Positions 1-64,000 of a DNA stretch of 64,000 bases are shown here, one piece after another. A program made the position numbers and the translations under genes. Source of the DNA: Litorilituus sp. (GTDB taxonomy: Bacteria > Pseudomonadota > Gammaproteobacteria > Enterobacterales > Alteromonadaceae); the NCBI GenBank assembly GCA_030754235.1, contig JASMAS010000070.1, forward strand, positions 62,001-126,000, in the 5' to 3' direction. How positions within the stretch are numbered: position 1 is the first letter of the stretch; every line of letters begins with the position of its first letter. The notes under the pieces are model-generated. The model was not told the DNA's origin and did no database searches. It saw only the letters and a program-made list of their open reading frames with translations.

Positions 1-131
1 GTCCTGTTCGCGACAAGGTGCAATACTTAAACAATGTCGGTGAAATAGAGCCTTTTGAACTGGGTATTTGTTGCCTTAATCAAAATAAACAACAGGCAAT
101 TATCCAAGCATTTTTCAATGCTATCGCCTAA
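1..131 (+). CDS. ilvY: IlvY, LysR-family regulator (C-terminal end only)
   Basis: This is the last 42 codons of a gene that begins before the window; the frame starts at base 3 and stops at TAA 129-131. The translated end begins PVRDKV and contains PFELGICC, then a stretch ending QAFFNAIA. This lines up well with what I remember of the C-terminus of E. coli IlvY (PVRNRV..., PFELGVC..., EAFWKIL), the LysR-type activator of ilvC. The neighbourhood (yifB and ilvGMEDA) supports the call. It converges on yifB with a 24-bp gap. Only the end of the effector-binding domain is visible, so the DNA-binding domain cannot be checked. Another LysR regulator is possible but less likely. Confidence 0.75.
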   Translation, partial: PVRDKVQYLNNVGEIEPFELGICCLNQNKQQAIIQAFFNAIA

Positions 132-155
132 TTATACCCTGAAACTCACATAATA

Positions 156-1679
156 TTAAACTGCCACTGACTGAGTTAAATGGCGTAATAACCTATCCAT
201 AGCGCGATATGATAAAGCTTCAACCAAGTGCTTATGCCCAATATTCGTCACTGCTTCCATATCAGCTATGGTACGCGCTATTTTCAATATTTTATGATGT
301 GCCCTAGTGGACAAGCCAAGTTTTTCAACTGCTAGATCTAAAAATTGATTCTCTTGATAACTTAGAGAGCAAAATTGTTTAAGTTCATTGGTGCCAATAT
401 GAGCATTAGCTTTGCCCTGACGTTCAATTTGTCTTGTACGACATTGTTGCACGCGCTGTTGAACAACCTCACTGGTTTCATTGTTTTGGGTATCACCAGC
501 CCAAGTACCTCTTGGTAAGCGAGCCACTTCAATTTGAATATCAATCCTATCCAAAAAAGGCCCTGATAAACGGTTTAAATAGCGTAATACTTGCTCAGGA
601 GTGGAGCGATTATCATTATAAAACCCCGTAGGACTAGGGTTCATCGCCGCGATTAATTGAAAGCGAGCAGGGAAGATTTGTTTATACATAGCACGAGAAA
701 TAGTCACTTCACCTGATTCCATAGGCTCTCGCAATACATCTAGCACTTTTCGTTCAAACTCTGGCAGTTCATCTAAGAATAAAACCCCACGATGGGCCAA
801 CGATATCTCTCCTGGTTTAGGTTGACTACCCCCACCCACTAAAGCGGCCGAAGAAGCAGTATGATGTGGTGCACGAAATGGCCGTGTTAACCATGACTTT
901 GCATTGATAGTACAGTTTGATATCGACTGAATTGCTGCTACTTCTAACGCTTCTGCTTCTGCCATTTTAGGTAAAATACCTGCCAATCTACTCGCCAGCA
1001 TAGTTTTCCCGGTGCCTGGTGGACCGATAAAGAGTAGGTTATGGTTACCACTTGCTGCAATTTCTAATGCCCGTTTAGCCAAGGGTTGCCCAATCACATC
1101 CCCAATATCTATATCGTTAATGTCTTGAAGTTGTTTAATGGATTTTTTGTCAACCAAAGGTAAAAGTGTTTGCCTAGCAAAGTGAGCAAAAAGTTGACTC
1201 AAATGATCTATCGCATAGATCTTCGCTTGCTTTACCCAGCTTGCTTGCTCGCTATTTTGTGTGGGTAGCACCAAGGCTCTACCACTTTCACTACAAGCCA
1301 TTGCCATGGGTATTTCACCAATAATGGCTCTAAGCTTCCCCGACAGAGCTAATTCGCCAGCAAATTCGTAAGTACTTAAGTCGGCTTGAGGTATTTGCTC
1401 TGAGGCAGCTAAAATACCTACTGCAATGGGCAAATCAAAACGCCCACCTTCTTTAGGTAAATCGGCAGGGGCAAGATTGATGGTTATTCGTTTTGCCGGA
1501 AATTCATAGCCACAGTTAATAATTGCACTACGTACACGATCTTTAGCTTCTTTGACAGAAGCTTCGGGCAATCCAACAATATGAAAGGCAGGTAAGCCAT
1601 TGGCAAGGTGTACTTCAACAGTAACTAATGGTGACTCTAACCCCAAACGTGCACGGCTAAAAACACAAGCAAGTGACAT
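156..1679 (-). CDS. yifB: YifB/ComM family AAA+ ATPase (Mg-chelatase-like)
   Basis: The 507-residue protein is full length for the YifB/ComM family. Reading order: an N-terminal Lon-protease-like fold (LESPLVTVEVHLANGLPAFH, then VGLPEASVKEAKDRVRSA), a Walker A motif GPPGTGKTM near residue 220, a Walker B/sensor region LFLDELPEF, and a C-terminal Mg-chelatase-type lid domain. In naturally competent bacteria the ComM homologue is a hexameric helicase that promotes branch migration during transformation; in other species its role is unclear. It is transcribed away from the ilv leader, the same divergent arrangement as in E. coli. ATG start, with its promoter presumably in the shared 270-bp gap. 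The family call is secure; the role in competence is inferred. Confidence 0.93.
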   Translation of the reverse strand: MSLACVFSRARLGLESPLVTVEVHLANGLPAFHIVGLPEASVKEAKDRVRSAIINCGYEFPAKRITINLAPADLPKEGGRFDLPIAVGILAASEQIPQADLSTYEFAGELALSGKLRAIIGEIPMAMACSESGRALVLPTQNSEQASWVKQAKIYAIDHLSQLFAHFARQTLLPLVDKKSIKQLQDINDIDIGDVIGQPLAKRALEIAASGNHNLLFIGPPGTGKTMLASRLAGILPKMAEAEALEVAAIQSISNCTINAKSWLTRPFRAPHHTASSAALVGGGSQPKPGEISLAHRGVLFLDELPEFERKVLDVLREPMESGEVTISRAMYKQIFPARFQLIAAMNPSPTGFYNDNRSTPEQVLRYLNRLSGPFLDRIDIQIEVARLPRGTWAGDTQNNETSEVVQQRVQQCRTRQIERQGKANAHIGTNELKQFCSLSYQENQFLDLAVEKLGLSTRAHHKILKIARTIADMEAVTNIGHKHLVEALSYRAMDRLLRHLTQSVAV

Positions 1680-1948
1680 AATAAATCCATTTAATTCATT
1701 CCATTTTGTAAGTGTAGAAAAATATTTCTATTATTTCTAATTTTAGTCTACATTATTTCGTAAATAATACAGTTATAACTTTTACTTCTTTAGCAACAAT
1801 AAAAAACTCTAAATAAAAAGCTTGCCCAAGACATTAGAGCTATGATACTAATTTAATAAGAGATGAAAACTGTGCATAAAAATTCAAAATATAAAAATAA
1901 ATTATCAGTCAATAGTCGATTATAAAGATAAAAGAGAACCCTATAACT

Positions 1949-2026
1949 ATGCCAAAACTTAGCTCAATTATTATTAACATTCTCGTCGTGGTGATTAAGT
2001 CACCGCGAGGGTTTTCGTTGAGCTAA
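1949..2026 (+). CDS. ilvL: ilv operon leader peptide (IlvL)
   Basis: A 25-codon reading frame begins at ATG 1949 behind a purine-rich AAGAGAA at 1931-1938. It is very rich in branched-chain codons: Ile at codons 7, 8, 9 and 11, Leu 12, Val 13-15 and Ile 16. The control codons sit on the left arm of the first hairpin, as in classical attenuation leaders, and the stop TAA (2024-2026) lies before the second pairing arm partner. Ribosomes stalling at the Ile/Leu/Val run would report shortage of these amino acids. The sequence differs from the E. coli leader peptide but has the same design. Its length and the control codon count are read directly from the sequence; its function is inferred. Confidence 0.9.
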   Translation: MPKLSSIIINILVVVIKSPRGFSLS

Positions 2027-2085
2027 ACTAAAGCAAACAGAAATACAAACCCTCGCTTCGAAAGAACCGAGGGTTTTGTTTTTTC
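1987..2085 (+). promoter_or_regulatory. ilv attenuator with mutually exclusive hairpins
   Basis: Three competing structures can be read. Pause hairpin: 1987-1994 pairs with 2000-2007 (GGTGA/TCACC core). Antiterminator: CGAGGGTTT at 2006-2014 can pair with AAACCCTCG at 2047-2055. Terminator: the same 2047-2055 arm pairs with CGAGGGTTT at 2068-2076, followed by a T-rich run to 2085. The 9-base right arm of the terminator is an exact copy of the left arm of the antiterminator, so the two structures exclude each other. Stalling of a ribosome on the Ile/Leu/Val codons of the leader peptide would free 2006-2014 and allow transcription into ilvG. Confidence 0.9.
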
Positions 2086-2127
2086 TGGGAAAAATGTAAT
2101 AAATTTGACAATAACTTTGGAACTATC

Positions 2128-3792
2128 ATGACTGACAGCAAGCTGTTAACCGGCAGCGGATTATTATTTAACGTACTAGAGCAACATGGTGTCAACCATG
2201 TATTTGGCTACCCCGGTGGCGCAATAATGCCTATTTATGATGCCTTGTGTGAAAGCGATATACAGCACTTTCTTTGCAGGCATGAGCAAGGGGCGGTCTT
2301 TTCTGCGGTCGGTTATGCACGCGCTTCAGGTAATGTGGGAGTATGTATGGCAACCTCTGGCCCAGGAGCAACTAACTTAATCACGGGGCTTGCCGATGCT
2401 TGGGCTGATTCAATTCCCGTTGTCGCTATTACCGGACAAGTTCCGACAGCGGCAATGGGTAGTGATGCTTTTCAAGAAATTGATATTTTTGGTTTATCAC
2501 TGGCTTGTACCAAACACTCTTTTCAAGTAACCAATATAGAAGAGTTAGAAAAAGTATTGCACCAAGCATTTGAAATAGCCCTTGAAGGTCGTCAAGGCCC
2601 AGTCTTAGTTGATATCCCTAAAGATATACAAATGGCTAGTGTTAAACAAACATTTGATACCACTGAACACCTTAAAAACAAAGTAAAATTACCGCTTGCA
2701 GATATCAGCAAAGCATTAAATTTATTAACTCATGCCAAACAGCCCATTTTATATGTGGGTGGGGGTGTTGGCATGGCCAATGCTATCGACGAAGTCCGTG
2801 AATTTGCACAAAAAACTGGCATGCCTTCAGTCTCTACTCTAAAAGGTTTAGGTGCCATTAATCCCGATAATGAGAACTATCTTGGTATGTTAGGCATGCA
2901 TGGCACTAAAGCAGCCAACTTAGCGGTTCATGACTGTGATTTACTCATTGCCGTTGGTGCTCGTTTTGATGACCGAGTTACAGGGAAATTAGATCAATTT
3001 GCGCCCAATGCTAAAGTGATTCATTTTGATATTGATACTGCCGAAATTAACAAACGCCGAGAAGCCGACGCTCCAATTTTAGGCGATCTAAAAGAAAATC
3101 TACCACTACTTGCCTTAGCGCTTAATATTGAAGATTGGCAGAGCAAAGTACAACAGATGAAAAATGATTTTGCTTGGCGATATGATCACCCTGGTGATAA
3201 TATTTTCGCCCCGGCGGTATTAAAAGAAGTCAGTGACTTAATGCCGAAAAATACCTGTGTAACCACGGATGTTGGACAACATCAAATGTGGTCAGCACAA
3301 CATATGAGTATAGATGATCCTTGCAACTTTTTAACCAGTGGCAGCATGGGCACTATGGGCTTTGGTTTGCCTGCAGCCATTGGAGCACAAATAAGTAGAC
3401 CCCACGACACAGTGATAGCAGTATCAGGTGACGGCTCAATCATGATGAATGTTCAAGAGTTGGCCACTATTAAACGCTATCAAATTCCGGTAAAAATTAT
3501 CCTCATTGATAATGCAAAACTTGGCATGGTCCGTCAATGGCAAGACTTATTCTTCGAAGGTCGTTTAAGTGAAACTGATTTATCAGACAACCCTGATTTT
3601 TGCATGCTAGCGCAATCCTTTAATATAAAAGCTAAACAAATCAGGAAAAAAAGTGAAGTAACAGACGCTATCAACGATATGTTAGATCACAATGGTCCTT
3701 ATTTATTGCAAGTAAAAATTGATGCAAAAGATAATGTTTGGCCACTAGTGCCACCTAACAGTGCCAACAATGAAATGATGGAGAGTGCATAA
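2128..3792 (+). CDS. ilvG: Acetolactate synthase II large subunit
   Basis: The 554-residue protein is the catalytic subunit of acetohydroxyacid synthase, joining pyruvate to pyruvate or 2-oxobutyrate in the first common step of Val/Leu and Ile synthesis. It needs thiamine diphosphate, Mg2+ and FAD. The N-terminal domain has the TPP-activating glutamate in CRHEQGA (about E53), followed by the central FAD-associated domain and the C-terminal TPP/Mg site starting at SGDGSIMMN. The frame is intact, unlike the frameshifted ilvG of E. coli K-12. It lies 42 bp after the attenuator and overlaps or abuts ilvM, giving an ilvG-M-E-D-A order. The ribosome binding site before ATG 2128 is weak (TTGGAAC). 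Confidence 0.96.
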
Positions 3793-3793
3793 G

Positions 3794-4066
3794 GTGAATA
3801 ATTATAAACTAATCATCATGACGGATGATAAACAAGTAGTACTAGAAAGAATTTTACAAGTTACCCGGTATCGTGGCTTTTTGATTGATGGCATAACAGC
3901 GAAAGTCAATACCGGTAATAATATTGCCACTATTGAATTATTTGTCAGTAGTGATCGCTCTATCGCACTTTTAATTGATCAAATTAATAAACTGGTCGAC
4001 ATCAAGAGTGTCAAGGTAGACAATAGCGCGGCAAAGCGATTAAAAGCTAAAGAATGTAGCGCTTAA
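3794..4066 (+). CDS. ilvM: Acetolactate synthase II small regulatory subunit
   Basis: A 90-residue protein with a single ACT-like domain (VVLERILQVTRYRGFLIDGI, then an ATIELFVSSDRSIALLIDQI core), the size and shape of IlvM. It stabilises and regulates the large subunit encoded just upstream. Two GTG starts are available: GTG 3785, inside ilvG, and GTG 3794, one base after the ilvG stop. I chose 3794 because GGAG at 3780-3783 sits 10 bases before it, but only 1 base before 3785; this gives the N-terminus MNNYKLIIM. The use of GTG plus tight coupling to ilvG suggests translational coupling for a matched subunit ratio. Confidence 0.88.
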   Translation: MNNYKLIIMTDDKQVVLERILQVTRYRGFLIDGITAKVNTGNNIATIELFVSSDRSIALLIDQINKLVDIKSVKVDNSAAKRLKAKECSA

Positions 4067-4170
4067 TGTAAACCTTAAAGGCTACAAAAATAAAGACAAT
4101 AAGTTTAATTATTACACTCCAGCTATTTACCGTTAAGTAAATACGGCAGTAACAGATTTAGGAAAACACA

Positions 4171-5097
4171 ATGGCAAAAGTAAATGCAGATTTAATTTGG
4201 TTCAACGGCGAACTCATGCCGTGGAAAAATGCTACCGTTCATGTAATGAGCCATGCCCTTCATTACGGTTCTTCGGTTTTTGAAGGCATTCGAGCATACA
4301 ACACTCATCAAGGGACCTGTATTTTTCGCTTGAAAGAACATATTGAACGTTTATTTGATTCAGCAAAAATTTACCGTATGAATATCCCTTATACGGTTGA
4401 AGAAGTCATGCAAGCCTGTAAAGATTCAGTAAAAGCAAACAAGCTAGCATCAGCTTATTTACGCCCTCTGGCTTTTTTAGGTGATGTTGGTATGGGGCTT
4501 CGCCCACCTGCCGATGCTGTTGCAGAGCTAATGATTGCCGCCTTCAGTTGGGAAGCTTACTTAGGTGCTGATGCTATTGAGAATGGTGTTGAAGTGGGGG
4601 TATCTAGCTGGAACCGTCTAGCCCCTAATACTATGCCTACTGCCGCAAAAGCTGGCGGTAACTACTTATCGTCACAACTTATTTCTATGGAAGCGGGGCG
4701 TCATGGCTACACCGAAGGTATTGCCATGGATGTTAACAATCAAATTAGTGAAGGTGCCGGTCAAAACTTATTCTTAGTACGCAAAGGCATTATTTACACA
4801 CCACCGGGTAGTGCTTCTATTTTATCTGGCTTAACCCGTGATGCAGTCATGACACTTGCCAACGACTTAGGCTACGAAGTACGTGAAGAGACCATCGCTC
4901 GTGATGCCTTATACCTTGCCGATGAATTCTTTATGACGGGTACGGCAACCGAAATCGTACCGGTAAAATCAGTTGACGGTATTCAAGTAGGTACTGGCTC
5001 TAGAGGGCCTGTTACTAAAGCACTACAAGAAGCTTTCTTCGGTATTTTTGATGGTACTACTGAAGATAAATGGGGTTGGTTAGAGTCGGTAAAATAA
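4171..5097 (+). CDS. ilvE: Branched-chain amino acid aminotransferase
   Basis: The 308-residue protein is a fold-type IV PLP aminotransferase that performs the last, glutamate-dependent step of Ile, Val and Leu synthesis. Visible features: the N-terminal HYGSSVFEGIRAY stretch, the RPL/GMGLRP region that shapes the substrate pocket, the PLP lysine in AAKAGGNYLSS (about K160), and the C-terminal FMTGTATEIVPV motif. Length matches E. coli IlvE (309). It lies 104 bp after ilvM, in the same operon, with AGGAAA before ATG 4171. Confidence 0.96.
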   Translation: MAKVNADLIWFNGELMPWKNATVHVMSHALHYGSSVFEGIRAYNTHQGTCIFRLKEHIERLFDSAKIYRMNIPYTVEEVMQACKDSVKANKLASAYLRPLAFLGDVGMGLRPPADAVAELMIAAFSWEAYLGADAIENGVEVGVSSWNRLAPNTMPTAAKAGGNYLSSQLISMEAGRHGYTEGIAMDVNNQISEGAGQNLFLVRKGIIYTPPGSASILSGLTRDAVMTLANDLGYEVREETIARDALYLADEFFMTGTATEIVPVKSVDGIQVGTGSRGPVTKALQEAFFGIFDGTTEDKWGWLESVK

Positions 5098-5109
5098 AGT
5101 TACCCCCTT

Positions 5110-5217
5110 GTGTAAAATTTTTCTTTACACTTTGCTCCCGTTTGATCTTCACTTGTTGAAGACGACGGGATTATAGCAGTAGACAATAGTGAGCACGCTC
5201 ATTTGTTGTCGACTATT
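5110..5217 (+). promoter_or_regulatory. Structured ilvE-ilvD spacer with three hairpins
   Basis: The 160-bp gap between ilvE and ilvD folds on paper into three successive stems. GTGTAAA 5110-5116 pairs with TTTACAC 5124-5130. TCCCGT 5136-5141 pairs with ACGGGA 5165-5170, enclosing a second perfect stem TCTTCA 5146-5151 / TGAAGA 5157-5162. A third, imperfect stem spans about 5179-5217. None is followed by a clear T-run, so these are not obvious terminators. They may be RNA-processing or mRNA-stability elements inside the operon, or a second control point for ilvDA; function unknown. Confidence 0.5.
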
Positions 5218-5257
5218 TTCCATTTCAAATTTAACACGTAACACGGAAACATTCACC

Positions 5258-7120
5258 ATGGCAACACTACGCTCAGCAACTTCAACTCAAGGCCGCAATA
5301 TGGCAGGTGCACGTGCTTTATGGCGCGCAACAGGTATGACAGATGGTGACTTTGGTAAACCTATTATTGCCGTAGTGAATTCCTTTACCCAATTTGTCCC
5401 TGGACACGTACATTTAAAAGACATGGGACAACTGGTTGCTAGTGCCATCGAAGAAGCTGGTGGTGTTGCCAAAGAATTTAATACCATCGCGGTAGATGAT
5501 GGAATTGCTATGGGTCACAGCGGCATGCTTTATAGCTTACCTTCACGTGATTTAATTGCCGATTCAGTTGAGTATATGGTTAATGCTCACTGTGCTGATG
5601 CCATGGTATGTATTTCTAACTGTGATAAAATCACTCCCGGTATGATGATGGCAGCAATGCGTCTTAATATTCCGGTTATCTTTGTTTCTGGTGGCCCAAT
5701 GGAAGCGGGTAAAACCAAGCTTAGTGATCAGATCATTAAGTTAGACTTAGTCGATGCAATGATCCAAGGTGCCGATCCTGAAGTCAGCGATGAGCAAAGT
5801 GATCAAATTGAACGTTCTGCCTGCCCAACCTGTGGTTCATGCTCAGGTATGTTTACCGCTAATTCCATGAACTGTTTAGCTGAAGCACTTGGTTTAGCAC
5901 TACCAGGCAATGGTTCTATGCTAGCCACCCACGCCGATCGCGAGCAATTATTCTTAAATGCTGGCAACCTAATTGTTGAGCTAACCAAGCGTTATTATCA
6001 ACAAGATGATGCCTCCGCCTTACCGCGTAACATAGCTAATAGAGCCGCTTTTGAAAATGCCATGTGTTTAGATATTGCCATGGGTGGTTCAACCAATACT
6101 GTCCTACATTTATTAGCGATTGCACAAGAAGCTGAAGTAGATTTTACCATGAAAGATATGGATAGATTATCACGCCAAGTTCCGCAATTATGTAAAGTGG
6201 CACCGTCAACACAACAATATCATATGGAAGATGTTCACCGAGCTGGTGGGGTTATCGGCATTTTAGGTGAGCTGGCTCGAGCAAAGCTATTAACAACCGA
6301 AGTTGTTAATGTACTAGGTGTAACCTTATCTGAATTACTGGAAAAATACGATATCACCCTGACACAAGATCAAAGTGTATTGGATTTTTATCGTGCGGGT
6401 CCTGCAGGTATCCGAACCACAAAAGCTTTCAGCCAAGATTGTCGTTGGGACAGCCTAGATAATGACCGAAAAAAGGGCTGTATTCGAAACATCGACAATG
6501 CCTTTTCATTAGAAGGCGGTTTAGCTGTACTTTCTGGTAATATTGCCCCCGATGGCTGTGTGGTCAAAACCGCGGGTGTCAGCGAAGATAACTTAACTTT
6601 TACAGGTCCTGCACATATTTTTGAAAGTCAAGACGATGCTGTTGAAGGTATTTTAGGGGGTAAAGTTGTTGCTGGTGAGGTGGTTATTATCCGTTATGAA
6701 GGCCCTAAGGGTGGTCCAGGTATGCAAGAAATGCTTTACCCAACCACTTACTTAAAATCAATGGGCTTAGGTAAAGCCTGTGCTTTACTAACCGATGGTC
6801 GTTTTTCAGGTGGTACGTCAGGTTTATCTATTGGTCATGTATCACCCGAGGCAGCCAATGGTGGCGCAATAGCCCTAGTCGAGCAAGGGGACATTATTCA
6901 TATTGATATTCCTAACCGCACAATTGATATCCACATATCAGCTGAAACTTTAAAGCAACGCAAAGCAGCAATGGACAGTCAAGGTTCACTAGCATGGCAG
7001 CCTAAAGATCGCGTTCGCCCTATCAGTTATGCTCTAAAAAATTATGCGATGTTAGCAACGTCGGCTGACAAAGGCGCTGTACGTAACCGAGATTTACTTG
7101 ATGGTTTGGTAGAAAAATAA
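5258..7120 (+). CDS. ilvD: Dihydroxy-acid dehydratase
   Basis: The 620-residue enzyme (E. coli: 616) dehydrates dihydroxy acids to the 2-oxo acids that IlvE transaminates. It is an Fe-S enzyme: cysteine ligands are seen in [10 protein letters not shown] and in [18 protein letters not shown] frame extending upstream to 5189 exists, but ATG 5258 was chosen because the protein then begins [19 protein letters not shown], as expected for IlvD, with GGAAAC 9 bases upstream. Its stop (7118-7120) overlaps the ilvA start by one base in TAATG, indicating translational coupling. Confidence 0.96.
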
Positions 7121-8676
7121 TGAGCGAAAAAAAAAGACACACACTGTTGACAGAACAAGCAGAACAACTGGATTATTTAAGGCGTATTTTACTAGCACCC
7201 ATTTATGACACAGTCGTTGAAACAGAGTTAACCCATTTAACTAAGTTATCAACTCGGTTAAATAATCAAATCTATTTAAAGCGTGAAGATCAGCAACCTG
7301 TACATTCTTTCAAACTACGTGGTGCTTGTAATAAGCTCTCACAACTATCGGAAGAAGAATGTATTCACGGTGTTATCGCAGCTTCTGCGGGTAATCACGC
7401 TCAAGGTTTAGCATTAGCGGCTCACAAACTCGGTATCAACGCTACTATTGTGATGCCAAAAACAACTCCCGACATCAAAGTAGATAATGTTAGACGCTTT
7501 GGCGGCGAAGTACGATTGGTAGGCAACAGTTTTAATGAGGCGCAAGCCGCTTCTATTGAGTATGCCAAAAGCGAAAATAAAACGCTTATCCACCCTTTTG
7601 ATGATAAAGACGTCATTGTTGGTCAGGGAACAGTAGCAAAGGAGTTATTACAACAACTGCCAAATGCCGATGTTGTTTTCATTCCCGTTGGCGGTGGAGG
7701 GTTAATAGCTGGTATGGCGGTTTACTTAAAACAGCTTAGCCCTAAAACAAAAATTATTGGTGTTGAAGCACAAGATTCAGCTTGTTTACAAGCAGCCCTA
7801 GCAGCGGGCAAACCTGTCGACTTAGAGCAAGTAGGCTTATTTGCTGACGGTGTAGCGGTTAAACGTATTGGTGAGCATACCTTTGGCTTAATTCAACGTT
7901 ATTGTGATGAAGTGATCACTGTCTCTACCGACGAAATTTGTGCGGCAATCAAAGATATTTTTGAACAAACGCGGGTTATCGCCGAGCCTGCCGGTGCCTT
8001 GTCATTAGCAGGGTTGCAAAAATTTTGTGCGACAACAAAGCAAAGCGAGCAATCCTTAGTCGCTGTGCTTTCAGGTGCGAACATGAACTTTCACAGTTTA
8101 CGTTATGTTTCTGAGCGCTGTGAATTAGGTGAGAAAAAAGAAGCGGTATTGGCCGTCACCATCCCAGAAGAAAAGGGTAGCTTTAAAAACTTTTGTCAGT
8201 CTATCGGTAATAGGGCAATCACTGAATTTAATTATCGTTATACGGGTGAAGCAAGTGCTAATATTTTTGTTGGTATTCGCTTAAGTGGCTGTATTGAAGA
8301 ACGTCAGAACGTACTCAGTCAATTAGCAAGTGCTCACTACAAAGTTGAAGACTTCACTGATAACGAACTAGCCAAATTACATGTACGCTACATGATTGGC
8401 GGTAAAAATCACACAGGTAAAAGCAGTGAAAGAATATTTAGTTTTGAATTTCCTGAGCATCCCGGCGCATTAGAAAAGTTTCTCGATGCCATGGGTGAAT
8501 TATTCAACATTACCCTCTTCCATTACCGAAATCATGGTGCTGCTTTTGGGCAGGTACTCGCAGGTTTCGAAGTAGACGATGAAAAGGAAGTTGATTTTTT
8601 TAGCCATTTAAATGCTTTGGGTTATCAATTTCAAGAAGTAACTAACAACCTTGCCTATCAAGCTTTTCTTAACTAG
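7120..8676 (+). CDS. ilvA: Threonine ammonia-lyase, biosynthetic
   Basis: The 518-residue PLP enzyme converts threonine to 2-oxobutyrate, the committed step of isoleucine synthesis. The catalytic domain shows the PLP lysine in HSFKLRGA (K65), the substrate loop ASAGNHAQG, and the phosphate-binding GGGGLIAG. From about residue 335 two ACT-like domains follow, the region that in this family senses isoleucine (inhibitor) and valine (activator), so the biosynthetic rather than catabolic form is expected. It overlaps ilvD by one base and is followed 30 bp later by a strong terminator that ends the operon. Confidence 0.96.
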   Translation: MSEKKRHTLLTEQAEQLDYLRRILLAPIYDTVVETELTHLTKLSTRLNNQIYLKREDQQPVHSFKLRGACNKLSQLSEEECIHGVIAASAGNHAQGLALAAHKLGINATIVMPKTTPDIKVDNVRRFGGEVRLVGNSFNEAQAASIEYAKSENKTLIHPFDDKDVIVGQGTVAKELLQQLPNADVVFIPVGGGGLIAGMAVYLKQLSPKTKIIGVEAQDSACLQAALAAGKPVDLEQVGLFADGVAVKRIGEHTFGLIQRYCDEVITVSTDEICAAIKDIFEQTRVIAEPAGALSLAGLQKFCATTKQSEQSLVAVLSGANMNFHSLRYVSERCELGEKKEAVLAVTIPEEKGSFKNFCQSIGNRAITEFNYRYTGEASANIFVGIRLSGCIEERQNVLSQLASAHYKVEDFTDNELAKLHVRYMIGGKNHTGKSSERIFSFEFPEHPGALEKFLDAMGELFNITLFHYRNHGAAFGQVLAGFEVDDEKEVDFFSHLNALGYQFQEVTNNLAYQAFLN

Positions 8677-8706
8677 CTTTCTTTCATCCTTAACCGTGAA
8701 AAACCT

Positions 8707-8737
8707 AAAACGCTTGACATATTATGTCAAGCGTTTT
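8707..8737 (+). terminator. Terminator of the ilv operon
   Basis: A perfect 14-bp stem, AAAACGCTTGACAT at 8707-8720 and its complement at 8724-8737, encloses a 3-base loop and is flanked by A and T runs. It closes the ilvGMEDA operon and separates it from the SPFH gene. The A/T symmetry would let it work in both directions. Confidence 0.92.
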
Positions 8738-8792
8738 ACTTTATATGTCGATTGTCAAAAAATAATATACCTTCAGGTATTAAGGAAAACAT

Positions 8793-9725
8793 GTGTTAAA
8801 CAATGGATTAACTACTAATAAAGTAAATATTGATACTAGTATAGCTAGCAAACATATTGGCAAAATTTCTATCGCTACCATTGCCGTTATTGTTCTATGG
8901 CAAGTTTTTTACACTATAGACGAAGGTCATGTTGGCATAGTAAAACGTTTCGGCGAAGCAACTACTCAGGTTAACCCTGGATTACATACTAAAATCCCTT
9001 TTGCCGATACCATTGAAGAGTTGGAAATTCGTACTCGCAAAAATGCCGAATCACTAAAAGCATCAACCTTTGAACAAATGCCAGTACAAGCTGAGGTATC
9101 AGTAAACTGGACAGTGATTCGTGCTGAAGCATTTGAACTGTATAAAGGCTATGGTGGTTTAGAGCAATTTGAAAATCGAATTTTAGATCCTCGCTTACGC
9201 TCGGCAACTAAAGATGCCCTTGCCCGCTTTAAGGCTGAACAAATAGTACAAAATCGTGGACAAGTTATCCAAAAAATTGAAGAAACGCTTTTATCTGCTA
9301 TGTCTGACTTTCCGGTAAAATTAGACAGTGTGCAAATTGAAAATCTTGTATTGCCAAGGAAATACCTACAAAGTATCGAGACTAAACAAACCGAAAAAAA
9401 CCTTGCCGCTGCTGAAAAGCATAGGTTAGAACGCCAAAAGCTTGAAGCACAACGCGAAGTAAATACAGCAGAAGCAAAACGTGATGCTGAAAAGGCACGT
9501 GCTGATGGTAGTGCTTATGCCATTGAAGTTGAAGCAAAAGCTGAAGCAGAAGCAATTAGAGTTAAAGGCTCAGCAGAAGCCGAAGCTATGTTGAAAAAAG
9601 CACAGGCGATAAAAGCCAGCAAAACTCTAGTTGAATACGTGAAAGCTCAGCAATGGGATGGAAGATTACCCACCACTGTAATGGGTAATGACCAAGGTAT
9701 TCTATGGAATATGAAAGAAAAATAA
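8793..9725 (+). CDS. SPFH/prohibitin-family membrane protein
   Basis: A 310-residue protein with one N-terminal membrane segment (ISIATIAVIVLWQVFYTI, about residues 26-43) followed by an SPFH (band 7) domain starting at EGHVGIVKRFGEATTQVNPGLHTKIPF. The second half, from about residue 205, is a long Glu/Ala/Lys-rich helix typical of flotillin/prohibitin coiled coils. Such proteins form ring-like oligomers in the membrane and often partner with proteases, but no partner gene is adjacent here. The start is GTG 8793, with AAGGA at 8782-8786, 6 bases upstream; the ATG at 8791 is in another frame and stops at once. Function beyond the family is unknown. Confidence 0.88.
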   Translation: MLNNGLTTNKVNIDTSIASKHIGKISIATIAVIVLWQVFYTIDEGHVGIVKRFGEATTQVNPGLHTKIPFADTIEELEIRTRKNAESLKASTFEQMPVQAEVSVNWTVIRAEAFELYKGYGGLEQFENRILDPRLRSATKDALARFKAEQIVQNRGQVIQKIEETLLSAMSDFPVKLDSVQIENLVLPRKYLQSIETKQTEKNLAAAEKHRLERQKLEAQREVNTAEAKRDAEKARADGSAYAIEVEAKAEAEAIRVKGSAEAEAMLKKAQAIKASKTLVEYVKAQQWDGRLPTTVMGNDQGILWNMKEK

Positions 9726-9760
9726 ACCCTTTCAACTAGGTTCCTTTAAAACTTAGGCAA

Positions 9761-9793
9761 TAGCACTTTATATACATAATAAATAAAGTGCTA
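9761..9793 (+). terminator. Probable terminator after the SPFH gene
   Basis: A perfect 10-bp stem TAGCACTTTA (9761-9770) / TAAAGTGCTA (9784-9793) with a 13-base loop is followed by TGCTTTTC. The AT-rich stem and short T-run make it a moderate terminator; it lies 35 bp after the SPFH stop. Confidence 0.6.
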
Positions 9794-9910
9794 TGCTTTT
9801 CTCACAACATACTCACAAGACAAACGCAATAACCCAACGCGCTTACCTCATTGCTTGTAAAAACTCACTTTCATATTAAAAAATACACAACTAAGCCAAC
9901 CTAGCTACAG

Positions 9911-9957
9911 GCACTATATATAGTACCTAGAAAGATTTAAAACACACTATATAGTGA
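9911..9957 (+). promoter_or_regulatory. Upstream pair of NrdR boxes
   Basis: Two 16-base sites match the NrdR consensus ACACWATATATWGTGT: 9911-9926 (13 of 16) and 9942-9957 (14 of 16). They are separated by exactly 15 bp (31 bp centre to centre, about three helical turns), the spacing known for NrdR box pairs. NrdR is the nucleotide-sensing repressor of ribonucleotide reductase genes. The pair lies about 110-157 bp before the nrdG start. Confidence 0.85.
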
Positions 9958-9984
9958 TCTATTTATCTACTCTCGACAATTATT

Positions 9985-9998
9985 GTGATCCAGATCAA
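9985..9998 (+). promoter_or_regulatory. FNR-type site upstream of nrdG
   Basis: GTGAT-CCAG-ATCAA matches the FNR consensus TTGAT-N4-ATCAA at all but one defined base. Its centre (9991.5) lies 41.5 bp upstream of a start point at 10033, which is where transcription would begin from the TATATT -10 element at 10022-10027. This is the standard class II activator position, so oxygen limitation should activate nrdGD through FNR (EtrA in Shewanella). The start point is deduced, not measured. Confidence 0.8.
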
Positions 9999-10015
9999 CA
10001 AAACAACATCACCAA

Positions 10016-10062
10016 ATACTATATATTGTGTCAATTAACAACAAAAACACCATATATAGGTA
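10016..10062 (+). promoter_or_regulatory. Downstream NrdR box pair overlapping the nrdG promoter -10
   Basis: Site 10016-10031 matches the NrdR consensus at 15 of 16 positions and site 10047-10062 at 12 of 16. The gap is again exactly 15 bp (31 bp centre to centre). The first box covers the candidate -10 element TATATT (10022-10027) and the second ends 5 bases before the nrdG start codon, over the ribosome binding region. Binding here would block RNA polymerase directly. Confidence 0.83.
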
Positions 10063-10067
10063 TACAG

Positions 10068-10577
10068 ATGAAATTTAATTGCTTAATACCCAGTATTGTA
10101 TTTCAAGAAGTACCCGATGAAATTAGCTTATGCTTTAGTATCACTGGCTGTAAGGTGGGTTGTAAAGGCTGCCATAGCACAGAGTTGTGGAACGAAAACT
10201 ATGGCATATCACTCACTAATAAAAACTATATAAACTGGCTTAATAAATACAAAGGGTTAATCAGTTGTGTGGTGTTTTTTGGTGGTGAATGGCAGCCAAA
10301 TAAATTAATTGAGAAGCTTATTATTGCCAAAAACTTTGGCCTAAAAACATGTTTGTATTCAGGTGAAAAATACATAGATATTAGTATTAGTCAGCACCTT
10401 AACTTATTAAAAACAGGGGCTTGGCAACAAGAATTAGGCGGCTTAGAAAGCACTACGACTAATCAAGTTTTTCGCAATGTAAATACAGGCGAAAAACTTA
10501 ACCACTTATTTACCCATAAAAATAACAATCTCGAGTATGAAAAAATAACACAAGGAGCAAGTAATGTTGCGGCTTAA
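10068..10577 (+). CDS. nrdG: Anaerobic ribonucleotide reductase activase (radical SAM)
   Basis: A 169-residue radical-SAM protein that installs the glycyl radical on NrdD using S-adenosylmethionine and a 4Fe-4S cluster. The cluster motif is C28-x3-C32-x2-C35 in TGCKVGCKGCHS. A longer frame opens at 9954, but I placed the start at ATG 10068: it has AGG 7 bases upstream, begins MKFN, and leaves the NrdR and FNR sites outside the coding region. The gene overlaps nrdD by 14 bp. The order nrdG-nrdD is the reverse of E. coli nrdDG. Confidence 0.9.
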   Translation: MKFNCLIPSIVFQEVPDEISLCFSITGCKVGCKGCHSTELWNENYGISLTNKNYINWLNKYKGLISCVVFFGGEWQPNKLIEKLIIAKNFGLKTCLYSGEKYIDISISQHLNLLKTGAWQQELGGLESTTTNQVFRNVNTGEKLNHLFTHKNNNLEYEKITQGASNVAA

Positions 10578-12354
10578 TGAAGAACAAATTACCAATAAAA
10601 AAGAGTTTATCAAACACTATTTTTCCGCAAAAAATGCTGCCGATGGTTCAAAAATGGATGCTAATGCCAACGTCAGCCACAAAAACATAGCGACCTTAGA
10701 AGCTGAGTTACTTAAAGATTGTTTTGTACAAATTAACCGAGGGTTAGTTCAAGATAAAATTAGAGAAACCTTTGATGATGAGTTAGCCAAAGAATATTTA
10801 AGACAAATTGAAAATCATGAAATATATGTTCACGATGAAACAAGTTTAAAGCCTTATTGTACTTCTATTAGTATGTACCCTTTTATGCTTGATGGTTTAA
10901 CAAAATTAGGTGGGGAGTCTAAAGCGCCCAAGCATTTAGAGTCGTTTTGCGGTTCTTTTGTAAACCTTATTTTTGCTATTTCAGCGCAATTTGCAGGCGC
11001 TGTTGCCACGGTAGAGTTTCTCACCTATTTTGACTACTTTGCTCGCCTTGAATATAGTGATGATTATTTACACACACACAGGTTTGAAATTGAAAATCAC
11101 TTGCAACATGTGGTTTATGCCATTAACCAACCTGCCGCCGCTCGTGGTTATCAAAGTGTGTTTTGGAACATATCACTTTTTGATCAACACTATTTTGATT
11201 CTATGTTTGGCGAATTTGTTTTCCCTGACTTTAGCAAACCCAATTGGCAAACGGTGGATACTCTACAGCAGTTCTTCTTAACTTGGTTAAATCAAGAACG
11301 CGAAAAATCTGTGTTAACTTTCCCCGTAGTGACGGCCGCTATGTTAACGGAAAATGGCCAATGTAAAGATCAAAAATTTGCCAAACAACTGGCTCAAGAA
11401 AAAGCCAACGGTAATTCCTTTTTTATCTATCTGTCTGATAGCGCAGATTCTCTTGCCTCTTGCTGTCGTTTACGTAATGAAATTTCTGACAACACTTTCT
11501 CCTACACTTTAGGAGCAGGTGGCGTGGCCACGGGTTCAATTAACGTTATTACTTTAAATATGAATCGTTTAATACAAGATGGTCGAGACTTAAAAAATGA
11601 AATTGAAAAAATTCAAAAATATCAAGTTGCCTATCGACAATTAATGGAAGATTATAAGTCGCAAGGGGCGCTTTCTGTTTACGATGCCGGTTTTATTTCT
11701 CTTGATAAACAATTTTTAACCATAGGCATCAATGGTATGGTTGAAGCCGCAGAGTTCAAAGGCATTATCGTGGGCAATAATAATACGTATAAAAATTTTG
11801 TCAGTGAGCAACTTAAAGTAATTTTTCAAGCAAACCAAGCGGCGAAAAAAGAATACGGATATATGTTTAATACCGAATTTGTGCCTGCAGAAAATCTCGG
11901 GGTAAAAAATTCAAAATGGGACAGCAAAGATGGTTATATTGTTAACCGAGACTGTTATAACTCTTATTTTTATGTCGTAGAAAATGATGACGCTAATCAC
12001 CTAGATAAATTTGTGATGCACGGTAAAGAAATAACTCAATATCTTGATGGTGGCTCCGCACTGCACCTTAATTTAGATGAAGCACTTTCTACTGATGCTT
12101 ACCTAAAGCTATTCAATGTTGCCGCAGCAACAGGGTGTAATTATTTTTGCATTAATGTAAAAATTACCATTTGTAATCATTGTAACAAGATTGATAAGCG
12201 CACACTGGAGCAGTGTCCTAGCTGTGGTAGCCAAGACATTGACCATGGTACGCGTGTTATAGGTTACTTAAAACGTATTACGGCCTTTAGCCAAGAACGA
12301 CAAAAAGAGCATGCGTTAAGGCATTATCATAAAGAGAGTAATAATGCAGCTTAA
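10564..12354 (+). CDS. nrdD: Anaerobic (class III) ribonucleoside-triphosphate reductase
   Basis: The 596-residue enzyme reduces ribonucleotides without oxygen. Visible features: the active-site cysteine region SLASCCRLRN, the loop GINGMVEAAEF, a zinc site of two Cys pairs (CNHCNK and CPSCGS), and the C-terminal glycyl-radical motif RVIGYL with the radical glycine at about G567. It is about 115 residues shorter than E. coli NrdD (712) and the N-terminus goes straight into the catalytic domain, so the N-terminal ATP-cone allosteric domain is absent, as in T4 NrdD. AAGGAG lies 7 bases before ATG 10564, inside the end of nrdG. Confidence 0.94.
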   Translation: MLRLNEEQITNKKEFIKHYFSAKNAADGSKMDANANVSHKNIATLEAELLKDCFVQINRGLVQDKIRETFDDELAKEYLRQIENHEIYVHDETSLKPYCTSISMYPFMLDGLTKLGGESKAPKHLESFCGSFVNLIFAISAQFAGAVATVEFLTYFDYFARLEYSDDYLHTHRFEIENHLQHVVYAINQPAAARGYQSVFWNISLFDQHYFDSMFGEFVFPDFSKPNWQTVDTLQQFFLTWLNQEREKSVLTFPVVTAAMLTENGQCKDQKFAKQLAQEKANGNSFFIYLSDSADSLASCCRLRNEISDNTFSYTLGAGGVATGSINVITLNMNRLIQDGRDLKNEIEKIQKYQVAYRQLMEDYKSQGALSVYDAGFISLDKQFLTIGINGMVEAAEFKGIIVGNNNTYKNFVSEQLKVIFQANQAAKKEYGYMFNTEFVPAENLGVKNSKWDSKDGYIVNRDCYNSYFYVVENDDANHLDKFVMHGKEITQYLDGGSALHLNLDEALSTDAYLKLFNVAAATGCNYFCINVKITICNHCNKIDKRTLEQCPSCGSQDIDHGTRVIGYLKRITAFSQERQKEHALRHYHKESNNAA

Positions 12355-12394
12355 CCTTGATACATGAGAGCAACCGCTAGTATTGACATGGATG

Positions 12395-13954
12395 TTATTT
12401 GCTCATAAGTATGGTAATTTTATTCTCCATACTTTTTTCATCTAAACGTCCATAATGCATAATAAAATCTTCTTTGCCATCGTGATTAAGATCATGATGC
12501 TCAAATAAAGCGCCATTTTTTGGCAATAACAGCTTATGCTTACTGGCCTTTCGGCTAAAAACTCTTGAGCTTTTTTGTCCTAAATATATTTTTAAACGCT
12601 TTTTACCTGACGATAGAACTAAGTCTTGTAGGGCATCACCATTGACATCGGTTAACAACACAATAGGCTCGCCACTTTGGCCTGAGGTTAGACTAAAACG
12701 TAATTCGACCTCTTTATGAATCAAAGCATCCTCATCAAAAATATCATTGTCATTTAAAGCAAATATCTGCACATTTTGATCGATTCCACCAGACATTAAA
12801 GCCCCAATAATATTACCAACACTTAGCTCAAATGAAGTAATTAATACTTCAAATTTACCATCATTATTAACATCAATAATTTTCAATCCCGTTGATGTAC
12901 CCTCTGCCTGAATCACAGTACTCGCCGTTTCAGGGTATTCAAGATGACCATGTTGATTAACAAAACCGAAATAAAACTCATGAATATTTCTTCTATTTAA
13001 AACACCAGAGCTTTGCGTGAGGCGCACAATAATATCCGTTAAACCATCTCCATTAACATCTTGTATTCTTTCAACCGAACGATGAACAAGATTACTCTGA
13101 TCTAGGTTTTCACCATCAGCTCCTCTTATTTGCCACCAATTTTTTCCTTCAATATTATCTGCTAAAGCCACTGATTGGGAGTTTATCGAAAATTTTCCCT
13201 GTGGTATCTGATCAAAGTAATTGACTTGGCCTTTTGAAATCCAAGCAACATCTTGACGTGTATCCAAGTTAAAGTCTCCTAAAAACAGATTCATAGGCTT
13301 AAAGTTAACACTGCTTCTAATTAACTCGGCTTGAGCACGAATAGGCAAGGCTTGATAAGATAATCCTTGCTCTTCTTTATTCGATAACCAGAGGTTCATT
13401 TGTTCAAAATCAGACAAAACAATATCATCAAGACCATCTTGATTAATGTCTTGAATAAAATTCTTTTTAAGAATAAAGCTTGATTCATTTAACAAAAAAA
13501 TCGAATTCACTTTTTCTACATGCTTAAGGTATAAGCCTGCTTTAACATTTCGCCCCTGATCTTCTCCATCACCATAATGAAGTGAAACTATTTGGTTTTT
13601 TGCTAATAAATATAATCCTTGTCCATTTTCACTGACATCAAAGGCAAAATACTTTCTATCTAATAACAACTTATCTAACAGCACAAAGTTATTCACTTTT
13701 TCATTAAAAGCATAGGCGGCTAACCAAACTTGTTGATTATCTTCTCCAATCACAATCAACTCATCAACTGACTCTTGTTCTGAGTGCACAAGATCTAACG
13801 CCAAAACAGGTAAAATCACCTTAAAATCAGTGCTGATTTGATAACGTTCAAAAGTAGGCTTTACCCCAAGTAATTTAGTAGAATTGGCCAAGGATGGTAT
13901 AGCCAGTACCAAGGTTAAAATGAAGGCAAGACTCGATGTAAATCGGTAATACAT
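12395..13954 (-). CDS. Secreted FG-GAP/VCBS repeat protein
   Basis: A 519-residue exported protein of unknown function. Starting at the chosen ATG (13954, with AAGGAT 6 bases upstream) it has a signal peptide MYYRFTSSLAFILTLVLA ending near IPSLANS. A longer frame reaches 14026 but would bury the signal peptide. The mature part carries at least five calcium-loop-like FG-GAP/VCBS motifs: DINQDGLDDIV, DVNGDGLTDII, DVNNDGKFEVL, DVNGDALQDLV and DLNHDGKEDFI. These repeats build beta-propellers of the integrin-alpha type, seen in many secreted surface proteins. It converges on nrdD with a 40-bp gap and has no visible operon partner. Domain call good, function open. Confidence 0.82.
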   Translation of the reverse strand: MYYRFTSSLAFILTLVLAIPSLANSTKLLGVKPTFERYQISTDFKVILPVLALDLVHSEQESVDELIVIGEDNQQVWLAAYAFNEKVNNFVLLDKLLLDRKYFAFDVSENGQGLYLLAKNQIVSLHYGDGEDQGRNVKAGLYLKHVEKVNSIFLLNESSFILKKNFIQDINQDGLDDIVLSDFEQMNLWLSNKEEQGLSYQALPIRAQAELIRSSVNFKPMNLFLGDFNLDTRQDVAWISKGQVNYFDQIPQGKFSINSQSVALADNIEGKNWWQIRGADGENLDQSNLVHRSVERIQDVNGDGLTDIIVRLTQSSGVLNRRNIHEFYFGFVNQHGHLEYPETASTVIQAEGTSTGLKIIDVNNDGKFEVLITSFELSVGNIIGALMSGGIDQNVQIFALNDNDIFDEDALIHKEVELRFSLTSGQSGEPIVLLTDVNGDALQDLVLSSGKKRLKIYLGQKSSRVFSRKASKHKLLLPKNGALFEHHDLNHDGKEDFIMHYGRLDEKSMENKITILMSK

Positions 13955-14313
13955 AACTATCCTTTTGGTTCTTAGATTAAATAAAACATAATTTATTCGT
14001 ACATTGGGAAAACTTTTTTTGGGCATAAACTCTTAAATACAACACCTCATTGCCTAAAATCATTCTTGCTCGTTTGTAAAACATCACTTTATAGAAAGTT
14101 GACACAGTAAAAGCTGGCAGGGTTTTCTTATCATTAGGTAAAACTGTTCACTCACCACTTTGCCATACAACCTTGATAATACTCAAAATAAAAATGGCTT
14201 ACCCTGTGGTAAAAATTGTTACTAATAATGTTAGGCAAGGTGATCTTACTAATGATAAAATCATTGCTAATCTCTAAGGCTAACATATTCTAAGCTGCTA
14301 CTCCGGATCGTTT
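13955..14313. other. Divergent intergenic region, nothing recognised
   Basis: The 359 bp between the VCBS gene and cti must hold both promoters. There is a TTGACA hexamer at 14099-14104 on the + strand, but no convincing -10 at the right distance. I see no RNA gene, repeat or coding sequence. Confidence 0.4.
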
Positions 14314-16692
14314 ATGCGCCAACATCATTGGTTACTTCTACTCCTATTTTTTTCAGGTTGTGCCACCTTGGGCATCATCGAATATGACAAAAACTATGGC
14401 ATAACGAATATTGAAAATCGCTTTACCACCCCCACAATTTCAAGCAAGCAAAGCCGTCATTTTAACCAAAAAATAAAGCCTATCATTGAAAATAGGTGTG
14501 TGGTTTGTCATGGTTGTTATGATGCACCCTGCCAATTAAAACTTGAAAGCCGTTCCGGCTTAGAGCGTGGCGCTAGTAAAGAACGTGTATATAATGGTGA
14601 GCGTTTACTTACGGCTAAAGCTAATCAAAGCTTAAGTACTTTATCAAAACTTAACCAAGATACTTTAAGTCACTTTCGTGAAAATGGTTTTTTTTCTGTA
14701 CTTAATGAACGTCAACAAACGAGTGTTGCCAACACAAGTGCCGGTTTAATGTATCAAATGCTACAATTAAAACAGCAGCACCCCCTGCCTGACAAACCAT
14801 TACTTGATAACCGCTTTGAGATTGCTTTAGATCGAAAACAGCAGTGTCCAACTATAGAGGAGTTTGAAAAATACAAAGCAAACTTCCCCTATGCTGGTAT
14901 GCCTTATGCTTTACCTAATTTGACCAATGAGCATTATACACTTCTGACTAATTGGCTAAAAAATGGCGCACTTTTACCCCAAGCCCACCAAGCAACTCAA
15001 GCAGAGTTAAATATTATTGAGCAATGGGAAACATGGCTAAATGGTCATTCAAAAAAACAGCAATTAGTCTCTCGTTATTTGTACGAGCACTTATACCTTG
15101 CTAACCTCTATTTTCAAAAAGCAACTGGCAGCTACTTTAATGTAGTGCGTTCAACAACCCCGCCAGGAGAGCCTGTTAGTATAATTAACAGTCGTAGGCC
15201 TTTTGATGCCCCTTTGATTAATAAAAAAACTAACAAGCCATTCCGTGTTTTCTATCGATTATTAAAAAATAACGATACCATCATAGCCAAAAGGCATATG
15301 CCTTATCGCTTTGATTTAGCTAAACTACATTATTTGAATGAACTATTTATTGAGCTTGATTATCAAGTAAAAGAATTACCTAATTATCAGTTAAAAACAG
15401 CGGCCAACCCCTTTATTACTTTTAAAGCAATACCCGCAAAGTCTCGTTATCAATTCCTATTAGGCCAAGCGCAATTTTCAATCATGAATTTTATTAAGGG
15501 ACCTGTTTGCCGAGGACAGGTTGCCTTAAATGTTATTGATGACCATTTTTGGGTGTTTTTTGCTGATCCTGCCTACCTTGAAAAGTTTCATAGTGATGGT
15601 TTTATTGACGATAATAGTGACTTACTTCAGCTTCCTGCCAGCACAAGTGATAAAGCCTTATCATTACTTTATTGGCACTCCTACGCTAAGCGACAACAAG
15701 AATACTTAGAGAATAAACTCAACTTTATTAGCAATAGTAACTTTACACAAAGCGACTTAAATTTGGACTTAATATGGTCAGGCAATGGCAACCCTAACGC
15801 CACTTTAACTATATTCCGTCATTTTGATAGTGCTTCAGTAGTACAAGGTTTTGTCGGACAAACGCCTAAAACGGCCTGGTTTATCAGTTACCCATTGCTA
15901 GAGAGAATTCATTATTTATTAGTGGCTGGTTTTGATGTTTTTGGTAATGTTAGCCATCAGTTAAATACACGCTTGTATATGGATTTTTTACGCATGGAAG
16001 CAGAGAGTAATTTTATTACTTTATTACCTAAAAAAGAACGCCGTAAGGTCCACGAATATTGGTATAGGAATACTAATGAAGATATTAAAGATTACATTTT
16101 TTCAGATGATTTTGTGCAATTACCCGAAACAAATATCAATTATAAAACGAATCAACATCAGCAAGAACTATTACAATTAGTAGCACAACACACTGCTAAT
16201 AATAAAGTCAATATACATCAATTAAGCAAACAGCACGCAGTACATTATGATGCGCACTTACAGCGCTTAAACCATATAGAAGGTGTCAGTGTTGCCCTAT
16301 TTCCTCAAGTAAGTTATTTAATGGTAACAGGAAAACAAGGCGATAGCATTTATACATTAATTAACAATAGCGCCCACAGTAATGTTGCCCATTTATTTTC
16401 AGAAAGTAAACGGCGTATTCCTGAAGAAGACACTTTAACTGTGGTTGCCGGCATTATTGGCTCTTATCCAAACGCATTTTTCAATGTAACGCAAAGCCAA
16501 GTTGATGATTTTGTTAACGCTGTAGAATTATTGACCACAGAGCAAGATTATAAAACGCTTAGAGATAATTATGGCATACGTAGAACAGATAAAGGCTTCT
16601 GGCCCTATGCGGATAAACTTCACCGTTGGTATCGAAAAAATCAACCTAACACATCAGGCTTGCTCGATTTTAATAGACTGGAGAACAGATAA
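14314..16692 (+). CDS. cti: Fatty acid cis/trans isomerase
   Basis: The 792-residue protein matches the Cti family, haem enzymes that convert cis-unsaturated membrane fatty acids to trans in the periplasm, making the membrane more rigid under solvent or heat stress. The N-terminus MRQHHWLLLLLFFSGC looks like a lipoprotein signal with C16 in the lipobox, so the enzyme may be lipid-anchored rather than soluble. The haem-binding motif C62-V-V-C-H66 follows. Length fits the family (about 760-790). It stands alone, with the CCGSC peptide gene 106 bp downstream. The family call is firm; the lipid anchor is inferred. Confidence 0.9.
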   Translation: MRQHHWLLLLLFFSGCATLGIIEYDKNYGITNIENRFTTPTISSKQSRHFNQKIKPIIENRCVVCHGCYDAPCQLKLESRSGLERGASKERVYNGERLLTAKANQSLSTLSKLNQDTLSHFRENGFFSVLNERQQTSVANTSAGLMYQMLQLKQQHPLPDKPLLDNRFEIALDRKQQCPTIEEFEKYKANFPYAGMPYALPNLTNEHYTLLTNWLKNGALLPQAHQATQAELNIIEQWETWLNGHSKKQQLVSRYLYEHLYLANLYFQKATGSYFNVVRSTTPPGEPVSIINSRRPFDAPLINKKTNKPFRVFYRLLKNNDTIIAKRHMPYRFDLAKLHYLNELFIELDYQVKELPNYQLKTAANPFITFKAIPAKSRYQFLLGQAQFSIMNFIKGPVCRGQVALNVIDDHFWVFFADPAYLEKFHSDGFIDDNSDLLQLPASTSDKALSLLYWHSYAKRQQEYLENKLNFISNSNFTQSDLNLDLIWSGNGNPNATLTIFRHFDSASVVQGFVGQTPKTAWFISYPLLERIHYLLVAGFDVFGNVSHQLNTRLYMDFLRMEAESNFITLLPKKERRKVHEYWYRNTNEDIKDYIFSDDFVQLPETNINYKTNQHQQELLQLVAQHTANNKVNIHQLSKQHAVHYDAHLQRLNHIEGVSVALFPQVSYLMVTGKQGDSIYTLINNSAHSNVAHLFSESKRRIPEEDTLTVVAGIIGSYPNAFFNVTQSQVDDFVNAVELLTTEQDYKTLRDNYGIRRTDKGFWPYADKLHRWYRKNQPNTSGLLDFNRLENR

Positions 16693-16798
16693 TTCACTTG
16701 CTAATAAGCAACAAAAGACTGATCTCGATCAAATACCCTAGTAAAATACTCAGGTATTATAATACTAACTTACCGTTATTATTTTATTGGAGAAAACT

Positions 16799-16906
16799 AT
16801 GGGCTGTTGTGGTAGTTGTGGTGGCGAAAGTCACGAAGAAAAGAAAGAACAAGAACAAGCTGTAGAGCAAAATTCAGACAAAAAAACTGAAGAAAAAGAA
16901 GCTTAA
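16799..16906 (+). CDS. CCGSCS-motif small peptide
   Basis: A 35-residue gene, too short for most automated calls: MGCCGSCGGES followed by a very acidic and basic tail rich in Glu, Lys and Gln. The CCGSC start matches the CCGSCS-motif family of tiny proteins known from marine gammaproteobacteria; their function is unknown, with metal or Fe-S binding often suspected because of the three cysteines in five residues. TTGGAG lies 8 bases before ATG 16799 and a strong hairpin terminator follows 22 bp after the stop, so it is a complete transcription unit. The 106-bp gap after cti contains a possible promoter. Confidence 0.8.
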   Translation: MGCCGSCGGESHEEKKEQEQAVEQNSDKKTEEKEA

Positions 16907-16927
16907 TTTAAGTACTTAACTTATTTT

Positions 16928-16963
16928 AAAAGGCGATAAAGCGAATGCTGCATCGCCTTTTTT
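16928..16963. terminator. Bidirectional terminator
   Basis: AAAAGGCGAT (16928-16937) pairs with ATCGCCTTTT (16952-16961), a 10-bp stem with a 14-base loop, followed by a T-run. It ends the CCGSC peptide transcript on the + strand and, through its A-run, the convergent yhhN transcript, whose stop lies at 16962-16964. Confidence 0.85.
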
Positions 16964-17627
16964 ATGGGTGACTTGCCTGTGACTTAATAATAAACCCTTT
17001 TAATAGGGCAAATTGGGCAAAATAATAACTGATCATCACAAAAAAATGCCCGTACTCAATTGGCGTATAAAATTTATCAATACCCAGAAGCGAATCTGAA
17101 AAAACAAAACTGATACCACCCAAAATTAACCAGCTATTAGTCTTATAACTTAATACCGTTGCCAACGCCATGAGCAATAATATGCTCATATAAGCGGTGA
17201 CAGGCACTAACATATCTTCTAAGCTACCAATCAACACTAACAACATCAACAAGCCATAACCCAAGTAAACAAAAAAAACCATTAAGTAGTTTACTTGCCA
17301 CAATTTTTTAACTTCTGGCTTTAAGCTGATTAAGTAAAATAAATGCGCGATGAAAAAAGCAGCCAAACCAAATATAAACCAATGTTCCCTATTAAAATCT
17401 AGTATAAAATCACCACAGGCAGAGCCTATCAAACCTAGTATGAAATATTTATTATCATGGCTAAAACCTAGCCTTTGTATTGCGATTCCTATGAGCAAGA
17501 GCATAGGCAACAATTTTACAGCCCAACTCAATGGATAGGGTGTCACCAGCGTTGATAATACAAAAGCTGTCGCAAGAGCAACGAAGAGTATCGAGGTTTT
17601 TGAGATGTTAAAAGCACTATTTTTCAA
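16962..17627 (-). CDS. YhhN family integral membrane protein (lysoplasmalogenase-like)
   Basis: A 221-residue protein with about eight hydrophobic helices. The motif GSACGDFILDF around residue 70 and ISFVFSDSLLGIDKF near residue 175 carry the paired acidic residues conserved in the YhhN/TMEM86 family. TMEM86B in animals is lysoplasmalogenase, cleaving vinyl-ether lysolipids; the substrate of bacterial members is less certain. ATG start at 17627. It stands alone between two terminator-bounded units. Confidence 0.82.
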   Translation of the reverse strand: MKNSAFNISKTSILFVALATAFVLSTLVTPYPLSWAVKLLPMLLLIGIAIQRLGFSHDNKYFILGLIGSACGDFILDFNREHWFIFGLAAFFIAHLFYLISLKPEVKKLWQVNYLMVFFVYLGYGLLMLLVLIGSLEDMLVPVTAYMSILLLMALATVLSYKTNSWLILGGISFVFSDSLLGIDKFYTPIEYGHFFVMISYYFAQFALLKGFIIKSQASHP

Positions 17628-17709
17628 TGGACTGCGACCCTATCTGGTAAATTATTTTTTATGCATTGTACAGGGCAATACTGTACTGACAAACATTGTT
17701 AAACGGTGA

Positions 17710-20700
17710 TTACTGGCCTATTGTGATTTTAGTTTGCCAGTCAAGCCAATCACTGTCGGGGTCTTGATATAAAGTAAAGTGCATTGCTTGTTCTTGACTC
17801 TTTAATTCCGTTTGTTCTGGTGTTGCAAAAGCAATGCCGCCTGCTATTAAGGTTTCGATAGACTCTGAATCTATATTCACCCCAGAAAAAATACCTGCCT
17901 CGATATTAATACCACTGGTATTCCAAAATTTACTCCCCTGATTAACCAATGGCGCATAACGTTTAGCAATATTAACAAAAACATCAACCGTATCGGCTGT
18001 GTCAGATAAATCAATACCGATTACTTCACCCACTTTGACTTGCCGATATAAGACTGGATTACCTACCCTCACAGAGCCAAGCCGCTGAGCAGTAAGTTTA
18101 ATATTCAGCCCGTAAGGTAATTGTTTTATCGTTGGCGCTAACTCAAGTGCTTCAAATTCTACTTTTTGTGCACTATTTGCTTTAATGCTAGGCTGCACTG
18201 CAATAAATGCTCCATCAATAAGCGACGAGATGTTTTTTGAACCTACCAGACCTATTTCTGGCTCTACCACCCAAAACTGACTGCCCTGCTTAGCATATTT
18301 AGCGCCTAAATCATTGAGTAGAACCATAGCGGTGACACCCACTTTATCTTCATGAAAAACTAATCGGGAAACTTTACCTACCTCTTGTTCTTGATAGATA
18401 AGCTGAGTATTTATTTTTAGCCCTGAAAAATCGTTAAAATGAATTTCAATCGCCAAACCTGAGTTTTGTGCCAGCTCAAAATGTTCAAATAAATGAAAGC
18501 TTTCTTGCTCTTTAACTGCTTTCATTGCTTGTGACTTAGTATTAGGGTTGTAGAAGCTAATTCCACCACGCAAGATTGCATCTACTGATTCAGTTTTAAC
18601 AACAAAATCACTTATGCCACCAGCTAGCGTAACACCACTGGCATTGTAAAAACGTGTATTCGCTTTAATTAAATCTTGGTGACTTTCATCAATAGTAATA
18701 TTAATACGGATTTTATCTGATAGCTTATCTAATTCAACGTTATCTACTTGACCCACCGCAATACCACGATAACTCACCACGCTACCCGAGGAAGCTACAC
18801 TGGCGTGATCACTGAATAAGCTTAATTGTAAGCCCTTAGCACTAGCAGGCTTAGCGGGTGCCTGTTCTAGTAAAGGAAATGCTGACTTTTCATTACCTTC
18901 ACCAATATTAAAAGTAATATAGTCGCCACCAAACAAAGCATCGGTATCTGTTATACCAGACAAGCTTAGCTGGGCTTTAGCCAACCAAAACTGTGTGTTT
19001 TCACGCAAAACATGTTGATACTGAGGTAATATGCCAACACGAATTATCTGTTGAGAACCCTGTTTTTCAATGCGGTTTACTGCACCTATTTCTTCGCCCC
19101 GATATATCACCCGAGTATGTTTCTTAATTACTTTTTCAGCGTGGGTTAATAACACAAAACTAGCTCGTTGCTGGGCCAATGCTTGGTTAGCAAATAAATT
19201 GAAAATGTCGCCATTTACTGCTGGTTCTTCAGTTTTTTCGTTGGTAATATTCTCAAAAGAAATCCCTCCAGTTAACATACTTTGCAGCGAATGAGCTTTA
19301 ATATCTAATCCTTGTAAGTTAGCCTTAATACTCACCCCTGAATTATTGTAAAAATGGCTACTCTTAGCAACATAGTGCTGATACTCTGGTTTTATATGAA
19401 TATGCACTAAATGTTCACCAGCATTGGCGGTTTCAATCGCTTGCACATTACCAACACGTTGCTCTTTATAGAAAATAAGGCTTCCTACTTGTAAGGAGTG
19501 ACGGTTATGACTTTGTAGAACAAGATGTAAACCTGGTTCAGTATATTTGTAAGGTGGTTTGGTATTAAACACGTTGAATTTATCCGTGGGTTTACCTTGT
19601 AACGATGGACGTAAACTAATGTGAGTACCTGTGAGTAGTGTTTTTGCATTAGCAATACCGGTTAGGTCAATACGAGGTGACACCAAGTAAAATTGTGATT
19701 GTTCAGTTAAATACGGTACAACCCGAGGATTCACTTTTGCTCTAGCAGTAATTTTTCGCACTTTAGGATCTATTTTAGCTATAGATTCTATAGTGCCTAT
19801 GGTCAAGCCTTGGTATAAAATGGTGGCATTGTTATCAATACCAGCATTCCAATCGAAGGTTAATTCTATTTCATGCCCCATTTCTGCTGCTTGAAAATCT
19901 GCATGCAGTGGAAACTTTTGGCCATTCTTAGCAGATACTCCTTTTTCTTGGTAGCTCAAAGTATCAACCGCAATACCACCAGCAATCATTGACGCCAAGG
20001 AGTCGGTATTCACTTTAATTCCCGAAGCAATTGACGCCGTCAGTTGTACACCACTGGTATTCCAAAACAATGAGTTTTCTTTAACCAAGTGTGCATATTC
20101 TTGTTCAATAAAAACGTTAACATCAATGGCTTGGTTCTCTTCAACATAATGGTAACCGGTAACATAACCGATAGGGATTTGCTTAAAATTAATGGGTGAA
20201 TTTTCACTGATAGAACCTAACACACTGGTTTGTAATGTTAAATGTAAGCCCGGCGTCGACATATCTAATTCTGGCGGCTCATTAAGGGCGATAAAGTGGT
20301 CTTGCTTTTCACCAGTTTTACTTCTATCAGGAAGAATATTGATGTAACTGCCAGATATTAAGGTATCAAGGCCAGAAACACCTTGCAAAGAGATATCTGC
20401 ACTGACCAACCAAAAATGTGTTTTATCGGTAAGGTAATCAGCAAAGGTTTTAGAAATTTCTACCTCTGCAATCACATTTTGTAAATCCTCTGATGGTTCA
20501 ACACTTTTTACAACTCCTGTTACTAATCCTTTATATTGAATTTGTGTTTTTTTAGGCACAATACCTGCGCCATTTTCAAATTCTATGGTAATAAAAACAC
20601 CTTGTTCTGAGAAAATTTTTATGGCCAACCACAGACCAAAAATCAGTGCTATAATAGGTACAAACCAAACAATGGAAATACCTTGGCGCGGAACCACTTC

Positions 20701-20757
20701 TAGCTGAACTTGCTCACTATTGCTGTCCTTTAGCATTGGGTCTGAATGTTTAGTCAT
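17710..20757 (-). CDS. Multi-MCE-domain lipid transport protein (LetB/YebT-like, eight repeats)
   Basis: A 1015-residue protein: a short cytoplasmic N-terminus, one membrane helix (ISIVWFVPIIALIFGLWLAI) and then eight tandem MCE domains of about 115 residues. Odd-numbered repeats end like FWLVSADISLQGVSGL...GSYI, even-numbered ones like FWNTSGVQLTASI...AGGIAV, so the protein is built as four double units. E. coli LetB (YebT) has seven MCE domains and PqiB three; these form a periplasm-spanning hollow tube that moves lipids between the membranes. The start ATG 20757 has AAGGAAAA immediately upstream and lies within the end of the LetA-like gene (8-bp overlap); a start at 20796 would lack a ribosome site. 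Confidence 0.92.
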   Translation of the reverse strand: MTKHSDPMLKDSNSEQVQLEVVPRQGISIVWFVPIIALIFGLWLAIKIFSEQGVFITIEFENGAGIVPKKTQIQYKGLVTGVVKSVEPSEDLQNVIAEVEISKTFADYLTDKTHFWLVSADISLQGVSGLDTLISGSYINILPDRSKTGEKQDHFIALNEPPELDMSTPGLHLTLQTSVLGSISENSPINFKQIPIGYVTGYHYVEENQAIDVNVFIEQEYAHLVKENSLFWNTSGVQLTASIASGIKVNTDSLASMIAGGIAVDTLSYQEKGVSAKNGQKFPLHADFQAAEMGHEIELTFDWNAGIDNNATILYQGLTIGTIESIAKIDPKVRKITARAKVNPRVVPYLTEQSQFYLVSPRIDLTGIANAKTLLTGTHISLRPSLQGKPTDKFNVFNTKPPYKYTEPGLHLVLQSHNRHSLQVGSLIFYKEQRVGNVQAIETANAGEHLVHIHIKPEYQHYVAKSSHFYNNSGVSIKANLQGLDIKAHSLQSMLTGGISFENITNEKTEEPAVNGDIFNLFANQALAQQRASFVLLTHAEKVIKKHTRVIYRGEEIGAVNRIEKQGSQQIIRVGILPQYQHVLRENTQFWLAKAQLSLSGITDTDALFGGDYITFNIGEGNEKSAFPLLEQAPAKPASAKGLQLSLFSDHASVASSGSVVSYRGIAVGQVDNVELDKLSDKIRINITIDESHQDLIKANTRFYNASGVTLAGGISDFVVKTESVDAILRGGISFYNPNTKSQAMKAVKEQESFHLFEHFELAQNSGLAIEIHFNDFSGLKINTQLIYQEQEVGKVSRLVFHEDKVGVTAMVLLNDLGAKYAKQGSQFWVVEPEIGLVGSKNISSLIDGAFIAVQPSIKANSAQKVEFEALELAPTIKQLPYGLNIKLTAQRLGSVRVGNPVLYRQVKVGEVIGIDLSDTADTVDVFVNIAKRYAPLVNQGSKFWNTSGINIEAGIFSGVNIDSESIETLIAGGIAFATPEQTELKSQEQAMHFTLYQDPDSDWLDWQTKITIGQ

Positions 20758-21364
20758 TATTTTCCTTAAACTTGTCCCACAATAAACGTGTGTCAAAAGT
20801 GTTAGCAGCTATCATGGTAAAAACAACTGTTATGCTGAAGTAATTAATCGCCGGCCCTGCTGCAACCGAAGTGATAAAACCTAACTCGACGACGGCGACT
20901 AATAATGCCACGACAAAAACATCTAACATAGACCAAGGACCTAAAAATTTCAAAATATGATACACAGTGCTATGTTTATCTGGCTTTAGTCGCACACCAG
21001 TATGGGCTCTATACACTAACACAAATAAACCAATTATTTTAATTAAGGGGACAATGATACTGGCAGTAAAAATAATCGCCGCGATGGGGTACAACCCCTC
21101 AGATATAAACTTACCAATACCCGACAATATAGTCGATTCATCAGGTACTCCTAACGAATAAATAATCATAATAGGAAAATAATTAGCAGGAATAAAAGCC
21201 AGCAAGGCGGCAAAATTCCATGCCAAAGTATATTGTAAGCTATTACGGTTACGTTGGTAAAACAGGCCATGACAACGTTCACATTGGATAGGCTCTACAG
21301 TGGTTTTATTAACTTTGTGACACTTAGGGCACAAGCTAAACCCCATCTCCTTAGCCGTTTTCAT
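20750..21364 (-). CDS. PqiA/LetA-like membrane protein, C-terminal half
   Basis: A 204-residue protein with a zinc-ribbon-like start (LCPKCHKV...QCERCHG, two Cys pairs) and four membrane helices. PqiA and LetA (YebS) of E. coli contain two such modules in one chain of about 420 residues; here this gene encodes the second module alone. It overlaps the preceding module gene by 4 bp (ATGA) and the MCE gene by 8 bp, so all three are almost certainly co-translated. It is the inner-membrane partner of the MCE tube. Confidence 0.88.
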   Translation of the reverse strand: MKTAKEMGFSLCPKCHKVNKTTVEPIQCERCHGLFYQRNRNSLQYTLAWNFAALLAFIPANYFPIMIIYSLGVPDESTILSGIGKFISEGLYPIAAIIFTASIIVPLIKIIGLFVLVYRAHTGVRLKPDKHSTVYHILKFLGPWSMLDVFVVALLVAVVELGFITSVAAGPAINYFSITVVFTMIAANTFDTRLLWDKFKENND

Positions 21365-21990
21365 TGATCACCAAATCGCTGCTCTAAAGTTTGCCAAATT
21401 TCATCCTGATCTAAATATTGCACGGCTAAAGTTGAACATATCATCCAACAGGTGTAAGTAACCAAACCTAAATTGATAGACAACTCCGTATCATCCACCA
21501 ACTTATACATGGCAACAACAATACCCAGCATAAAAACATTTAGCATGGTCCAATTATCTAAATGATGAAAAGCTCTAAAAAATGATAATTGGCAAGGACG
21601 TAAATATTGGTACTTAAAACTATAAGTTAAATAAAAAACCCCGACTAAACGTACTGTCGGCACGGCTAGGGCAAATAAAAACAGCAAAACAGCTATCATA
21701 TAAAAGCCTCGATCAATCAATGCAAGTACACATTCAAATAAAGAAGCATCATCATATTGTCCCCCTAAAGTAACCCCCATAATAGGCAATAAAATAGCAG
21801 GCAACAACATCAACAACCCCGCAATTGACCAATAAAAACTATGGTTAATCCAATCAACCTTACGCTCAATCAAGGTGCTTCCACAGCAAGTACATTTTGC
21901 ATTTTGTCCCTGCTTTAATTGGGGGCGTTCATACAAAACATCACATTGCTGACAAGCAATTAATTGTTTTATGTTGGCTGCATCAATCAA
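21361..21990 (-). CDS. PqiA/LetA-like membrane protein, N-terminal half
   Basis: A 209-residue first module of a LetA-type protein: a Cys-rich ribbon (ACQQCDV...CTCCGS) and four membrane helices, then a short tail. It leads a three-gene operon with the second module and the eight-MCE protein. Splitting is by a normal stop and an overlapping start, with no sign of a frameshift, so the two halves probably assemble as separate subunits. ATG 21990. Confidence 0.88.
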   Translation of the reverse strand: MIDAANIKQLIACQQCDVLYERPQLKQGQNAKCTCCGSTLIERKVDWINHSFYWSIAGLLMLLPAILLPIMGVTLGGQYDDASLFECVLALIDRGFYMIAVLLFLFALAVPTVRLVGVFYLTYSFKYQYLRPCQLSFFRAFHHLDNWTMLNVFMLGIVVAMYKLVDDTELSINLGLVTYTCWMICSTLAVQYLDQDEIWQTLEQRFGDQ

Positions 21991-22047
21991 TTTATTCCGC
22001 CCTATTCACTGCTTCAAAGATAACAATATTCTAGGTGATATAAATAA

Positions 22048-22074
22048 AAAAAGCAGCGTTAAACGCTGCTTTTT
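22048..22074 (-). terminator. Terminator after the cytochrome gene
   Basis: AAAAGCAGCG (22049-22058) and CGCTGCTTTT (22064-22073) form a 10-bp stem with a tight loop, flanked by an A-run on the left and a T-run on the right. It lies 27 bp after the stop of the minus-strand cytochrome and before the LetA-like gene, separating the two units. Confidence 0.88.
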
Positions 22075-22100
22075 ATTATGTTTTTCAAAGATATTGTCTC

Positions 22101-23042
22101 TTATAATGAAGACATATATTTTACTAATTCTTCAATATCATTATCTGATAATTTAATAGCGATATTTTGCATCATACTATTTCTATCATTTGCGCGACTA
22201 CCCTTTCTAAAACTAACCAGTTGCGTCTTCAAGTAATCAACATTTTGACCGGCAAGAGCGGGAAAACCTGCATGAGACATCCCTTTACCTTTAACACCAT
22301 GGCAAGCTACACAAGCAGAAATACCTTTTTTAGCATCTCCACCAAAGTATAACTTCTGGCCAACTTTACTTGTTTCACCAGCGCCTGCTTTTGATGCTTG
22401 CACTGCAAAAAACGCGCTTAAGTCTTTCATATCTGTTTCTGACAAGCCCGCAGCGATACCAGCCATTACCGGGTTTTTACGTTCACCAGATTTAAAATGA
22501 GCCAACTGCTTAATTAAATATTTTTCACTTTGTCCGGCTAAGTTTGGATACATAGGCACCGGGCTATTACCATCTGCACCATGACAAGCAACACACATCG
22601 CTGATTTCGCTTGCCCTGATTTTACATCGCCTGCAAAAATAGCTTTTGCTGAAGTTGAGGTTACTAATTCAATATCACCTGCCGGCGCTGATATGCTAGG
22701 CGAAGATGCACTATCACTAGCAACTGTTGCCTTTGCACGCTCTTGACTAGCATAAAATGCTGCTAAATCAGCCATGTCTTGGTCAGTTAGGTTAGCTGCC
22801 ATAGGAGCCATCATCACATCAGTACGTGCGCCTGATTTAAAATCAGCTAATTGCTTAACAAGGTAGGCTGCATGCTGACCTGCAAGGTCAGGATATGTTG
22901 GACTTGGGTTAACCCCTGTAGCACCATGACAAGCACCACAAACACTAGCTTTTGCTTTACCAGCTTCGGCATTGCCTTCTACTGCATTTGCTGCACTAAT
23001 CGCACCTACGGTTAACAATAGTGAAAGAATTATTTTTTTCAT
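22101..23042 (-). CDS. Periplasmic three-haem class I c-type cytochrome (c4-like)
   Basis: A 313-residue exported protein with a signal peptide (MKKIILSLLLTVGAISAANA) and three CXXCH haem sites: C35-H39, C150-H154 and C244-H248, each followed by a similar class I fold with GQ..YL..QL..F..G. Cytochrome c4 in related bacteria has two such domains in about 190 residues; here a third domain and a Ser/Ala-rich linker have been added. It is divergent from engB. In other gammaproteobacteria c4 also sits beside engB, and acts as an electron carrier to terminal oxidases; a similar role is inferred. Confidence 0.87.
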   Translation of the reverse strand: MKKIILSLLLTVGAISAANAVEGNAEAGKAKASVCGACHGATGVNPSPTYPDLAGQHAAYLVKQLADFKSGARTDVMMAPMAANLTDQDMADLAAFYASQERAKATVASDSASSPSISAPAGDIELVTSTSAKAIFAGDVKSGQAKSAMCVACHGADGNSPVPMYPNLAGQSEKYLIKQLAHFKSGERKNPVMAGIAAGLSETDMKDLSAFFAVQASKAGAGETSKVGQKLYFGGDAKKGISACVACHGVKGKGMSHAGFPALAGQNVDYLKTQLVSFRKGSRANDRNSMMQNIAIKLSDNDIEELVKYMSSL

Positions 23043-23253
23043 TGAGTTGCTCTCTGCTTGTCGAAAAATAAATTAAGTTCAAAAATAGTTGTCGGCATTT
23101 TACACTAATATCGCCAATGTGTAACAGCTGAGTAAAAAAAATCATTGAAAAAGAGTCCATTTAGACTTTTTTGTTTTTATTTTATAAAAATTACCGTAAA
23201 AAACGTTATAATACTTCTTTGTTTATTATTTCTAAATTAATTGAGTTAAGCTT

Positions 23254-23883
23254 TTGCCTTCTACAACTATCCATTTAAGTAAAGCCACGTTCACTATTAG
23301 TGCTCCTGACATACGCAAACTCCCTAAAGATTCAGGTGTTGAAGTTGCCTTTGCCGGTCGTTCTAACGCGGGAAAGTCAAGTGCATTAAATACACTAACC
23401 AAGCAAAAAAGTTTAGCTCGAACCAGTAAAACTCCTGGCCGTACTCAACTTATTAACGTTTTTGAAATAGCGCCTGATAAGCGCCTCGTGGATTTACCCG
23501 GCTATGGCTTTGCCAAAGTGCCTTTAGAAATGAAAAAAAAGTGGCAAAAAGCCTTAGGTGAATATTTAGAAAAACGCGAAAGTCTCAAAGGTTTGGTGGT
23601 ATTAATGGACATTAGACACCCATTGAAAGATTTAGACTTAGATCTTATTGAATGGGCTGTTGATAGTGAATTGCCTGTACTAGCACTACTAACCAAAGCG
23701 GATAAGCTTTCTCAAGGTAAGCGCAGCGCCGAAGTATTAAAAGTGAAGAAGCATCTTTCACAACTTAATGGCGATATTAACGTACAAGCCTTTTCTTCTT
23801 TAAAACGTTCGGGTGCAGAGCAAGCAGAAGCACTCATTTGCAATTGGTTTGAACAAGAAACAACAAACGAAGAAGACACATAA
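23254..23883 (+). CDS. engB: Ribosome-biogenesis GTPase EngB/YsxC (YihA)
   Basis: A 209-residue GTPase needed for late large-ribosomal-subunit assembly. All G motifs are visible: G1 [10 protein letters not shown]2 TPGRTQ, G3 DLPGYG, G4 TKAD, and the FSS G5 region. It is very close to E. coli YihA throughout. The start is TTG 23254: the protein then begins [24 protein letters not shown], just as expected, and no ATG fits. The rare start codon and the weak ribosome site suggest low expression. A convergent small-RNA-like element starts right after it. Confidence 0.95.
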
Positions 23884-23937
23884 TCTTTCATTAAATAACT
23901 GCCACGACTAGCAACCATGTAGATAAATTACGGACAT

Positions 23938-24046
23938 AAAAAAGCCGATGATATAGTGGTCATCGGCGTGTTAGCTATGGGGAAAGCTAGAATAAAAATT
24001 ATTACAATAAGTGTTCGCTAAGGAACAAATGAATTATAGAGCAAGA
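23938..24046 (-). ncRNA. Candidate small RNA, copy A (Spot 42 position)
   Basis: A roughly 100-nt element on the minus strand ends in a hairpin GCCGATGA/TCATCGGC (8 bp) and six Ts (complement of 23938-23943). It shares blocks with a second copy at 39124-39236: TTGCTCTAT near the 5' end, GTTCCT, TTGTAATAATT, ATTCTAGCTTTCC, TAGCTAAC, then GCCGAT-loop-ATCGGC-T6. The TAGCT/AGCTA pair just before the terminator forms a second small hairpin. The spacers differ, so conservation is in patches, as in a structured or base-pairing RNA. It converges on engB, the position and orientation of spf (Spot 42) in E. coli. Promoter not clear. Confidence 0.6.
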
Positions 24047-24120
24047 ACTCTACTCTTGTAAAGTAAAAATAGTATAAAAACTCTATTTATATTGATTTTT
24101 TTCTACTGGTGTCATTGTTT

Positions 24121-24144
24121 AATTTGTGGATCTTCATACATTAT
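24121..24144. repeat. Left arm of a 24-bp inverted repeat
   Basis: The sequence starting AATTTGTGGATCTTCA recurs in reverse orientation at 25989-26012: the first 16 bases are identical and 22 of 24 overall. The two arms bracket 1.9 kb containing only a secreted hydrolase gene. No transposase and no clear target-site duplication were seen. Confidence 0.7.
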
Positions 24145-24652
24145 CGGGAACGCGTCACCCGATGAGAAATTTAACATTTTCATAACAAACCATATCAGGG
24201 TGCTATTAGCCATTGATGTGAATCGATCAGACTAACCCATACTCAACTAGAACTGACAGGCTCTTAGATGCTAGAGGCAAACGCTCGTCATACATTTGCA
24301 ATGACGGCTTAGAGAGCTTATTGCAGACATTAAGCTTTTTTGAAGACATGATTTTATTTGAGGTAACATTAACTAAAATTTTATTATCACTTGCGAGGCA
24401 GGTTTAAGCTCATTATAGCCAGTGGGTATCCACCTCTAAACGCTAATTTTGCCACTTTCAAGATATTACGCAATTGAGGTAAAGTCGAAATTTTGATTAG
24501 ATTTTGTATAGCTAACGATCTTCTTTTAAGCTTCAGTTTATTTGTCTTAAAGCTGCTATCAAACTTAATAATCATGACTTTTGGCACCTATATATACAAT
24601 TTATCCTATATATACTGTTTCTGCATTTTCTTATTTCAAAAGGATAGTAAAC
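24145..24652. other. Intergenic stretch before the hydrolase gene
   Basis: About 500 bp inside the inverted repeat have no supported gene. There are small hairpins, such as CGTCAT/ATGACG around 24288-24308, and a direct repeat CCTATATATAC near 24587 and 24604, just upstream of the hydrolase, which may belong to its promoter. Nothing else was recognised. Confidence 0.35.
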
Positions 24653-25690
24653 ATGGACAGATTAATTAAAAAATTCTCAATCGTGTTATTTGTTTTAGCA
24701 TGGGTGTTAATCGGTAAAGTAGCCAGTGCAACTGAATCTAGCCAGCAGCATGAAAGTAATGTTCAAGTTAAACATATCGACATGTATGATGAAAAGCGTC
24801 AACGTCCCGTAAAAATTACCGTTTGGTTTCCAGCTGCACATGACTGCTCAGATGCTATTTTATGTTTAGCTGTCAATACTAAGCTAGATCAAGGAGCTGT
24901 TTTCTCTCATGGTGCGATGGGGGCTGCTAGAGGGTATAACTGGATCGGTTATGCTCTGGCTTCTCAAGGAATTGTTACCGTAGGCTTGAACCATTATGGT
25001 GAGTCTTGGGTATACGGTCAGGAAACCATTGATATGAGCGCAGTCCTGCGTTTCTGGGAACGTCCTCGCGATGTTACCTTCGTACTTAATCAGCTAAGTC
25101 AAAACTTTATTAAATCAGGCGTTAATAGACGTATATTTAACAGGAGTATGGACTGGACTAATGTTACAGCCATTGGTCATTCATCAGGTGGAGCCACAGT
25201 TGCCGCGTTAGCTGGAAGTAAACTGGAACTGATTAAGGCACAAAAATATTGCGCTACTCCCGCATCTAAAGGAGATAAAAGTTGCGGTTATATGAAACAC
25301 CAATTAGCCGCAGCAAAAGAGGGTTATAACCCCATTGAATCTTTTCAAGACAAACGAATTAAGCGCATGATTGCGATGGATCCTGCATTAGGTCATGTTA
25401 CAAATGAGAATAGTTTAAAGAGCATTGAAATTCCTGTTTTAGTCATCGGATCAAAACAAAATGATTTTTTAACTTATGATACTCACGCTGGTTATTACGC
25501 GAAAAATATTCCTCAAGCTCAAAATGTTGTGTTGGACAATGGTGAAGGCCATTTTGTTTACCTAGACAAATGTGACCATTCCTATAAGGCAATTGGTGTA
25601 TCTATATGTACTGACCGTGCAGGTATCGACAGGAGTGAGGTACACAAGCGTATATACCCACATTTGTTTGGATTTATTTACGGGAACTAA
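24653..25690 (+). CDS. Secreted alpha/beta hydrolase (dienelactone hydrolase/PAF-AH-like)
   Basis: A 345-residue exported hydrolase. Signal peptide: MDRLIKKFSIVLFVLAWVLI to about ASA. Catalytic elements: nucleophile elbow GHSSGG with Ser177, a later acidic region IAMDPALGH, and the C-terminal histidine in GEGHFVYLD. The VWFPA...DQGAVFSHG pattern resembles predicted dienelactone hydrolases and platelet-activating-factor acetylhydrolase-like esterases. An upstream extension of the frame to 24581 was rejected because ATG 24653 has AAAGGAT 9 bases upstream and opens directly into the signal peptide. It is the only gene between the two arms of an inverted repeat. The substrate is unknown. Confidence 0.8.
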   Translation: MDRLIKKFSIVLFVLAWVLIGKVASATESSQQHESNVQVKHIDMYDEKRQRPVKITVWFPAAHDCSDAILCLAVNTKLDQGAVFSHGAMGAARGYNWIGYALASQGIVTVGLNHYGESWVYGQETIDMSAVLRFWERPRDVTFVLNQLSQNFIKSGVNRRIFNRSMDWTNVTAIGHSSGGATVAALAGSKLELIKAQKYCATPASKGDKSCGYMKHQLAAAKEGYNPIESFQDKRIKRMIAMDPALGHVTNENSLKSIEIPVLVIGSKQNDFLTYDTHAGYYAKNIPQAQNVVLDNGEGHFVYLDKCDHSYKAIGVSICTDRAGIDRSEVHKRIYPHLFGFIYGN

Positions 25691-26064
25691 CAGAGAAAAC
25701 AACTAAGCGGTCTAATTTTTACGATGAATGACCGCATTGTCGATAAACGCTCTTAAAATATTTTTCATCTACGGCCCTCTTCTCACTTTAAGCAGACAAA
25801 TAATTTTAATTCTTTTTTAAATGAACCCAATATGTCACTATTGGCCTGATAATGACGAGTTTATTGCTGTCTAAGCCCCAGTTTATTTTCTAACTAGTTT
25901 TGAAGTTTTTTACGGCTTTTGACGCAATATATTTCATAAATTTTCTTCCAATTAGCTACAGCCAAGGAATTACCATTCAAGAATTCTCATAATTTGTGAA
26001 GATCCACAAATTTCTAAAGTAGCTTCTTTTGTGAGAAAGTGCTTTAAACTGATGGATGAAGTAA
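25691..26064. other. Intergenic region holding the right inverted-repeat arm
   Basis: No gene is supported in these 374 bp. The right arm of the inverted repeat is at 25989-26012, close to the following gene. No terminator is evident after the hydrolase. Confidence 0.35.
25989..26012. repeat. Right arm of the 24-bp inverted repeat
   Basis: The reverse complement of 24121-24144, 22 of 24 bases. This arm is also itself a palindrome: AATTTGTG and CACAAATT flank AAGATC (25991-26012). A regulator binding site repeated at both ends is an alternative to a mobile-element terminus. Confidence 0.7.
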
Positions 26065-27153
26065 ATGAAAATTGATCAAGAATTACTTGATAAAGTTGAA
26101 TCGAAATTAAATAAACAAAATGCATTATTTGCTGCTTTAGGGGCTGCATTTTGGACTACACCTGCCATAATTCTTTGGTTTTTTGTATATTCGTATAACC
26201 CTAACTTTGGTTCAATAATGTTATTGCTTAACGGTTTTTTAATCGGTTTGGTGATACGCATTCATGGTCAAGGAATGAAACCTTTATTCTCTGTAATTGC
26301 CTTTATTACACATACTTGGATTGTATTCATTGCATTTGATTTTGGTATTGTTCTTTCTGGCACCACTTGGGCAATTTTTTTGTTTGGTTTATACGCAACG
26401 GGGGCTGGTGTGGCAATGAAAATTGCCCGTGTTGGAGTGCCTTTTGAGGAGCATAGGGCTTATGATTATTTAAACTCAACACAAACTCATATCAGTAATA
26501 AAAAAATAAAGAACAGGTGGTTTACTGCTTTTTCGGTATTGATTTTAACTGCTAGCGTTTCAACTTTTATAGCCTCAATTAGCATCGTTTTTTTTAGTGA
26601 ATATCAAGCTAAAAATAAGCAGTTGGTTCAAGATCAAAAACTTAGGCAACTGGCACATAATAAAGAGATAGATATCACTCCTCAAGGGCTAGAGCATAGA
26701 TCTACTAAAGAGATATTAATATATTCGTATGCATACCATACAGGTTTGCTTTTTAATAAATTAGGCAATATCAGTCAATCATTTCCTCGTTCAGAATACA
26801 AAGCAAAAACTATTTTAAAATATTTAATTAAGTACCGTGACAATGCTAGAGCTAGATTCATTCTCGGTTTTTTGATGAGTAACCCAGAAGGTCAATCATT
26901 ACTAACTGAAGCAGTAGATCAGGGAGATGAATATGCGAAAATTTACTCTGCTGTTGATTATGGTTGTTACACTAATACTGACTTGGCGATAAAACAATTA
27001 AATATACTGCGTAAACTATTTCGCGAAGAGTCTCTTCATGAAGAGATAGATTCGATTCTTTATATTGGATTTAAAGATATATGTAGTGATCTTGAAGAGC
27101 CTGAGTACCTGTTAAGTTATGTACTTAGTTATAAAGATAAACCAGCTTTATAG
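26065..27153 (+). CDS. Hypothetical multi-pass membrane protein
   Basis: A 362-residue protein that I do not recognise. The first 180 residues hold about five hydrophobic helices (such as LFAALGAAFWTTPAIILWFF, IMLLLNGFLIGLVIRI, and WFTAFSVLILTASVSTFIA). The remaining C-terminal half is soluble and helical, with a region LKYLIKYRDNARARFILGFL... that resembles TPR/Sel1-type repeats without clear motif matches. ATG 26065; ribosome site weak (GATGAAG). The frame is intact. No operon partners. Low-GC composition like the surrounding accessory genes. Confidence 0.6.
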   Translation: MKIDQELLDKVESKLNKQNALFAALGAAFWTTPAIILWFFVYSYNPNFGSIMLLLNGFLIGLVIRIHGQGMKPLFSVIAFITHTWIVFIAFDFGIVLSGTTWAIFLFGLYATGAGVAMKIARVGVPFEEHRAYDYLNSTQTHISNKKIKNRWFTAFSVLILTASVSTFIASISIVFFSEYQAKNKQLVQDQKLRQLAHNKEIDITPQGLEHRSTKEILIYSYAYHTGLLFNKLGNISQSFPRSEYKAKTILKYLIKYRDNARARFILGFLMSNPEGQSLLTEAVDQGDEYAKIYSAVDYGCYTNTDLAIKQLNILRKLFREESLHEEIDSILYIGFKDICSDLEEPEYLLSYVLSYKDKPAL

Positions 27154-27477
27154 CACCTTAGTTGTTGCCTGCATATTTTGAAAAGAGTTAGGTCAAAAGT
27201 TAGCATAGCTCAACAGCAACAACGAGAACTGATAGCTAAAGGTTTGCTAGCAGAGTTTAGTCATTTAATACGAGTGTTTTTTCCGTGTTATTTTGTCGCA
27301 TAAGAACGTTTACCGGACAATTATTTGTTTATACGACATATACTACACACTAACTTTGTACGCTACTGCCTTTATTTTCTAACGATTCGTGAAAAGCTCT
27401 GCCTTGTATAAATACCCAACAAATCGCTGCAAAATCAAGCTCGAAAGATCAACAGACCCTAATATTCAATAACTTGT
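27154..27477. other. Intergenic region with a short residual frame
   Basis: After the stop at 27151-27153 the same frame stays open to TAA 27301-27303 (about 49 codons, Gln- and Leu-rich, including a TTG at 27178). No family was recognised and there is no good ribosome site; it could be a decayed C-terminal extension of the membrane protein or chance. No RNA gene or terminator was seen. Confidence 0.3.
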
Positions 27478-27867
27478 TTATTGTTTCGACGGCTGTTCAA
27501 GCTTCGCTACAAGTTTTTCCACAACTAACTCAACTCGCTTACTTTCTCTTAGCACTGACTGTCTATTCATTTCCATAAAAGTCCACATTTTCAACGCTAT
27601 TTGCAACATAGTTGAAAACAAAAAGACTACTGCCCAATGCATCTTATGCATTTGTGTACCTTCAACAAAGAAAAATTGATAACCAGACCAGAACATAACG
27701 ACAGTCAAAACAAAAGTAAATATTCCAACAATAATCATCCATCGCCCCAGTGAGCCTTTAAAAGCATTACCCAACAAGCCAAAGATTCCAGGTTCATGAG
27801 CCAAAATATCATCTATTTTTGCGGCGTCACTTTCTAACTCTTTTCTAATTTTTTCATCAATATTCAT
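27478..27867 (-). CDS. DUF6768-type small membrane protein, sigma-factor partner
   Basis: A 129-residue protein with an N-terminal soluble part (IDEKIRKELESDAAKIDDIL), two membrane helices (WMIIVGIFTFVLTVVMFWSGY and MHWAVVFLFSTMLQIAL) and a charged tail. The pattern fits DUF6768, a family I associate with genes directly after ECF sigma factors. It may act as an anti-sigma-like membrane regulator, but no zinc-binding anti-sigma motif is present. I chose ATG 27867 (AAGGA 9 bases upstream) over GTG 27873, which overlaps the sigma-factor stop but has its ribosome site too close. Confidence 0.7.
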   Translation of the reverse strand: MNIDEKIRKELESDAAKIDDILAHEPGIFGLLGNAFKGSLGRWMIIVGIFTFVLTVVMFWSGYQFFFVEGTQMHKMHWAVVFLFSTMLQIALKMWTFMEMNRQSVLRESKRVELVVEKLVAKLEQPSKQ

Positions 27868-27872
27868 CGTCA

Positions 27873-28391
27873 CTATTCCTTCAATGTAAATTTATTTTTT
27901 AAAAACTGCCGTGCACGGTTTAAGCGTGATTTAACAGTGCCAATAGGTACTTCAACAACAATGGCAATTTCGGCGAGTGTCATTTGCTCTAAATAAAACA
28001 AATATACAGCTTGGCGATCTATAGTAGGTAAACAGTCAATAAGTGACAACAAGTCACTATGGTCTATTTCACAAGTAACGGCCACATCAACTTTATCAGT
28101 ATTAAAATCAAGCACATCATTGTTTACCTTTTGCAATAAATCTAAGGTTTGCCAACGAACAAGCTGATAAATCCAACTTTTGAATGCTCTGGGATCATTA
28201 AGTGATTTAATCGACTTAGCCATTTTTAACCAACTATTTTGAACAGCATCATGAGCCATCTGTTCGTGAGCACAGATTTTGAAAGAAAAACGTAGTAAGG
28301 AGCTATGAAAATGACGGCATATTTGATCAAATGCCTTTACACTACCCATTTGCATGTCAACCACCAACATATCTAACTTAGCCTTTTCCAT
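27873..28391 (-). CDS. ECF-family RNA polymerase sigma factor
   Basis: A 172-residue sigma-70 family protein of ECF type. Region 2: FDQICRHFHSSLLRFSFKIC...AHDAVQNSWLKMAKSIKSL...FKSWIYQLVRWQTLD. Region 4: IDRQAVYLFYLEQMTLAEIAIVVEVPIGTVKSRLNRARQFLK, with a normal helix-turn-helix. Start placed at ATG 28391; a longer frame to 28433 adds an atypical N-terminus. It is followed at once by the DUF6768 gene, forming a two-gene operon. The stimulus is unknown. Confidence 0.9.
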   Translation of the reverse strand: MEKAKLDMLVVDMQMGSVKAFDQICRHFHSSLLRFSFKICAHEQMAHDAVQNSWLKMAKSIKSLNDPRAFKSWIYQLVRWQTLDLLQKVNNDVLDFNTDKVDVAVTCEIDHSDLLSLIDCLPTIDRQAVYLFYLEQMTLAEIAIVVEVPIGTVKSRLNRARQFLKNKFTLKE

Positions 28392-28888
28392 TATTACTCT
28401 AGTTTCCGTTTCTAAAATTTGTGTACATTGCAAAGACGATTGATAAACGCAAAAGGTTCACAAAAATAATGAAATAGCGTAAAAATAATCATGCTAGTTC
28501 GTAGCGTTAATATATATTCTTTGTTTTAGCTCATTAAAATAAGCTGCCTAAACATGAGAACAGTCACAAACATTATGCGTAATCACATCTTTTCACTTCC
28601 CGAGAGTTTTTGTCATCTGTTGAGAATTCAATCACTGATTTTATAGGCTTACATGAGCCAAGATCGAGTTCCTCATTAACCACGACCTTTTACACATTCA
28701 GGCCAACATGCATTGATGTTAAAGATTAAGTTCAAAACTCATATTTGTACCTATAATCATAAAAGACAATTTAAAGTCTATAGCGCTGATTAACAAAATA
28801 GCATGACTAGGCTGCATTGCTAGCGTCGCGTTCATCAAGCAGTTAATACTTACAAAGTGGGTACATAAAAATTCTGTAAGATCTAGAC
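28392..28888. other. Intergenic region, nothing recognised
   Basis: About 500 bp between the sigma-factor promoter side and the end of the TonB receptor gene. I found no coding frame, repeat or RNA signature. It should contain the sigma operon promoter, possibly autoregulated, but no ECF-type promoter could be read with confidence. Confidence 0.35.
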
Positions 28889-30886
28889 TCAGCGATTAAA
28901 CTGGTAACGAAAGCCTGCATTAACAGTAAAACCATCATTTCTTGACCAAATATCGGTAGTCCACCGACCACTCGGTGCTTGTTCAGGTAACACTAAAGGG
29001 TTTTCCTTGGTTTGCCGAACATTTAACAAATTTTCAGCGTTAACAAAAAAGCTTATTTTCCCTACAGTTATTTGCCCTAATAGCCCCAAGTGCCAATAAG
29101 GCTTACTTCGCTGACGATAGGGATTTTTTTCAAGATACTGTGTTCCTGTATAATAAGCTTCAAACCCTAACAAATGGCTACCATGTTCTTCCCACATCAC
29201 CACAAATCCAGCAGAATGTTGTGGCGTAAGTGTTAAAGGTACTCGGCGAAAACTCGGGTTATCTTCTTTAGTGGCATCTGTATATAAGTAACTACCCGTA
29301 AATTTTATATCTTGCCAACGATAACGTAACAATAATTCCGCACCACTAATTTCACTTTCGCCAACAGCATTAACAATACGTACTTGCTTGTTCGAAATAC
29401 CATTGCCCCCCTCAATAACGGTTAGTTCTGTTACATTATCAATACTTGATGAAAATAATGTTATGCTAGATTCTATGCTACCGAACATATAACCAATATC
29501 TATAGACGCTGTAGATGCTCGCTCTTCATTAATATTCTCCAGTGCTTCAAGCTGAGATAAACCCGCTTCATCAATATCTTCAATAAATGGGCTGGGTGCG
29601 AAAAAACCCTGTCCATATGCCCCTCTAACAATCCAATTTTCAGGGCGGTATAACAATGAAAATCTTGGGCTTACTTGAGTACCGTATTCACTATGCCAGT
29701 CAGTACGAACACTAAACGACATGGAAATATCTTCACTTGCTTCATAATCTAACTGCGAAAATAGCCCCGGTACTTGGTAAGCGTAATTAAATTCAGAAAA
29801 GGTGCCAGAATCGAATTTTTCAGATTGAAGTGCTACCCCAACTAGCCATGCTGTTTTATCTGAATATCCTGATAAACTAGATTCTATTAGATAACTTTTA
29901 TGACTATCATCCTCTTGAACACTACCGTATTCATGCTCGTGATCTTGATTCATTGCTGAGCCACGGACATTAATATTCATCATCTCTGCTAATGATTGGT
30001 CATATATAAAGCCAACATCAGTTCTGAATGTATCTTGAATTTGAGAATATGTACTTCCATTTGGCATTATTGCATTATCTAAAGTGCCACCATTTCTTTT
30101 TTCTGTCATAGCACCAACAGTAACGTAAAGGTTGGCACCCTTGTCATTTTGCCAATAGAAACGAGGACGAACACTGGTCCTTTCGTATCCTGCCACATCA
30201 AGCCAACCATCATCATCTAAATCTTGCTCTTCTTGATGATGAATGCCCGTTGTGATTGACGCGCTTAAAGCGCTAGTTAAAGGTGATGCAAAATATGAAG
30301 TAATATCTTGTCCATTTTTGGAGGTAACATTAACTAACACTTCTCCTTCATATTCATTAACGGGGGTTCGTGAAATCAGATTTATGACCCCACCAAGTGC
30401 AGAGCCACCATAAAGAGAAGAGGCAGACCCTTTAATTATTTCTACATTTGCTAGGTCTGTCGGTGGTATTTGCATCAAACCAATTGAAGCTGTTTGGCCT
30501 CCGTATAAAGGTAGGCCATCACTTAACAGCTGTGTATAACGTCCGTATAGTCCTTGTAAGCGAATATTAGAACTACCTAACGCTGGCGAGGTGGTTTGCA
30601 CTCTGACACCACCCGTTTCAGCCACTAGCATAGAGATATTTCCGGGGCGCATTAGTGCTTTTTCTTGAATTTCTTCGCCGTTGATAATTTCGGTTCGCGT
30701 AGCCGACTCGGTAACAATACGCCCTAAACGAGAAGCCCTTACTTGAATTCTTTCAATATTTTTATCGCTATGTGTATGCTGTTCTTGTTCTTCGTGGTGA
30801 TCATGGTCATTTTTATTTTCGTTAGCAGAGCTAAACGCGGGTATTAACAGTATTGCTACTGCTATTGTTAAATACTTTTGAAACAT
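28889..30886 (-). CDS. TonB-dependent receptor with His-rich N-terminus
   Basis: A 665-residue outer-membrane transporter. After a signal peptide (MFQKYLTIAVAILLIPAFSSA) comes a His/Asp/Glu-rich stretch NENKNDHDHHEEQEQHTHSD, then the plug domain (about residues 45-170: ...LLSDGLPLYGG..., SSLYGGSALGGVINLISRTP) and a beta-barrel ending in ...FTVNAGFRYQFNR, with a final aromatic/charged pattern as is normal for barrels. The His-rich lead is seen in metal-linked receptors, so copper, zinc or a metallophore is a reasonable guess. ATG 30886 has GAGGTA 4 bases upstream; a longer frame to 30922 lacks one. The Cys-rich exported protein gene lies 100 bp upstream on the same strand. Confidence 0.88.
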   Translation of the reverse strand: MFQKYLTIAVAILLIPAFSSANENKNDHDHHEEQEQHTHSDKNIERIQVRASRLGRIVTESATRTEIINGEEIQEKALMRPGNISMLVAETGGVRVQTTSPALGSSNIRLQGLYGRYTQLLSDGLPLYGGQTASIGLMQIPPTDLANVEIIKGSASSLYGGSALGGVINLISRTPVNEYEGEVLVNVTSKNGQDITSYFASPLTSALSASITTGIHHQEEQDLDDDGWLDVAGYERTSVRPRFYWQNDKGANLYVTVGAMTEKRNGGTLDNAIMPNGSTYSQIQDTFRTDVGFIYDQSLAEMMNINVRGSAMNQDHEHEYGSVQEDDSHKSYLIESSLSGYSDKTAWLVGVALQSEKFDSGTFSEFNYAYQVPGLFSQLDYEASEDISMSFSVRTDWHSEYGTQVSPRFSLLYRPENWIVRGAYGQGFFAPSPFIEDIDEAGLSQLEALENINEERASTASIDIGYMFGSIESSITLFSSSIDNVTELTVIEGGNGISNKQVRIVNAVGESEISGAELLLRYRWQDIKFTGSYLYTDATKEDNPSFRRVPLTLTPQHSAGFVVMWEEHGSHLLGFEAYYTGTQYLEKNPYRQRSKPYWHLGLLGQITVGKISFFVNAENLLNVRQTKENPLVLPEQAPSGRWTTDIWSRNDGFTVNAGFRYQFNR

Positions 30887-30986
30887 TTTTACCTCAGGTA
30901 TTACTTGGTAATAATTCAGCACAACAGCGCTGATTAATTTAATAAATGATAAGTTGTAGACAATTTAAAGCGATCGTTCTAACGGC

Positions 30987-31361
30987 TTATGCGATAAAAA
31001 TGGGAGGACGATAGAGTAAAGCGGAAAAATTTTTTGGTTGTTTAAAGAGTTGAGTATCAACTATATGACTTGCAGTAGGTGCCTTAATTAAATTAACTTC
31101 AGCCGTAAAATAGACAAATGATGAACATACATTTGCACTGCAACTACACCCAATATCACAGCAATCAATGCCACAGCAATCTTGATGGTTACCCGTATCA
31201 AGTGCCTTTGAATTGTAATGCTGAACTAGAACCGTTGGGTTATGAGAAAGAGAATTAACTGAGGTTTCGCACGACATAGAAGCATTAAAAGCGATTGCTT
31301 GTCCAATAAAGGAAATAAGCATTACAGCTATAACTAATACCCTTGAAACGGCTTTAAGCAT
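30987..31361 (-). CDS. Exported Cys-rich small protein, probable metal handling
   Basis: A 124-residue protein with a signal peptide (MLKAVSRVLVIAVMLISFIGQAIA split near AFN) and a dense cysteine cluster DCCGIDCCDIGCSCSANVC (eight Cys within 19 residues). The C-terminus LYRPPIFIA is similar in style to small copper-operon proteins (DUF2946/CopL-like), though I cannot assign the family. Start ATG 31361 has GAGG 7 bases upstream. It precedes the His-rich TonB receptor and has a near-consensus promoter with an overlapping palindrome. A role in binding or sensing metal is inferred from the cysteines and neighbour. Confidence 0.7.
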   Translation of the reverse strand: MLKAVSRVLVIAVMLISFIGQAIAFNASMSCETSVNSLSHNPTVLVQHYNSKALDTGNHQDCCGIDCCDIGCSCSANVCSSFVYFTAEVNLIKAPTASHIVDTQLFKQPKNFSALLYRPPIFIA

Positions 31362-31389
31362 ATAAACCTCTATATTCAATACGCGTAAC

Positions 31390-31426
31390 ATTATAAGAGT
31401 TTATTTATAACATGTGAACAATCACA
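31390..31426 (-). promoter_or_regulatory. Promoter with overlapping operator for the Cys-rich/TonB unit
   Basis: On the minus strand, -35 TTCACA (31418-31413), a 17-bp spacer and -10 TATAAT (31395-31390) form a near-consensus sigma-70 promoter with its start expected near 31383, 22 bp before the Cys-rich gene. A perfect 14-bp palindrome TGTGA-TTGT-TCACA (31426-31413) covers the -35 hexamer. Its half-sites resemble those of CRP/FNR but the N4 spacing is wrong for CRP, so a repressor of the downstream metal-related genes is possible. Confidence 0.68.
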
Positions 31427-31735
31427 GGCTAGTTTATTCTAGTTTTGAGCTCAATTTACGCTATAATTTTTGAGGGTTGTCCTTTAATTATAAGGCCGAT
31501 AATATTTAAGGTTATTAACTTTTTAAGTAGAATAAATCACAGCAACGTACAGTAAGATACCATGGTGTTGAGATAGATGACACACTTGAACTCTCTGGTT
31601 ACACTGATATATAGTCAAAACGATTAAAGTAAACATGACGCTTTTTAACCTGAGGCAGTTATTAGAGCCCCCCAAAAAAGAGTACTTGTTTTAAATTAGA
31701 TAATAGTAATTATATTAACTGAATAGAGAATACTA

Positions 31736-33214
31736 ATGAAAACACTCTTCAAAATTATAGGTTATGTGGTTACTTTATTGATTATTATCGGTTTCTACCG
31801 AGCTAACACCTTATATGTTGACACTCAATATTACCCAGATAATGATACAAAAAAAGTTGCAGTAAATATTAATAAGGCGATCAATAATTTTTCAAAGGCC
31901 ATTAAAATACCTACTGTATCAAAAGATTATCCTACACCAGTGACACCTGAGCCATTTTTAGCTTTTCACCAACATTTAGCGGACAGTTTTCCTATCGTGC
32001 ACAATTTTGCACATAGGAAAATTATTAATCAATACAGTTTGGTCTATAAATTTGCTGGTACTGATGATAGCTTAAAACCTATTCTATATATGGGCCATAT
32101 GGATGTTGTTCCTATTGATGAGGATACCCTTAATAAATGGAGCTATGCGCCTTTTTCAGGAACGGTTGCACAGGGGAACATTTGGGGTCGTGGGGCAATT
32201 GATGACAAATCAACGGTTATGGCATTAATGGAAGCGATGGAAATAAGTCTATCGAAAGGCGACGCTCCAAAGCGAACCCTTTACTTTGCCTTTGGTCATG
32301 ATGAAGAGGTTGGAGGAAGCCAAGGGGCGAAGAAAATAGCAGAGTACTTTAAACAACAAGGCGTAAATTTCGAATTTGTACTCGATGAAGGTGGCTTGAT
32401 CACAGAGGATATGATTAGTATTGTTGACCAACCCTTGGCGATTATTGGTATCGCTGAAAAAGGCTTTATGAATATTCGCTTAACTGCCGAACGGCCAGGA
32501 GGTCATTCGTCAATGCCGCCTGAAAATACAGGTCCGGGCATATTAGCACAAGCCATTGTTAAACTTGAGCAAAAAAAATTTCCTACTACCGCAAAATACA
32601 CTAACATCACGTTTGATGCCATTGGTAGTCATTCTGATTTAACGACGCGCTTTGTGATGGCAAATCAATGGTTAACAGAGCCAATGATCATTAATGAGAT
32701 GTTGAACGAACAAAGAACAGCAGCAGGCATCCGTACAACCACAGCAGTAACAATGTTGAAAGGTAGCAGTAAATCAAATATATTGCCAACCAAAGCAAGT
32801 GCAGTGGTTAATTTTAGAATTTTACCCGGAGAGACAACAGAGACGGTATTAGAATATGTAAAAGCAATCATTAACGATGACCGTATTAGCTATGAAGTAT
32901 TCATGGCCAATAACCCATCAAAAGTGTCGAGTACTAACAGCATTGGTTATAAATTGATCTCACAAACCATACGTGAATTTGCGAATGACGCTTTAGTTGC
33001 GCCATATTTAGTTATGGGCGGCACAGACTCCAAACATTTCTATTCATTAACCAATGCTGTTTATCGATTTTTGATGATACGCGTTACCCCAAAAACGATG
33101 AGCCTAATACATGGAATAGATGAACACATCAGCATTGAAAACTATGTGATGAGCATTCAGTTTTTTCATGAGTTATTAAGAAAATCTGCATTTGATAACG
33201 AAGCACCAAAATAG
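31736..33214 (+). CDS. M20-family metallopeptidase (carboxypeptidase PM20D1-like)
   Basis: A 492-residue zinc peptidase with an N-terminal membrane anchor (LFKIIGYVVTLLIIIGFY). Metal-site motifs of the M20 family: MGHMDVVP (His and the following Asp), GRGAIDDKS, FAFGHDEEVGG (the acid base pair Glu-Glu), and a C-terminal GGTDSKHF with the last metal His. The dimerisation lid lies in between. The NKWSYAPFSG pattern and length resemble the PM20D1/CPS1-type carboxypeptidases. Location: inner membrane, catalytic part likely outside the cytoplasm. Alone, with AGAGAA before ATG 31736. Substrate unknown. Confidence 0.87.
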   Translation: MKTLFKIIGYVVTLLIIIGFYRANTLYVDTQYYPDNDTKKVAVNINKAINNFSKAIKIPTVSKDYPTPVTPEPFLAFHQHLADSFPIVHNFAHRKIINQYSLVYKFAGTDDSLKPILYMGHMDVVPIDEDTLNKWSYAPFSGTVAQGNIWGRGAIDDKSTVMALMEAMEISLSKGDAPKRTLYFAFGHDEEVGGSQGAKKIAEYFKQQGVNFEFVLDEGGLITEDMISIVDQPLAIIGIAEKGFMNIRLTAERPGGHSSMPPENTGPGILAQAIVKLEQKKFPTTAKYTNITFDAIGSHSDLTTRFVMANQWLTEPMIINEMLNEQRTAAGIRTTTAVTMLKGSSKSNILPTKASAVVNFRILPGETTETVLEYVKAIINDDRISYEVFMANNPSKVSSTNSIGYKLISQTIREFANDALVAPYLVMGGTDSKHFYSLTNAVYRFLMIRVTPKTMSLIHGIDEHISIENYVMSIQFFHELLRKSAFDNEAPK

Positions 33215-33474
33215 ACTTTATCGTCAACGATATCAACGCGCCATTACCACGTATCAGAAACAAGATTTTCACTCAATAATTGACAAAGTATAACACTGTG
33301 ATAGTTCCGATAGTGGTAGAAGTATTAAGATTAAATTAACCTGATGTGATAGTTAAAGTAGCTATTTAGCCTTATTGCAACCGCTAGTTGACAAATTAAC
33401 AAGCTGACTTGCTAGCCTGCAACTACCTGATTTTCTATGCTTAGCACTCAACAACAGATGAAGGAATTAACGTT

Positions 33475-34455
33475 ATGATATTAGCTGCAAAGATTGTCAA
33501 CTTAAGAAAAAACTCTGGCTGGTCGCAAGAAGAGTTAGCTGAAAAAATGAATGTTTCTAGGCAGTCAGTCTCAAAATGGGAAAGCACGAGTAGCATACCC
33601 GATTTGAATAGAATAATTATGTTGGCAAAGATTTTTGATACTTCAACTGACTACCTACTTAAAGACGAAAACGAATCATTTGATTCCCAAGATGAAAGTC
33701 AAGAGCCAGGAGCCGTTCAAATTAGCTTAGAACAAGCAGTGCAGTATGTTGCAAATAAAGTAGAATTGTCAGCTTTAATTACCAAGGGGGTTATACTTTG
33801 TGTTTGTTCGGTAATACCACTGTTTTTCTTTTTGGCAATGGCTGAAACAAATAAATTGAATCTAACCAATGATATTGCCGCCGCGATAGGCATTGTATGT
33901 ATTTTAATAATGGTATCGATTGGTACAAGCTTTTTTATCAAAACAAACCAATATGATACTAATACCGATGCCATAGATAATGAACCATTTGAATTAACCT
34001 ACGGTGTACACAGTATTTTTCAAGAAAAATTACAAAAATTTAGAGTTACCTATAATCGAAGATTATCTCTGGGGATATTTATCTTCACCATCAGTTTTGT
34101 ACCGCTGATGTTTGCTAGCGTGTTTTTAGGTACTTCAGACATTATCTTAATGATGTTAATTGTTTTAATTCTCATGATAGCAGCAGGAATCTATATTGTT
34201 GCACCGGTCTGTGCAAAGTACGACGCCTACAACAATATTCTAAAAGATAGCAACCTAGAGACACCGACCAGTAAACGCACCAAACGCGCTGAAAAACTTG
34301 CTGCATTTTACTGGCCTTTACTAACAGCGATATTTATTGGTTGGAGTTTATGGACTATGGACTGGGGCGTAACCTGGATTATATGGCCTGTGGGTGCTGT
34401 GCTTTTCGTGGCACTGGTTGGATTGATGGAATTGCTAAATAAAGAAGAACCTTGA
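33475..34455 (+). CDS. XRE-family regulator with membrane domain
   Basis: A 326-residue protein. The first 65 residues are a Cro/CI helix-turn-helix (LAAKIVNLRKNSGWSQEELAEK, VSRQSVSKWES), then a linker and four or five membrane helices (such as LITKGVILCVCSVIPLFFFLAM, IAAAIGIVCILIMVSIGTSFF and ILMMLIVLILMIAAGIYIVA), ending with a pair of helices near the C-terminus. Such one-component, membrane-anchored regulators often respond to envelope signals, but no target is visible. AAGGAAT lies 8 bases before ATG 33475. Common in low-GC Gram-positives, so a transferred origin is possible. Confidence 0.82.
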   Translation: MILAAKIVNLRKNSGWSQEELAEKMNVSRQSVSKWESTSSIPDLNRIIMLAKIFDTSTDYLLKDENESFDSQDESQEPGAVQISLEQAVQYVANKVELSALITKGVILCVCSVIPLFFFLAMAETNKLNLTNDIAAAIGIVCILIMVSIGTSFFIKTNQYDTNTDAIDNEPFELTYGVHSIFQEKLQKFRVTYNRRLSLGIFIFTISFVPLMFASVFLGTSDIILMMLIVLILMIAAGIYIVAPVCAKYDAYNNILKDSNLETPTSKRTKRAEKLAAFYWPLLTAIFIGWSLWTMDWGVTWIIWPVGAVLFVALVGLMELLNKEEP

Positions 34456-34573
34456 AAATCAACGCTAGTCTTCATTAGCAAGAGATAAAAATGACTGGGG
34501 TCAGCGACAAAAAATATCTAATCTGCCCCCTTTACTGTCTCGAATGTAGCAGTGGTTATGGCTTAGTGCAGCT

Positions 34574-35647
34574 TTAGACATCAGCACATGCTACAATTGC
34601 TACGCCTTGTCGATAACCTAAGCCCCCATTGCCATGTATCATGCCAAGTTTTTCCTGGCCACCACATAAACGATGGTACATCAGCACAAGCGCATTAAGT
34701 GCTGGGTTATTCCATGCTGCTTTACCCAAGTTCATGCCACCAGTGATCGTTATACTATGTTCAGCAAGAAACTCTGGAATATCCTCTAGTGCATCAACCA
34801 AACCACTTACCAACAAAAAAGCCATAGGTACAACGGGATAGCAGGTATAAGTTTCTAATAAAGCATTTCCTGCTTTAAACTGGTGTACAAAGTCGATATT
34901 CGCTTCGTTACAGGCTTGTTGATAGGCTTTATGTAAATGCTCATATTGGGCAATATCCGTTAAAAATTCATGTCCATCTCCTTCTAGACGACTTAATCCC
35001 ACTGCTTTGACCTTTAACCATTGGCTTTTGTCGACGCCCAATTGTTCGGCAATATCTTCACGTGTTATCAGTAGTCGACCAGAGAAGTCCACCATAGGGT
35101 TTGCACAATCAATCCCTCTAAACAAGTCTGTTATCGGTTTATGCCAGCGCAAATCAGGTAAAAAATCTGGGCTATAGCGATCTGACAACGCGTTGCAAAA
35201 ACTTATTTTATAATTTTCAAACAGTGCACTAGAACATTTTTTAAATTGTTGTTTGGTAATAGCATGATGTTCACTAAAAGCACGTGCTAAATCAGTATAA
35301 GCTTGCGTTAATGGGTAACTTTGACCATAAACGGCCATTTTACTTAACCGCTCTTCCCTGCTATAGCCCGTTTTAATGTGATCTTCACCACTGATCACAA
35401 CGGCAGACGCTCCATTTTCTATTAATTCTTTGGCTTTAGCCAAAGCTTCAATGGGTGCGCAGCCACTTCTAAAGTGATTTTCTTTTTCTGGGCTGTGCCA
35501 GTCTGCCTTTAAAGGTTCAATAACTAAATATTTAGGTACTACACCAAGTTGCAGTAATTGAAATTCTAGTAATAAAACCTGCTCAAGGCTTCCCTCGTTA
35601 TCTTGCTTTTTAGCTGCTCCAATAATGAATGCTGATGGTATTTTCAC
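34574..35647 (-). CDS. Thiolase-superfamily protein, function unknown
   Basis: A 357-residue protein with traces of a thiolase fold. C63 in RSGCAPIEALAKAKELIENGASAVVISGEDHI sits where the catalytic cysteine of thiolases lies (CASGLxAI...AGxADVVIAGG). The C-terminal MIHGNGGLGYRQGVAIV supplies a His (H338) as in SCP-x-type thiolases, whose motif is HGxGG. The second catalytic cysteine of classic thiolases is missing. The overall length is short for a degradative thiolase. No fatty acid genes adjoin it. Call limited to superfamily level. Confidence 0.62.
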   Translation of the reverse strand: MKIPSAFIIGAAKKQDNEGSLEQVLLLEFQLLQLGVVPKYLVIEPLKADWHSPEKENHFRSGCAPIEALAKAKELIENGASAVVISGEDHIKTGYSREERLSKMAVYGQSYPLTQAYTDLARAFSEHHAITKQQFKKCSSALFENYKISFCNALSDRYSPDFLPDLRWHKPITDLFRGIDCANPMVDFSGRLLITREDIAEQLGVDKSQWLKVKAVGLSRLEGDGHEFLTDIAQYEHLHKAYQQACNEANIDFVHQFKAGNALLETYTCYPVVPMAFLLVSGLVDALEDIPEFLAEHSITITGGMNLGKAAWNNPALNALVLMYHRLCGGQEKLGMIHGNGGLGYRQGVAIVACADV

Positions 35648-36000
35648 AAGTCATTTAATCCAATAAAAAATAGACATCAACTTTATGTTATTTAATCAAA
35701 ACTAAAAAGTAGAATATTTTCTTGGTTGAAAAAAATAGGCTTAAATACATTATCTGCTTACAATATTCCTCGGTTATTTAGTTATATTTGAAATATTTTA
35801 ATTTTCTATTATAATCGGGGAGCTGAGAAATCAATGATTGTTAAAAAATATATTGATTTCCACTTATTGGAAATATTTGCACCAGTGGGACGGTAGCCTA
35901 ATGTTAGCAATATAGTTAAACACTATGTTGCACTATATGGCTCGCCTACTATAAAAGCACCTTTAGATATATCGGGCGAGTCTTAATCTGTGGAATAACC
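35648..36000. other. Intergenic region with an 8-bp hairpin
   Basis: Holds the presumed promoter of the thiolase-like gene and, at 35939-35946 / 35975-35982, GGCTCGCC pairing with GGCGAGTC (one G-T pair) around a 28-base loop. The hairpin ends 18 bases before a weak ATG at 36001. No riboswitch family was recognised. Confidence 0.4.
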
Positions 36001-36318
36001 ATGATAAAGACCAGTGTAAATAAGTTAAACATTAACATACCCCCTACCCAGTACAATCACGGCTTATTTACTTGCCTTTTTTTCCACTATGTAAAAATCA
36101 AGATTACTACCCTGCTAGTAGAGTATTTTTATTGCCAATTGCAATGTGCCAGACAACTTAACACCCACTCAATAAAAAATATTTTAAATCAATTTATACT
36201 CAAGTGGATATCGCATAGCATCGCTGCTGCGCAGCAAGTGCAATCTCCAGACGTCAGCGGCTACCCTGATGGCTTGAAAAATTGGAAAACACCTATCGCG
36301 GGGAAATTGATGATGTAA
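36001..36318 (+). CDS. Doubtful 105-codon frame, possible hypothetical protein
   Basis: The frame encodes 105 residues without a known domain; its composition (many Asn, Gln, Ile, Lys and a hydrophobic HGLFTCLFFHYVKIKITTLL) is not typical of the neighbouring proteins. The ribosome site is weak (TGGAAT 9 bases upstream). It lies in a 730-bp gap, 62 bp before the response-regulator gene. I keep it only as a possibility. Confidence 0.18.
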   Translation: MIKTSVNKLNINIPPTQYNHGLFTCLFFHYVKIKITTLLVEYFYCQLQCARQLNTHSIKNILNQFILKWISHSIAAAQQVQSPDVSGYPDGLKNWKTPIAGKLMM

Positions 36319-36379
36319 ATACTGAACAGTAGATTACAACAAATCAATATTAATAATGGAGTTACCGTAAAAATCACCT

Positions 36380-36754
36380 ATGAGAAAAAGTATTTTAATA
36401 ATCGACAATCTTCAACTTTCCATTAATGCAATGTCTTCGGTATTAACGGATTGGGGATATGAGGTAGATGGTTTTTTAGATCCTGTAGAAGCATTATCGG
36501 CACTAGTTGAAAAGCAATACTATATGGTATTTAGCGAATTAAAAATGCCAAGTTTGGATGGTTATAAATTACTTTATAGATTTAACAAAGAAAAGCCTGA
36601 GCAAAAATGTTGCCTTGTTACTGGAGCATTGGATGAAGAAGAGTTACTTAAAAAAACCATACGCCTACCTAACGTCAAAGGATTAATAAAAAAACCAATA
36701 AAAATTAAAGACTTGCATATAGCCCTAGAAGGCAAAAATCAAAAAAGCCTTTAA
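36380..36754 (+). CDS. Stand-alone receiver domain with altered phosphorylation site
   Basis: A 124-residue CheY-like receiver domain without an output domain. At the phosphoacceptor position the usual Asp is replaced by Glu: SELKMPSLDG (E53). The acidic pair is D9-N10 instead of Asp-Asp, while the switch Thr (T81) and the conserved Lys before Pro (K105) remain. The Glu may mimic phosphorylation, giving a constitutively active or phosphorylation-independent domain. It is convergent with the chemoreceptor gene. GGAG lies 18 bases before ATG 36380, so the start is not certain. Confidence 0.82.
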   Translation: MRKSILIIDNLQLSINAMSSVLTDWGYEVDGFLDPVEALSALVEKQYYMVFSELKMPSLDGYKLLYRFNKEKPEQKCCLVTGALDEEELLKKTIRLPNVKGLIKKPIKIKDLHIALEGKNQKSL

Positions 36755-36796
36755 TTAGTTAAAAACAAATGAGTTCTAGTTATTTTTCTACTTAGC

Positions 36797-38776
36797 TCAA
36801 ACCTTATATATACTAGCAATATCTTGCAACAAATTGGCTAGCTGCGCTTGCTCTTTAGCCGTAACCGCTATTTGGTTAGCACCAGTGGTTGTTTCCATAG
36901 ATTTTTGTTCAATATCAACAACATTTTTAGCAACATCTTGGGTTACAACAGATTGCTCTTCAATTGCCGTTGCAATTTGATCTGTCATCGAAAAAATAGT
37001 ACCTACCGAACTAGAAATATCATTTAACGCCAATTCAAGATCTTTTGAATTACTTACCGCATCAGCAGCTTTTTGCTGACTTGTTTCAATAACATTAAAT
37101 GCAGCAGCAGCATCTGTTTGCAGAGAGGAAATAAAGTTTTCAATTTCTGCTGTAGATTCTTGAGTACGTAGTGCTAAGGTTCTAACTTCATCAGCAACAA
37201 CAGCAAAGCCTCGTCCTTGCTCTCCCGCTCTTGCCGCTTCAATTGCTGCATTTAGAGCTAGTAAATTAGTTTGCTCTGCGACAGATTTAATCACATCAAC
37301 CACACTCGTAATGTTATTACTACTATCATGCAAACTATTAATTTTTTTTGCTAAACCATCAATCTCAGCGGCGAGATCTTCTATAGATTGATAAGACTGT
37401 TGCACGGTTTTTAGCCCATTAGTTGCTTTTTCATCAGCCTCTTGTGCTGACGTGGCTGTATTTTGAGTGTTCGTTGCCACTTCTTTTACTGTGGTAGATA
37501 ACTCTTCAATTGCGGTTGCGATTAAGCTGATGCCATCTTGCTGTTCAAATAACGATGTAGAGTTGTGTTCACAGGTTTGAGAAGTTTCTTCTGCCGCAGA
37601 AGCTAATGAAATACTTGATGATGATATATCTTTAATCACCTGCGAAAATTGAGCCAGTGTTTTATTTAAAGCAGTTGATATCTGTCCCAATTCATTCGTT
37701 CCCTCAAATGCGCCTTGCACGGTTAAATCATTTTGATCTCTTACTTGGGTCATCACCGTGGTCAGGTTATTTACCTGCCCTGTTAACTCCTTAATAGTGT
37801 AGAAGCTAGTAACAAAAGCGACTATGATTAATACGACACTACTTAGTAAATTAATAATAAGTGAATATAACGCACTCGCCTGTTTTTCTTCCACAAGCAA
37901 TATAATATCTTGACTCAATTGGTTTTCAATTTGTTTTAATTGTGCAATTCTGCCGGTTGCCTGTGCGAACCAGTATTCTGATTCAACATTAAAATCTGAT
38001 GCTTTATTTAATGCCACGTCTCGTAATTTTATTACTTCATTGACTGAGTTTGTCGTTAACTGTTGAACAAAATAGTTCTGATGATTACTGTTGGCAAATT
38101 GACTAAAGCTAGAAAAATAAGTATTTTGCTCGCTCATTAAGGTTATAAATTTTTCTAACATGCCTTCGGTGAATTTATTATTCGCAAAAGTATTACTTAA
38201 TACCGCGCGTTCAATACCGGCCCGCTCCTTGCCTTGTAAAAAACTATAATAAGCTACTATTTCTTTGGTGATAAACGCATCTGTGCTAATGTTGGTATTA
38301 ATGACTGCAACACTTAATAACAGCTTATTTAACTGGGTGTAATAATTTAATGCTTCAGGCAGTGAAATTGTCTGCGACATGACTTGCTGACGAATACGCT
38401 TAAGATCAGCCAGTTTCTGATAAATAGACGCATTCACGGCTTTTATTTTTTGTTGCTGAAAGTTATTTTCCTGCCAAAAAGCTGCTTGTTTTCTGCGTGT
38501 TGTGTCGGTATTTTTATGTTGTACAATTAGTTTTCCAGCAAAATTTTTCCCTTTTGAACCCAAATAGCCTGCGGTCATCCCTCGCTCTTTTTGCAGCTCA
38601 TGAACAAAATCATTATTTATAACAGAAAGCTGAGTTAAAGAAGAAATAGCAGACATCTCTTCATTTACCCTAATATTGTCAACAATCTCAGTAACAGTTA
38701 ACCAGAGAAAGCCTAACACCGGAAAAATTAATATAGTAAAAATTTTATTTTTAAATGAAAGGTTTGTAAAATCCAT
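36797..38776 (-). CDS. Methyl-accepting chemotaxis protein with NIT sensor
   Basis: A 659-residue chemoreceptor. N-terminal membrane helix ([20 protein letters not shown]), a periplasmic NIT-type domain (nitrate/nitrite sensing) beginning at [18 protein letters not shown], a second membrane helix ([21 protein letters not shown]), a short HAMP-like linker, and the cytoplasmic signalling domain with the hairpin tip [19 protein letters not shown] and [13 protein letters not shown]. Methylation helices flank the tip. No CheR-binding pentapeptide is visible at the end. ATG 38776; a ribosome site GGAGAT is 5 bases upstream. Sensing of nitrate or nitrite is inferred from the domain only. Confidence 0.9.
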
Positions 38777-39123
38777 GTAATCTCCATATATATCAATACC
38801 TTACTTTTGCAGAAAGTCTAATCAAAGCACTATAGCATTGATTTTAACTTATGAGTCCTAATATGCGTGTACTTCAGTTTTAACGCTGTGATCTGAATCA
38901 ATTTTAGTGCACAAAATATATAACCATCTCTAAAATAAGTGTGGCAGAGAAGTTAAGCCGTTAGACACCGAATTTATGTAAACTTCCTAAGTAACAAGCT
39001 AGGCATAATTTTTATAACTAAGGATGATATGAATAACAAACTATTGTAGTAACATCGTTAATGTCATTGAAACAGCCTGCGTAAATGTAACAAAAAAACG
39101 ATAAATATAATTAAATTCCGCGC
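38777..39123. other. Intergenic region upstream of the chemoreceptor
   Basis: This part of a 690-bp gap holds the chemoreceptor promoter region on the minus strand. No gene or repeat was recognised before the small-RNA-like element at 39124. Confidence 0.35.
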
Positions 39124-39236
39124 AAAAAAAAGCCGATATAATCATATCGGCACGTTAGCTACGAGGAAAGCTAGAATATTCAATTATTACAACAATCGCC
39201 CATATACAGGAACGAAACATTAGCATAGAGCAAAAG
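39124..39236 (-). ncRNA. Candidate small RNA, copy B
   Basis: The second copy of the element near 24 kb, again on the minus strand and about 100 nt long. It ends in GCCGATAT/ATATCGGC and eight Ts (complement of 39124-39131). The shared blocks TTGCTCTAT, GTTCCT, TTGTAATAATT, ATTCTAGCTTTCC and TAGCTAAC occur in the same order and spacing as in copy A. A candidate promoter on the minus strand is GTGACA, 17 bp, TAGAAC, which would start the RNA at the conserved TTGCTC. It is transcribed away from ubiE. No protein can be read through it. Confidence 0.6.
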
Positions 39237-39466
39237 TTCTAAAAAGGCAATCGCAAAATGTCACTTTATTACATATACGTTATTTAATTACATTAAGGCA
39301 GGTTTTCATAGAGTCTCATTTTAAAATTTGTCATTCAACTAAAATACATATCTTGCCCCACCAGCCTGTTTTATATCAACAAAAGCGCTGCTGATATTTG
39401 TTGATTAACTTCACATACAGTAAACTATGATCACTTTTACCATTTTCTATCATTAGCGAACTAAAG

Positions 39467-40258
39467 ATGTCAGCTTCAGATCATAATAAACCTACAAATA
39501 GCCCACAAGAATCAGCCGAAAACACTACGCACTTTGGTTACCAAACCATTGATAAAGAAGATAAAGTGTCTATGGTTGCTGGAGTTTTTCATTCTGTAGC
39601 TAAACAATACGACATAATGAATGACTTGATGTCTTTTGGCATTCACCGTTTATGGAAACGTTTCACTATTGATGCTAGTGGTGTTCGCCCAGGTAATAAA
39701 GTACTAGATTTAGCTGGTGGTACTGGCGACTTAACCGCAAAATTCTCACAATTAGTGGGTAAAAGTGGTCAAGTGGTTTTAGCTGATATTAACAGCTCTA
39801 TGCTTAATGTGGGTCGTGATAAGCTGCGCGATAAAGGTTTAGTGCAAAACATTGACTATATTCAAGCGAATGCTCAATACTTGCCCTTTGAAGATAATAC
39901 TTTTGATATTGTCACCATTGCCTTTGGGTTGCGTAATGTGACAGATAAAGACATGGCGCTTCGCTCAATATATCGTGTGTTAAAACCCGGCGGTCGTTTA
40001 CTTGTATTAGAGTTTTCAAAACCTGAACATGAATTACTCAATAAGGCCTACGATTTTTATTCGTTCAATATTTTACCTAAAATGGGCGAGCTTGTTGCCA
40101 AAGATGGTGATAGTTATAAATACCTAGCCGAGTCAATTCGCATGCACCCAGATCAAGAGACCTTAAAAACGATGCTTGATAATGCAGGGTTTGAGCAAAC
40201 TAGTTTTAAAAATTTAACTGGTGGTGTAGTGGCATTACACAAAGGCTATAAGTTTTAA
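39467..40258 (+). CDS. ubiE: Ubiquinone/menaquinone C-methyltransferase
   Basis: A 263-residue SAM-dependent methyltransferase that methylates carbon in both ubiquinone and menaquinone synthesis. SAM-binding motif [11 protein letters not shown], the following ADINSSML, and the UbiE signatures [18 protein letters not shown] and [17 protein letters not shown] are all present. Slightly longer N-terminus than E. coli (251). It starts a ubiE-ubiJ-ubiB operon with 5-bp and 15-bp gaps. Confidence 0.96.
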
Positions 40259-40263
40259 CGCTA

Positions 40264-40929
40264 ATGTCTTCATTATTCACCCAAATAGCTAAACAGTTCA
40301 TGTTTTCACAAACATTAACTGCAGGTCTAGAGATCATCATCAATAAAGTACTAACTTTAAAATCAGCTTTTTTTTCGTTTGATAAGTTAGCCCATAAAAC
40401 TTTAACCATAGCATTATCTGAATTAGATTTTCCATTAAGCTTTACTGTTGTGCCAACAAAAGAGAGTAGGTTTAATACTATGAATGTTTTAGTGACATCA
40501 TTAACAGCGCATACTGATTGCACTATCACTACCAGTATCAAAACCTTAATAGAATTACAAACACAGAAGAAATTAACAGAGTTGATAAAGCAAGATAAGC
40601 TTGATGTCACAGGTGATATCAAAGTAGCTCAACAATTTGCCAGCTTAGCAGAAACGCTTAATATTGATTGGCAAAGCGAATTAGCCACTCATATTGGTGA
40701 TATTCCCACCCATAAATTGACACAGTTAGGCAAAAAAGTATCTGATAAATTTCATTTCACCGCGCAACAAATTAAAGCGGATGCTAGTGAATATCTTGTA
40801 CACGAACAACGCGTAGTGGTAACTAAAAGTCAAATTGAGTTATTTAATCAAGCAGTTGCCGATATAGATGCACAAACGCAAACACTTGAAGCGCGTATTG
40901 CACGTTTAAGTGAACATTTACCCCAGTAA
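40264..40929 (+). CDS. ubiJ: Ubiquinone biosynthesis accessory factor UbiJ (SCP2 domain)
   Basis: A 221-residue protein between ubiE and ubiB, the standard ubiJ position. The N-terminal half is an SCP2 sterol-carrier-like lipid-binding domain (...FPLSFTVVPTKESRFNTMNVLVTSL...); the C-terminal part is helical with ALEARIARLSEHL-like coiled coil. UbiJ holds the lipid intermediates within the soluble Ubi complex for aerobic ubiquinone synthesis. Sequence conservation in this family is low, so the call leans on position and fold. Confidence 0.88.
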   Translation: MSSLFTQIAKQFMFSQTLTAGLEIIINKVLTLKSAFFSFDKLAHKTLTIALSELDFPLSFTVVPTKESRFNTMNVLVTSLTAHTDCTITTSIKTLIELQTQKKLTELIKQDKLDVTGDIKVAQQFASLAETLNIDWQSELATHIGDIPTHKLTQLGKKVSDKFHFTAQQIKADASEYLVHEQRVVVTKSQIELFNQAVADIDAQTQTLEARIARLSEHLPQ

Positions 40930-40944
40930 AGGATTTCTAATACC

Positions 40945-42513
40945 GTGAGCAGCACTCGTTTATATCGCATTATTAAAACATTTTTACACTATGGCCTCGA
41001 TGAGATGGTACCTAAAAAAATGTTACCTTGGTATGCAAGAGTAGGCCGACATTCACTATTTTGGTTAAATAACAAACACAAGGATAAGCCAATTGCTCAA
41101 CGTTTTCGTCTTGCCATTGAAGAGCTTGGTCCTGTTTTTATCAAATTTGGGCAAATGCTTTCAACACGACGTGACTTGTTGCCGCTCGACTTTTCAGATG
41201 AACTAGCTCTATTACAAGATCAAGTAACACCTTTCGACGGTGAAGCCGCTAAGCGGTTAATTATTAAAGCTATGGGAAAAGATGCTTTTGAACAATATTT
41301 TAGTGACTTTGATTTAAACCCACTGGCTTCTGCCTCCATTGCTCAAGTGCATACAGCCACCTTAACCGATGATGATAATTACGCTACAAAGGTCGTTATT
41401 AAAGTTTTACGCCCTAATATTGGTAAAACCATTATAGCGGATGTCAAAGTGATGGCACGTTTTGCCAGTATTATTGCTCGCTGGCTCCCAGATGGTAAAC
41501 GCTTAAGGCCGAAAGAGGTGGTTGCCGAATATAAGAAAACCATTTTAGACGAGTTAGATCTTAACCGTGAAGCGGCCAATGCCATTCAACTTAAGCGCAA
41601 TTTTGAGCAAGGAAGTGAATACGAAAAAATATTGTACGTACCTGAAATTTATAGTGAACATTGCCATAAAAACGTGTTAGTAATGGAGCGCATATACGGT
41701 ATTGGTGTCGCTGAAATACAGACATTAAACCAAGTTGGCGTTAATATGAAGTTACTGGCGGAACGCGGCGTATCGGTATTTTTCACCCAAGTTTTTCGAG
41801 ACAGTTTTTTTCATGCCGATATGCACCCAGGTAATGTTTTTGTTGATGCCACCAACCCTGCCGATCCAACATGGATAGCCATTGATTGTGGCATAGTGGG
41901 TACACTTAATAGAGAAGATAAGCGTTACCTTGCTGAAAATTTTGTTGCCTTTTTTAATCGTGATTATCGAAAAGTAGCGCAACTACATGTTGATTCTGGT
42001 TGGGTACCTGCGAGCACGAGTGTCGATGAATTTGAGTTTGCGATACGCACGGTATGCGAGCCTATTTTCAACAAACCATTAGCGGAAATATCTTTCGGCC
42101 AAGTATTAGTCAATTTATTTAATACCGCTCGGCGCTTTAATATGGAAGTGCAACCACAGTTAGTACTACTGCAAAAAACGTTACTTTATATTGAAGGTTT
42201 AGGTCGTCAACTTTACCCACAACTGGATTTATGGCAAACCGCTAAACCTTTCTTAGAAAATTGGGTTAGAGAGCAAATGGGCGTGAAAGCTGTCTTCACT
42301 AAAATTAAAGAAAACCTGCCTTTTTGGAATGAAAAATTGCCTGAAATGCCTGATTTGGTTTATGACTATTTAAAAGTAGGTAGAACAAGTCAATATCAGC
42401 AAGTAAAATTGATGCAACAACTACTTAAACAGCAAAAACAAAATAACAACAAGATTATTTACAGTATTTTAATTGCTAGCATAGTCATAGCCTCTGCACT
42501 ACTTCTTCAGTAG
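40945..42513 (+). CDS. ubiB: UbiB, ABC1/ADCK-type atypical kinase-like protein
   Basis: A 522-residue protein required for ubiquinone synthesis, likely as an ATPase that helps extract lipid precursors. The UbiB/ADCK3 signature KxGQ lies in [16 protein letters not shown], with an ATP-site lysine in VVIKVLRP, the D-x-x-x-x-N type catalytic stretch [11 protein letters not shown], and the DFG-like IAIDCGIVG. One membrane helix ends the chain ([18 protein letters not shown]). Start GTG 40945, AAAGGA 12 bases upstream. Its 3' end overlaps that of rep by 15 bp, convergently. Confidence 0.94.
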
Positions 42514-44517
42514 CGCACGTAAATTAGCTACCCCTTGGTTAGCCACTTTTTGTTTGTGTTCATTAGTTTTTTTTACTTGCCCTAACTCCCAGCTTAGATC
42601 ATCTTGTGGCAGTTCATGTAAAAAACGACTGGCTTCTGTGCGAGCTATTTCACCAAATTGACGGCGCTCTCTAGCGTAAGTAAAGATTAACTCACGTTGC
42701 GCGCGAGTAATGCCAACATAAGCTAAACGGCGCTCTTCTTCGACACAACCGTCATCAATACTACTTTGATGGGGTAACAATCCTTCTTCCATTCCAATTA
42801 AAAATACAAAAGGAAACTCTAGCCCTTTTGAAGCATGTAAAGTCATCAATTGTACTTGATCACTATTGTCTTCATCTTCACTGCGTTCCATCATGTCACG
42901 TAGGGTCAAACGGGTAACTATTTGCGGTAAGGTCATTGGCTCTTCATCGTCACTACCTTCAAGCATTTGTGTGACCCAGCTGAACAGCTCGGTTACGTTT
43001 TTCATACGCATTTCTGCCGCTTTGGCACTTGGCGAGGTATCATAAAGATAATCTTCATAATTAATTTCACGGATCATCGAACGCAATACCGCTGCAGTGT
43101 CACCACGCTCTGTTTGATCAGCCACATCGACCAACCACCGGGTAAACACTTGCAGCTTCATCAAGCCTCGGCCTGATAAATATTGCTCAAGCCCTAGTTC
43201 AAAGCTGGCAGCAAACATACTGATTTGCCGCATATTGGCATAATTGCCAAGCTTTTCTAGTGTCGCAGGGCCAAGCTCGCGCTTAGGCACATTGACAATA
43301 CGCAAAAAGGCATTATCATCATCGGGGTTAACTAACACTCGTAAATAGGCCATCATATCTTTAATTTCTGCTCGAGAGAAAAAAGAGGTGCCTCCACTAA
43401 TTTTGTAAGGAATTCTATTGGTCATTAACGCTTTTTCAAGTAAACGAGATTGGTGGTTTCCTCGATATAAAATCGCGTATTCTCTATACTGGCTGCGATT
43501 CATAAAACGATGCCCTATCAACTCACCGATAACACGCTCTACTTCATGCTCTTCATTTTTAGCTTGCACTACACGCAGTTCTACGCCGTAAGCGAGCTCA
43601 CTAAAAAGGGCTTTATCATAGACATGAGGATTATTGGCAATGAGAATATTCGCACATTTTAAGATACGTCCACTAGAGCGGTAATTTTGCTCTAATTTAA
43701 TGAGTTTTAGCTGAGGAAAGTCTTTACCTAGCAAGACTAAGTTTTGCGGTTTAGCCCCTCTCCAAGAGTAAATAGACTGATCGTCATCGCCCACCACGGT
43801 TAAACGCGCCCTCTCACCAGCAATAAGTTTTACCATTTCATATTGGCTAGCATTTGTATCTTGGTATTCGTCCACTAATAAATAACGAATTTTATGCTGC
43901 CAACGTTCACGCACTTCAGGGTAGTTTTTCAGTAATAGCGTAGGAATTAATATCAAATCATCAAAATCTAAGGCGTTATATGCCTTCATATGTTGGTGAT
44001 AGCGTTGATAAAACTCAGCATATTCTTGGCTGTCGGCATCGCTTGCCATTTTGAGTGCAGCATCTGGAAGAAGTAAATCATTCTTCCAATTAGAAATCGT
44101 GCTTTGTAATTTGCTTAATAAGTCTTTATCACCATCGAGTTCATCAAGGGTTAATTCTTTGAGCAAAGCTAGCGTGTCTTGATCATCAAATAAAGTAAAA
44201 CCCGGTTTATAACCTAGTGTTTTAATTTCTCGACGAACAATATCTAGGCCTAGCGAGTGAAAGGTGGAAACAGTTAAGCCACGGGTAAGATCACGACCAA
44301 GCATGTTACTAACACGCTCTTTCATTTCTCGCGCCGCTTTATTGGTGAAAGTGACCGCCGCAATATTACGTGCTTTGTAACCACACTTTTGAATCAGATA
44401 AGCAATTTTTTGACAAATAACACCCGTTTTACCGCTGCCAGCACCCGCTAAAACAAGACATGGGCCGTTCACATACTTGACCGCTTCATTTTGTCCGGGG
44501 TTTAATTTCATTGCCAT
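42499..44517 (-). CDS. rep: ATP-dependent DNA helicase Rep
   Basis: A 672-residue SF1A helicase (E. coli Rep: 673) that helps replication forks through nucleoprotein blocks. Visible motifs: Walker [11 protein letters not shown], Ia [76 protein letters not shown] start. Convergent with ubiB, overlapping by 15 bp at the ends, so antisense effects at the termini are possible. Confidence 0.96.
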
Positions 44518-44622
44518 GATATATTCAAATTGATAGATTTCTAACGGGCAGAGATTTTACCTGTTTTTACTCGTTAGCAAAACAGTTACAATGACCTCAA
44601 TACTAAATTTCAGGAAAAGATT

Positions 44623-44883
44623 ATGATTAACGCCAAAAAGATTGAAGAAATTGCCAAGCAAGTTACTGACGCTATTCCACCGGGCTTGAAAACAATGGCT
44701 AATGATATTGAAGAGAAAACAAAAACTGTTTTACAACGTAAACTATCGCAACTTGATGTGGTAAGCCGCGAAGAATTTGATGTACAAACACAAGTGTTGC
44801 TAAAAACTCGTGCCAAGTTAACCGAGCTAGAAGAGCGCCTAACTCAATTAGAAAATGCTTCATCAGCGGATAATGACGTTTAA
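44623..44883 (+). CDS. ubiK: Ubiquinone biosynthesis accessory factor UbiK
   Basis: An 86-residue protein of the UbiK/YqiC (BMFP) family: an amphipathic N-terminal helix (INAKKIEEIAKQVTDAIPPG) and a C-terminal coiled coil (VLLKTRAKLTELEERLTQLE) that trimerises. It binds UbiJ in the aerobic ubiquinone complex. Here it lies close to ubiE-J-B, with only rep between. ATG 44623 with AGGAAAAG 7 bases upstream. Confidence 0.9.
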   Translation: MINAKKIEEIAKQVTDAIPPGLKTMANDIEEKTKTVLQRKLSQLDVVSREEFDVQTQVLLKTRAKLTELEERLTQLENASSADNDV

Positions 44884-45955
44884 TAAAAAAGCTTTTTTCA
44901 TATCAATATTACAGCTAGTAGGTTTTATGACTTTGGCTAATGATAAATTTACCACAGAAGAACAACTTGCCAACCGTTACAGCAACGAGATAAACAGTTT
45001 TTGGCAACAAGGTGATTTTTCTACGTTTAATGGTGTCAATAATAGCCGAATTAATTATGCGGCCTTTCCTAATCATCACGCAGATAATGCCAAATGTATC
45101 GTTATTTCATCTGGGCGAAGCGAAGGATATCTTAAATATAAAGAGCTGATTTTTGACTTATTTAATCAAGGTTATAGTATTTTTCTGCACGACCATCGTG
45201 GACAGGGTATATCACAGCGACTATTAGATAATCCCCACAAAGGATATGTTGAAGACTTCCAATATTATATTGATGATCTCGCTTTTTTTATTGATAACAT
45301 CGTTGCTAAACAATGCTCGGCTAAACCTTATTTACTCGCTCATTCAATGGGCGGTGCTATCGCAGCAAGGTATTTACAAGACTTTCCAGAGCGCATTCAA
45401 GCGGCAGTATTATCCTCTCCTATGCTAGGGTTTAATGGCGGGGGTATGCCCGATTTTATTGCTAAGTCGCTAGTGAAAACCTCTGTACAACTTAATCAAT
45501 GGTTTGATGATACGCCATGGTTTTTTGGCGGACAAAAAAACTTTACTCAAGATAGCTTTAAAAACAACCGACTAATGCACTCTCAGTTGCGTTATCAAGC
45601 ATTTACACGCTTATATAAAGAGACGCCTGAGATACAACTTGGTGGCGTAACGGCTCAATGGCTAGCTACATCGTTGAGCGCACTAGAAAAACTGTTTAGC
45701 AATATCAACAAAATCACTACACCCACCTTGGTATTACAAGCTGGTGATGAAAAAATTGTTAACAATCAGGCTCAAGATGATTTTTGTACTCAGCTACACC
45801 TGTTACAACCACAATCCTGTCCTAACGGCAAGCCTATCCACATTGCAAAGGCGTATCATGAGTTGTTTTTTGAAAGTGATAAATACCGTACTCAAGCACT
45901 CACTGCCACGCTAGAGTGGTTTGCAAAACATTCTAAAATAAATCCCTCTCAATAG
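44873..45955 (+). CDS. pldB: PldB-like alpha/beta hydrolase (lysophospholipase L2)
   Basis: A 360-residue serine hydrolase with an N-terminal signal or membrane helix (FNKKAFFISILQLVGFMTLA). Nucleophile elbow LAHSMGGAIAARYL (Ser in AHSMG), the upstream oxyanion loop SSGRSEGY, the DHRGQGIS loop of the monoglyceride-lipase type, and a late acid/His pair ending in AYHELFFESD. The pattern matches lysophospholipase L2 (PldB). I prefer ATG 44873 to ATG 44855, since it starts directly at the signal peptide; both overlap ubiK. The gene symbol is by family, not proven. Confidence 0.78.
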   Translation: MTFNKKAFFISILQLVGFMTLANDKFTTEEQLANRYSNEINSFWQQGDFSTFNGVNNSRINYAAFPNHHADNAKCIVISSGRSEGYLKYKELIFDLFNQGYSIFLHDHRGQGISQRLLDNPHKGYVEDFQYYIDDLAFFIDNIVAKQCSAKPYLLAHSMGGAIAARYLQDFPERIQAAVLSSPMLGFNGGGMPDFIAKSLVKTSVQLNQWFDDTPWFFGGQKNFTQDSFKNNRLMHSQLRYQAFTRLYKETPEIQLGGVTAQWLATSLSALEKLFSNINKITTPTLVLQAGDEKIVNNQAQDDFCTQLHLLQPQSCPNGKPIHIAKAYHELFFESDKYRTQALTATLEWFAKHSKINPSQ

Positions 45956-46028
45956 GCTCTAAAAAACGACTCTTTACCCACTCAGGATAAGATGGGAAAT
46001 CGTAATTTGTATCTTAATAACCACAACC

Positions 46029-46955
46029 TTATCGTTTTTGCAGTTCAAGTTCACGTTGTACTACAGAGCTTGGATCATGATGAATAAAAACTTCACATGG
46101 AGCAAGCACTTGGAAAATTTTTTCTTCTATTTCATCACCAATACTATGGGCTTCTAAAAGTGACAAGCTATCATCTAGCTCTAAATGAAACTGAATAAAA
46201 CGCTGCGCACCTGATTGTCTGGTGCGCAATTCGTGCACACCTAGCGCCTGTTGATGAGCATGAATAATCGCATGAATCTGTTCCACTTCTTCAGCACTTA
46301 GTTCATGATCCATTAATTGATAAACGCTTTGAAAAATTATTTTACCCGCACCTATTAGCAAATAGAGCGCGACAGCAATGGTAAAAACGCCGTCCGCTTG
46401 CATCCAAATGCCTTGGCTCAGCACTATGGCAAGCAGCACACCAAAATTCATCAATAAATCCGATTGATAATGTAAAGCATCACCACGAATGATCACTGAT
46501 CCCGTTCGCTTAACCACTATACGTTGAAATAATACTAAAGCTAGCGTCAAAGCAATTGCAGCGACAGTAACCCAAATAGCCACGTCACTTTGTACAATGA
46601 TTTTTGGCGTAATAACACGTTCAACGCCATTAAAAATAAGTATAATAGCAGAGCCTAAAACAAATGCCGCTTGAACCAAGCCAGCCAAACTTTCCGCTTT
46701 ACCATGTCCAAATCGGTGTTCATCATCAGCAGGAGCCAGAGCAAAGCGTAAAATAACGACATTCATTAGTGAAGCAAACAAGTCTAAAATGGAGTCAGTC
46801 GTTGAAGCAAGCATGGCGCTGGAGTCTGTCACCAACCAAGCATAAACTTTAATAATAATAAGTAGCAGAGCAACTGAAGAAGAGCATATAGCGGCTAATT
46901 TTACCCAAAAAGCATACTCTTTATGATGAAGGTTTGACCTTAATTGTTCTGGCAT
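46029..46955 (-). CDS. fieF: Cation diffusion facilitator FieF
   Basis: A 308-residue inner-membrane antiporter that exports Fe2+/Zn2+ in exchange for protons. Six membrane helices with the CDF metal-site pairs: D..D in ASTTDSILDLFASL (helix 2) and H..D in ALHYQSDLLMN (helix 5). A cytoplasmic C-terminal domain (EVEQIHAIIHAHQQALGVHEL...) carries the His/Asp regulatory site. Length and sequence fit FieF (300). Divergent from trmL, ATG 46955. Confidence 0.92.
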   Translation of the reverse strand: MPEQLRSNLHHKEYAFWVKLAAICSSSVALLLIIIKVYAWLVTDSSAMLASTTDSILDLFASLMNVVILRFALAPADDEHRFGHGKAESLAGLVQAAFVLGSAIILIFNGVERVITPKIIVQSDVAIWVTVAAIALTLALVLFQRIVVKRTGSVIIRGDALHYQSDLLMNFGVLLAIVLSQGIWMQADGVFTIAVALYLLIGAGKIIFQSVYQLMDHELSAEEVEQIHAIIHAHQQALGVHELRTRQSGAQRFIQFHLELDDSLSLLEAHSIGDEIEEKIFQVLAPCEVFIHHDPSSVVQRELELQKR

Positions 46956-47042
46956 GAAAGCGTTCCAAAAGTGAAGCGTTGAGATTTAGTAACTGATATA
47001 ATAACAAAAAATCTTATACTCAAACTAGCGTTGTCCTCTTTT

Positions 47043-47507
47043 ATGTTAGATGTCGTTCTTTTTCAACCACAAATACCGCCAAATACTGGTAATATCATTC
47101 GCCTATGTGCTAACTCGGGTTTTCGTTTACATTTAATTGAGCCATTAGGCTTTGATTTGGATGATAAAAAATTGCGCAGAGCCGGGCTAGATTATCATGA
47201 ATTTGCCGCCGTTAAGCGCCATAAAAATTTTAGTGCTTTTGTTGAAGCAGAGCAGCCTACAAGAATATTAGCCATTACCACTAAGGCAAACAATTTTTAT
47301 GGTGATGTGACCTTTACCCAAGGCGATTATTTGTTATTTGGTTCTGAAACAGCAGGACTACCTGACGATGTACGTGATCAAATACCTGATGAAGATAAAA
47401 TTCGTATTCCCATGCTAAAAGATAGCCGTAGTATGAATTTATCCAACGCTACAGCGGTTATTGTCTATGATGCCTGGCGCCAATTAGGTTTTGTCGATGC
47501 GGTGTAA
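47043..47507 (+). CDS. trmL: tRNA (cytidine/uridine-34 2'-O)-methyltransferase TrmL
   Basis: A 154-residue SPOUT-fold methyltransferase that modifies the wobble base of leucine tRNAs. The N-terminus [30 protein letters not shown], with the SPOUT NTGNIIR motif, and the C-terminal knot [10 protein letters not shown] and [18 protein letters not shown] motif are nearly identical in type to E. coli TrmL. I placed the start at ATG 47043; TTG 47031 adds four residues that are not conserved. No strong ribosome site precedes either. Confidence 0.93.
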
Positions 47508-47524
47508 TACCCAAAACAATGTCA

Positions 47525-48529
47525 TTATTCTTGTTTTTGATCACGTGACAGTAAATCTGCCGCAGCCAACTTTGCCGCTTTGTCTTGATAAAGAACTTGA
47601 TAAACTTGCTCAACAATAGGCATTTCAACCCCTACTCGTTGAGCTAACATGCGAACTTCTTTAGTATTTCTATAACCTTCAACCACTTGACCTATATCAG
47701 CCATGGCTTTATCAACATCGGTGCCCTGACCTAATGCCAAGCCAAAGCGTCGATTTCTTGATTGGTTATCGGTACAAGTCAACACCAAGTCACCTAACCC
47801 AGCCATGCCCATAAAGGTTGCTGAGTCAGCACCCAGTGCCATACCTAGTCGTGTCATTTCAGCCAGGCCACGGGTAATAAGTGCGGTACGCGCATTAGCA
47901 CCAAAACCAATACCATCGGCCATGCCAGCGCCAATGGCGATTACGTTTTTAACGGCGCCACCTAGTTGTACCCCAATAAAATCTTTATTAGGGTAGACAC
48001 GAAAACATTTTTCACAGTGTAATAAGTCAGAAAGCTCAAACGCAAAGACTTTATCAGTAGAAGATAAGGAAATAGCTGTTGGTAAGCCTGCCGCCATTTC
48101 TTTAGCAAAAGTCGGCCCCGAAAGTACCGCTAAAGCGAGTTCATCACCCAAAATATCTCGAGCGACAGTTTGTAATAAATCACCTGACTGAGGATCTAAC
48201 CCCTTAGTTGCCCAAGCAATTCTTACATCTTCTTTCAATGCCGGCTTAATTTGTTTAAGCATATCACCAAAAGCATGGCTAGGTACCACCACAAGAATAT
48301 TTTCACTCGCTTGAACCGCGGCGATAAGATCACTGGTAAGCGCTAATGTCTCAGGAAAAGAACAGCCAGCCAAATACTTACTGTTTTCTCGTGCATTAGC
48401 CATGTCTTCAACTTGGCTAGCATCACGACCCCAAAGCAATGTTTGATGACCATTTCGAGCCAAACATATTGCTAAGGCCGTACCATAAGAGCCAGCACCT
48501 AAAACAGTAATTTTGGCAGAAGTAGTCAT
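47525..48529 (-). CDS. gpsA: Glycerol-3-phosphate dehydrogenase [NAD(P)+]
   Basis: A 334-residue enzyme making sn-glycerol-3-phosphate for phospholipid synthesis. NAD(P) motif [10 protein letters not shown], the substrate region WATKGLDP and SGPTFAKE, and [13 protein letters not shown] with the catalytic lysine are visible. ATG 48529 has GAGGAT 5 bases upstream; a longer frame to 48556 was rejected. It is last in the yibN-grxC-secB-gpsA operon, the same order as E. coli. Confidence 0.95.
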
Positions 48530-48613
48530 AATATCCTCGTGATATATTTGCACCAAACACTAAGCGTAAGGTGCAATTCATTGTGCTTTGTTGAACTGAA
48601 GTCCAATTTACAA

Positions 48614-49120
48614 CTAGTGAGTTTCTGAGCTTTCTGGTGCGTTAACTTTTGCTTCTGCAGCACGTTGTTGTACATAGGATGCGAATAAGCCTTCAAAGTT
48701 AACTGGTGACAAGTTAAATTGTGGGAATGAACCACGGTTTACTAAGCTTGCAACAGTTTCACGGGCATATGGAAATAAGGTTGTTGGGCAAAAAGCACCA
48801 ATAGTGTGTGCTAATTGTGCTTCTGGTAAGTTACCAATAGTGAAGATACCTGCTTGTTGTACTTCAGCTAAGAAAGCAGTTTGATCTTCAACGGTTGCAG
48901 TCACAGTAACGGCTAATACCACTTCATACGTGTTTTCAGCTAATTTATTAGAACGAGTATCTAAGTCTAATTTAATTTCTGGTTTCCATTCTTTTTGGAA
49001 AATAGCAGGTGAGTTAGGTGTTTCAAATGAAACATCTTTGGTATAAACACGTTGAATAGCAAACTGCGGTTCATTTTGTGCTGCTGCTTCATTTACTTCA
49101 TTTTGATTTTCGTCGCTCAT
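48614..49120 (-). CDS. secB: Protein-export chaperone SecB
   Basis: A 168-residue tetrameric chaperone that keeps preproteins unfolded for SecA. Family marks: [23 protein letters not shown] at the N-terminus, [22 protein letters not shown] in the core and [15 protein letters not shown] near the end. It lies 84 bp before gpsA and 42 bp after grxC. Confidence 0.96.
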
Positions 49121-49162
49121 GAGAGTTCCTATAATAATTTCTCTAAAATTTTTTTCTATGGT

Positions 49163-49441
49163 TTATGCAGTGCCTGCTAACAAACCATCAAGATTATTTT
49201 GCATTTCAAGTGCTACAAGTTGATCGCAACCACCAATGTGCTCATCATCAATAAAAATTTGCGGTACCGTATAGCCACCGTTACTTCGAGCAATCATCAC
49301 TTCGCGTAACGCCATGTCACCATCAATTTTTATTTCCTGTACATCTAATTCAGGATAAAGTGCTGATTTTTGCGCCAACAAAGTTTTTGCTCGCACGCAA
49401 TAAGGACAGTATTCTTTAGTATAGACTTCTACTTTAGCCAT
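49163..49441 (-). CDS. grxC: Glutaredoxin 3
   Basis: A 92-residue glutaredoxin with the dithiol active site CPYC in VYTKEYCPYCVRAK, the cis-proline YTVPQIF and GGCDQL for glutathione binding. Slightly longer than E. coli Grx3 (83). It reduces protein disulfides and helps ribonucleotide reductase. Operon partner of secB. Confidence 0.93.
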   Translation of the reverse strand: MAKVEVYTKEYCPYCVRAKTLLAQKSALYPELDVQEIKIDGDMALREVMIARSNGGYTVPQIFIDDEHIGGCDQLVALEMQNNLDGLLAGTA

Positions 49442-49458
49442 GATTAAACCTTTTGGGG

Positions 49459-49887
49459 TTACTTCTTAGATACTGGTAGACCTGCACTAATCCAAGCGTT
49501 CATACCGCCTTTTAACACATTAACGCGTGCAAAACCTTTTTTATGTAAGTCATTTGCCGTTTTAACTGCGCTAACACCTGCGCTACATACAACTATGATG
49601 GGATTTTCTTTATGCTTTTCAAGGCTAGTAAAACCATTTTTATTGATTTTTTCCGTTGAAAGGCTAAAAGCATCAAGAATATGGCTAGTGTTAAAGTCTT
49701 TTTCGCTACGAATATCAAGCGCAACACCTTGCTCTCTATTCATTAAAAAAGTTAAATCTTGTGGGCTAATTTGTTTAACTGGTGACATGCTGATTTTGAT
49801 AGTGATAACCATAATCATCACAACAAGTGCGACCCAAACAGCACTTAGCATGCCGTTATTGCTAACAAAAGTAATAAATTGATCCAT
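49459..49887 (-). CDS. yibN: Membrane-anchored rhodanese-like protein YibN
   Basis: A 142-residue protein with one N-terminal membrane helix (GMLSAVWVALVVMIMVITI) and a single rhodanese domain with catalytic Cys in VVCSAGVSA and the DIRSEKDF strand. First gene of the operon yibN-grxC-secB-gpsA. In E. coli YibN interacts with the insertase YidC and supports membrane-protein insertion; the same role is possible. Confidence 0.9.
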   Translation of the reverse strand: MDQFITFVSNNGMLSAVWVALVVMIMVITIKISMSPVKQISPQDLTFLMNREQGVALDIRSEKDFNTSHILDAFSLSTEKINKNGFTSLEKHKENPIIVVCSAGVSAVKTANDLHKKGFARVNVLKGGMNAWISAGLPVSKK

Positions 49888-50116
49888 AAATGGTGACCCT
49901 TTTAGTGCACAATAAAGGTGAATAATAAAAACCGTGACAGTATACAGATTATTCGATTTTTTGCCATGAAGATTTGTCGTAATCCTGATAAGAAATTGCT
50001 TGCTTCAGAAGAAATAACCTAAGTAACTCGACATGAATCATTTCTTGCTTAAATAAACTGCTACTTGAGTGTACAATAAACGCAATTCTCACAGATATAC
50101 GAAAGGTACACCGTTA

Positions 50117-51673
50117 ATGGCACACGCGAATAAAAAATCTATGGTATTAATTATATTAGATGGCTGGGGCTACCGTGAACAAGGCCATGCTAATGCCATT
50201 CAAACAGCCAATACGCCAGTGCTAGATAAACTTAAAAACGATTATCCGAATATGTTGATTCAAACCTCAGGTATGGCAGTCGGCTTACCTGATGGACAAA
50301 TGGGCAATTCCGAAGTGGGGCATGTTAATTTGGGTGCGGGTCGTGTGGTTTACCAAGACTTTACGCGCATTACAAAAGCCATTGATGACGGTGAATTTAC
50401 TCAAAACCCTACTCTTTGCCAAGCAGTAGACAAAGCGGTAGCACAAGATAAAGCCGTACATATTTTTGGATTAATGTCACCCGGTGGTGTGCATAGCCAT
50501 GAAGAACATATTTTTGCCATGATTGAGTTAGCCAAAACACGTGGTGCTAACAAAGTCTATCTTCATGCTTTTTTAGATGGGCGAGACACTCCACCTCGAA
50601 GTGCTAAAGCCTCATTAGAAAAAGCACAAGCAAAATTTGAGCAGTTATTTCCTCACGGCACCGGTCAAGTTGCGTCAATTATTGGTCGTTATTATGCCAT
50701 GGACAGAGATCAACGCTGGGAACGTGTTGAATCCGCCTATAATTTAATGGTCTCTGGTGAGAGCCAGTACCAATACCCAGACGCCCTCAGCGCCCTTGAT
50801 GCTGCCTATAAGCGTGATGAAAATGATGAGTTTGTTAGTGCAAGCGCCATCACTAATCAAGCAGGAGATATCATTGAGGTCAATGATGATGATGCGATGA
50901 TCTTTATGAACTTTAGAGCCGATCGTGCTCGTCAATTTACCCGTTGTTTCACCGATGCCAATTTTGATGGTTTTGCTCGCAAAAAAATACCAGCAATTAA
51001 CGACTTTGTTATGCTGACTCAATATGCCGCTGATATAAAAACAAGCTGTGCATATGCACCTGAAGAACTCAATAATGTAATGGGTGAATGGCTAGCTAAA
51101 CATAACAAAACTCAACTACGTATTTCAGAAACAGAAAAATATGCCCATGTGACCTTCTTCTTTAGTGGCGGTCAAGAAGAGACCTTTGTTGGTGAAGAGC
51201 GTATATTGGTGCCATCACCCAACGTTGCCACCTATGACTTACAGCCTGAAATGAACTCAAGCTTATTAACCGATAAGCTCGTAGATGCCATTGAAAGCGG
51301 TAAGCATGACTTTATTGTTTGTAACTACCCTAATGGTGATATGGTTGGTCATACAGGTGATTTTGATGCCGCCGTAAAAGCGTGCGAAGCCGTTGATAGC
51401 TGTATGAAACGCGTTATTGAGGCATTACACAAAACAGGTGGTGAGTGTTTGATTACTGCCGATCATGGCAATGCTGAACAAATGCAAGACGAAAAATCTG
51501 GCCAGGCTCATACTGCTCATACTTGCGAGCCAGTTCCCTTAATCTATGTTGGCAGAAATGCAACACCTACGAATACGGGGACATTACGTGATATTTCTCC
51601 AACACTATTACATTTAATGGAAATGGAACAACCAAAAGAAATGACAGGTTCAGTATTGATGCAATTAACTTAA
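50117..51673 (+). CDS. gpmI: 2,3-bisphosphoglycerate-independent phosphoglycerate mutase
   Basis: A 518-residue Mn2+ enzyme of glycolysis. Alkaline-phosphatase-fold motifs: ILDGWGYRE, the phosphoserine [52 protein letters not shown], and the metal sites DMVGHTGD and [11 protein letters not shown] frame to 50069 exists but ATG 50117 gives the usual N-terminus and has AAAGG about 10 bases upstream. Begins a gpmI-envC-yibQ set as in E. coli. Confidence 0.95.
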
Positions 51674-51723
51674 TACGGCAAACTGGTAGCGAGTGCTTTT
51701 AAAACAATAATTACAAATTACCA

Positions 51724-52893
51724 ATGCCACAGCCATCTCCTTTATTTTCAAAAATAATAAGCAGCTTAGTGTTACTGAGCTGCTTATTTGCGTCTTTTAG
51801 CGTTTTAGCAAATACCGAAAGTATTAATGAGAAAACAAAACAGCAAAATAATGAAAAGCTCAACGATGTCCAGCAAGCGATTGCCGCACAAGAATCAAAT
51901 ATTTTTACTACCAACAAAGCTCGTTCTAAATTAGAACAACAACTAAAACAAGATGATTTAGCCATCGCCAAAGCCGCTAAATCTATCAATAATACGGAAA
52001 AAAAATTAACGACAACGAAGCTAAAAATAATCAAACTAGGTACAGAAAAACAAGCGTTGTCCACCCAAAAAAGAAAACAAGAACAATTACTAGCCAAACA
52101 ACTTCGCGCAGCCTATACCACAGGTCAGCACGACTATTTAAAACTCATTTTAAATCAAGAGCAAAGTGAAAAAGTTCAACGCACAGTCACCTATTATCAA
52201 TACCTTAATCAGGCTAGAATTAAACAAATTGGTGTTTTTCAATCAACTATTGCTTCTCTATTACAAGTAACTACTGAGCATCAAGCGCAAATAACAGCTT
52301 TAGATAATCTAAAAAAGTCACAACAAAGGCAAAAAATTAGCCTTAATCAAAACAAATCAAAACGTCAGCAAACCATCAACGCACTCAATAAAAAGCTGTT
52401 ATCTAGCCAACAAAAATTAGCCAAATTAAAAGCAGAAGAAGCCAACTTAACGGCTGCACTACAAAAATTAGCAACATTAATGCAAACTGAAATAAATTTA
52501 ACCGGTTTAAGCAAGTTAAAAAAGAAACTTTCTTGGCCTGTTAAAGGCAGGTTATTACGAAGCTTTGGCAGTAAAAAACAAGGCTACTTAAAGTGGAAAG
52601 GGGTACTGCTAGGCGCGACAATTGGTAGGCAAGTGCAAACCATTCACAGCGGGACAATTTTATTCTCAGATTGGCTGAAGGGTTATGGCTTGCTCACTGT
52701 TATTGATCACGGTGAGGGTTATATGAGCTTATATGCACATAATCAAACCTTATTAAAATCAGTGGGAGAAAGAGTAGAGACGGGTGAACCTATCGCCCTA
52801 GTAGGGCAAAGTGGTGGCCAAAACCAAGCGGGGCTCTATTTTGAAATTCGGCATCGAGGTAAAGCGGTTAACCCCAAACTTTGGTGTAAATAA
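51724..52893 (+). CDS. envC: Murein hydrolase activator EnvC
   Basis: A 389-residue periplasmic protein with signal peptide (IISSLVLLSCLFASFSVLA), about 200 residues of coiled coil (rich in Lys/Gln), and a C-terminal LytM (M23) domain (LSWPVKGRLLRSFGSKKQGYLKWKG...). Metal ligands of active M23 enzymes are not conserved (YAHN in place of the HxH motif), as in EnvC, which activates the division amidases AmiA/B via FtsEX. 50 bp after gpmI. Confidence 0.92.
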   Translation: MPQPSPLFSKIISSLVLLSCLFASFSVLANTESINEKTKQQNNEKLNDVQQAIAAQESNIFTTNKARSKLEQQLKQDDLAIAKAAKSINNTEKKLTTTKLKIIKLGTEKQALSTQKRKQEQLLAKQLRAAYTTGQHDYLKLILNQEQSEKVQRTVTYYQYLNQARIKQIGVFQSTIASLLQVTTEHQAQITALDNLKKSQQRQKISLNQNKSKRQQTINALNKKLLSSQQKLAKLKAEEANLTAALQKLATLMQTEINLTGLSKLKKKLSWPVKGRLLRSFGSKKQGYLKWKGVLLGATIGRQVQTIHSGTILFSDWLKGYGLLTVIDHGEGYMSLYAHNQTLLKSVGERVETGEPIALVGQSGGQNQAGLYFEIRHRGKAVNPKLWCK

Positions 52894-52995
52894 ACTGACT
52901 GTGTGAGAGATCAAATCCTATATCAGTATGTCTATAAATACTCGAGACTAAATGCTATGATCTTGTGCATTCTATACTTCTAATAACGATAATAA

Positions 52996-53772
52996 GTGGT
53001 TTCATTCGTGTCTAAATATTTTCTTTTTTTATTATTCACACTGATTTCGACCTTTTGTTTAAGGGCTGTTAACGCTACTCCTGCTCGCGTTGCTATTGTC
53101 ATTGATGATATTGGTTATCGTTACACAGATCACGAAGCGTTATCCTTACCTGGTGAGATTACCTATTCTATTTTACCTCATACTCCCTATGGAAAATCCC
53201 TTGCCTTAAAAGCCAATGCGAAAAAAAAAGATGTGTTACTGCATATTCCAATGGAAGCTGCAAACGGTAAAAAGCTCGGCCCTGGTGCATTAACCAGTGC
53301 CATGAATGAAACGCAAATATACGCCAGCTTAAGTGCTTCATTTAACGAAATACCTTTTGCTATTGGTATTAATAATCATATGGGCAGTCATTTAACACAA
53401 CTCAATGACCCAATGGTATGGACAATGCGCTTTTTAAAAAAACACCAGTTATTATTTTTAGACAGTAAAACCAGTTTAAAGTCGAAAGCCAGCAGTATTG
53501 CAAAAGCCCTTGGCGTACCTGTTAAACACAGGCATATTTTTTTAGATAATCAACTTAATCACAAGTATATTACTCAGCAATTTCAACGATTGATTGAACA
53601 GGCCAAAAACAAAGATTTTGCTATTGCTATAGCTCATCCTCACCCTGAAACGATACAAGCTTTACAACAATTAATCCCAACACTAAAAAAGAATAATATT
53701 AAATTGGTCTCATTGTCTTCTCTATATAGCCCACTTATTGAACATTATAAATTAGCTTCAGTGAGTGACTAG
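52996..53772 (+). CDS. yibQ: Divergent polysaccharide deacetylase family protein YibQ
   Basis: A 258-residue exported protein with a signal peptide (FLFLLFTLISTFCLRAVNA) followed by the DUF610/YibQ domain: VAIVIDDIGYR, SILPHTPYG, VLLHIPMEA, INNHMGSHLT and IAIAHPHPETI. These are the metal and catalytic positions of a deacetylase fold. It follows envC as in E. coli. GTG 52996 is used; another GTG at 53008 is possible. Confidence 0.88.
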   Translation: MVSFVSKYFLFLLFTLISTFCLRAVNATPARVAIVIDDIGYRYTDHEALSLPGEITYSILPHTPYGKSLALKANAKKKDVLLHIPMEAANGKKLGPGALTSAMNETQIYASLSASFNEIPFAIGINNHMGSHLTQLNDPMVWTMRFLKKHQLLFLDSKTSLKSKASSIAKALGVPVKHRHIFLDNQLNHKYITQQFQRLIEQAKNKDFAIAIAHPHPETIQALQQLIPTLKKNNIKLVSLSSLYSPLIEHYKLASVSD

Positions 53773-53891
53773 AGGCACTTTGATAGCGCATACTTCACAA
53801 ACAGAATAAACGGATAGCTCGCTACTATGCCAATACGATAGTGTTGAACCTGAGACATCGGTGTACTCCACAGCTCTATATGGTAAAAGAG

Positions 53892-54659
53892 TTACCACTT
53901 AATATTATTTTCTTTCATGATTTTGTGTAAATACTTCACAGGTATCGCATAGGTGATACCACTAGGGTTACTGAACACCGCTTCCTTGGTTTCTTGCACA
54001 AATACTTTATTAATAATGCCAACAACCTGCCCTGTTTTCATATCATACATGGCACTACCACTATTTCCTGGATATGCCGTCGCATCGAGCTGATACACTA
54101 AATAAGGATTACGCATGCGTTTAAGTATTTTTAGTGTTATTTGTCCAGCAGTTTGCACTGGAATAACCGTGGGAGTAATACTGGCAATGATGCCACGATG
54201 AGTTACAGGGTAAAGCCCCAAAACATCCCCAATAGGAAAGCCAGTAAAGGCAATAAAACTGCCGTCAGGTATGAACTTCCCCTTTGCTAATGTCATCGCT
54301 GGTAAAGGAGAGCCTGATATTTTTAAAATAGCTAAATCATACAAATCAGAAGTCACCACTATTTCAGCTTTTCGTACTGTAGCCTTTTTGCCCGAGCCAA
54401 TAAACACCGCCATTTTTTGCAATAAAGCTTTCTCGAGATCTGCAGGCAATACATGGGCATTCGTTACTACATAATGACCATTGCCGATCACAAAACCAGT
54501 TCCACGTAAGATATTTTTCGGACGTCCCATTGGTGTGTGGATACCAATGCCTACCACTGAAGGTTTTATCTTTGCGACAATATCAATAAATTCAGCTTTT
54601 GCTGAATTTAAAAAAAATAGCAAAGAAAATACACAAAAAATCAGATTTTTATTATACAT
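53892..54659 (-). CDS. Exported trypsin-like serine protease (DegP-type domain, no PDZ)
   Basis: A 255-residue protein with a signal peptide (MYNKNLIFCVFSLLFFLNSAKA) and a complete trypsin-like triad: His in VVTNAHV, Asp in DLYDLAILKI, Ser in YPGNSGSAMYD. It begins IVAKIKPSVVGIGIHTPMGR, like the DegP/DegS protease domain, but no PDZ domain follows, so it is a free-standing protease. Start ATG 54659; a longer frame to 54710 hides the signal peptide. It stands alone, with a decayed gene on its 5' side. Confidence 0.87.
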   Translation of the reverse strand: MYNKNLIFCVFSLLFFLNSAKAEFIDIVAKIKPSVVGIGIHTPMGRPKNILRGTGFVIGNGHYVVTNAHVLPADLEKALLQKMAVFIGSGKKATVRKAEIVVTSDLYDLAILKISGSPLPAMTLAKGKFIPDGSFIAFTGFPIGDVLGLYPVTHRGIIASITPTVIPVQTAGQITLKILKRMRNPYLVYQLDATAYPGNSGSAMYDMKTGQVVGIINKVFVQETKEAVFSNPSGITYAIPVKYLHKIMKENNIKW

Positions 54660-54754
54660 AGTGAACCATTTAATAAAGTGATTAATACCCAACACAACTA
54701 TACTAAGCAATTTTTCATTTATCGACCCTAATTAACCATTATGAGAGACAGTTA

Positions 54755-55446
54755 AGGATAAAGGAAATCATTCCAATCCTAACGAGTGGCGGCACTCGGT
54801 TACCTGTTCATCTTGGCATCCTCTATGCGTTGCTCGAATTAAATATTAATTTTGATCGTATTGTTGGCGTTTCAGGTGGCAGTATCATTTCAATTTTTTT
54901 GCTGCAGGCTTATCCATAGAGGAAATTAAAAAATAGCCCTTGAAACGGCTTACAATCAATTTAGAAGTATGTCCCTATACAAATTCATAAAGGATGGAGG
55001 ATTAAGCGTTAGAGATATTTTTGAAAACTGGGTTGATAAACAATTGCAAGGAAAAACCTTCTCTGAGCTCAATAAATGCTTGCATGTAGTAATGACGGAT
55101 GTAAAAAGCGGTAAACCGGTAATATTTAATTAAGTAAACACAGCAAATATGAAGGCTTCCACAGCGGTTAAGTTTTCAATGTCTATTCCACGGGTATTTA
55201 GTTTTAAATCTTTTGGTTGATGGTTGATGGTTGATGGTTGATGGTAGCATTTTATCGGAATATGCCTTACATAGAAATAGGGCAAATGGTGACACCGCTG
55301 TATTATGTTTTAGATTCAGGGGCGAGCATGACAACAATAAACTAAAAACAAAAAAAGCATCACTGACAGAGCCTATTTTTAATAGCAAAAGAAAATATAC
55401 CAAATTAAGCTATAATTTATTCAAAACTGTGCTATTTTCACTATAG
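54755..55446 (+). pseudogene. Decayed patatin-like phospholipase gene
   Basis: Pieces in different frames rebuild one patatin protein: LTSGGTRLPVHLGILYALLE...VGVSGGSIIS (frame from 54770, with the GxSxG nucleophile), GLSIEEIKK (from about 54907), then IALETAYNQF...KDGGLSVRDIF...VVMTDVKSGKPVIFN (from 54933), a stop TAA at 55131-55133, KASTAVKFSMSIPRVFSFKSFG, and DGSILSEYALHRNRANGD (from 55231). At least two frameshifts, one internal stop and a tandem-repeat slip lie between them. Boundaries are approximate. No intact copy is in the window. Confidence 0.82.
55217..55244. repeat. 7-bp tandem repeat inside the patatin pseudogene
   Basis: Four perfect tandem units of TTGATGG. They lie where the coding region should read through to DGSILSEY, and each gain or loss of a unit shifts the frame by one. 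The repeats encode LMVDG-type residues in the surviving frame. Confidence 0.9.
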
Positions 55447-55530
55447 TGACTTTATTCACAAAGTACGGATGTTTGTTTATATTAATAATACGCTTAGCTC
55501 AAAGCATCAACTTGATAACTCGGAAATCCC

Positions 55531-56466
55531 ATGAACTGGAATAAACGTCTTCTTAAAACACCTATTATTGGCGAAATCACTAAAAAAATTGCTTCGATGA
55601 AGGTCAATCATGATGCTTACAACATTGCTGAGCATTTTACCCAGTTTTTACAGCCAGAAGTTGCCACAAACCAAGCTTTAAAAGAAGAGGCATTTAAAAT
55701 ACGCCATAATGTGTATTGTGAAGAACTTGCTTTTGAAGATGTTAAAGAAGGAGGTCAAGAAAAAGATGAGTTTGATGATCAATCTATATTTTCTTTAATT
55801 AAACATAAACCCTCCAATACCTATACAAGTTGTGTGCGAGTAGTGAGAATTGAAAAAGAAGAACAACTTTTACCCATTGAAAAATTCTGCATAGATTCAA
55901 TTGCCAACCAAGCACTGCATCCAAGTCACTTTAAAAGAAGTGAAATCTGTGAAATTTCACGCTTAGCTGTCAAGGCTGACTTTAGGCGACGTAAAACAGA
56001 TAAATTTAAAGGTTCTAGTACAGGAGCGATACAAGAAAGTAGTTATTCTGAAACAGAGTTACGCTGTTTCCCATTTATTGCTATTGGTCTATACATGGCC
56101 GCTGCAACTATGGCAATAGATACTGGCATTAAGCATGTTTATGTTATGATGGAGCCAAGACTAGCTCGTAGTATGAGATTTGTCGGCATTAACTTTCAAG
56201 CGCTAGGAGACCCTATAAATTACCATGGTCTAAGGGCGCCGTACTATATTAATCCTGACATTTTTTTGTCTAACTTATCCCCTGGTTTTAAAAGTTTATA
56301 TCAGTCAATTGAACATGATATTTGTAAGCAACTTAGCAGCCTAAAATTAAAATCTGATTACCCTGATTCTTCTGTTCCCTTTAAAGGTTTATATCGCATT
56401 AAGGATATTCTTAGGGCCATACGCACGGATTCTTTTGTCGAACTTGAGAGCCCACAATATACCTAG
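55531..56466 (+). CDS. PEP-CTERM/exosortase-associated acyltransferase
   Basis: A 311-residue protein of the exosortase-associated acyltransferase family (TIGR03694 type), related to GNAT and acyl-homoserine-lactone synthase folds. Landmark stretches: FKIRHNVYCEELAFED near the N-terminus, CVRVVRIEKEEQLLPIEKFC, and EICEISRLAVKADFRRRK in the middle. Such genes occur in genomes with PEP-CTERM sorting and usually near exosortase loci. ATG 55531, ribosome site weak. No exosortase is next to it in the window; prsT follows on the other strand. Confidence 0.85.
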   Translation: MNWNKRLLKTPIIGEITKKIASMKVNHDAYNIAEHFTQFLQPEVATNQALKEEAFKIRHNVYCEELAFEDVKEGGQEKDEFDDQSIFSLIKHKPSNTYTSCVRVVRIEKEEQLLPIEKFCIDSIANQALHPSHFKRSEICEISRLAVKADFRRRKTDKFKGSSTGAIQESSYSETELRCFPFIAIGLYMAAATMAIDTGIKHVYVMMEPRLARSMRFVGINFQALGDPINYHGLRAPYYINPDIFLSNLSPGFKSLYQSIEHDICKQLSSLKLKSDYPDSSVPFKGLYRIKDILRAIRTDSFVELESPQYT

Positions 56467-56512
56467 CCAGTAAAGCCACTTACACTTTATTGCTTTTCAT
56501 TAAACCGTCTAT

Positions 56513-59260
56513 TTATCGAGATAATAATTGCTTCTTATTTTTTTGAGCAACTGTTATCACATTGATACTATTCAATAATTCTCTAGCTTCTTTGCTTTTA
56601 TTATTTGCCAATAATGTTTCAGCAAAATTTAAAGCAATATCAATATTTTTGCCTTGAGATAATTCATAGGCTTCTTGAGCTTTGACTAACGCTTCAACTG
56701 TTTTTTCAGACCTCAACAAAACTTGAGCGTAGGTATCTACCACGTTAGGTATAGTATTTTTTTGCAAATAAGCTTGCTTTGCATACTTTAAAGCTTGAAC
56801 AAATTTACCTTGCTCCATATATAACCAAGACAAATTATTCAGTGCAACAATATTGTTAGGTAAAACTTTTATTAACTGTTCATATTCAGCAATCGCTTTA
56901 TGTTGATGTTCAGCCAAATACAAATTAGCCAAGCTCAAACTTACCCGAGGATTTAACTGCTGATTAGCTGCTTTCTTGTTCGAAAACTCTTCAAGCAATG
57001 AAATGGCTTGCGATTTTTGATTGTTTTTCTCTAATGCAAAAGCTAAGTATGTTGCCATGCTGCTAGTTGGTTTTGCTTGATAGTGTTGCCTTAATTTAGA
57101 GATCGCTGCAGCAAACTTGTTATCTAACAATAAAATTCGCCCTTCAATGCCTGCTAACAAATTGTCATTGGTAGTAAATTTATTCAACTGTTCAAGCAGT
57201 ATTTTAGCTTCATTACCACGCTTACTATTGAGTAATACTTGCATCTTAGCTAAATGTAATACCAAATTATCAGGGTGAACACTAAAAGCACGCTTAAGAA
57301 CATCTAAGGCTCGATCAGGCGATTTTCTTTTAGACCAATAATCCACGAGCAAAAAAACAGGTTCCATATGATAGTTATTGGTTTTGTGCCATTTATCAAG
57401 AATGGTGAAAGCATCTTTACCGTCCGCTTGTTTCGCATTTGCAGTAAGTGCTAACTGCCAATAACGTTTCGGTGTTTTAACAGTAACTTGGTAATCATCT
57501 AATACTGAGCTTACTTGTTTATATTTTTCCAGCTGCATTAATGCTTCAGCAAATAAAACGCCATACTTGACATCATTAATATGATTTTTCTGGACTTGTG
57601 CTATGACCTTTAGCCCTGCTTCATTTTTGTGGAAGGCAAAGTACTGACTCAGCACTTCAATATTAGTTGGATGTGCCTTTAATGCTTGCTCTGTCAATAA
57701 AACAGCCTGGTTAGTCTTTTTTTGGTTAGCCGCTAGCTTAACTTTTTGAATTAAAGCAAAGGCATTATTTGGTTCTACCTGTAAGCTTTTATCTAATGCT
57801 GCACCACCTTGCTCTAATTGATTTTTTTGAAAATAAATAATAGCCTGTAGGTTATATCCACCAGCCCTATTGGGATATTGATTTAACCACTTATCAGCTA
57901 TTTTAGAAGCTTTAGCTATATCTCCAGATTTAATCGCAGCAAAAGCTAAGGCAAGCTCTGCTGAAATCAGCTCTGGGTTTTGCTCTAATGCTAACTCTAA
58001 ATTATTGATGCCTGAGGGGTCATTCATCATCAACTTTAATACGCCTACTCTTGCCTTTTCTTCTGCTGTTATTTTATTTGAACGTACTGCATATTTCGCA
58101 ATTTCTCGCGCTTTTTCATAAGCACCAACTTCTAAAAGCTCATAACTTAAAGTTGATATAAATTGTGAATTATCTTTGCTAGTTGCATTATAACCGCTTA
58201 ATGTTTCACTAATATCATCGATAAAGCCCAATTGTAACTGACTTAGCGCTAACATTTTTTTAGCAGGGTGATCCGCGCTAAGGTATGGGCTTACATCTTT
58301 TAAGTGGAGATGGCTTTGATCATATTTTTGTAAGTAAAATGCGCTTGCACCAGCAACAAGCTTCAAGCTAAATGAATTGTAACCCGAGTTTAACGATTGG
58401 TTAGCAAGAGCACTGGTCGTTTTATAATCTTTTGCTTCAAAGCGTGCCATCGCTTTAATATACTGCATAAAAGCTTGCGTGGGCACTTTAGCTAGTATTT
58501 CATCGGCAATAGCCTCAGCTTCTTCATATTGATTATTATTAATTAACGCATCAGCAATAAACAGCTTCACCGTGGGAAATTTAGGTTGTAACTCTAGATA
58601 TTTTTTAAAGCTCTCAATCGCTAACGGATAATTTTTCTCTACAAAAGCAATTTGTCCTCGCAACATGAGTGCGTCAACATTATTAGGTGTTGCCATCATA
58701 ATACGATCCACCAACGCCCTAGCATGTTCGGTGTTTTGCCTAGAAAAATATAAATAGGCACTGGCCAACATGCTATAACCATCATTTTCAGTTAAAAGCT
58801 GCATGGACTCTACTGTTTCTTTGGCCAAGTGATTATTGCCTATTCGCAAAGCGGCTAACGTTTTATAGGCTAAATATTGGCTATTGACTGTCGATAACAA
58901 CTCTTCTTGAGCAGCAAGCGAGAGTACATCTTCATCCGATTGAGTTAAAATATATGCTCTAGCTAACAACGGAAGTACTTTGTTAACATCGTATGCAAGC
59001 TTATTAGCACGTTCTAACTCCTTCATGGCATTTTCAGCATCTCCCATGGTGAGGTACAAACGCCCTAATATAAGCCTTGCTTGTGCATTATTAGGCTTAA
59101 TTTTTAAGGCATTTTTTAGTGAAATAATCGCTTCGTCTTTTTGTTCTTGAACAATTAACGCTTCTGCTTGGGAGATATATGTTTGCGCTGATTCTTGATC
59201 ACTGCAAGCGGATAACGTTAGCACAACACATGCACACACTATTAATTTTGAAAAATTCAT
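56513..59260 (-). CDS. prsT: PEP-CTERM system TPR lipoprotein PrsT
   Basis: A 915-residue lipoprotein: signal peptide ending in the lipobox LSAC (MNFSKLIVCACVVLTLSAC), followed by many TPR-like 34-residue repeats through the whole chain (for example DEAIISLKNALKIKPNNAQAR). This matches PrsT, the tetratricopeptide protein tied to PEP-CTERM and exopolysaccharide systems. Start ATG 59260 has AAAGGA 7 bases upstream; a longer frame to 59281 adds seven residues before the signal. Probably outer-membrane, facing the periplasm, and a scaffold for export; that role is inferred. Confidence 0.9.
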   Translation of the reverse strand: MNFSKLIVCACVVLTLSACSDQESAQTYISQAEALIVQEQKDEAIISLKNALKIKPNNAQARLILGRLYLTMGDAENAMKELERANKLAYDVNKVLPLLARAYILTQSDEDVLSLAAQEELLSTVNSQYLAYKTLAALRIGNNHLAKETVESMQLLTENDGYSMLASAYLYFSRQNTEHARALVDRIMMATPNNVDALMLRGQIAFVEKNYPLAIESFKKYLELQPKFPTVKLFIADALINNNQYEEAEAIADEILAKVPTQAFMQYIKAMARFEAKDYKTTSALANQSLNSGYNSFSLKLVAGASAFYLQKYDQSHLHLKDVSPYLSADHPAKKMLALSQLQLGFIDDISETLSGYNATSKDNSQFISTLSYELLEVGAYEKAREIAKYAVRSNKITAEEKARVGVLKLMMNDPSGINNLELALEQNPELISAELALAFAAIKSGDIAKASKIADKWLNQYPNRAGGYNLQAIIYFQKNQLEQGGAALDKSLQVEPNNAFALIQKVKLAANQKKTNQAVLLTEQALKAHPTNIEVLSQYFAFHKNEAGLKVIAQVQKNHINDVKYGVLFAEALMQLEKYKQVSSVLDDYQVTVKTPKRYWQLALTANAKQADGKDAFTILDKWHKTNNYHMEPVFLLVDYWSKRKSPDRALDVLKRAFSVHPDNLVLHLAKMQVLLNSKRGNEAKILLEQLNKFTTNDNLLAGIEGRILLLDNKFAAAISKLRQHYQAKPTSSMATYLAFALEKNNQKSQAISLLEEFSNKKAANQQLNPRVSLSLANLYLAEHQHKAIAEYEQLIKVLPNNIVALNNLSWLYMEQGKFVQALKYAKQAYLQKNTIPNVVDTYAQVLLRSEKTVEALVKAQEAYELSQGKNIDIALNFAETLLANNKSKEARELLNSINVITVAQKNKKQLLSR

Positions 59261-59317
59261 AAGCTTTCCTTTTAAGGACAATAAATTGCTTCCGACAATG
59301 ACTAAAACAAGAACAGA

Positions 59318-60709
59318 TTAGTTTAATAATAATGTCAGCACTTCGTCTGTTTTCTCTTTCATCAAGGTTTTATCGCCTTTAGACTCCACATTTAACCGCA
59401 CTACTGGTTCGGTATTACTATAACGTAAATTAAAGCGCCAAGTATCAAATTCTATACTAATACCATCCGTTTTATCTACTACTTTTGCTGCGACTTGATA
59501 ATACTGAACTACTCGCTCCATTGCTGATTTGGGATCAGCAAGTTTATGATTAATTTCGCCTGATGAAGGATACGCTTCAATACGCTGCTTCACTAAAGTA
59601 GAAAGTGGCTTGTTACGTAAACAAACTAACTCAGCAATTAGTAACCATGGGATCATGCCGCTATCGCAATAGAAAAAATCTCTGAAGTAATGGTGAGCAC
59701 TCATTTCTCCCCCATATACCGCATCTTCACTGCGCATTCTTTCTTTTATAAAAGCATGGCCCGTTTTACTTTGAATCGCTTGACCACCTGCTTGCTCTAC
59801 AATATCAATGGTATTCCAGGTTAAGCGTGGGTCATGAATAATTTTAGCTTTTGCGCTGCGGCTATTTTGTGATTTAGCTAAAAAATTTTCCGCCAACAGA
59901 CCAACAATATAATAGCCTTCAATAAATTCTCCTTGCTCATCAAACAAGCAACAACGGTCAAAATCACCATCCCATGCGATACCCATATCTGCACCATGCT
60001 TTATCACCGCATCACGTGTAGCGCTGCGATTTTCAACAAGCAAAGGGTTTGGAATACCATTAGGAAAGTTGCCATCTGGATTGTGGTGAATTTTAATAAA
60101 CTCAACAGGCACATTAAGTTGTTCGAAAGCGGTTTCTATAGCATCCAGTGCAGGGCCTGCCGCGCCATTGCCAGCATTAACAATTAATTTGAGTGGCTTA
60201 AGGTTTGTAGTATCAATATAAGTTAGTAAATGTTCTGTGTAGGCTTGACTAATATCGTGTGTAGACAAGGTACCTTTTTCAGCAACTTCATCAAACTTAT
60301 TACCTTCTGCTAGAGCTTTTATGTCAAATAAGCCTGTATCACCGCTGATAGGTTTTGAGTTCTCACGCACCAACTTCATGCCATTATAATCAATAGGATT
60401 ATGGCTAGCTGTTACGACAATACCACCATCACAATTTAAATGACTGGTGGCGAAATAAATATGTTCTGTACCGCATAGCCCTAGATCAACAACATTTGCG
60501 CCACCGTCCATTAAGCCGTTAGCAAGAGCTAACTTTAGTTCTTCACTGGTCAAGCGGATATCACCACCGACAACTACTTTTTTAGCCTGTGTGTGCTGAG
60601 CAAAAGCTCGACCTATCCGGTAAGCAATATCGGTATTCAATTCTTCTTCAAGCTTGCCGCGAATATCGTATGCTTTAAAACAAGTTAATGCTTGTATACT
60701 TACGGTCAT
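59318..60709 (-). CDS. manB: Phosphomannomutase
   Basis: A 463-residue enzyme (CpsG/ManB type) interconverting mannose-6- and mannose-1-phosphate. Phosphoserine loop [11 protein letters not shown], metal loop AWDGDFDRC, substrate-binding GEMSAHHYF and phosphate-binding [14 protein letters not shown]. It lies 14 bp after the manC gene on the same strand, so the two make GDP-mannose for exopolysaccharide or glycoprotein. Confidence 0.94.
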
Positions 60710-60723
60710 TATTTAGCTATCCA

Positions 60724-62157
60724 TTACGGAGCTTCAAAACGAATAATATCATCTTCCCCAAGGTAACTACCTGATTGCACTTCAATCATCTCAAGTGGCA
60801 ACTTACCTGGGTTTTCAAGGGCATGAATCCCCCCAATAGGTATATAAGTAGATTGATTCTCACTCAAAAGAGTCGTTTCATCATCTAAAGTCACTTTGGC
60901 TGTACCTGAAACAATGATCCAGTGCTCGGCTCTATGATGATGCATTTGAACTGACAGCTTAGCACCGGGGTTTACCGTAATACGTTTCACTTGGAATCGA
61001 TCACCTTGATCAACACAGTTATACTTACCCCAAGGGCGATAAACTTCTCGGTGTAACTTAGCCTCAGGGCGCTGTTTTTCTTTGAGCTTATTAACTATTT
61101 CTTTAATGTTTTGCACTTTATCTTTATTTGCAATTAACACTGCATCAGGTGTGTCAATCACCACTAAATTATCAACACCTAACGTAGCAACTAATTTGTT
61201 TTGACTATGTAAGTAGCTATTTGAGGTATCATGGGCGATCACATCTCCCTTAATCACATTTTTTTCTGCATTTTGCTGACAAACTTCCCAAAGTGCTGAG
61301 TATGAACCAACATCACTCCAGCCTGCATCGAGTGGTACAACAACCGCATCAGCAGTTTTTTCCATAACCGCAGAATCGATAGACTCATCCGCACAGCCTA
61401 AAAAGGCTTCACTTTCAGGTCTGGTAAAATCTACATCTTTTTCTACTTTTGTCATCGCTTGTTGACAAGACTTCAAGATATCAGGCCTAAATTTCTCTAA
61501 TTCTTCTAAATAACGGCTGGCTTTAAATAAAAACATACCGCTATTCCATAAATAATCACCGGCATCTAGATAGGTTTGAGCAACTTCTGCATTAGGCTTT
61601 TCAACAAACTGAGTAACTTCAAAGGTACCACTTTTTTGACCTTCAACTACCTGCTCTTCACCTTGTTTGATATAGCCATACCCCGTTTCAACATGGGTAG
61701 GAACAACACCAAAAGCCACTATCTTGCCCTGCTGTGCAGCAATGCTTGCCACGGCTACAGATTGATGGAACTTTTCCGTATCTTTAATAACATGATCCGC
61801 AGCCAACACGAGTAGTAAAGCATCTTTATTTTCTGCTTGAACGTTAAGTGCGGCAAGGGCTAGTGCTGGTGCCGTATTTCGCCCTTGAGGCTCTAATAAA
61901 ATAGAGCTTTGTTTCCATTGTGCTTGCTTTACTTGTTCTGCAACTAGAAAACGATGCTCTTCGTTGCAAATAAAAATAGGAGGTAAATGCTTTTCTGGTA
62001 ATCTAGCCAGAGTATCTTGCAACATAGTCGTATCATTAACTAATGGATGAAACTGCTTGGGAAATTGTGCTCGCGAAAGCGGCCAAAGGCGAGTGCCGTT
62101 TCCCCCGCACAAGATGACAGGGGATATACTTCCTTGATCTAGCTCTTCAAAGTTCAT
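60724..62157 (-). CDS. manC: Mannose-1-phosphate guanylyltransferase / mannose-6-phosphate isomerase
   Basis: A 477-residue fused enzyme. N-terminal nucleotidyltransferase: VILCGGNGTRLWPLSRAQFPKQF signature, and the FVEKP motif. C-terminal type II phosphomannose isomerase cupin: RPWGKYNCVDQGDRFQVKRI and QMHHHRAEHWIIVSGTA with metal-binding His residues. Provides GDP-mannose. Starts at ATG 62157, divergent from the ThiF-like gene with a 177-bp gap. Confidence 0.94.
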   Translation of the reverse strand: MNFEELDQGSISPVILCGGNGTRLWPLSRAQFPKQFHPLVNDTTMLQDTLARLPEKHLPPIFICNEEHRFLVAEQVKQAQWKQSSILLEPQGRNTAPALALAALNVQAENKDALLLVLAADHVIKDTEKFHQSVAVASIAAQQGKIVAFGVVPTHVETGYGYIKQGEEQVVEGQKSGTFEVTQFVEKPNAEVAQTYLDAGDYLWNSGMFLFKASRYLEELEKFRPDILKSCQQAMTKVEKDVDFTRPESEAFLGCADESIDSAVMEKTADAVVVPLDAGWSDVGSYSALWEVCQQNAEKNVIKGDVIAHDTSNSYLHSQNKLVATLGVDNLVVIDTPDAVLIANKDKVQNIKEIVNKLKEKQRPEAKLHREVYRPWGKYNCVDQGDRFQVKRITVNPGAKLSVQMHHHRAEHWIIVSGTAKVTLDDETTLLSENQSTYIPIGGIHALENPGKLPLEMIEVQSGSYLGEDDIIRFEAP

Positions 62158-62334
62158 GGTTATTCAATTAATAAAATTGTATTAATAAGCTTAAGGTAAG
62201 ATGATAAAGCATTAAACATAAATTTAAAATGCAGTAAAACAACCATTGCCTACATAAAGCCAATAATAAGTTGTATATTTATAGACTTTTTTAAGCAACT
62301 TCACCTAAGTAGCGACAAATTAAAAGGAAAAAAC

Positions 62335-63225
62335 ATGTTTAACTATGAAGAAGCATTCTCTCGAAATATCGGCTGGGTCACAAAAGAGGAACAACAAAAA
62401 TTAAGAGCTACAAAAGTTGCTATTGGTGGATTAGGTGGCGTTGGTGGTGACCATACCATTGTCTTAACTCGACTGGGTATTGGAAATTTTAACATTTCAG
62501 ATCTCGATGATTATGACGTTGCCAACTTCAATAGACAGGCAGGTGCAAACATGTCAACACTAGGTAAAGGTAAGTCAGCAGTCATGGAAGAAACCATCAA
62601 AGGCATCAACCCTGAAGCCAATGTAAAAAACTTCGACAACGGTATTGATGAAGAAAATTTAGAAGAGTTTCTAGATGACGTTGATATCTACGTAGATAGT
62701 CTAGATATCTTTTGTTTAGATATACGCCGCCAGGTATTTCGTCGTTGTTACGAAAAAGGTATTCCAACAATAACAGCTGCCCCTATGGGTATGGGAACAG
62801 CATTTTTAGTGTTTATGCCTGGTAAAATGTCATTTGATGAATACTTCGCCATCGTAGATCCAACAGCTAATACAAGTGAAGCAGAAAAAGAATTAATCTT
62901 TAATGACAATATCATACGCTTTGTAATCGGTGTTTCCCCTTCTGTGCAACAAAGACACTATTTAGTTGAACGCTCTTCTGTGAACTTTCTTAAAAAGAAA
63001 GTGCCCTCTACGTGTATGGGCATTTCGTTAGCCGCTGGCACACTATGTACTAATGTTTTAAAACTCATTCTTAAACGTGGAGACGTAATTCATGCTCCGC
63101 ACGGCTTACACTTTGATGCCTATAGAAATAAATTAATAAAAACATGGAGACCATGGGGAAATAGAAATCCAATTCAAAAATACATGTTTTGGCGCGTTAA
63201 ACAGCTCCTAAAAGATAATCGCTAA
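62335..63225 (+). CDS. Stand-alone ThiF/MoeB-like E1-type adenylyltransferase
   Basis: A 296-residue protein with a full E1-like adenylation core: nucleotide loop GGLGGVGG, acidic DLDDYDVANFNRQAG with the conserved Arg, the lysine in GKGKSAVMEETIKGINP, and the Asp in YVDSLDIF. The CxxC zinc pairs of MoeB/ThiF and a rhodanese domain are lacking. It has an added basic C-terminus (KTWRPWGNRNPIQKYMFW). No ThiS/MoaD-like partner is near. AAAGGA lies 7 bases before ATG 62335 and a terminator follows, so it is a single-gene unit between the manC promoter and a PEP-CTERM substrate gene. Target unknown. Confidence 0.8.
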   Translation: MFNYEEAFSRNIGWVTKEEQQKLRATKVAIGGLGGVGGDHTIVLTRLGIGNFNISDLDDYDVANFNRQAGANMSTLGKGKSAVMEETIKGINPEANVKNFDNGIDEENLEEFLDDVDIYVDSLDIFCLDIRRQVFRRCYEKGIPTITAAPMGMGTAFLVFMPGKMSFDEYFAIVDPTANTSEAEKELIFNDNIIRFVIGVSPSVQQRHYLVERSSVNFLKKKVPSTCMGISLAAGTLCTNVLKLILKRGDVIHAPHGLHFDAYRNKLIKTWRPWGNRNPIQKYMFWRVKQLLKDNR

Positions 63226-63251
63226 GTGTATAGCTGTTAATAGTTGAGAGC

Positions 63252-63277
63252 AAAAAACCGCCAATAGACGGTTTTTT
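63252..63277. terminator. Bidirectional terminator
   Basis: AAAAAACCG (63252-63260) pairs with CGGTTTTTT (63269-63277). The A-run and T-run serve both the ThiF-like gene and the convergent PEP-CTERM gene that stops at 63305. Confidence 0.88.
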
Positions 63278-63304
63278 GTGTGCTACAAGGTAGTTTTATT
63301 AAAA

Positions 63305-64000
63305 TTATGACTTACGACAACGTGCGCCAGCAAAGCCTAATAAACCTAAACCTAAACCTAAAATAGCAATTGAAGTAGGCTCTGGAACATTTATAGATAA
63401 GCCACCCTTATGCTGTGCAGCAACAACACCAACACCATTGTTAAATACGACATTGGTTATATTAACAGGAAGACCTGGAAGGCCACCATCAACTGTTTGA
63501 CTAGATGATAACCTTACATCACCAAGTGCTGCCCAGTCAGCTAGAGACTTTATATTACCTAAATGATTAATTTCAAAAATGGTGTCTGCATCATGATCAA
63601 AATTACTTACCGTACCATTAAACACTTGCTTCTGTTGTCCCACTGAGTTGTCTGGACCACCGTAGGTTAAATCAACATCAAATAAGGCGTTAAATCCAGC
63701 AGTTAAACCACTTCCATTTGCAGCTGCAAAAACACCAAATTCAATAGTTCCAGAAGTGTATATAAAATCTGAACCATTGTATGTACCCGTTAAATCATTA
63801 AAAGAAAAAGTGAATAAATAATCAGTGCCATAACCTTCTATTTGAGGGAATTGGTTAGGAGTAAAACCATTAACATGATTATAAACAATACTACCGTGAT
63901 CTCCTCCTGTTAAAGGGAATCCTGCGCTATCAAAACCATTTGCACCAAAACCACCTACAGAGTGAATAGTATCTCCAGCACTCAGAACATTATCATTGTT
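63305..64000 (-). CDS. PEP-CTERM-sorted surface protein (5' end beyond window)
   Basis: The frame is open from the window edge to the stop at 63305, giving 231 visible residues; the start lies beyond 64000. The C-terminus has a textbook PEP-CTERM signal: VPEPTSIAILGLGLGLLGF followed by basic ARCRKS. The visible body is Gly/Asn/Asp-rich and beta-like, typical of exported low-complexity substrates (LFTFSFNDLTGTYNG, IEFGVFAAANGSG). Exosortase would cleave the tail and release or anchor the protein at the surface, together with the local acyltransferase, PrsT and GDP-mannose genes. A short internal Met (63643) is not a plausible start. Confidence 0.88.
   Translation of the reverse strand, partial: NNDNVLSAGDTIHSVGGFGANGFDSAGFPLTGGDHGSIVYNHVNGFTPNQFPQIEGYGTDYLFTFSFNDLTGTYNGSDFIYTSGTIEFGVFAAANGSGLTAGFNALFDVDLTYGGPDNSVGQQKQVFNGTVSNFDHDADTIFEINHLGNIKSLADWAALGDVRLSSSQTVDGGLPGLPVNITNVVFNNGVGVVAAQHKGGLSINVPEPTSIAILGLGLGLLGFAGARCRKS

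Follow-up and report, generated by a model that had tools for sequence, protein, structure and literature searches.

Among the carbon-control RNAs of enterobacteria, Spot 42 is the best known; it is repressed by CRP, pairs with mRNAs of sugar metabolism, and is usually regarded as an invariant part of the locus in which it lies. Is a small RNA found in the place of its gene, spf, necessarily Spot 42? The question is raised by a window of 64,000 nt from Litorilituus sp. (contig JASMAS010000070.1 of GCA_030754235.1, positions 62,001 to 126,000 of the forward strand), in which an original prediction had described two small-RNA-like elements, one of them in the spf position and with a likeness to Spot 42. 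Sequence comparison indicates that both belong to a conserved and uncatalogued family.

The ordered blocks that the two minus-strand elements had been said to share do align, and the copies lie about 15.2 kb apart. Copy A (positions 23938 to 24029, minus strand) is a predicted sRNA of ~92 nt with a 5' hairpin (GUUC/GAAC), the linker UUGUAAUAAUU, a hairpin UAGCU[UUCCCCAU]AGCUA, and an intrinsic terminator, the stem of which is at 23944 to 23967 (minus strand). Copy B (39124 to 39216, minus strand), a predicted sRNA of ~93 nt, follows the same three-hairpin plan, with a 5' stem that is preserved only via two G-U pairs and a terminator stem at 39132 to 39151 (minus strand). The GCCGAT hairpin with T-run ascribed to each element was found as a stem of 8 pairs followed by a T-run. 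The shared blocks are thus real, but not all of them are RNA: the block TTGCTCTAT belongs to the promoter and lies upstream of the predicted transcript, because it is the 3' half of the palindrome TAGAGYNNNNRCTCTA, which overlaps the -10 box. The plan of each copy reads promoter, 5' hairpin, UUGUAAUAAUU linker, C-rich hairpin loop, terminator. Consistent with the claim that the elements hold no reading frame, short start-to-stop runs exist but vary among the copies, the longest in 51 copies having 19 codons.

The surroundings of the copies were also as described. Copy A converges on engB (yihA; 23254 to 23883, plus strand), a conserved spf neighbor in E. coli, and copy B stands back-to-back with ubiE (39467 to 40258, plus strand), both genes being named by eye from their sequences; ubiE also adjoins a family copy at four further loci (L096, L098, L099, and L101). 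A chemotaxis-receptor-like gene follows copy B on the same strand in the window, L096, and L101, as would be expected if the elements served the next gene as untranslated leaders or attenuators. We consider this highly unlikely, since copy A converges on engB, the downstream genes vary among genomes, and a terminator-like hairpin closes each window copy.

To what extent the two copies represent a family was addressed with R1, a covariance model made from 11 copies including both window copies, which score 97.1 (copy A) and 89.8 bits (copy B). At a threshold of E ≤ 0.01, R1 matched 70 of 196 genomes of the window's family, with two copies in 52 of the 70, and copies outside the training set scored up to 105.9 bits (E = 1.4e-16 per genome). 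Among the 70, the matches in G381, G392, and G441 (35 to 38 bits) look spurious, and that in G331 (39.8 bits) is probably spurious as well. In a tree, 20 carriers form one clade (support 100/98), sister to G244. In 56 rows fitted to R1, three or four of which are probably spurious, changes on both sides (compensatory) occur in 13 of 18 pairs, and 97.0% of the cells are paired, compared to 87.1% in shuffles, none of 500 shuffles being as high. A hairpin with a Y-rich CCYC loop between AGC and GCU, followed by the terminator, is present in all 51 copies, a set partly chosen by the CCYC motif; of four R1 matches that our script had missed and that have family promoter elements, three have CCYC (L121, L123, and L133) and one does not (L104). 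The range of R1 matches and the pair covariation bear out the suggestion of a duplicated regulatory RNA family. An initial pattern search across the order returned numerous false positives; in 15 genomes of one genus, for example, it picked up an unrelated TTCTAGCTTTTCTTTTAGCC stretch. No Rfam family matched either window copy at its gathering cut-off; at a low threshold, only FnrS, MicC, ncr1015, Qrr, rseX, and a plant snoRNA appeared at the two copies, with 14 to 23 bits. Judged by title, none of the papers found on Colwellia small RNAs concerns the window RNA.

Of 40 loci taken, the script found a copy in 32, with engB in 15, polA in 14, and ubiE in 4 of them, and at least one of these genes in 28. 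The gene order polA-sRNA-engB, oriented as in E. coli, was found in three relatives (G344, G401, and G442, at L126, L127, and L129), which supports the placing of the element in the spf position. Most of the remaining loci have one copy close to engB and the other close to polA or, in the window's genus, ubiE; in the window itself only the engB side is seen (copy A), and polA is on another contig. This linkage is clade-wide, copy A types going with engB and copy B types with polA or ubiE. We give hardly any credence to the idea that the elements are a mobile or dispersed repeat devoid of regulatory function: genomes do hold one to three similar copies, in tandem in G401 and G423, but never more than three, polA, engB, or ubiE accompanies 28 of the 32 copy-bearing loci, and the promoters are conserved and pair changes compensatory.

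If the place is that of spf, is the RNA a strongly diverged Spot 42? In favor of true orthology, locus and orientation agree with spf, and most polA/ubiE-side copies have the upstream box of spf at a similar distance. The RNA itself speaks against it. No covariance match to RF00021 at the gathering score was found in the window, its own genome, or L040, L041, L126, and L127, and the Rfam check that had been suggested, Spot_42 included, left both copies unmatched. Conversely, R1 scores only 12.8 (L045) and 16.7 bits (L046) at genuine Spot 42 genes. The exact 5' end of Spot 42, GTAGGGTACAGAGG, is present in 0 of 42 carrier genomes versus 14 of 21 non-carriers (exact matches only). The kinship read from the TAGCT/AGCTA hairpin could therefore not be upheld. 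Sub-threshold RF00021 matches in G295 (L048) and at L049 were terminator regions by eye and were set aside. Furthermore, spf and a second RNA coexist, in order, in five other genomes (L153, L163, L169, L170, and L174), and in core and operator the window copies agree with this second RNA, not with spf. In view of this, orthology with spf is improbable, and the Colwellia group seems, from the sequences at hand, to lack Spot 42 and to have two copies of its neighbor RNA instead. In a paper on Shewanella sRNAs (PMC5471319), Spot 42, engB, and polA all go unnamed in the main text.

The second RNA of the five genomes follows spf and has a TAGCTTCTCCCC core; it is a separate gene because it coexists with spf in the same order in all five. 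An operator of the window type is found at the second RNA in four of them: TTAGAGYANNTACTTYAA lies over the promoter in L153, L163, L169, and L174, and also in L145, and is poor in L170. In L145, the second RNA is beside engB, with the Spot 42 5' end 7.6 kb further on; in the sister lineage L143, a second RNA is present without spf and its operator is absent. A search of 36 survey loci for the operator with at most one mismatch gave 6 matches, all in the engB-side interval. R1 reaches 22 to 29 bits at five of seven distant second RNAs and has no match at that of L143 or L174; an unrelated terminator region (L049) scores as high, 27.9 bits, and homology to the second RNAs therefore rests on locus, operator, and core motif and not on the model. 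MAFFT misaligned the distant RNAs at the hairpins. On this basis, the window copies look like descendants of the second RNA beside spf and not of spf.

Both copies have a palindromic operator in the promoter region. The promoter of copy A (-35 TTTACA, spacer 18, -10 TATAAT, 11/12; 24033 to 24062, minus strand) is near the sigma-70 consensus, and the palindrome TAGAGTTCTTGCTCTA (24037 to 24052, minus strand) overlaps its -10 box. The promoter-like sequence of copy B, read from the sequence (TTGCCT, spacer 17, TATGCT; 39222 to 39250, minus strand), is weaker and was not reported by the consensus scan; with its poor -10 box, copy B may be weakly expressed. Its operator, TAGAACTTTTGCTCTA (39226 to 39241, minus strand), has one mismatch. 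Across the family, the operator is present within 4 substitutions in 43 of 44 promoters, and each of ten fixed positions is preserved in at least 39 of the 43. A second, upstream operator-like site (≤3 substitutions) was found in 21 of the 44 carrier promoters; window copy A is without it and has the downstream palindrome only. Upstream of copy B there is a HexR-like box, TGTAATTAAATAACG (10/12; 39278 to 39292, minus strand), ~20 bp farther upstream than in most other polA/ubiE-side copies. Such a box (at least 10/12) occurs in 19 of 23 promoters that lack a second operator compared to 4 of 21 with one, and 15 of the 19 are at -59 to -61; many polA/ubiE-side promoters retain the upstream HexR-like box of spf at spf's distance. 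The assignment of the box to HexR is uncertain: a different spacing is reported for Pseudomonas HexR, RccR is reported to bind a similar 15-mer, and the papers found to pair HexR with Spot 42 are, by title, on Neisseria. A further palindrome in the window's genome (C110:31391) was rejected as an operator, as it lies within a hairpin stem, with a T-run nearby, upstream of a gene judged pheA-like by eye.

Which protein could bind the operator? An operator-like site (14 to 15 of 16 positions) lies upstream of a TetR-family (PF13972) gene in 10 of 10 carriers, two of which had first suggested this candidate. The protein is reminiscent of PhaD; a search for PhaD yielded nothing of use. A different regulator or regulators of lipid or carbon metabolism could quite conceivably hold the operator of the same family, although we lean somewhat against it. 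In G254, G052, and G005, the site precedes a DUF1302 gene, and G515 has it directly before a FadL-type gene, in each case away from TetR; in outgroups, it stands before DUF1302, FadL-type, or acyl-CoA ligase genes, and none of the 10 non-carriers examined (8 scored, 2 read) has it upstream of the TetR orthologue. On the other hand, the site before the TetR gene is preserved in all ten carriers despite diverged flanks.

Taken together, the window copies are probably paralogous stand-alone sRNAs of ~92 nt, derived from the second RNA of the spf locus, that would act by pairing through a C-rich loop and be under operator control, with the TetR-family protein as the best candidate. The ancestor would be the second small RNA that lies with spf between polA and engB; the Colwellia-type clade would have lost spf and duplicated this second RNA, the polA-side copy now carrying what may be spf's upstream regulatory box. 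The RNAs are predicted to bind Hfq via the U-tail and the AAUAAU-type linker, and the exposed C-rich loop (UUYCCYC) would pair with purine-rich ribosome-binding sites (GRGGAA), thereby blocking translation. A repressor at TAGAGTNNNNACTCTA, most plausibly the PF13972 protein, whose own gene has a similar site in the clade, would switch transcription, and the RNA is predicted to respond to a metabolic, perhaps lipid-derived, signal. Copy B may also be open to HexR or a related regulator. We tentatively propose a more specific history, with somewhat less than even confidence: deletion of spf may have placed the HexR-type box before the second-RNA promoter, the chimera may have been duplicated, and the siblings may have split their inputs, the engB side having two TetR-type operators and the polA/ubiE side a HexR box and one operator, to give a pair of sugar- and lipid-sensing RNAs that would stand in for Spot 42.

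A marine clade without the Spot 42 5' end thus has a mostly duplicated neighbor RNA instead, one copy type of which seems to carry a portion of the spf promoter, and the replacement of a regulatory RNA by a different one becomes directly testable. For an RNA known so far only via VSsrna24, which may be related, a family, a covariance model, and an operator are now described, and the comparison suggests that a HexR-like box is common to spf promoters in lineages ranging from E. coli to the family of the window.

Compared to known systems, the family shares with Spot 42 (RF00021) its locus and orientation and, in most copies on the polA/ubiE side, the upstream box, but differs in RNA sequence and structure. 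Among the sub-threshold Rfam scores, that of FnrS (RF01796) was the best at copy A (20.6 bits), and at copy B FnrS had the lowest E-value (22.7 bits); these scores derive largely from the terminator stem and stay below the gathering score of 60, and locus and core are unrelated. VcdRP of Vibrio cholerae (PMC8672173) pairs through a four-cytosine stretch at translation initiation sites of sugar-uptake mRNAs, is located between vc2278 and vc2279, encodes VcdP, and is repressed by CRP. The C-rich pairing stretch is a functional analogy only: VcdRP is longer and has the VcdP frame upstream of its C-rich seed, whereas frames in the 51 window-family copies are short and unconserved, and VcdRP was dropped as kin since its locus differs. 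Genera g34 and g88, by our guess Vibrio-like and Aliivibrio-like, have a short RNA-like element downstream of spf with a C-rich TCTCTCCC core and a terminator, which we took as VSsrna24 from position and size. VSsrna24 of Aliivibrio/Vibrio is described as lying downstream of spf between polA and engB, ~60 nt long, limited to Vibrionaceae, and repressed by glucose independently of cAMP (PMC3295665). The window family, in contrast, is ~92 nt long, mostly duplicated, and without spf, while VSsrna24 coexists with spf; in the g34/g88 element, no 5' hairpin was seen and there is no TAGAG operator; the likeness is in the C-rich core only. In carriers, where spf was not found, only the flanking genes are comparable with the VSsrna24 locus. 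The five distant second RNAs do share the place of VSsrna24, as a second sRNA in the spf-engB interval.

Copy A (23938-24029, minus strand) and copy B (39124-39216, minus strand), the predicted transcripts on the engB side and the ubiE side of the window, can be aligned along their entire length, consistent with the shared blocks of the original prediction; their 5′ ends are predicted positions. The RNA plan comprises a hairpin (consensus CGUUC...GAACG), the linker UUGUUGUAAUAAUU, a second hairpin (UAGCU-UUCCYCAU-AGCUA), and, as had been proposed, a closing GCCGAT terminator with T-run. The first block, TTGCTCTAT, had been assigned to the element as well, but it lies outside the RNA, forming the right half of a palindrome that extends into the −10 box. 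This palindrome (the operator) adjoins the −10 box with at most four substitutions in 43 of 44 promoters, the one miss being L117. The promoter of copy A is near consensus (11/12 in the promoter scan); that of copy B is weaker and was not reported by the scan.

A covariance model (R1) built from 11 copies of six genomes matched, at an E value of ≤0.01, 70 of 196 genomes and 22 of 52 genera of the window's family, with two matches in 52 genomes, one in 16, and three in 2. Among the weak matches (35-40 bits), L130, L131, and L132 appear to be spurious, and so, probably, is L118; L104 and L121 look real, as do L123 (48.6 bits) and L133 (56.7 bits), all four having kept the family promoter elements. 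Changes on both sides were found at 13 of 18 pairs in 56 aligned R1 matches, an alignment that was fitted to the model structure and includes spurious rows, and none of 500 shuffles reached the observed values. A strict pattern recovered 53 stretches from named genomes, 52 of them titled Colwellia, Cognaticolwellia, Thalassotalea, Thalassomonas, Litorilituus, Colwelliaceae, or Alteromonadaceae and the remaining one "Gammaproteobacteria bacterium 42_54_T18." Tandem copies lie within a few hundred bases in G423 (three; L128, 4021-4636) and G401 (two; L127, 4076-4781), and two of the three copies in G423 have mostly lost the downstream palindrome.

In E. coli, the Spot 42 gene spf lies between polA and the converging yihA/engB. 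Our script found copies in 32 of 40 fetched loci (L096 and L124 each gave a stray extra match as well), with engB near a copy in 15, polA in 14, and ubiE in 4, overlaps included; all three genes are absent near the copy in 4 of the 32 (L102, L115, L116, and L128). The order polA-sRNA-engB is seen in L126, L127, and L129 and polA-sRNA-ORF-engB in L109. In other loci the copies are separated, one in the neighborhood of engB, frequently across intervening genes, and the other near polA, and some copies, for example, in L036 and L037, have none of the three genes in their vicinity. In the window's genus, ubiE instead of polA stands beside the second copy; polA of the window's own genome is on a different contig, C97.

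Genomes carrying the family appear to have lost Spot 42. The exact 14-mer of its 5′ end, a search that one-mismatch variants escape, was sought in 67 chosen genomes. None of the 42 whose best R1 match reaches 52 bits or more has it; it was found in 14 of the 21 family genomes that lack an R1 match and in 2 of the 4 whose matches are weak. In an EngB tree of 45 rows, in which some outgroup branches are long, the 20 carriers form a single clade (100/98) whose sister is G244 (locus L143; support, 99/96), where the 14-mer was not found either. The literature searched gave no description of a Colwellia-type family or of a Spot 42 exchange. Shortened Spot 42-like genes, with a GTAGGGTACAG start and a terminator within ~90 nt, occur in several genera of the window's family (L146, L147, L150, L154, L164, and L167). 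The E. coli record (L142) carries an annotated protein-coding gene, "spot 42 RNA, inhibition of DNA synthesis," inside spf (3519-3566).

A probable ancestor of the window family is a second RNA-like gene beside spf. Our survey took in the interval on the engB side in E. coli and 35 further genomes (36 loci), of which 21 have a recognizable spf. In L153, L163, L169, L170, and L174, a second gene comes after spf, with the core TAGCTTCTCCCC between a 5′ stem and a closing GCTA/AGCT and with a terminator at its end. L143 has this gene but no spf; in L145 the gene is next to engB, and a Spot 42 5′ end lies 7.6 kb further on in the same strand. The core expression with a following T-run matched only these seven times in the 36 loci. 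The operator TTAGAGYANNTACTTYAA (at most one mismatch) occurs six times in the survey, at the second gene in L145, L153, L163, L169, and L174 and at the corresponding place after spf in L159; at the second RNA it is absent in L143 and poor in L170. Core and place are common to the window family and the second RNA, and the operator is common to the clade. The covariance score does not demonstrate this kinship: R1 gave 22-29 bits in five of the seven second RNAs and did not match at the gene in the other two (L143 and L174), and an unrelated terminator region scored 27.9 bits. Second RNAs from 18 sources had no Rfam match at the cut-off.

The spf promoters have a HexR-like box close to TGTAATNNNATTACA, scored at 29 of them (all 21 of the survey and 8 from 36 Vibrio-family loci). 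It reaches at least 10/12 in 19, 9 in nine (individually not significant), and only 7 in L174; the best box starts at −56 to −60 from spf +1 in 27 of 29, a near-fixed distance across families (e.g., L144, L150, L157, and L162). The E. coli box, TGAAAAAAAATTACA, starts at −59 and differs from the CRP site that PMC3295665 quotes for spf (TTTTGTGATGGCTATTAGAAAT). For V. parahaemolyticus, PMC11906056 gives these letters as a putative HexR site at pgi (motif, TGTAATTAAATTACA). Counting against HexR, PMC5489143 gives TTGTN7-8ACAA as the Pseudomonas HexR site and shows binding of TGTAGTAAAACTACA by RccR; we found no literature joining HexR and Spot 42 via such a box. Among 44 sRNA promoters, the box scores at least 10/12 in 19 of the 23 without a second operator, compared to 4 of the 21 with one. 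In 15 of these 19 it stands at −59 to −61, counted from the first hairpin base and not from a mapped start, and therefore the gene on the polA/ubiE side appears to be the second RNA set behind the upstream element of spf. Of the 23, the four that fall short of this score are window copy A, L098:4676, L100, and L115; in window copy B, the box lies ~20 bp further out.

Sites similar to the operator also stand elsewhere. In the window's own genome and in G134, such a site precedes a TetR gene (PF13972); in G254, G052, and G005, a DUF1302 gene; in G515, a FadL-type gene (PF03349); and in G482, with a hairpin between, a gene resembling those for AMP-binding acyl-CoA ligases. The neighbor of the TetR gene is, by eye, a coaD-like gene. 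The palindrome before DUF1302 may mark a lipid-linked regulon. All 20 genomes searched have TetR. The region upstream of it scores 14-15 of 16 in each of 10 carriers (two of which had suggested TetR) and at most 12 of 16 in 8 non-carriers; two more non-carriers have, by eye, no site before TetR. These site scores, carrier versus non-carrier, make TetR the best candidate, not an established regulator, at the operator in this clade. The other extra sites inspected, in L264, L267, L272, and L275, have no TetR-, DUF1302-, FadL-, or ligase-type neighbor by eye. In three genera, the palindrome is ~240-310 nt upstream of the DUF1302 gene (L261, L263, and L274, center of locus).

In 30 other Vibrio-family loci, 18 (L184, L185, L188, L191, L193, L194, and L196-L207) have an operator of this kind, resembling TTTAGAGTAAATACTTTAA and located ~190-340 nt after the spf start, in front of another RNA-like element, which contains GCTTCTTGTTC (L207 has ACTTCTTGTTC in its place). 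In g88, by guess an Aliivibrio-like genus, the core of a short C-rich element lies 281-293 nt beyond the T-run of spf in five of six loci (the T-run of the sixth was unmatched). This element agrees with VSsrna24, to which we liken it by description and not by sequence: PMC3295665 places VSsrna24 262 nt downstream of spf, gives ~60 nt as its length, and describes it as glucose repressed, cAMP independent, and limited to Vibrionaceae. In V. cholerae, VSsrna24 is upregulated under virulence-inducing conditions, according to PMC13250501. For the window family, the C-rich loop would pair, assisted by Hfq, with ribosome-binding sites. All 51 copies of one set have the loop motif, by which they were partly picked, and so do 3 of 4 copies that were not picked by it. 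The model for such an action is VcdR of V. cholerae, in which, as described in PMC8672173, four cytosines pair at the translation initiation sites of sugar-uptake mRNAs.
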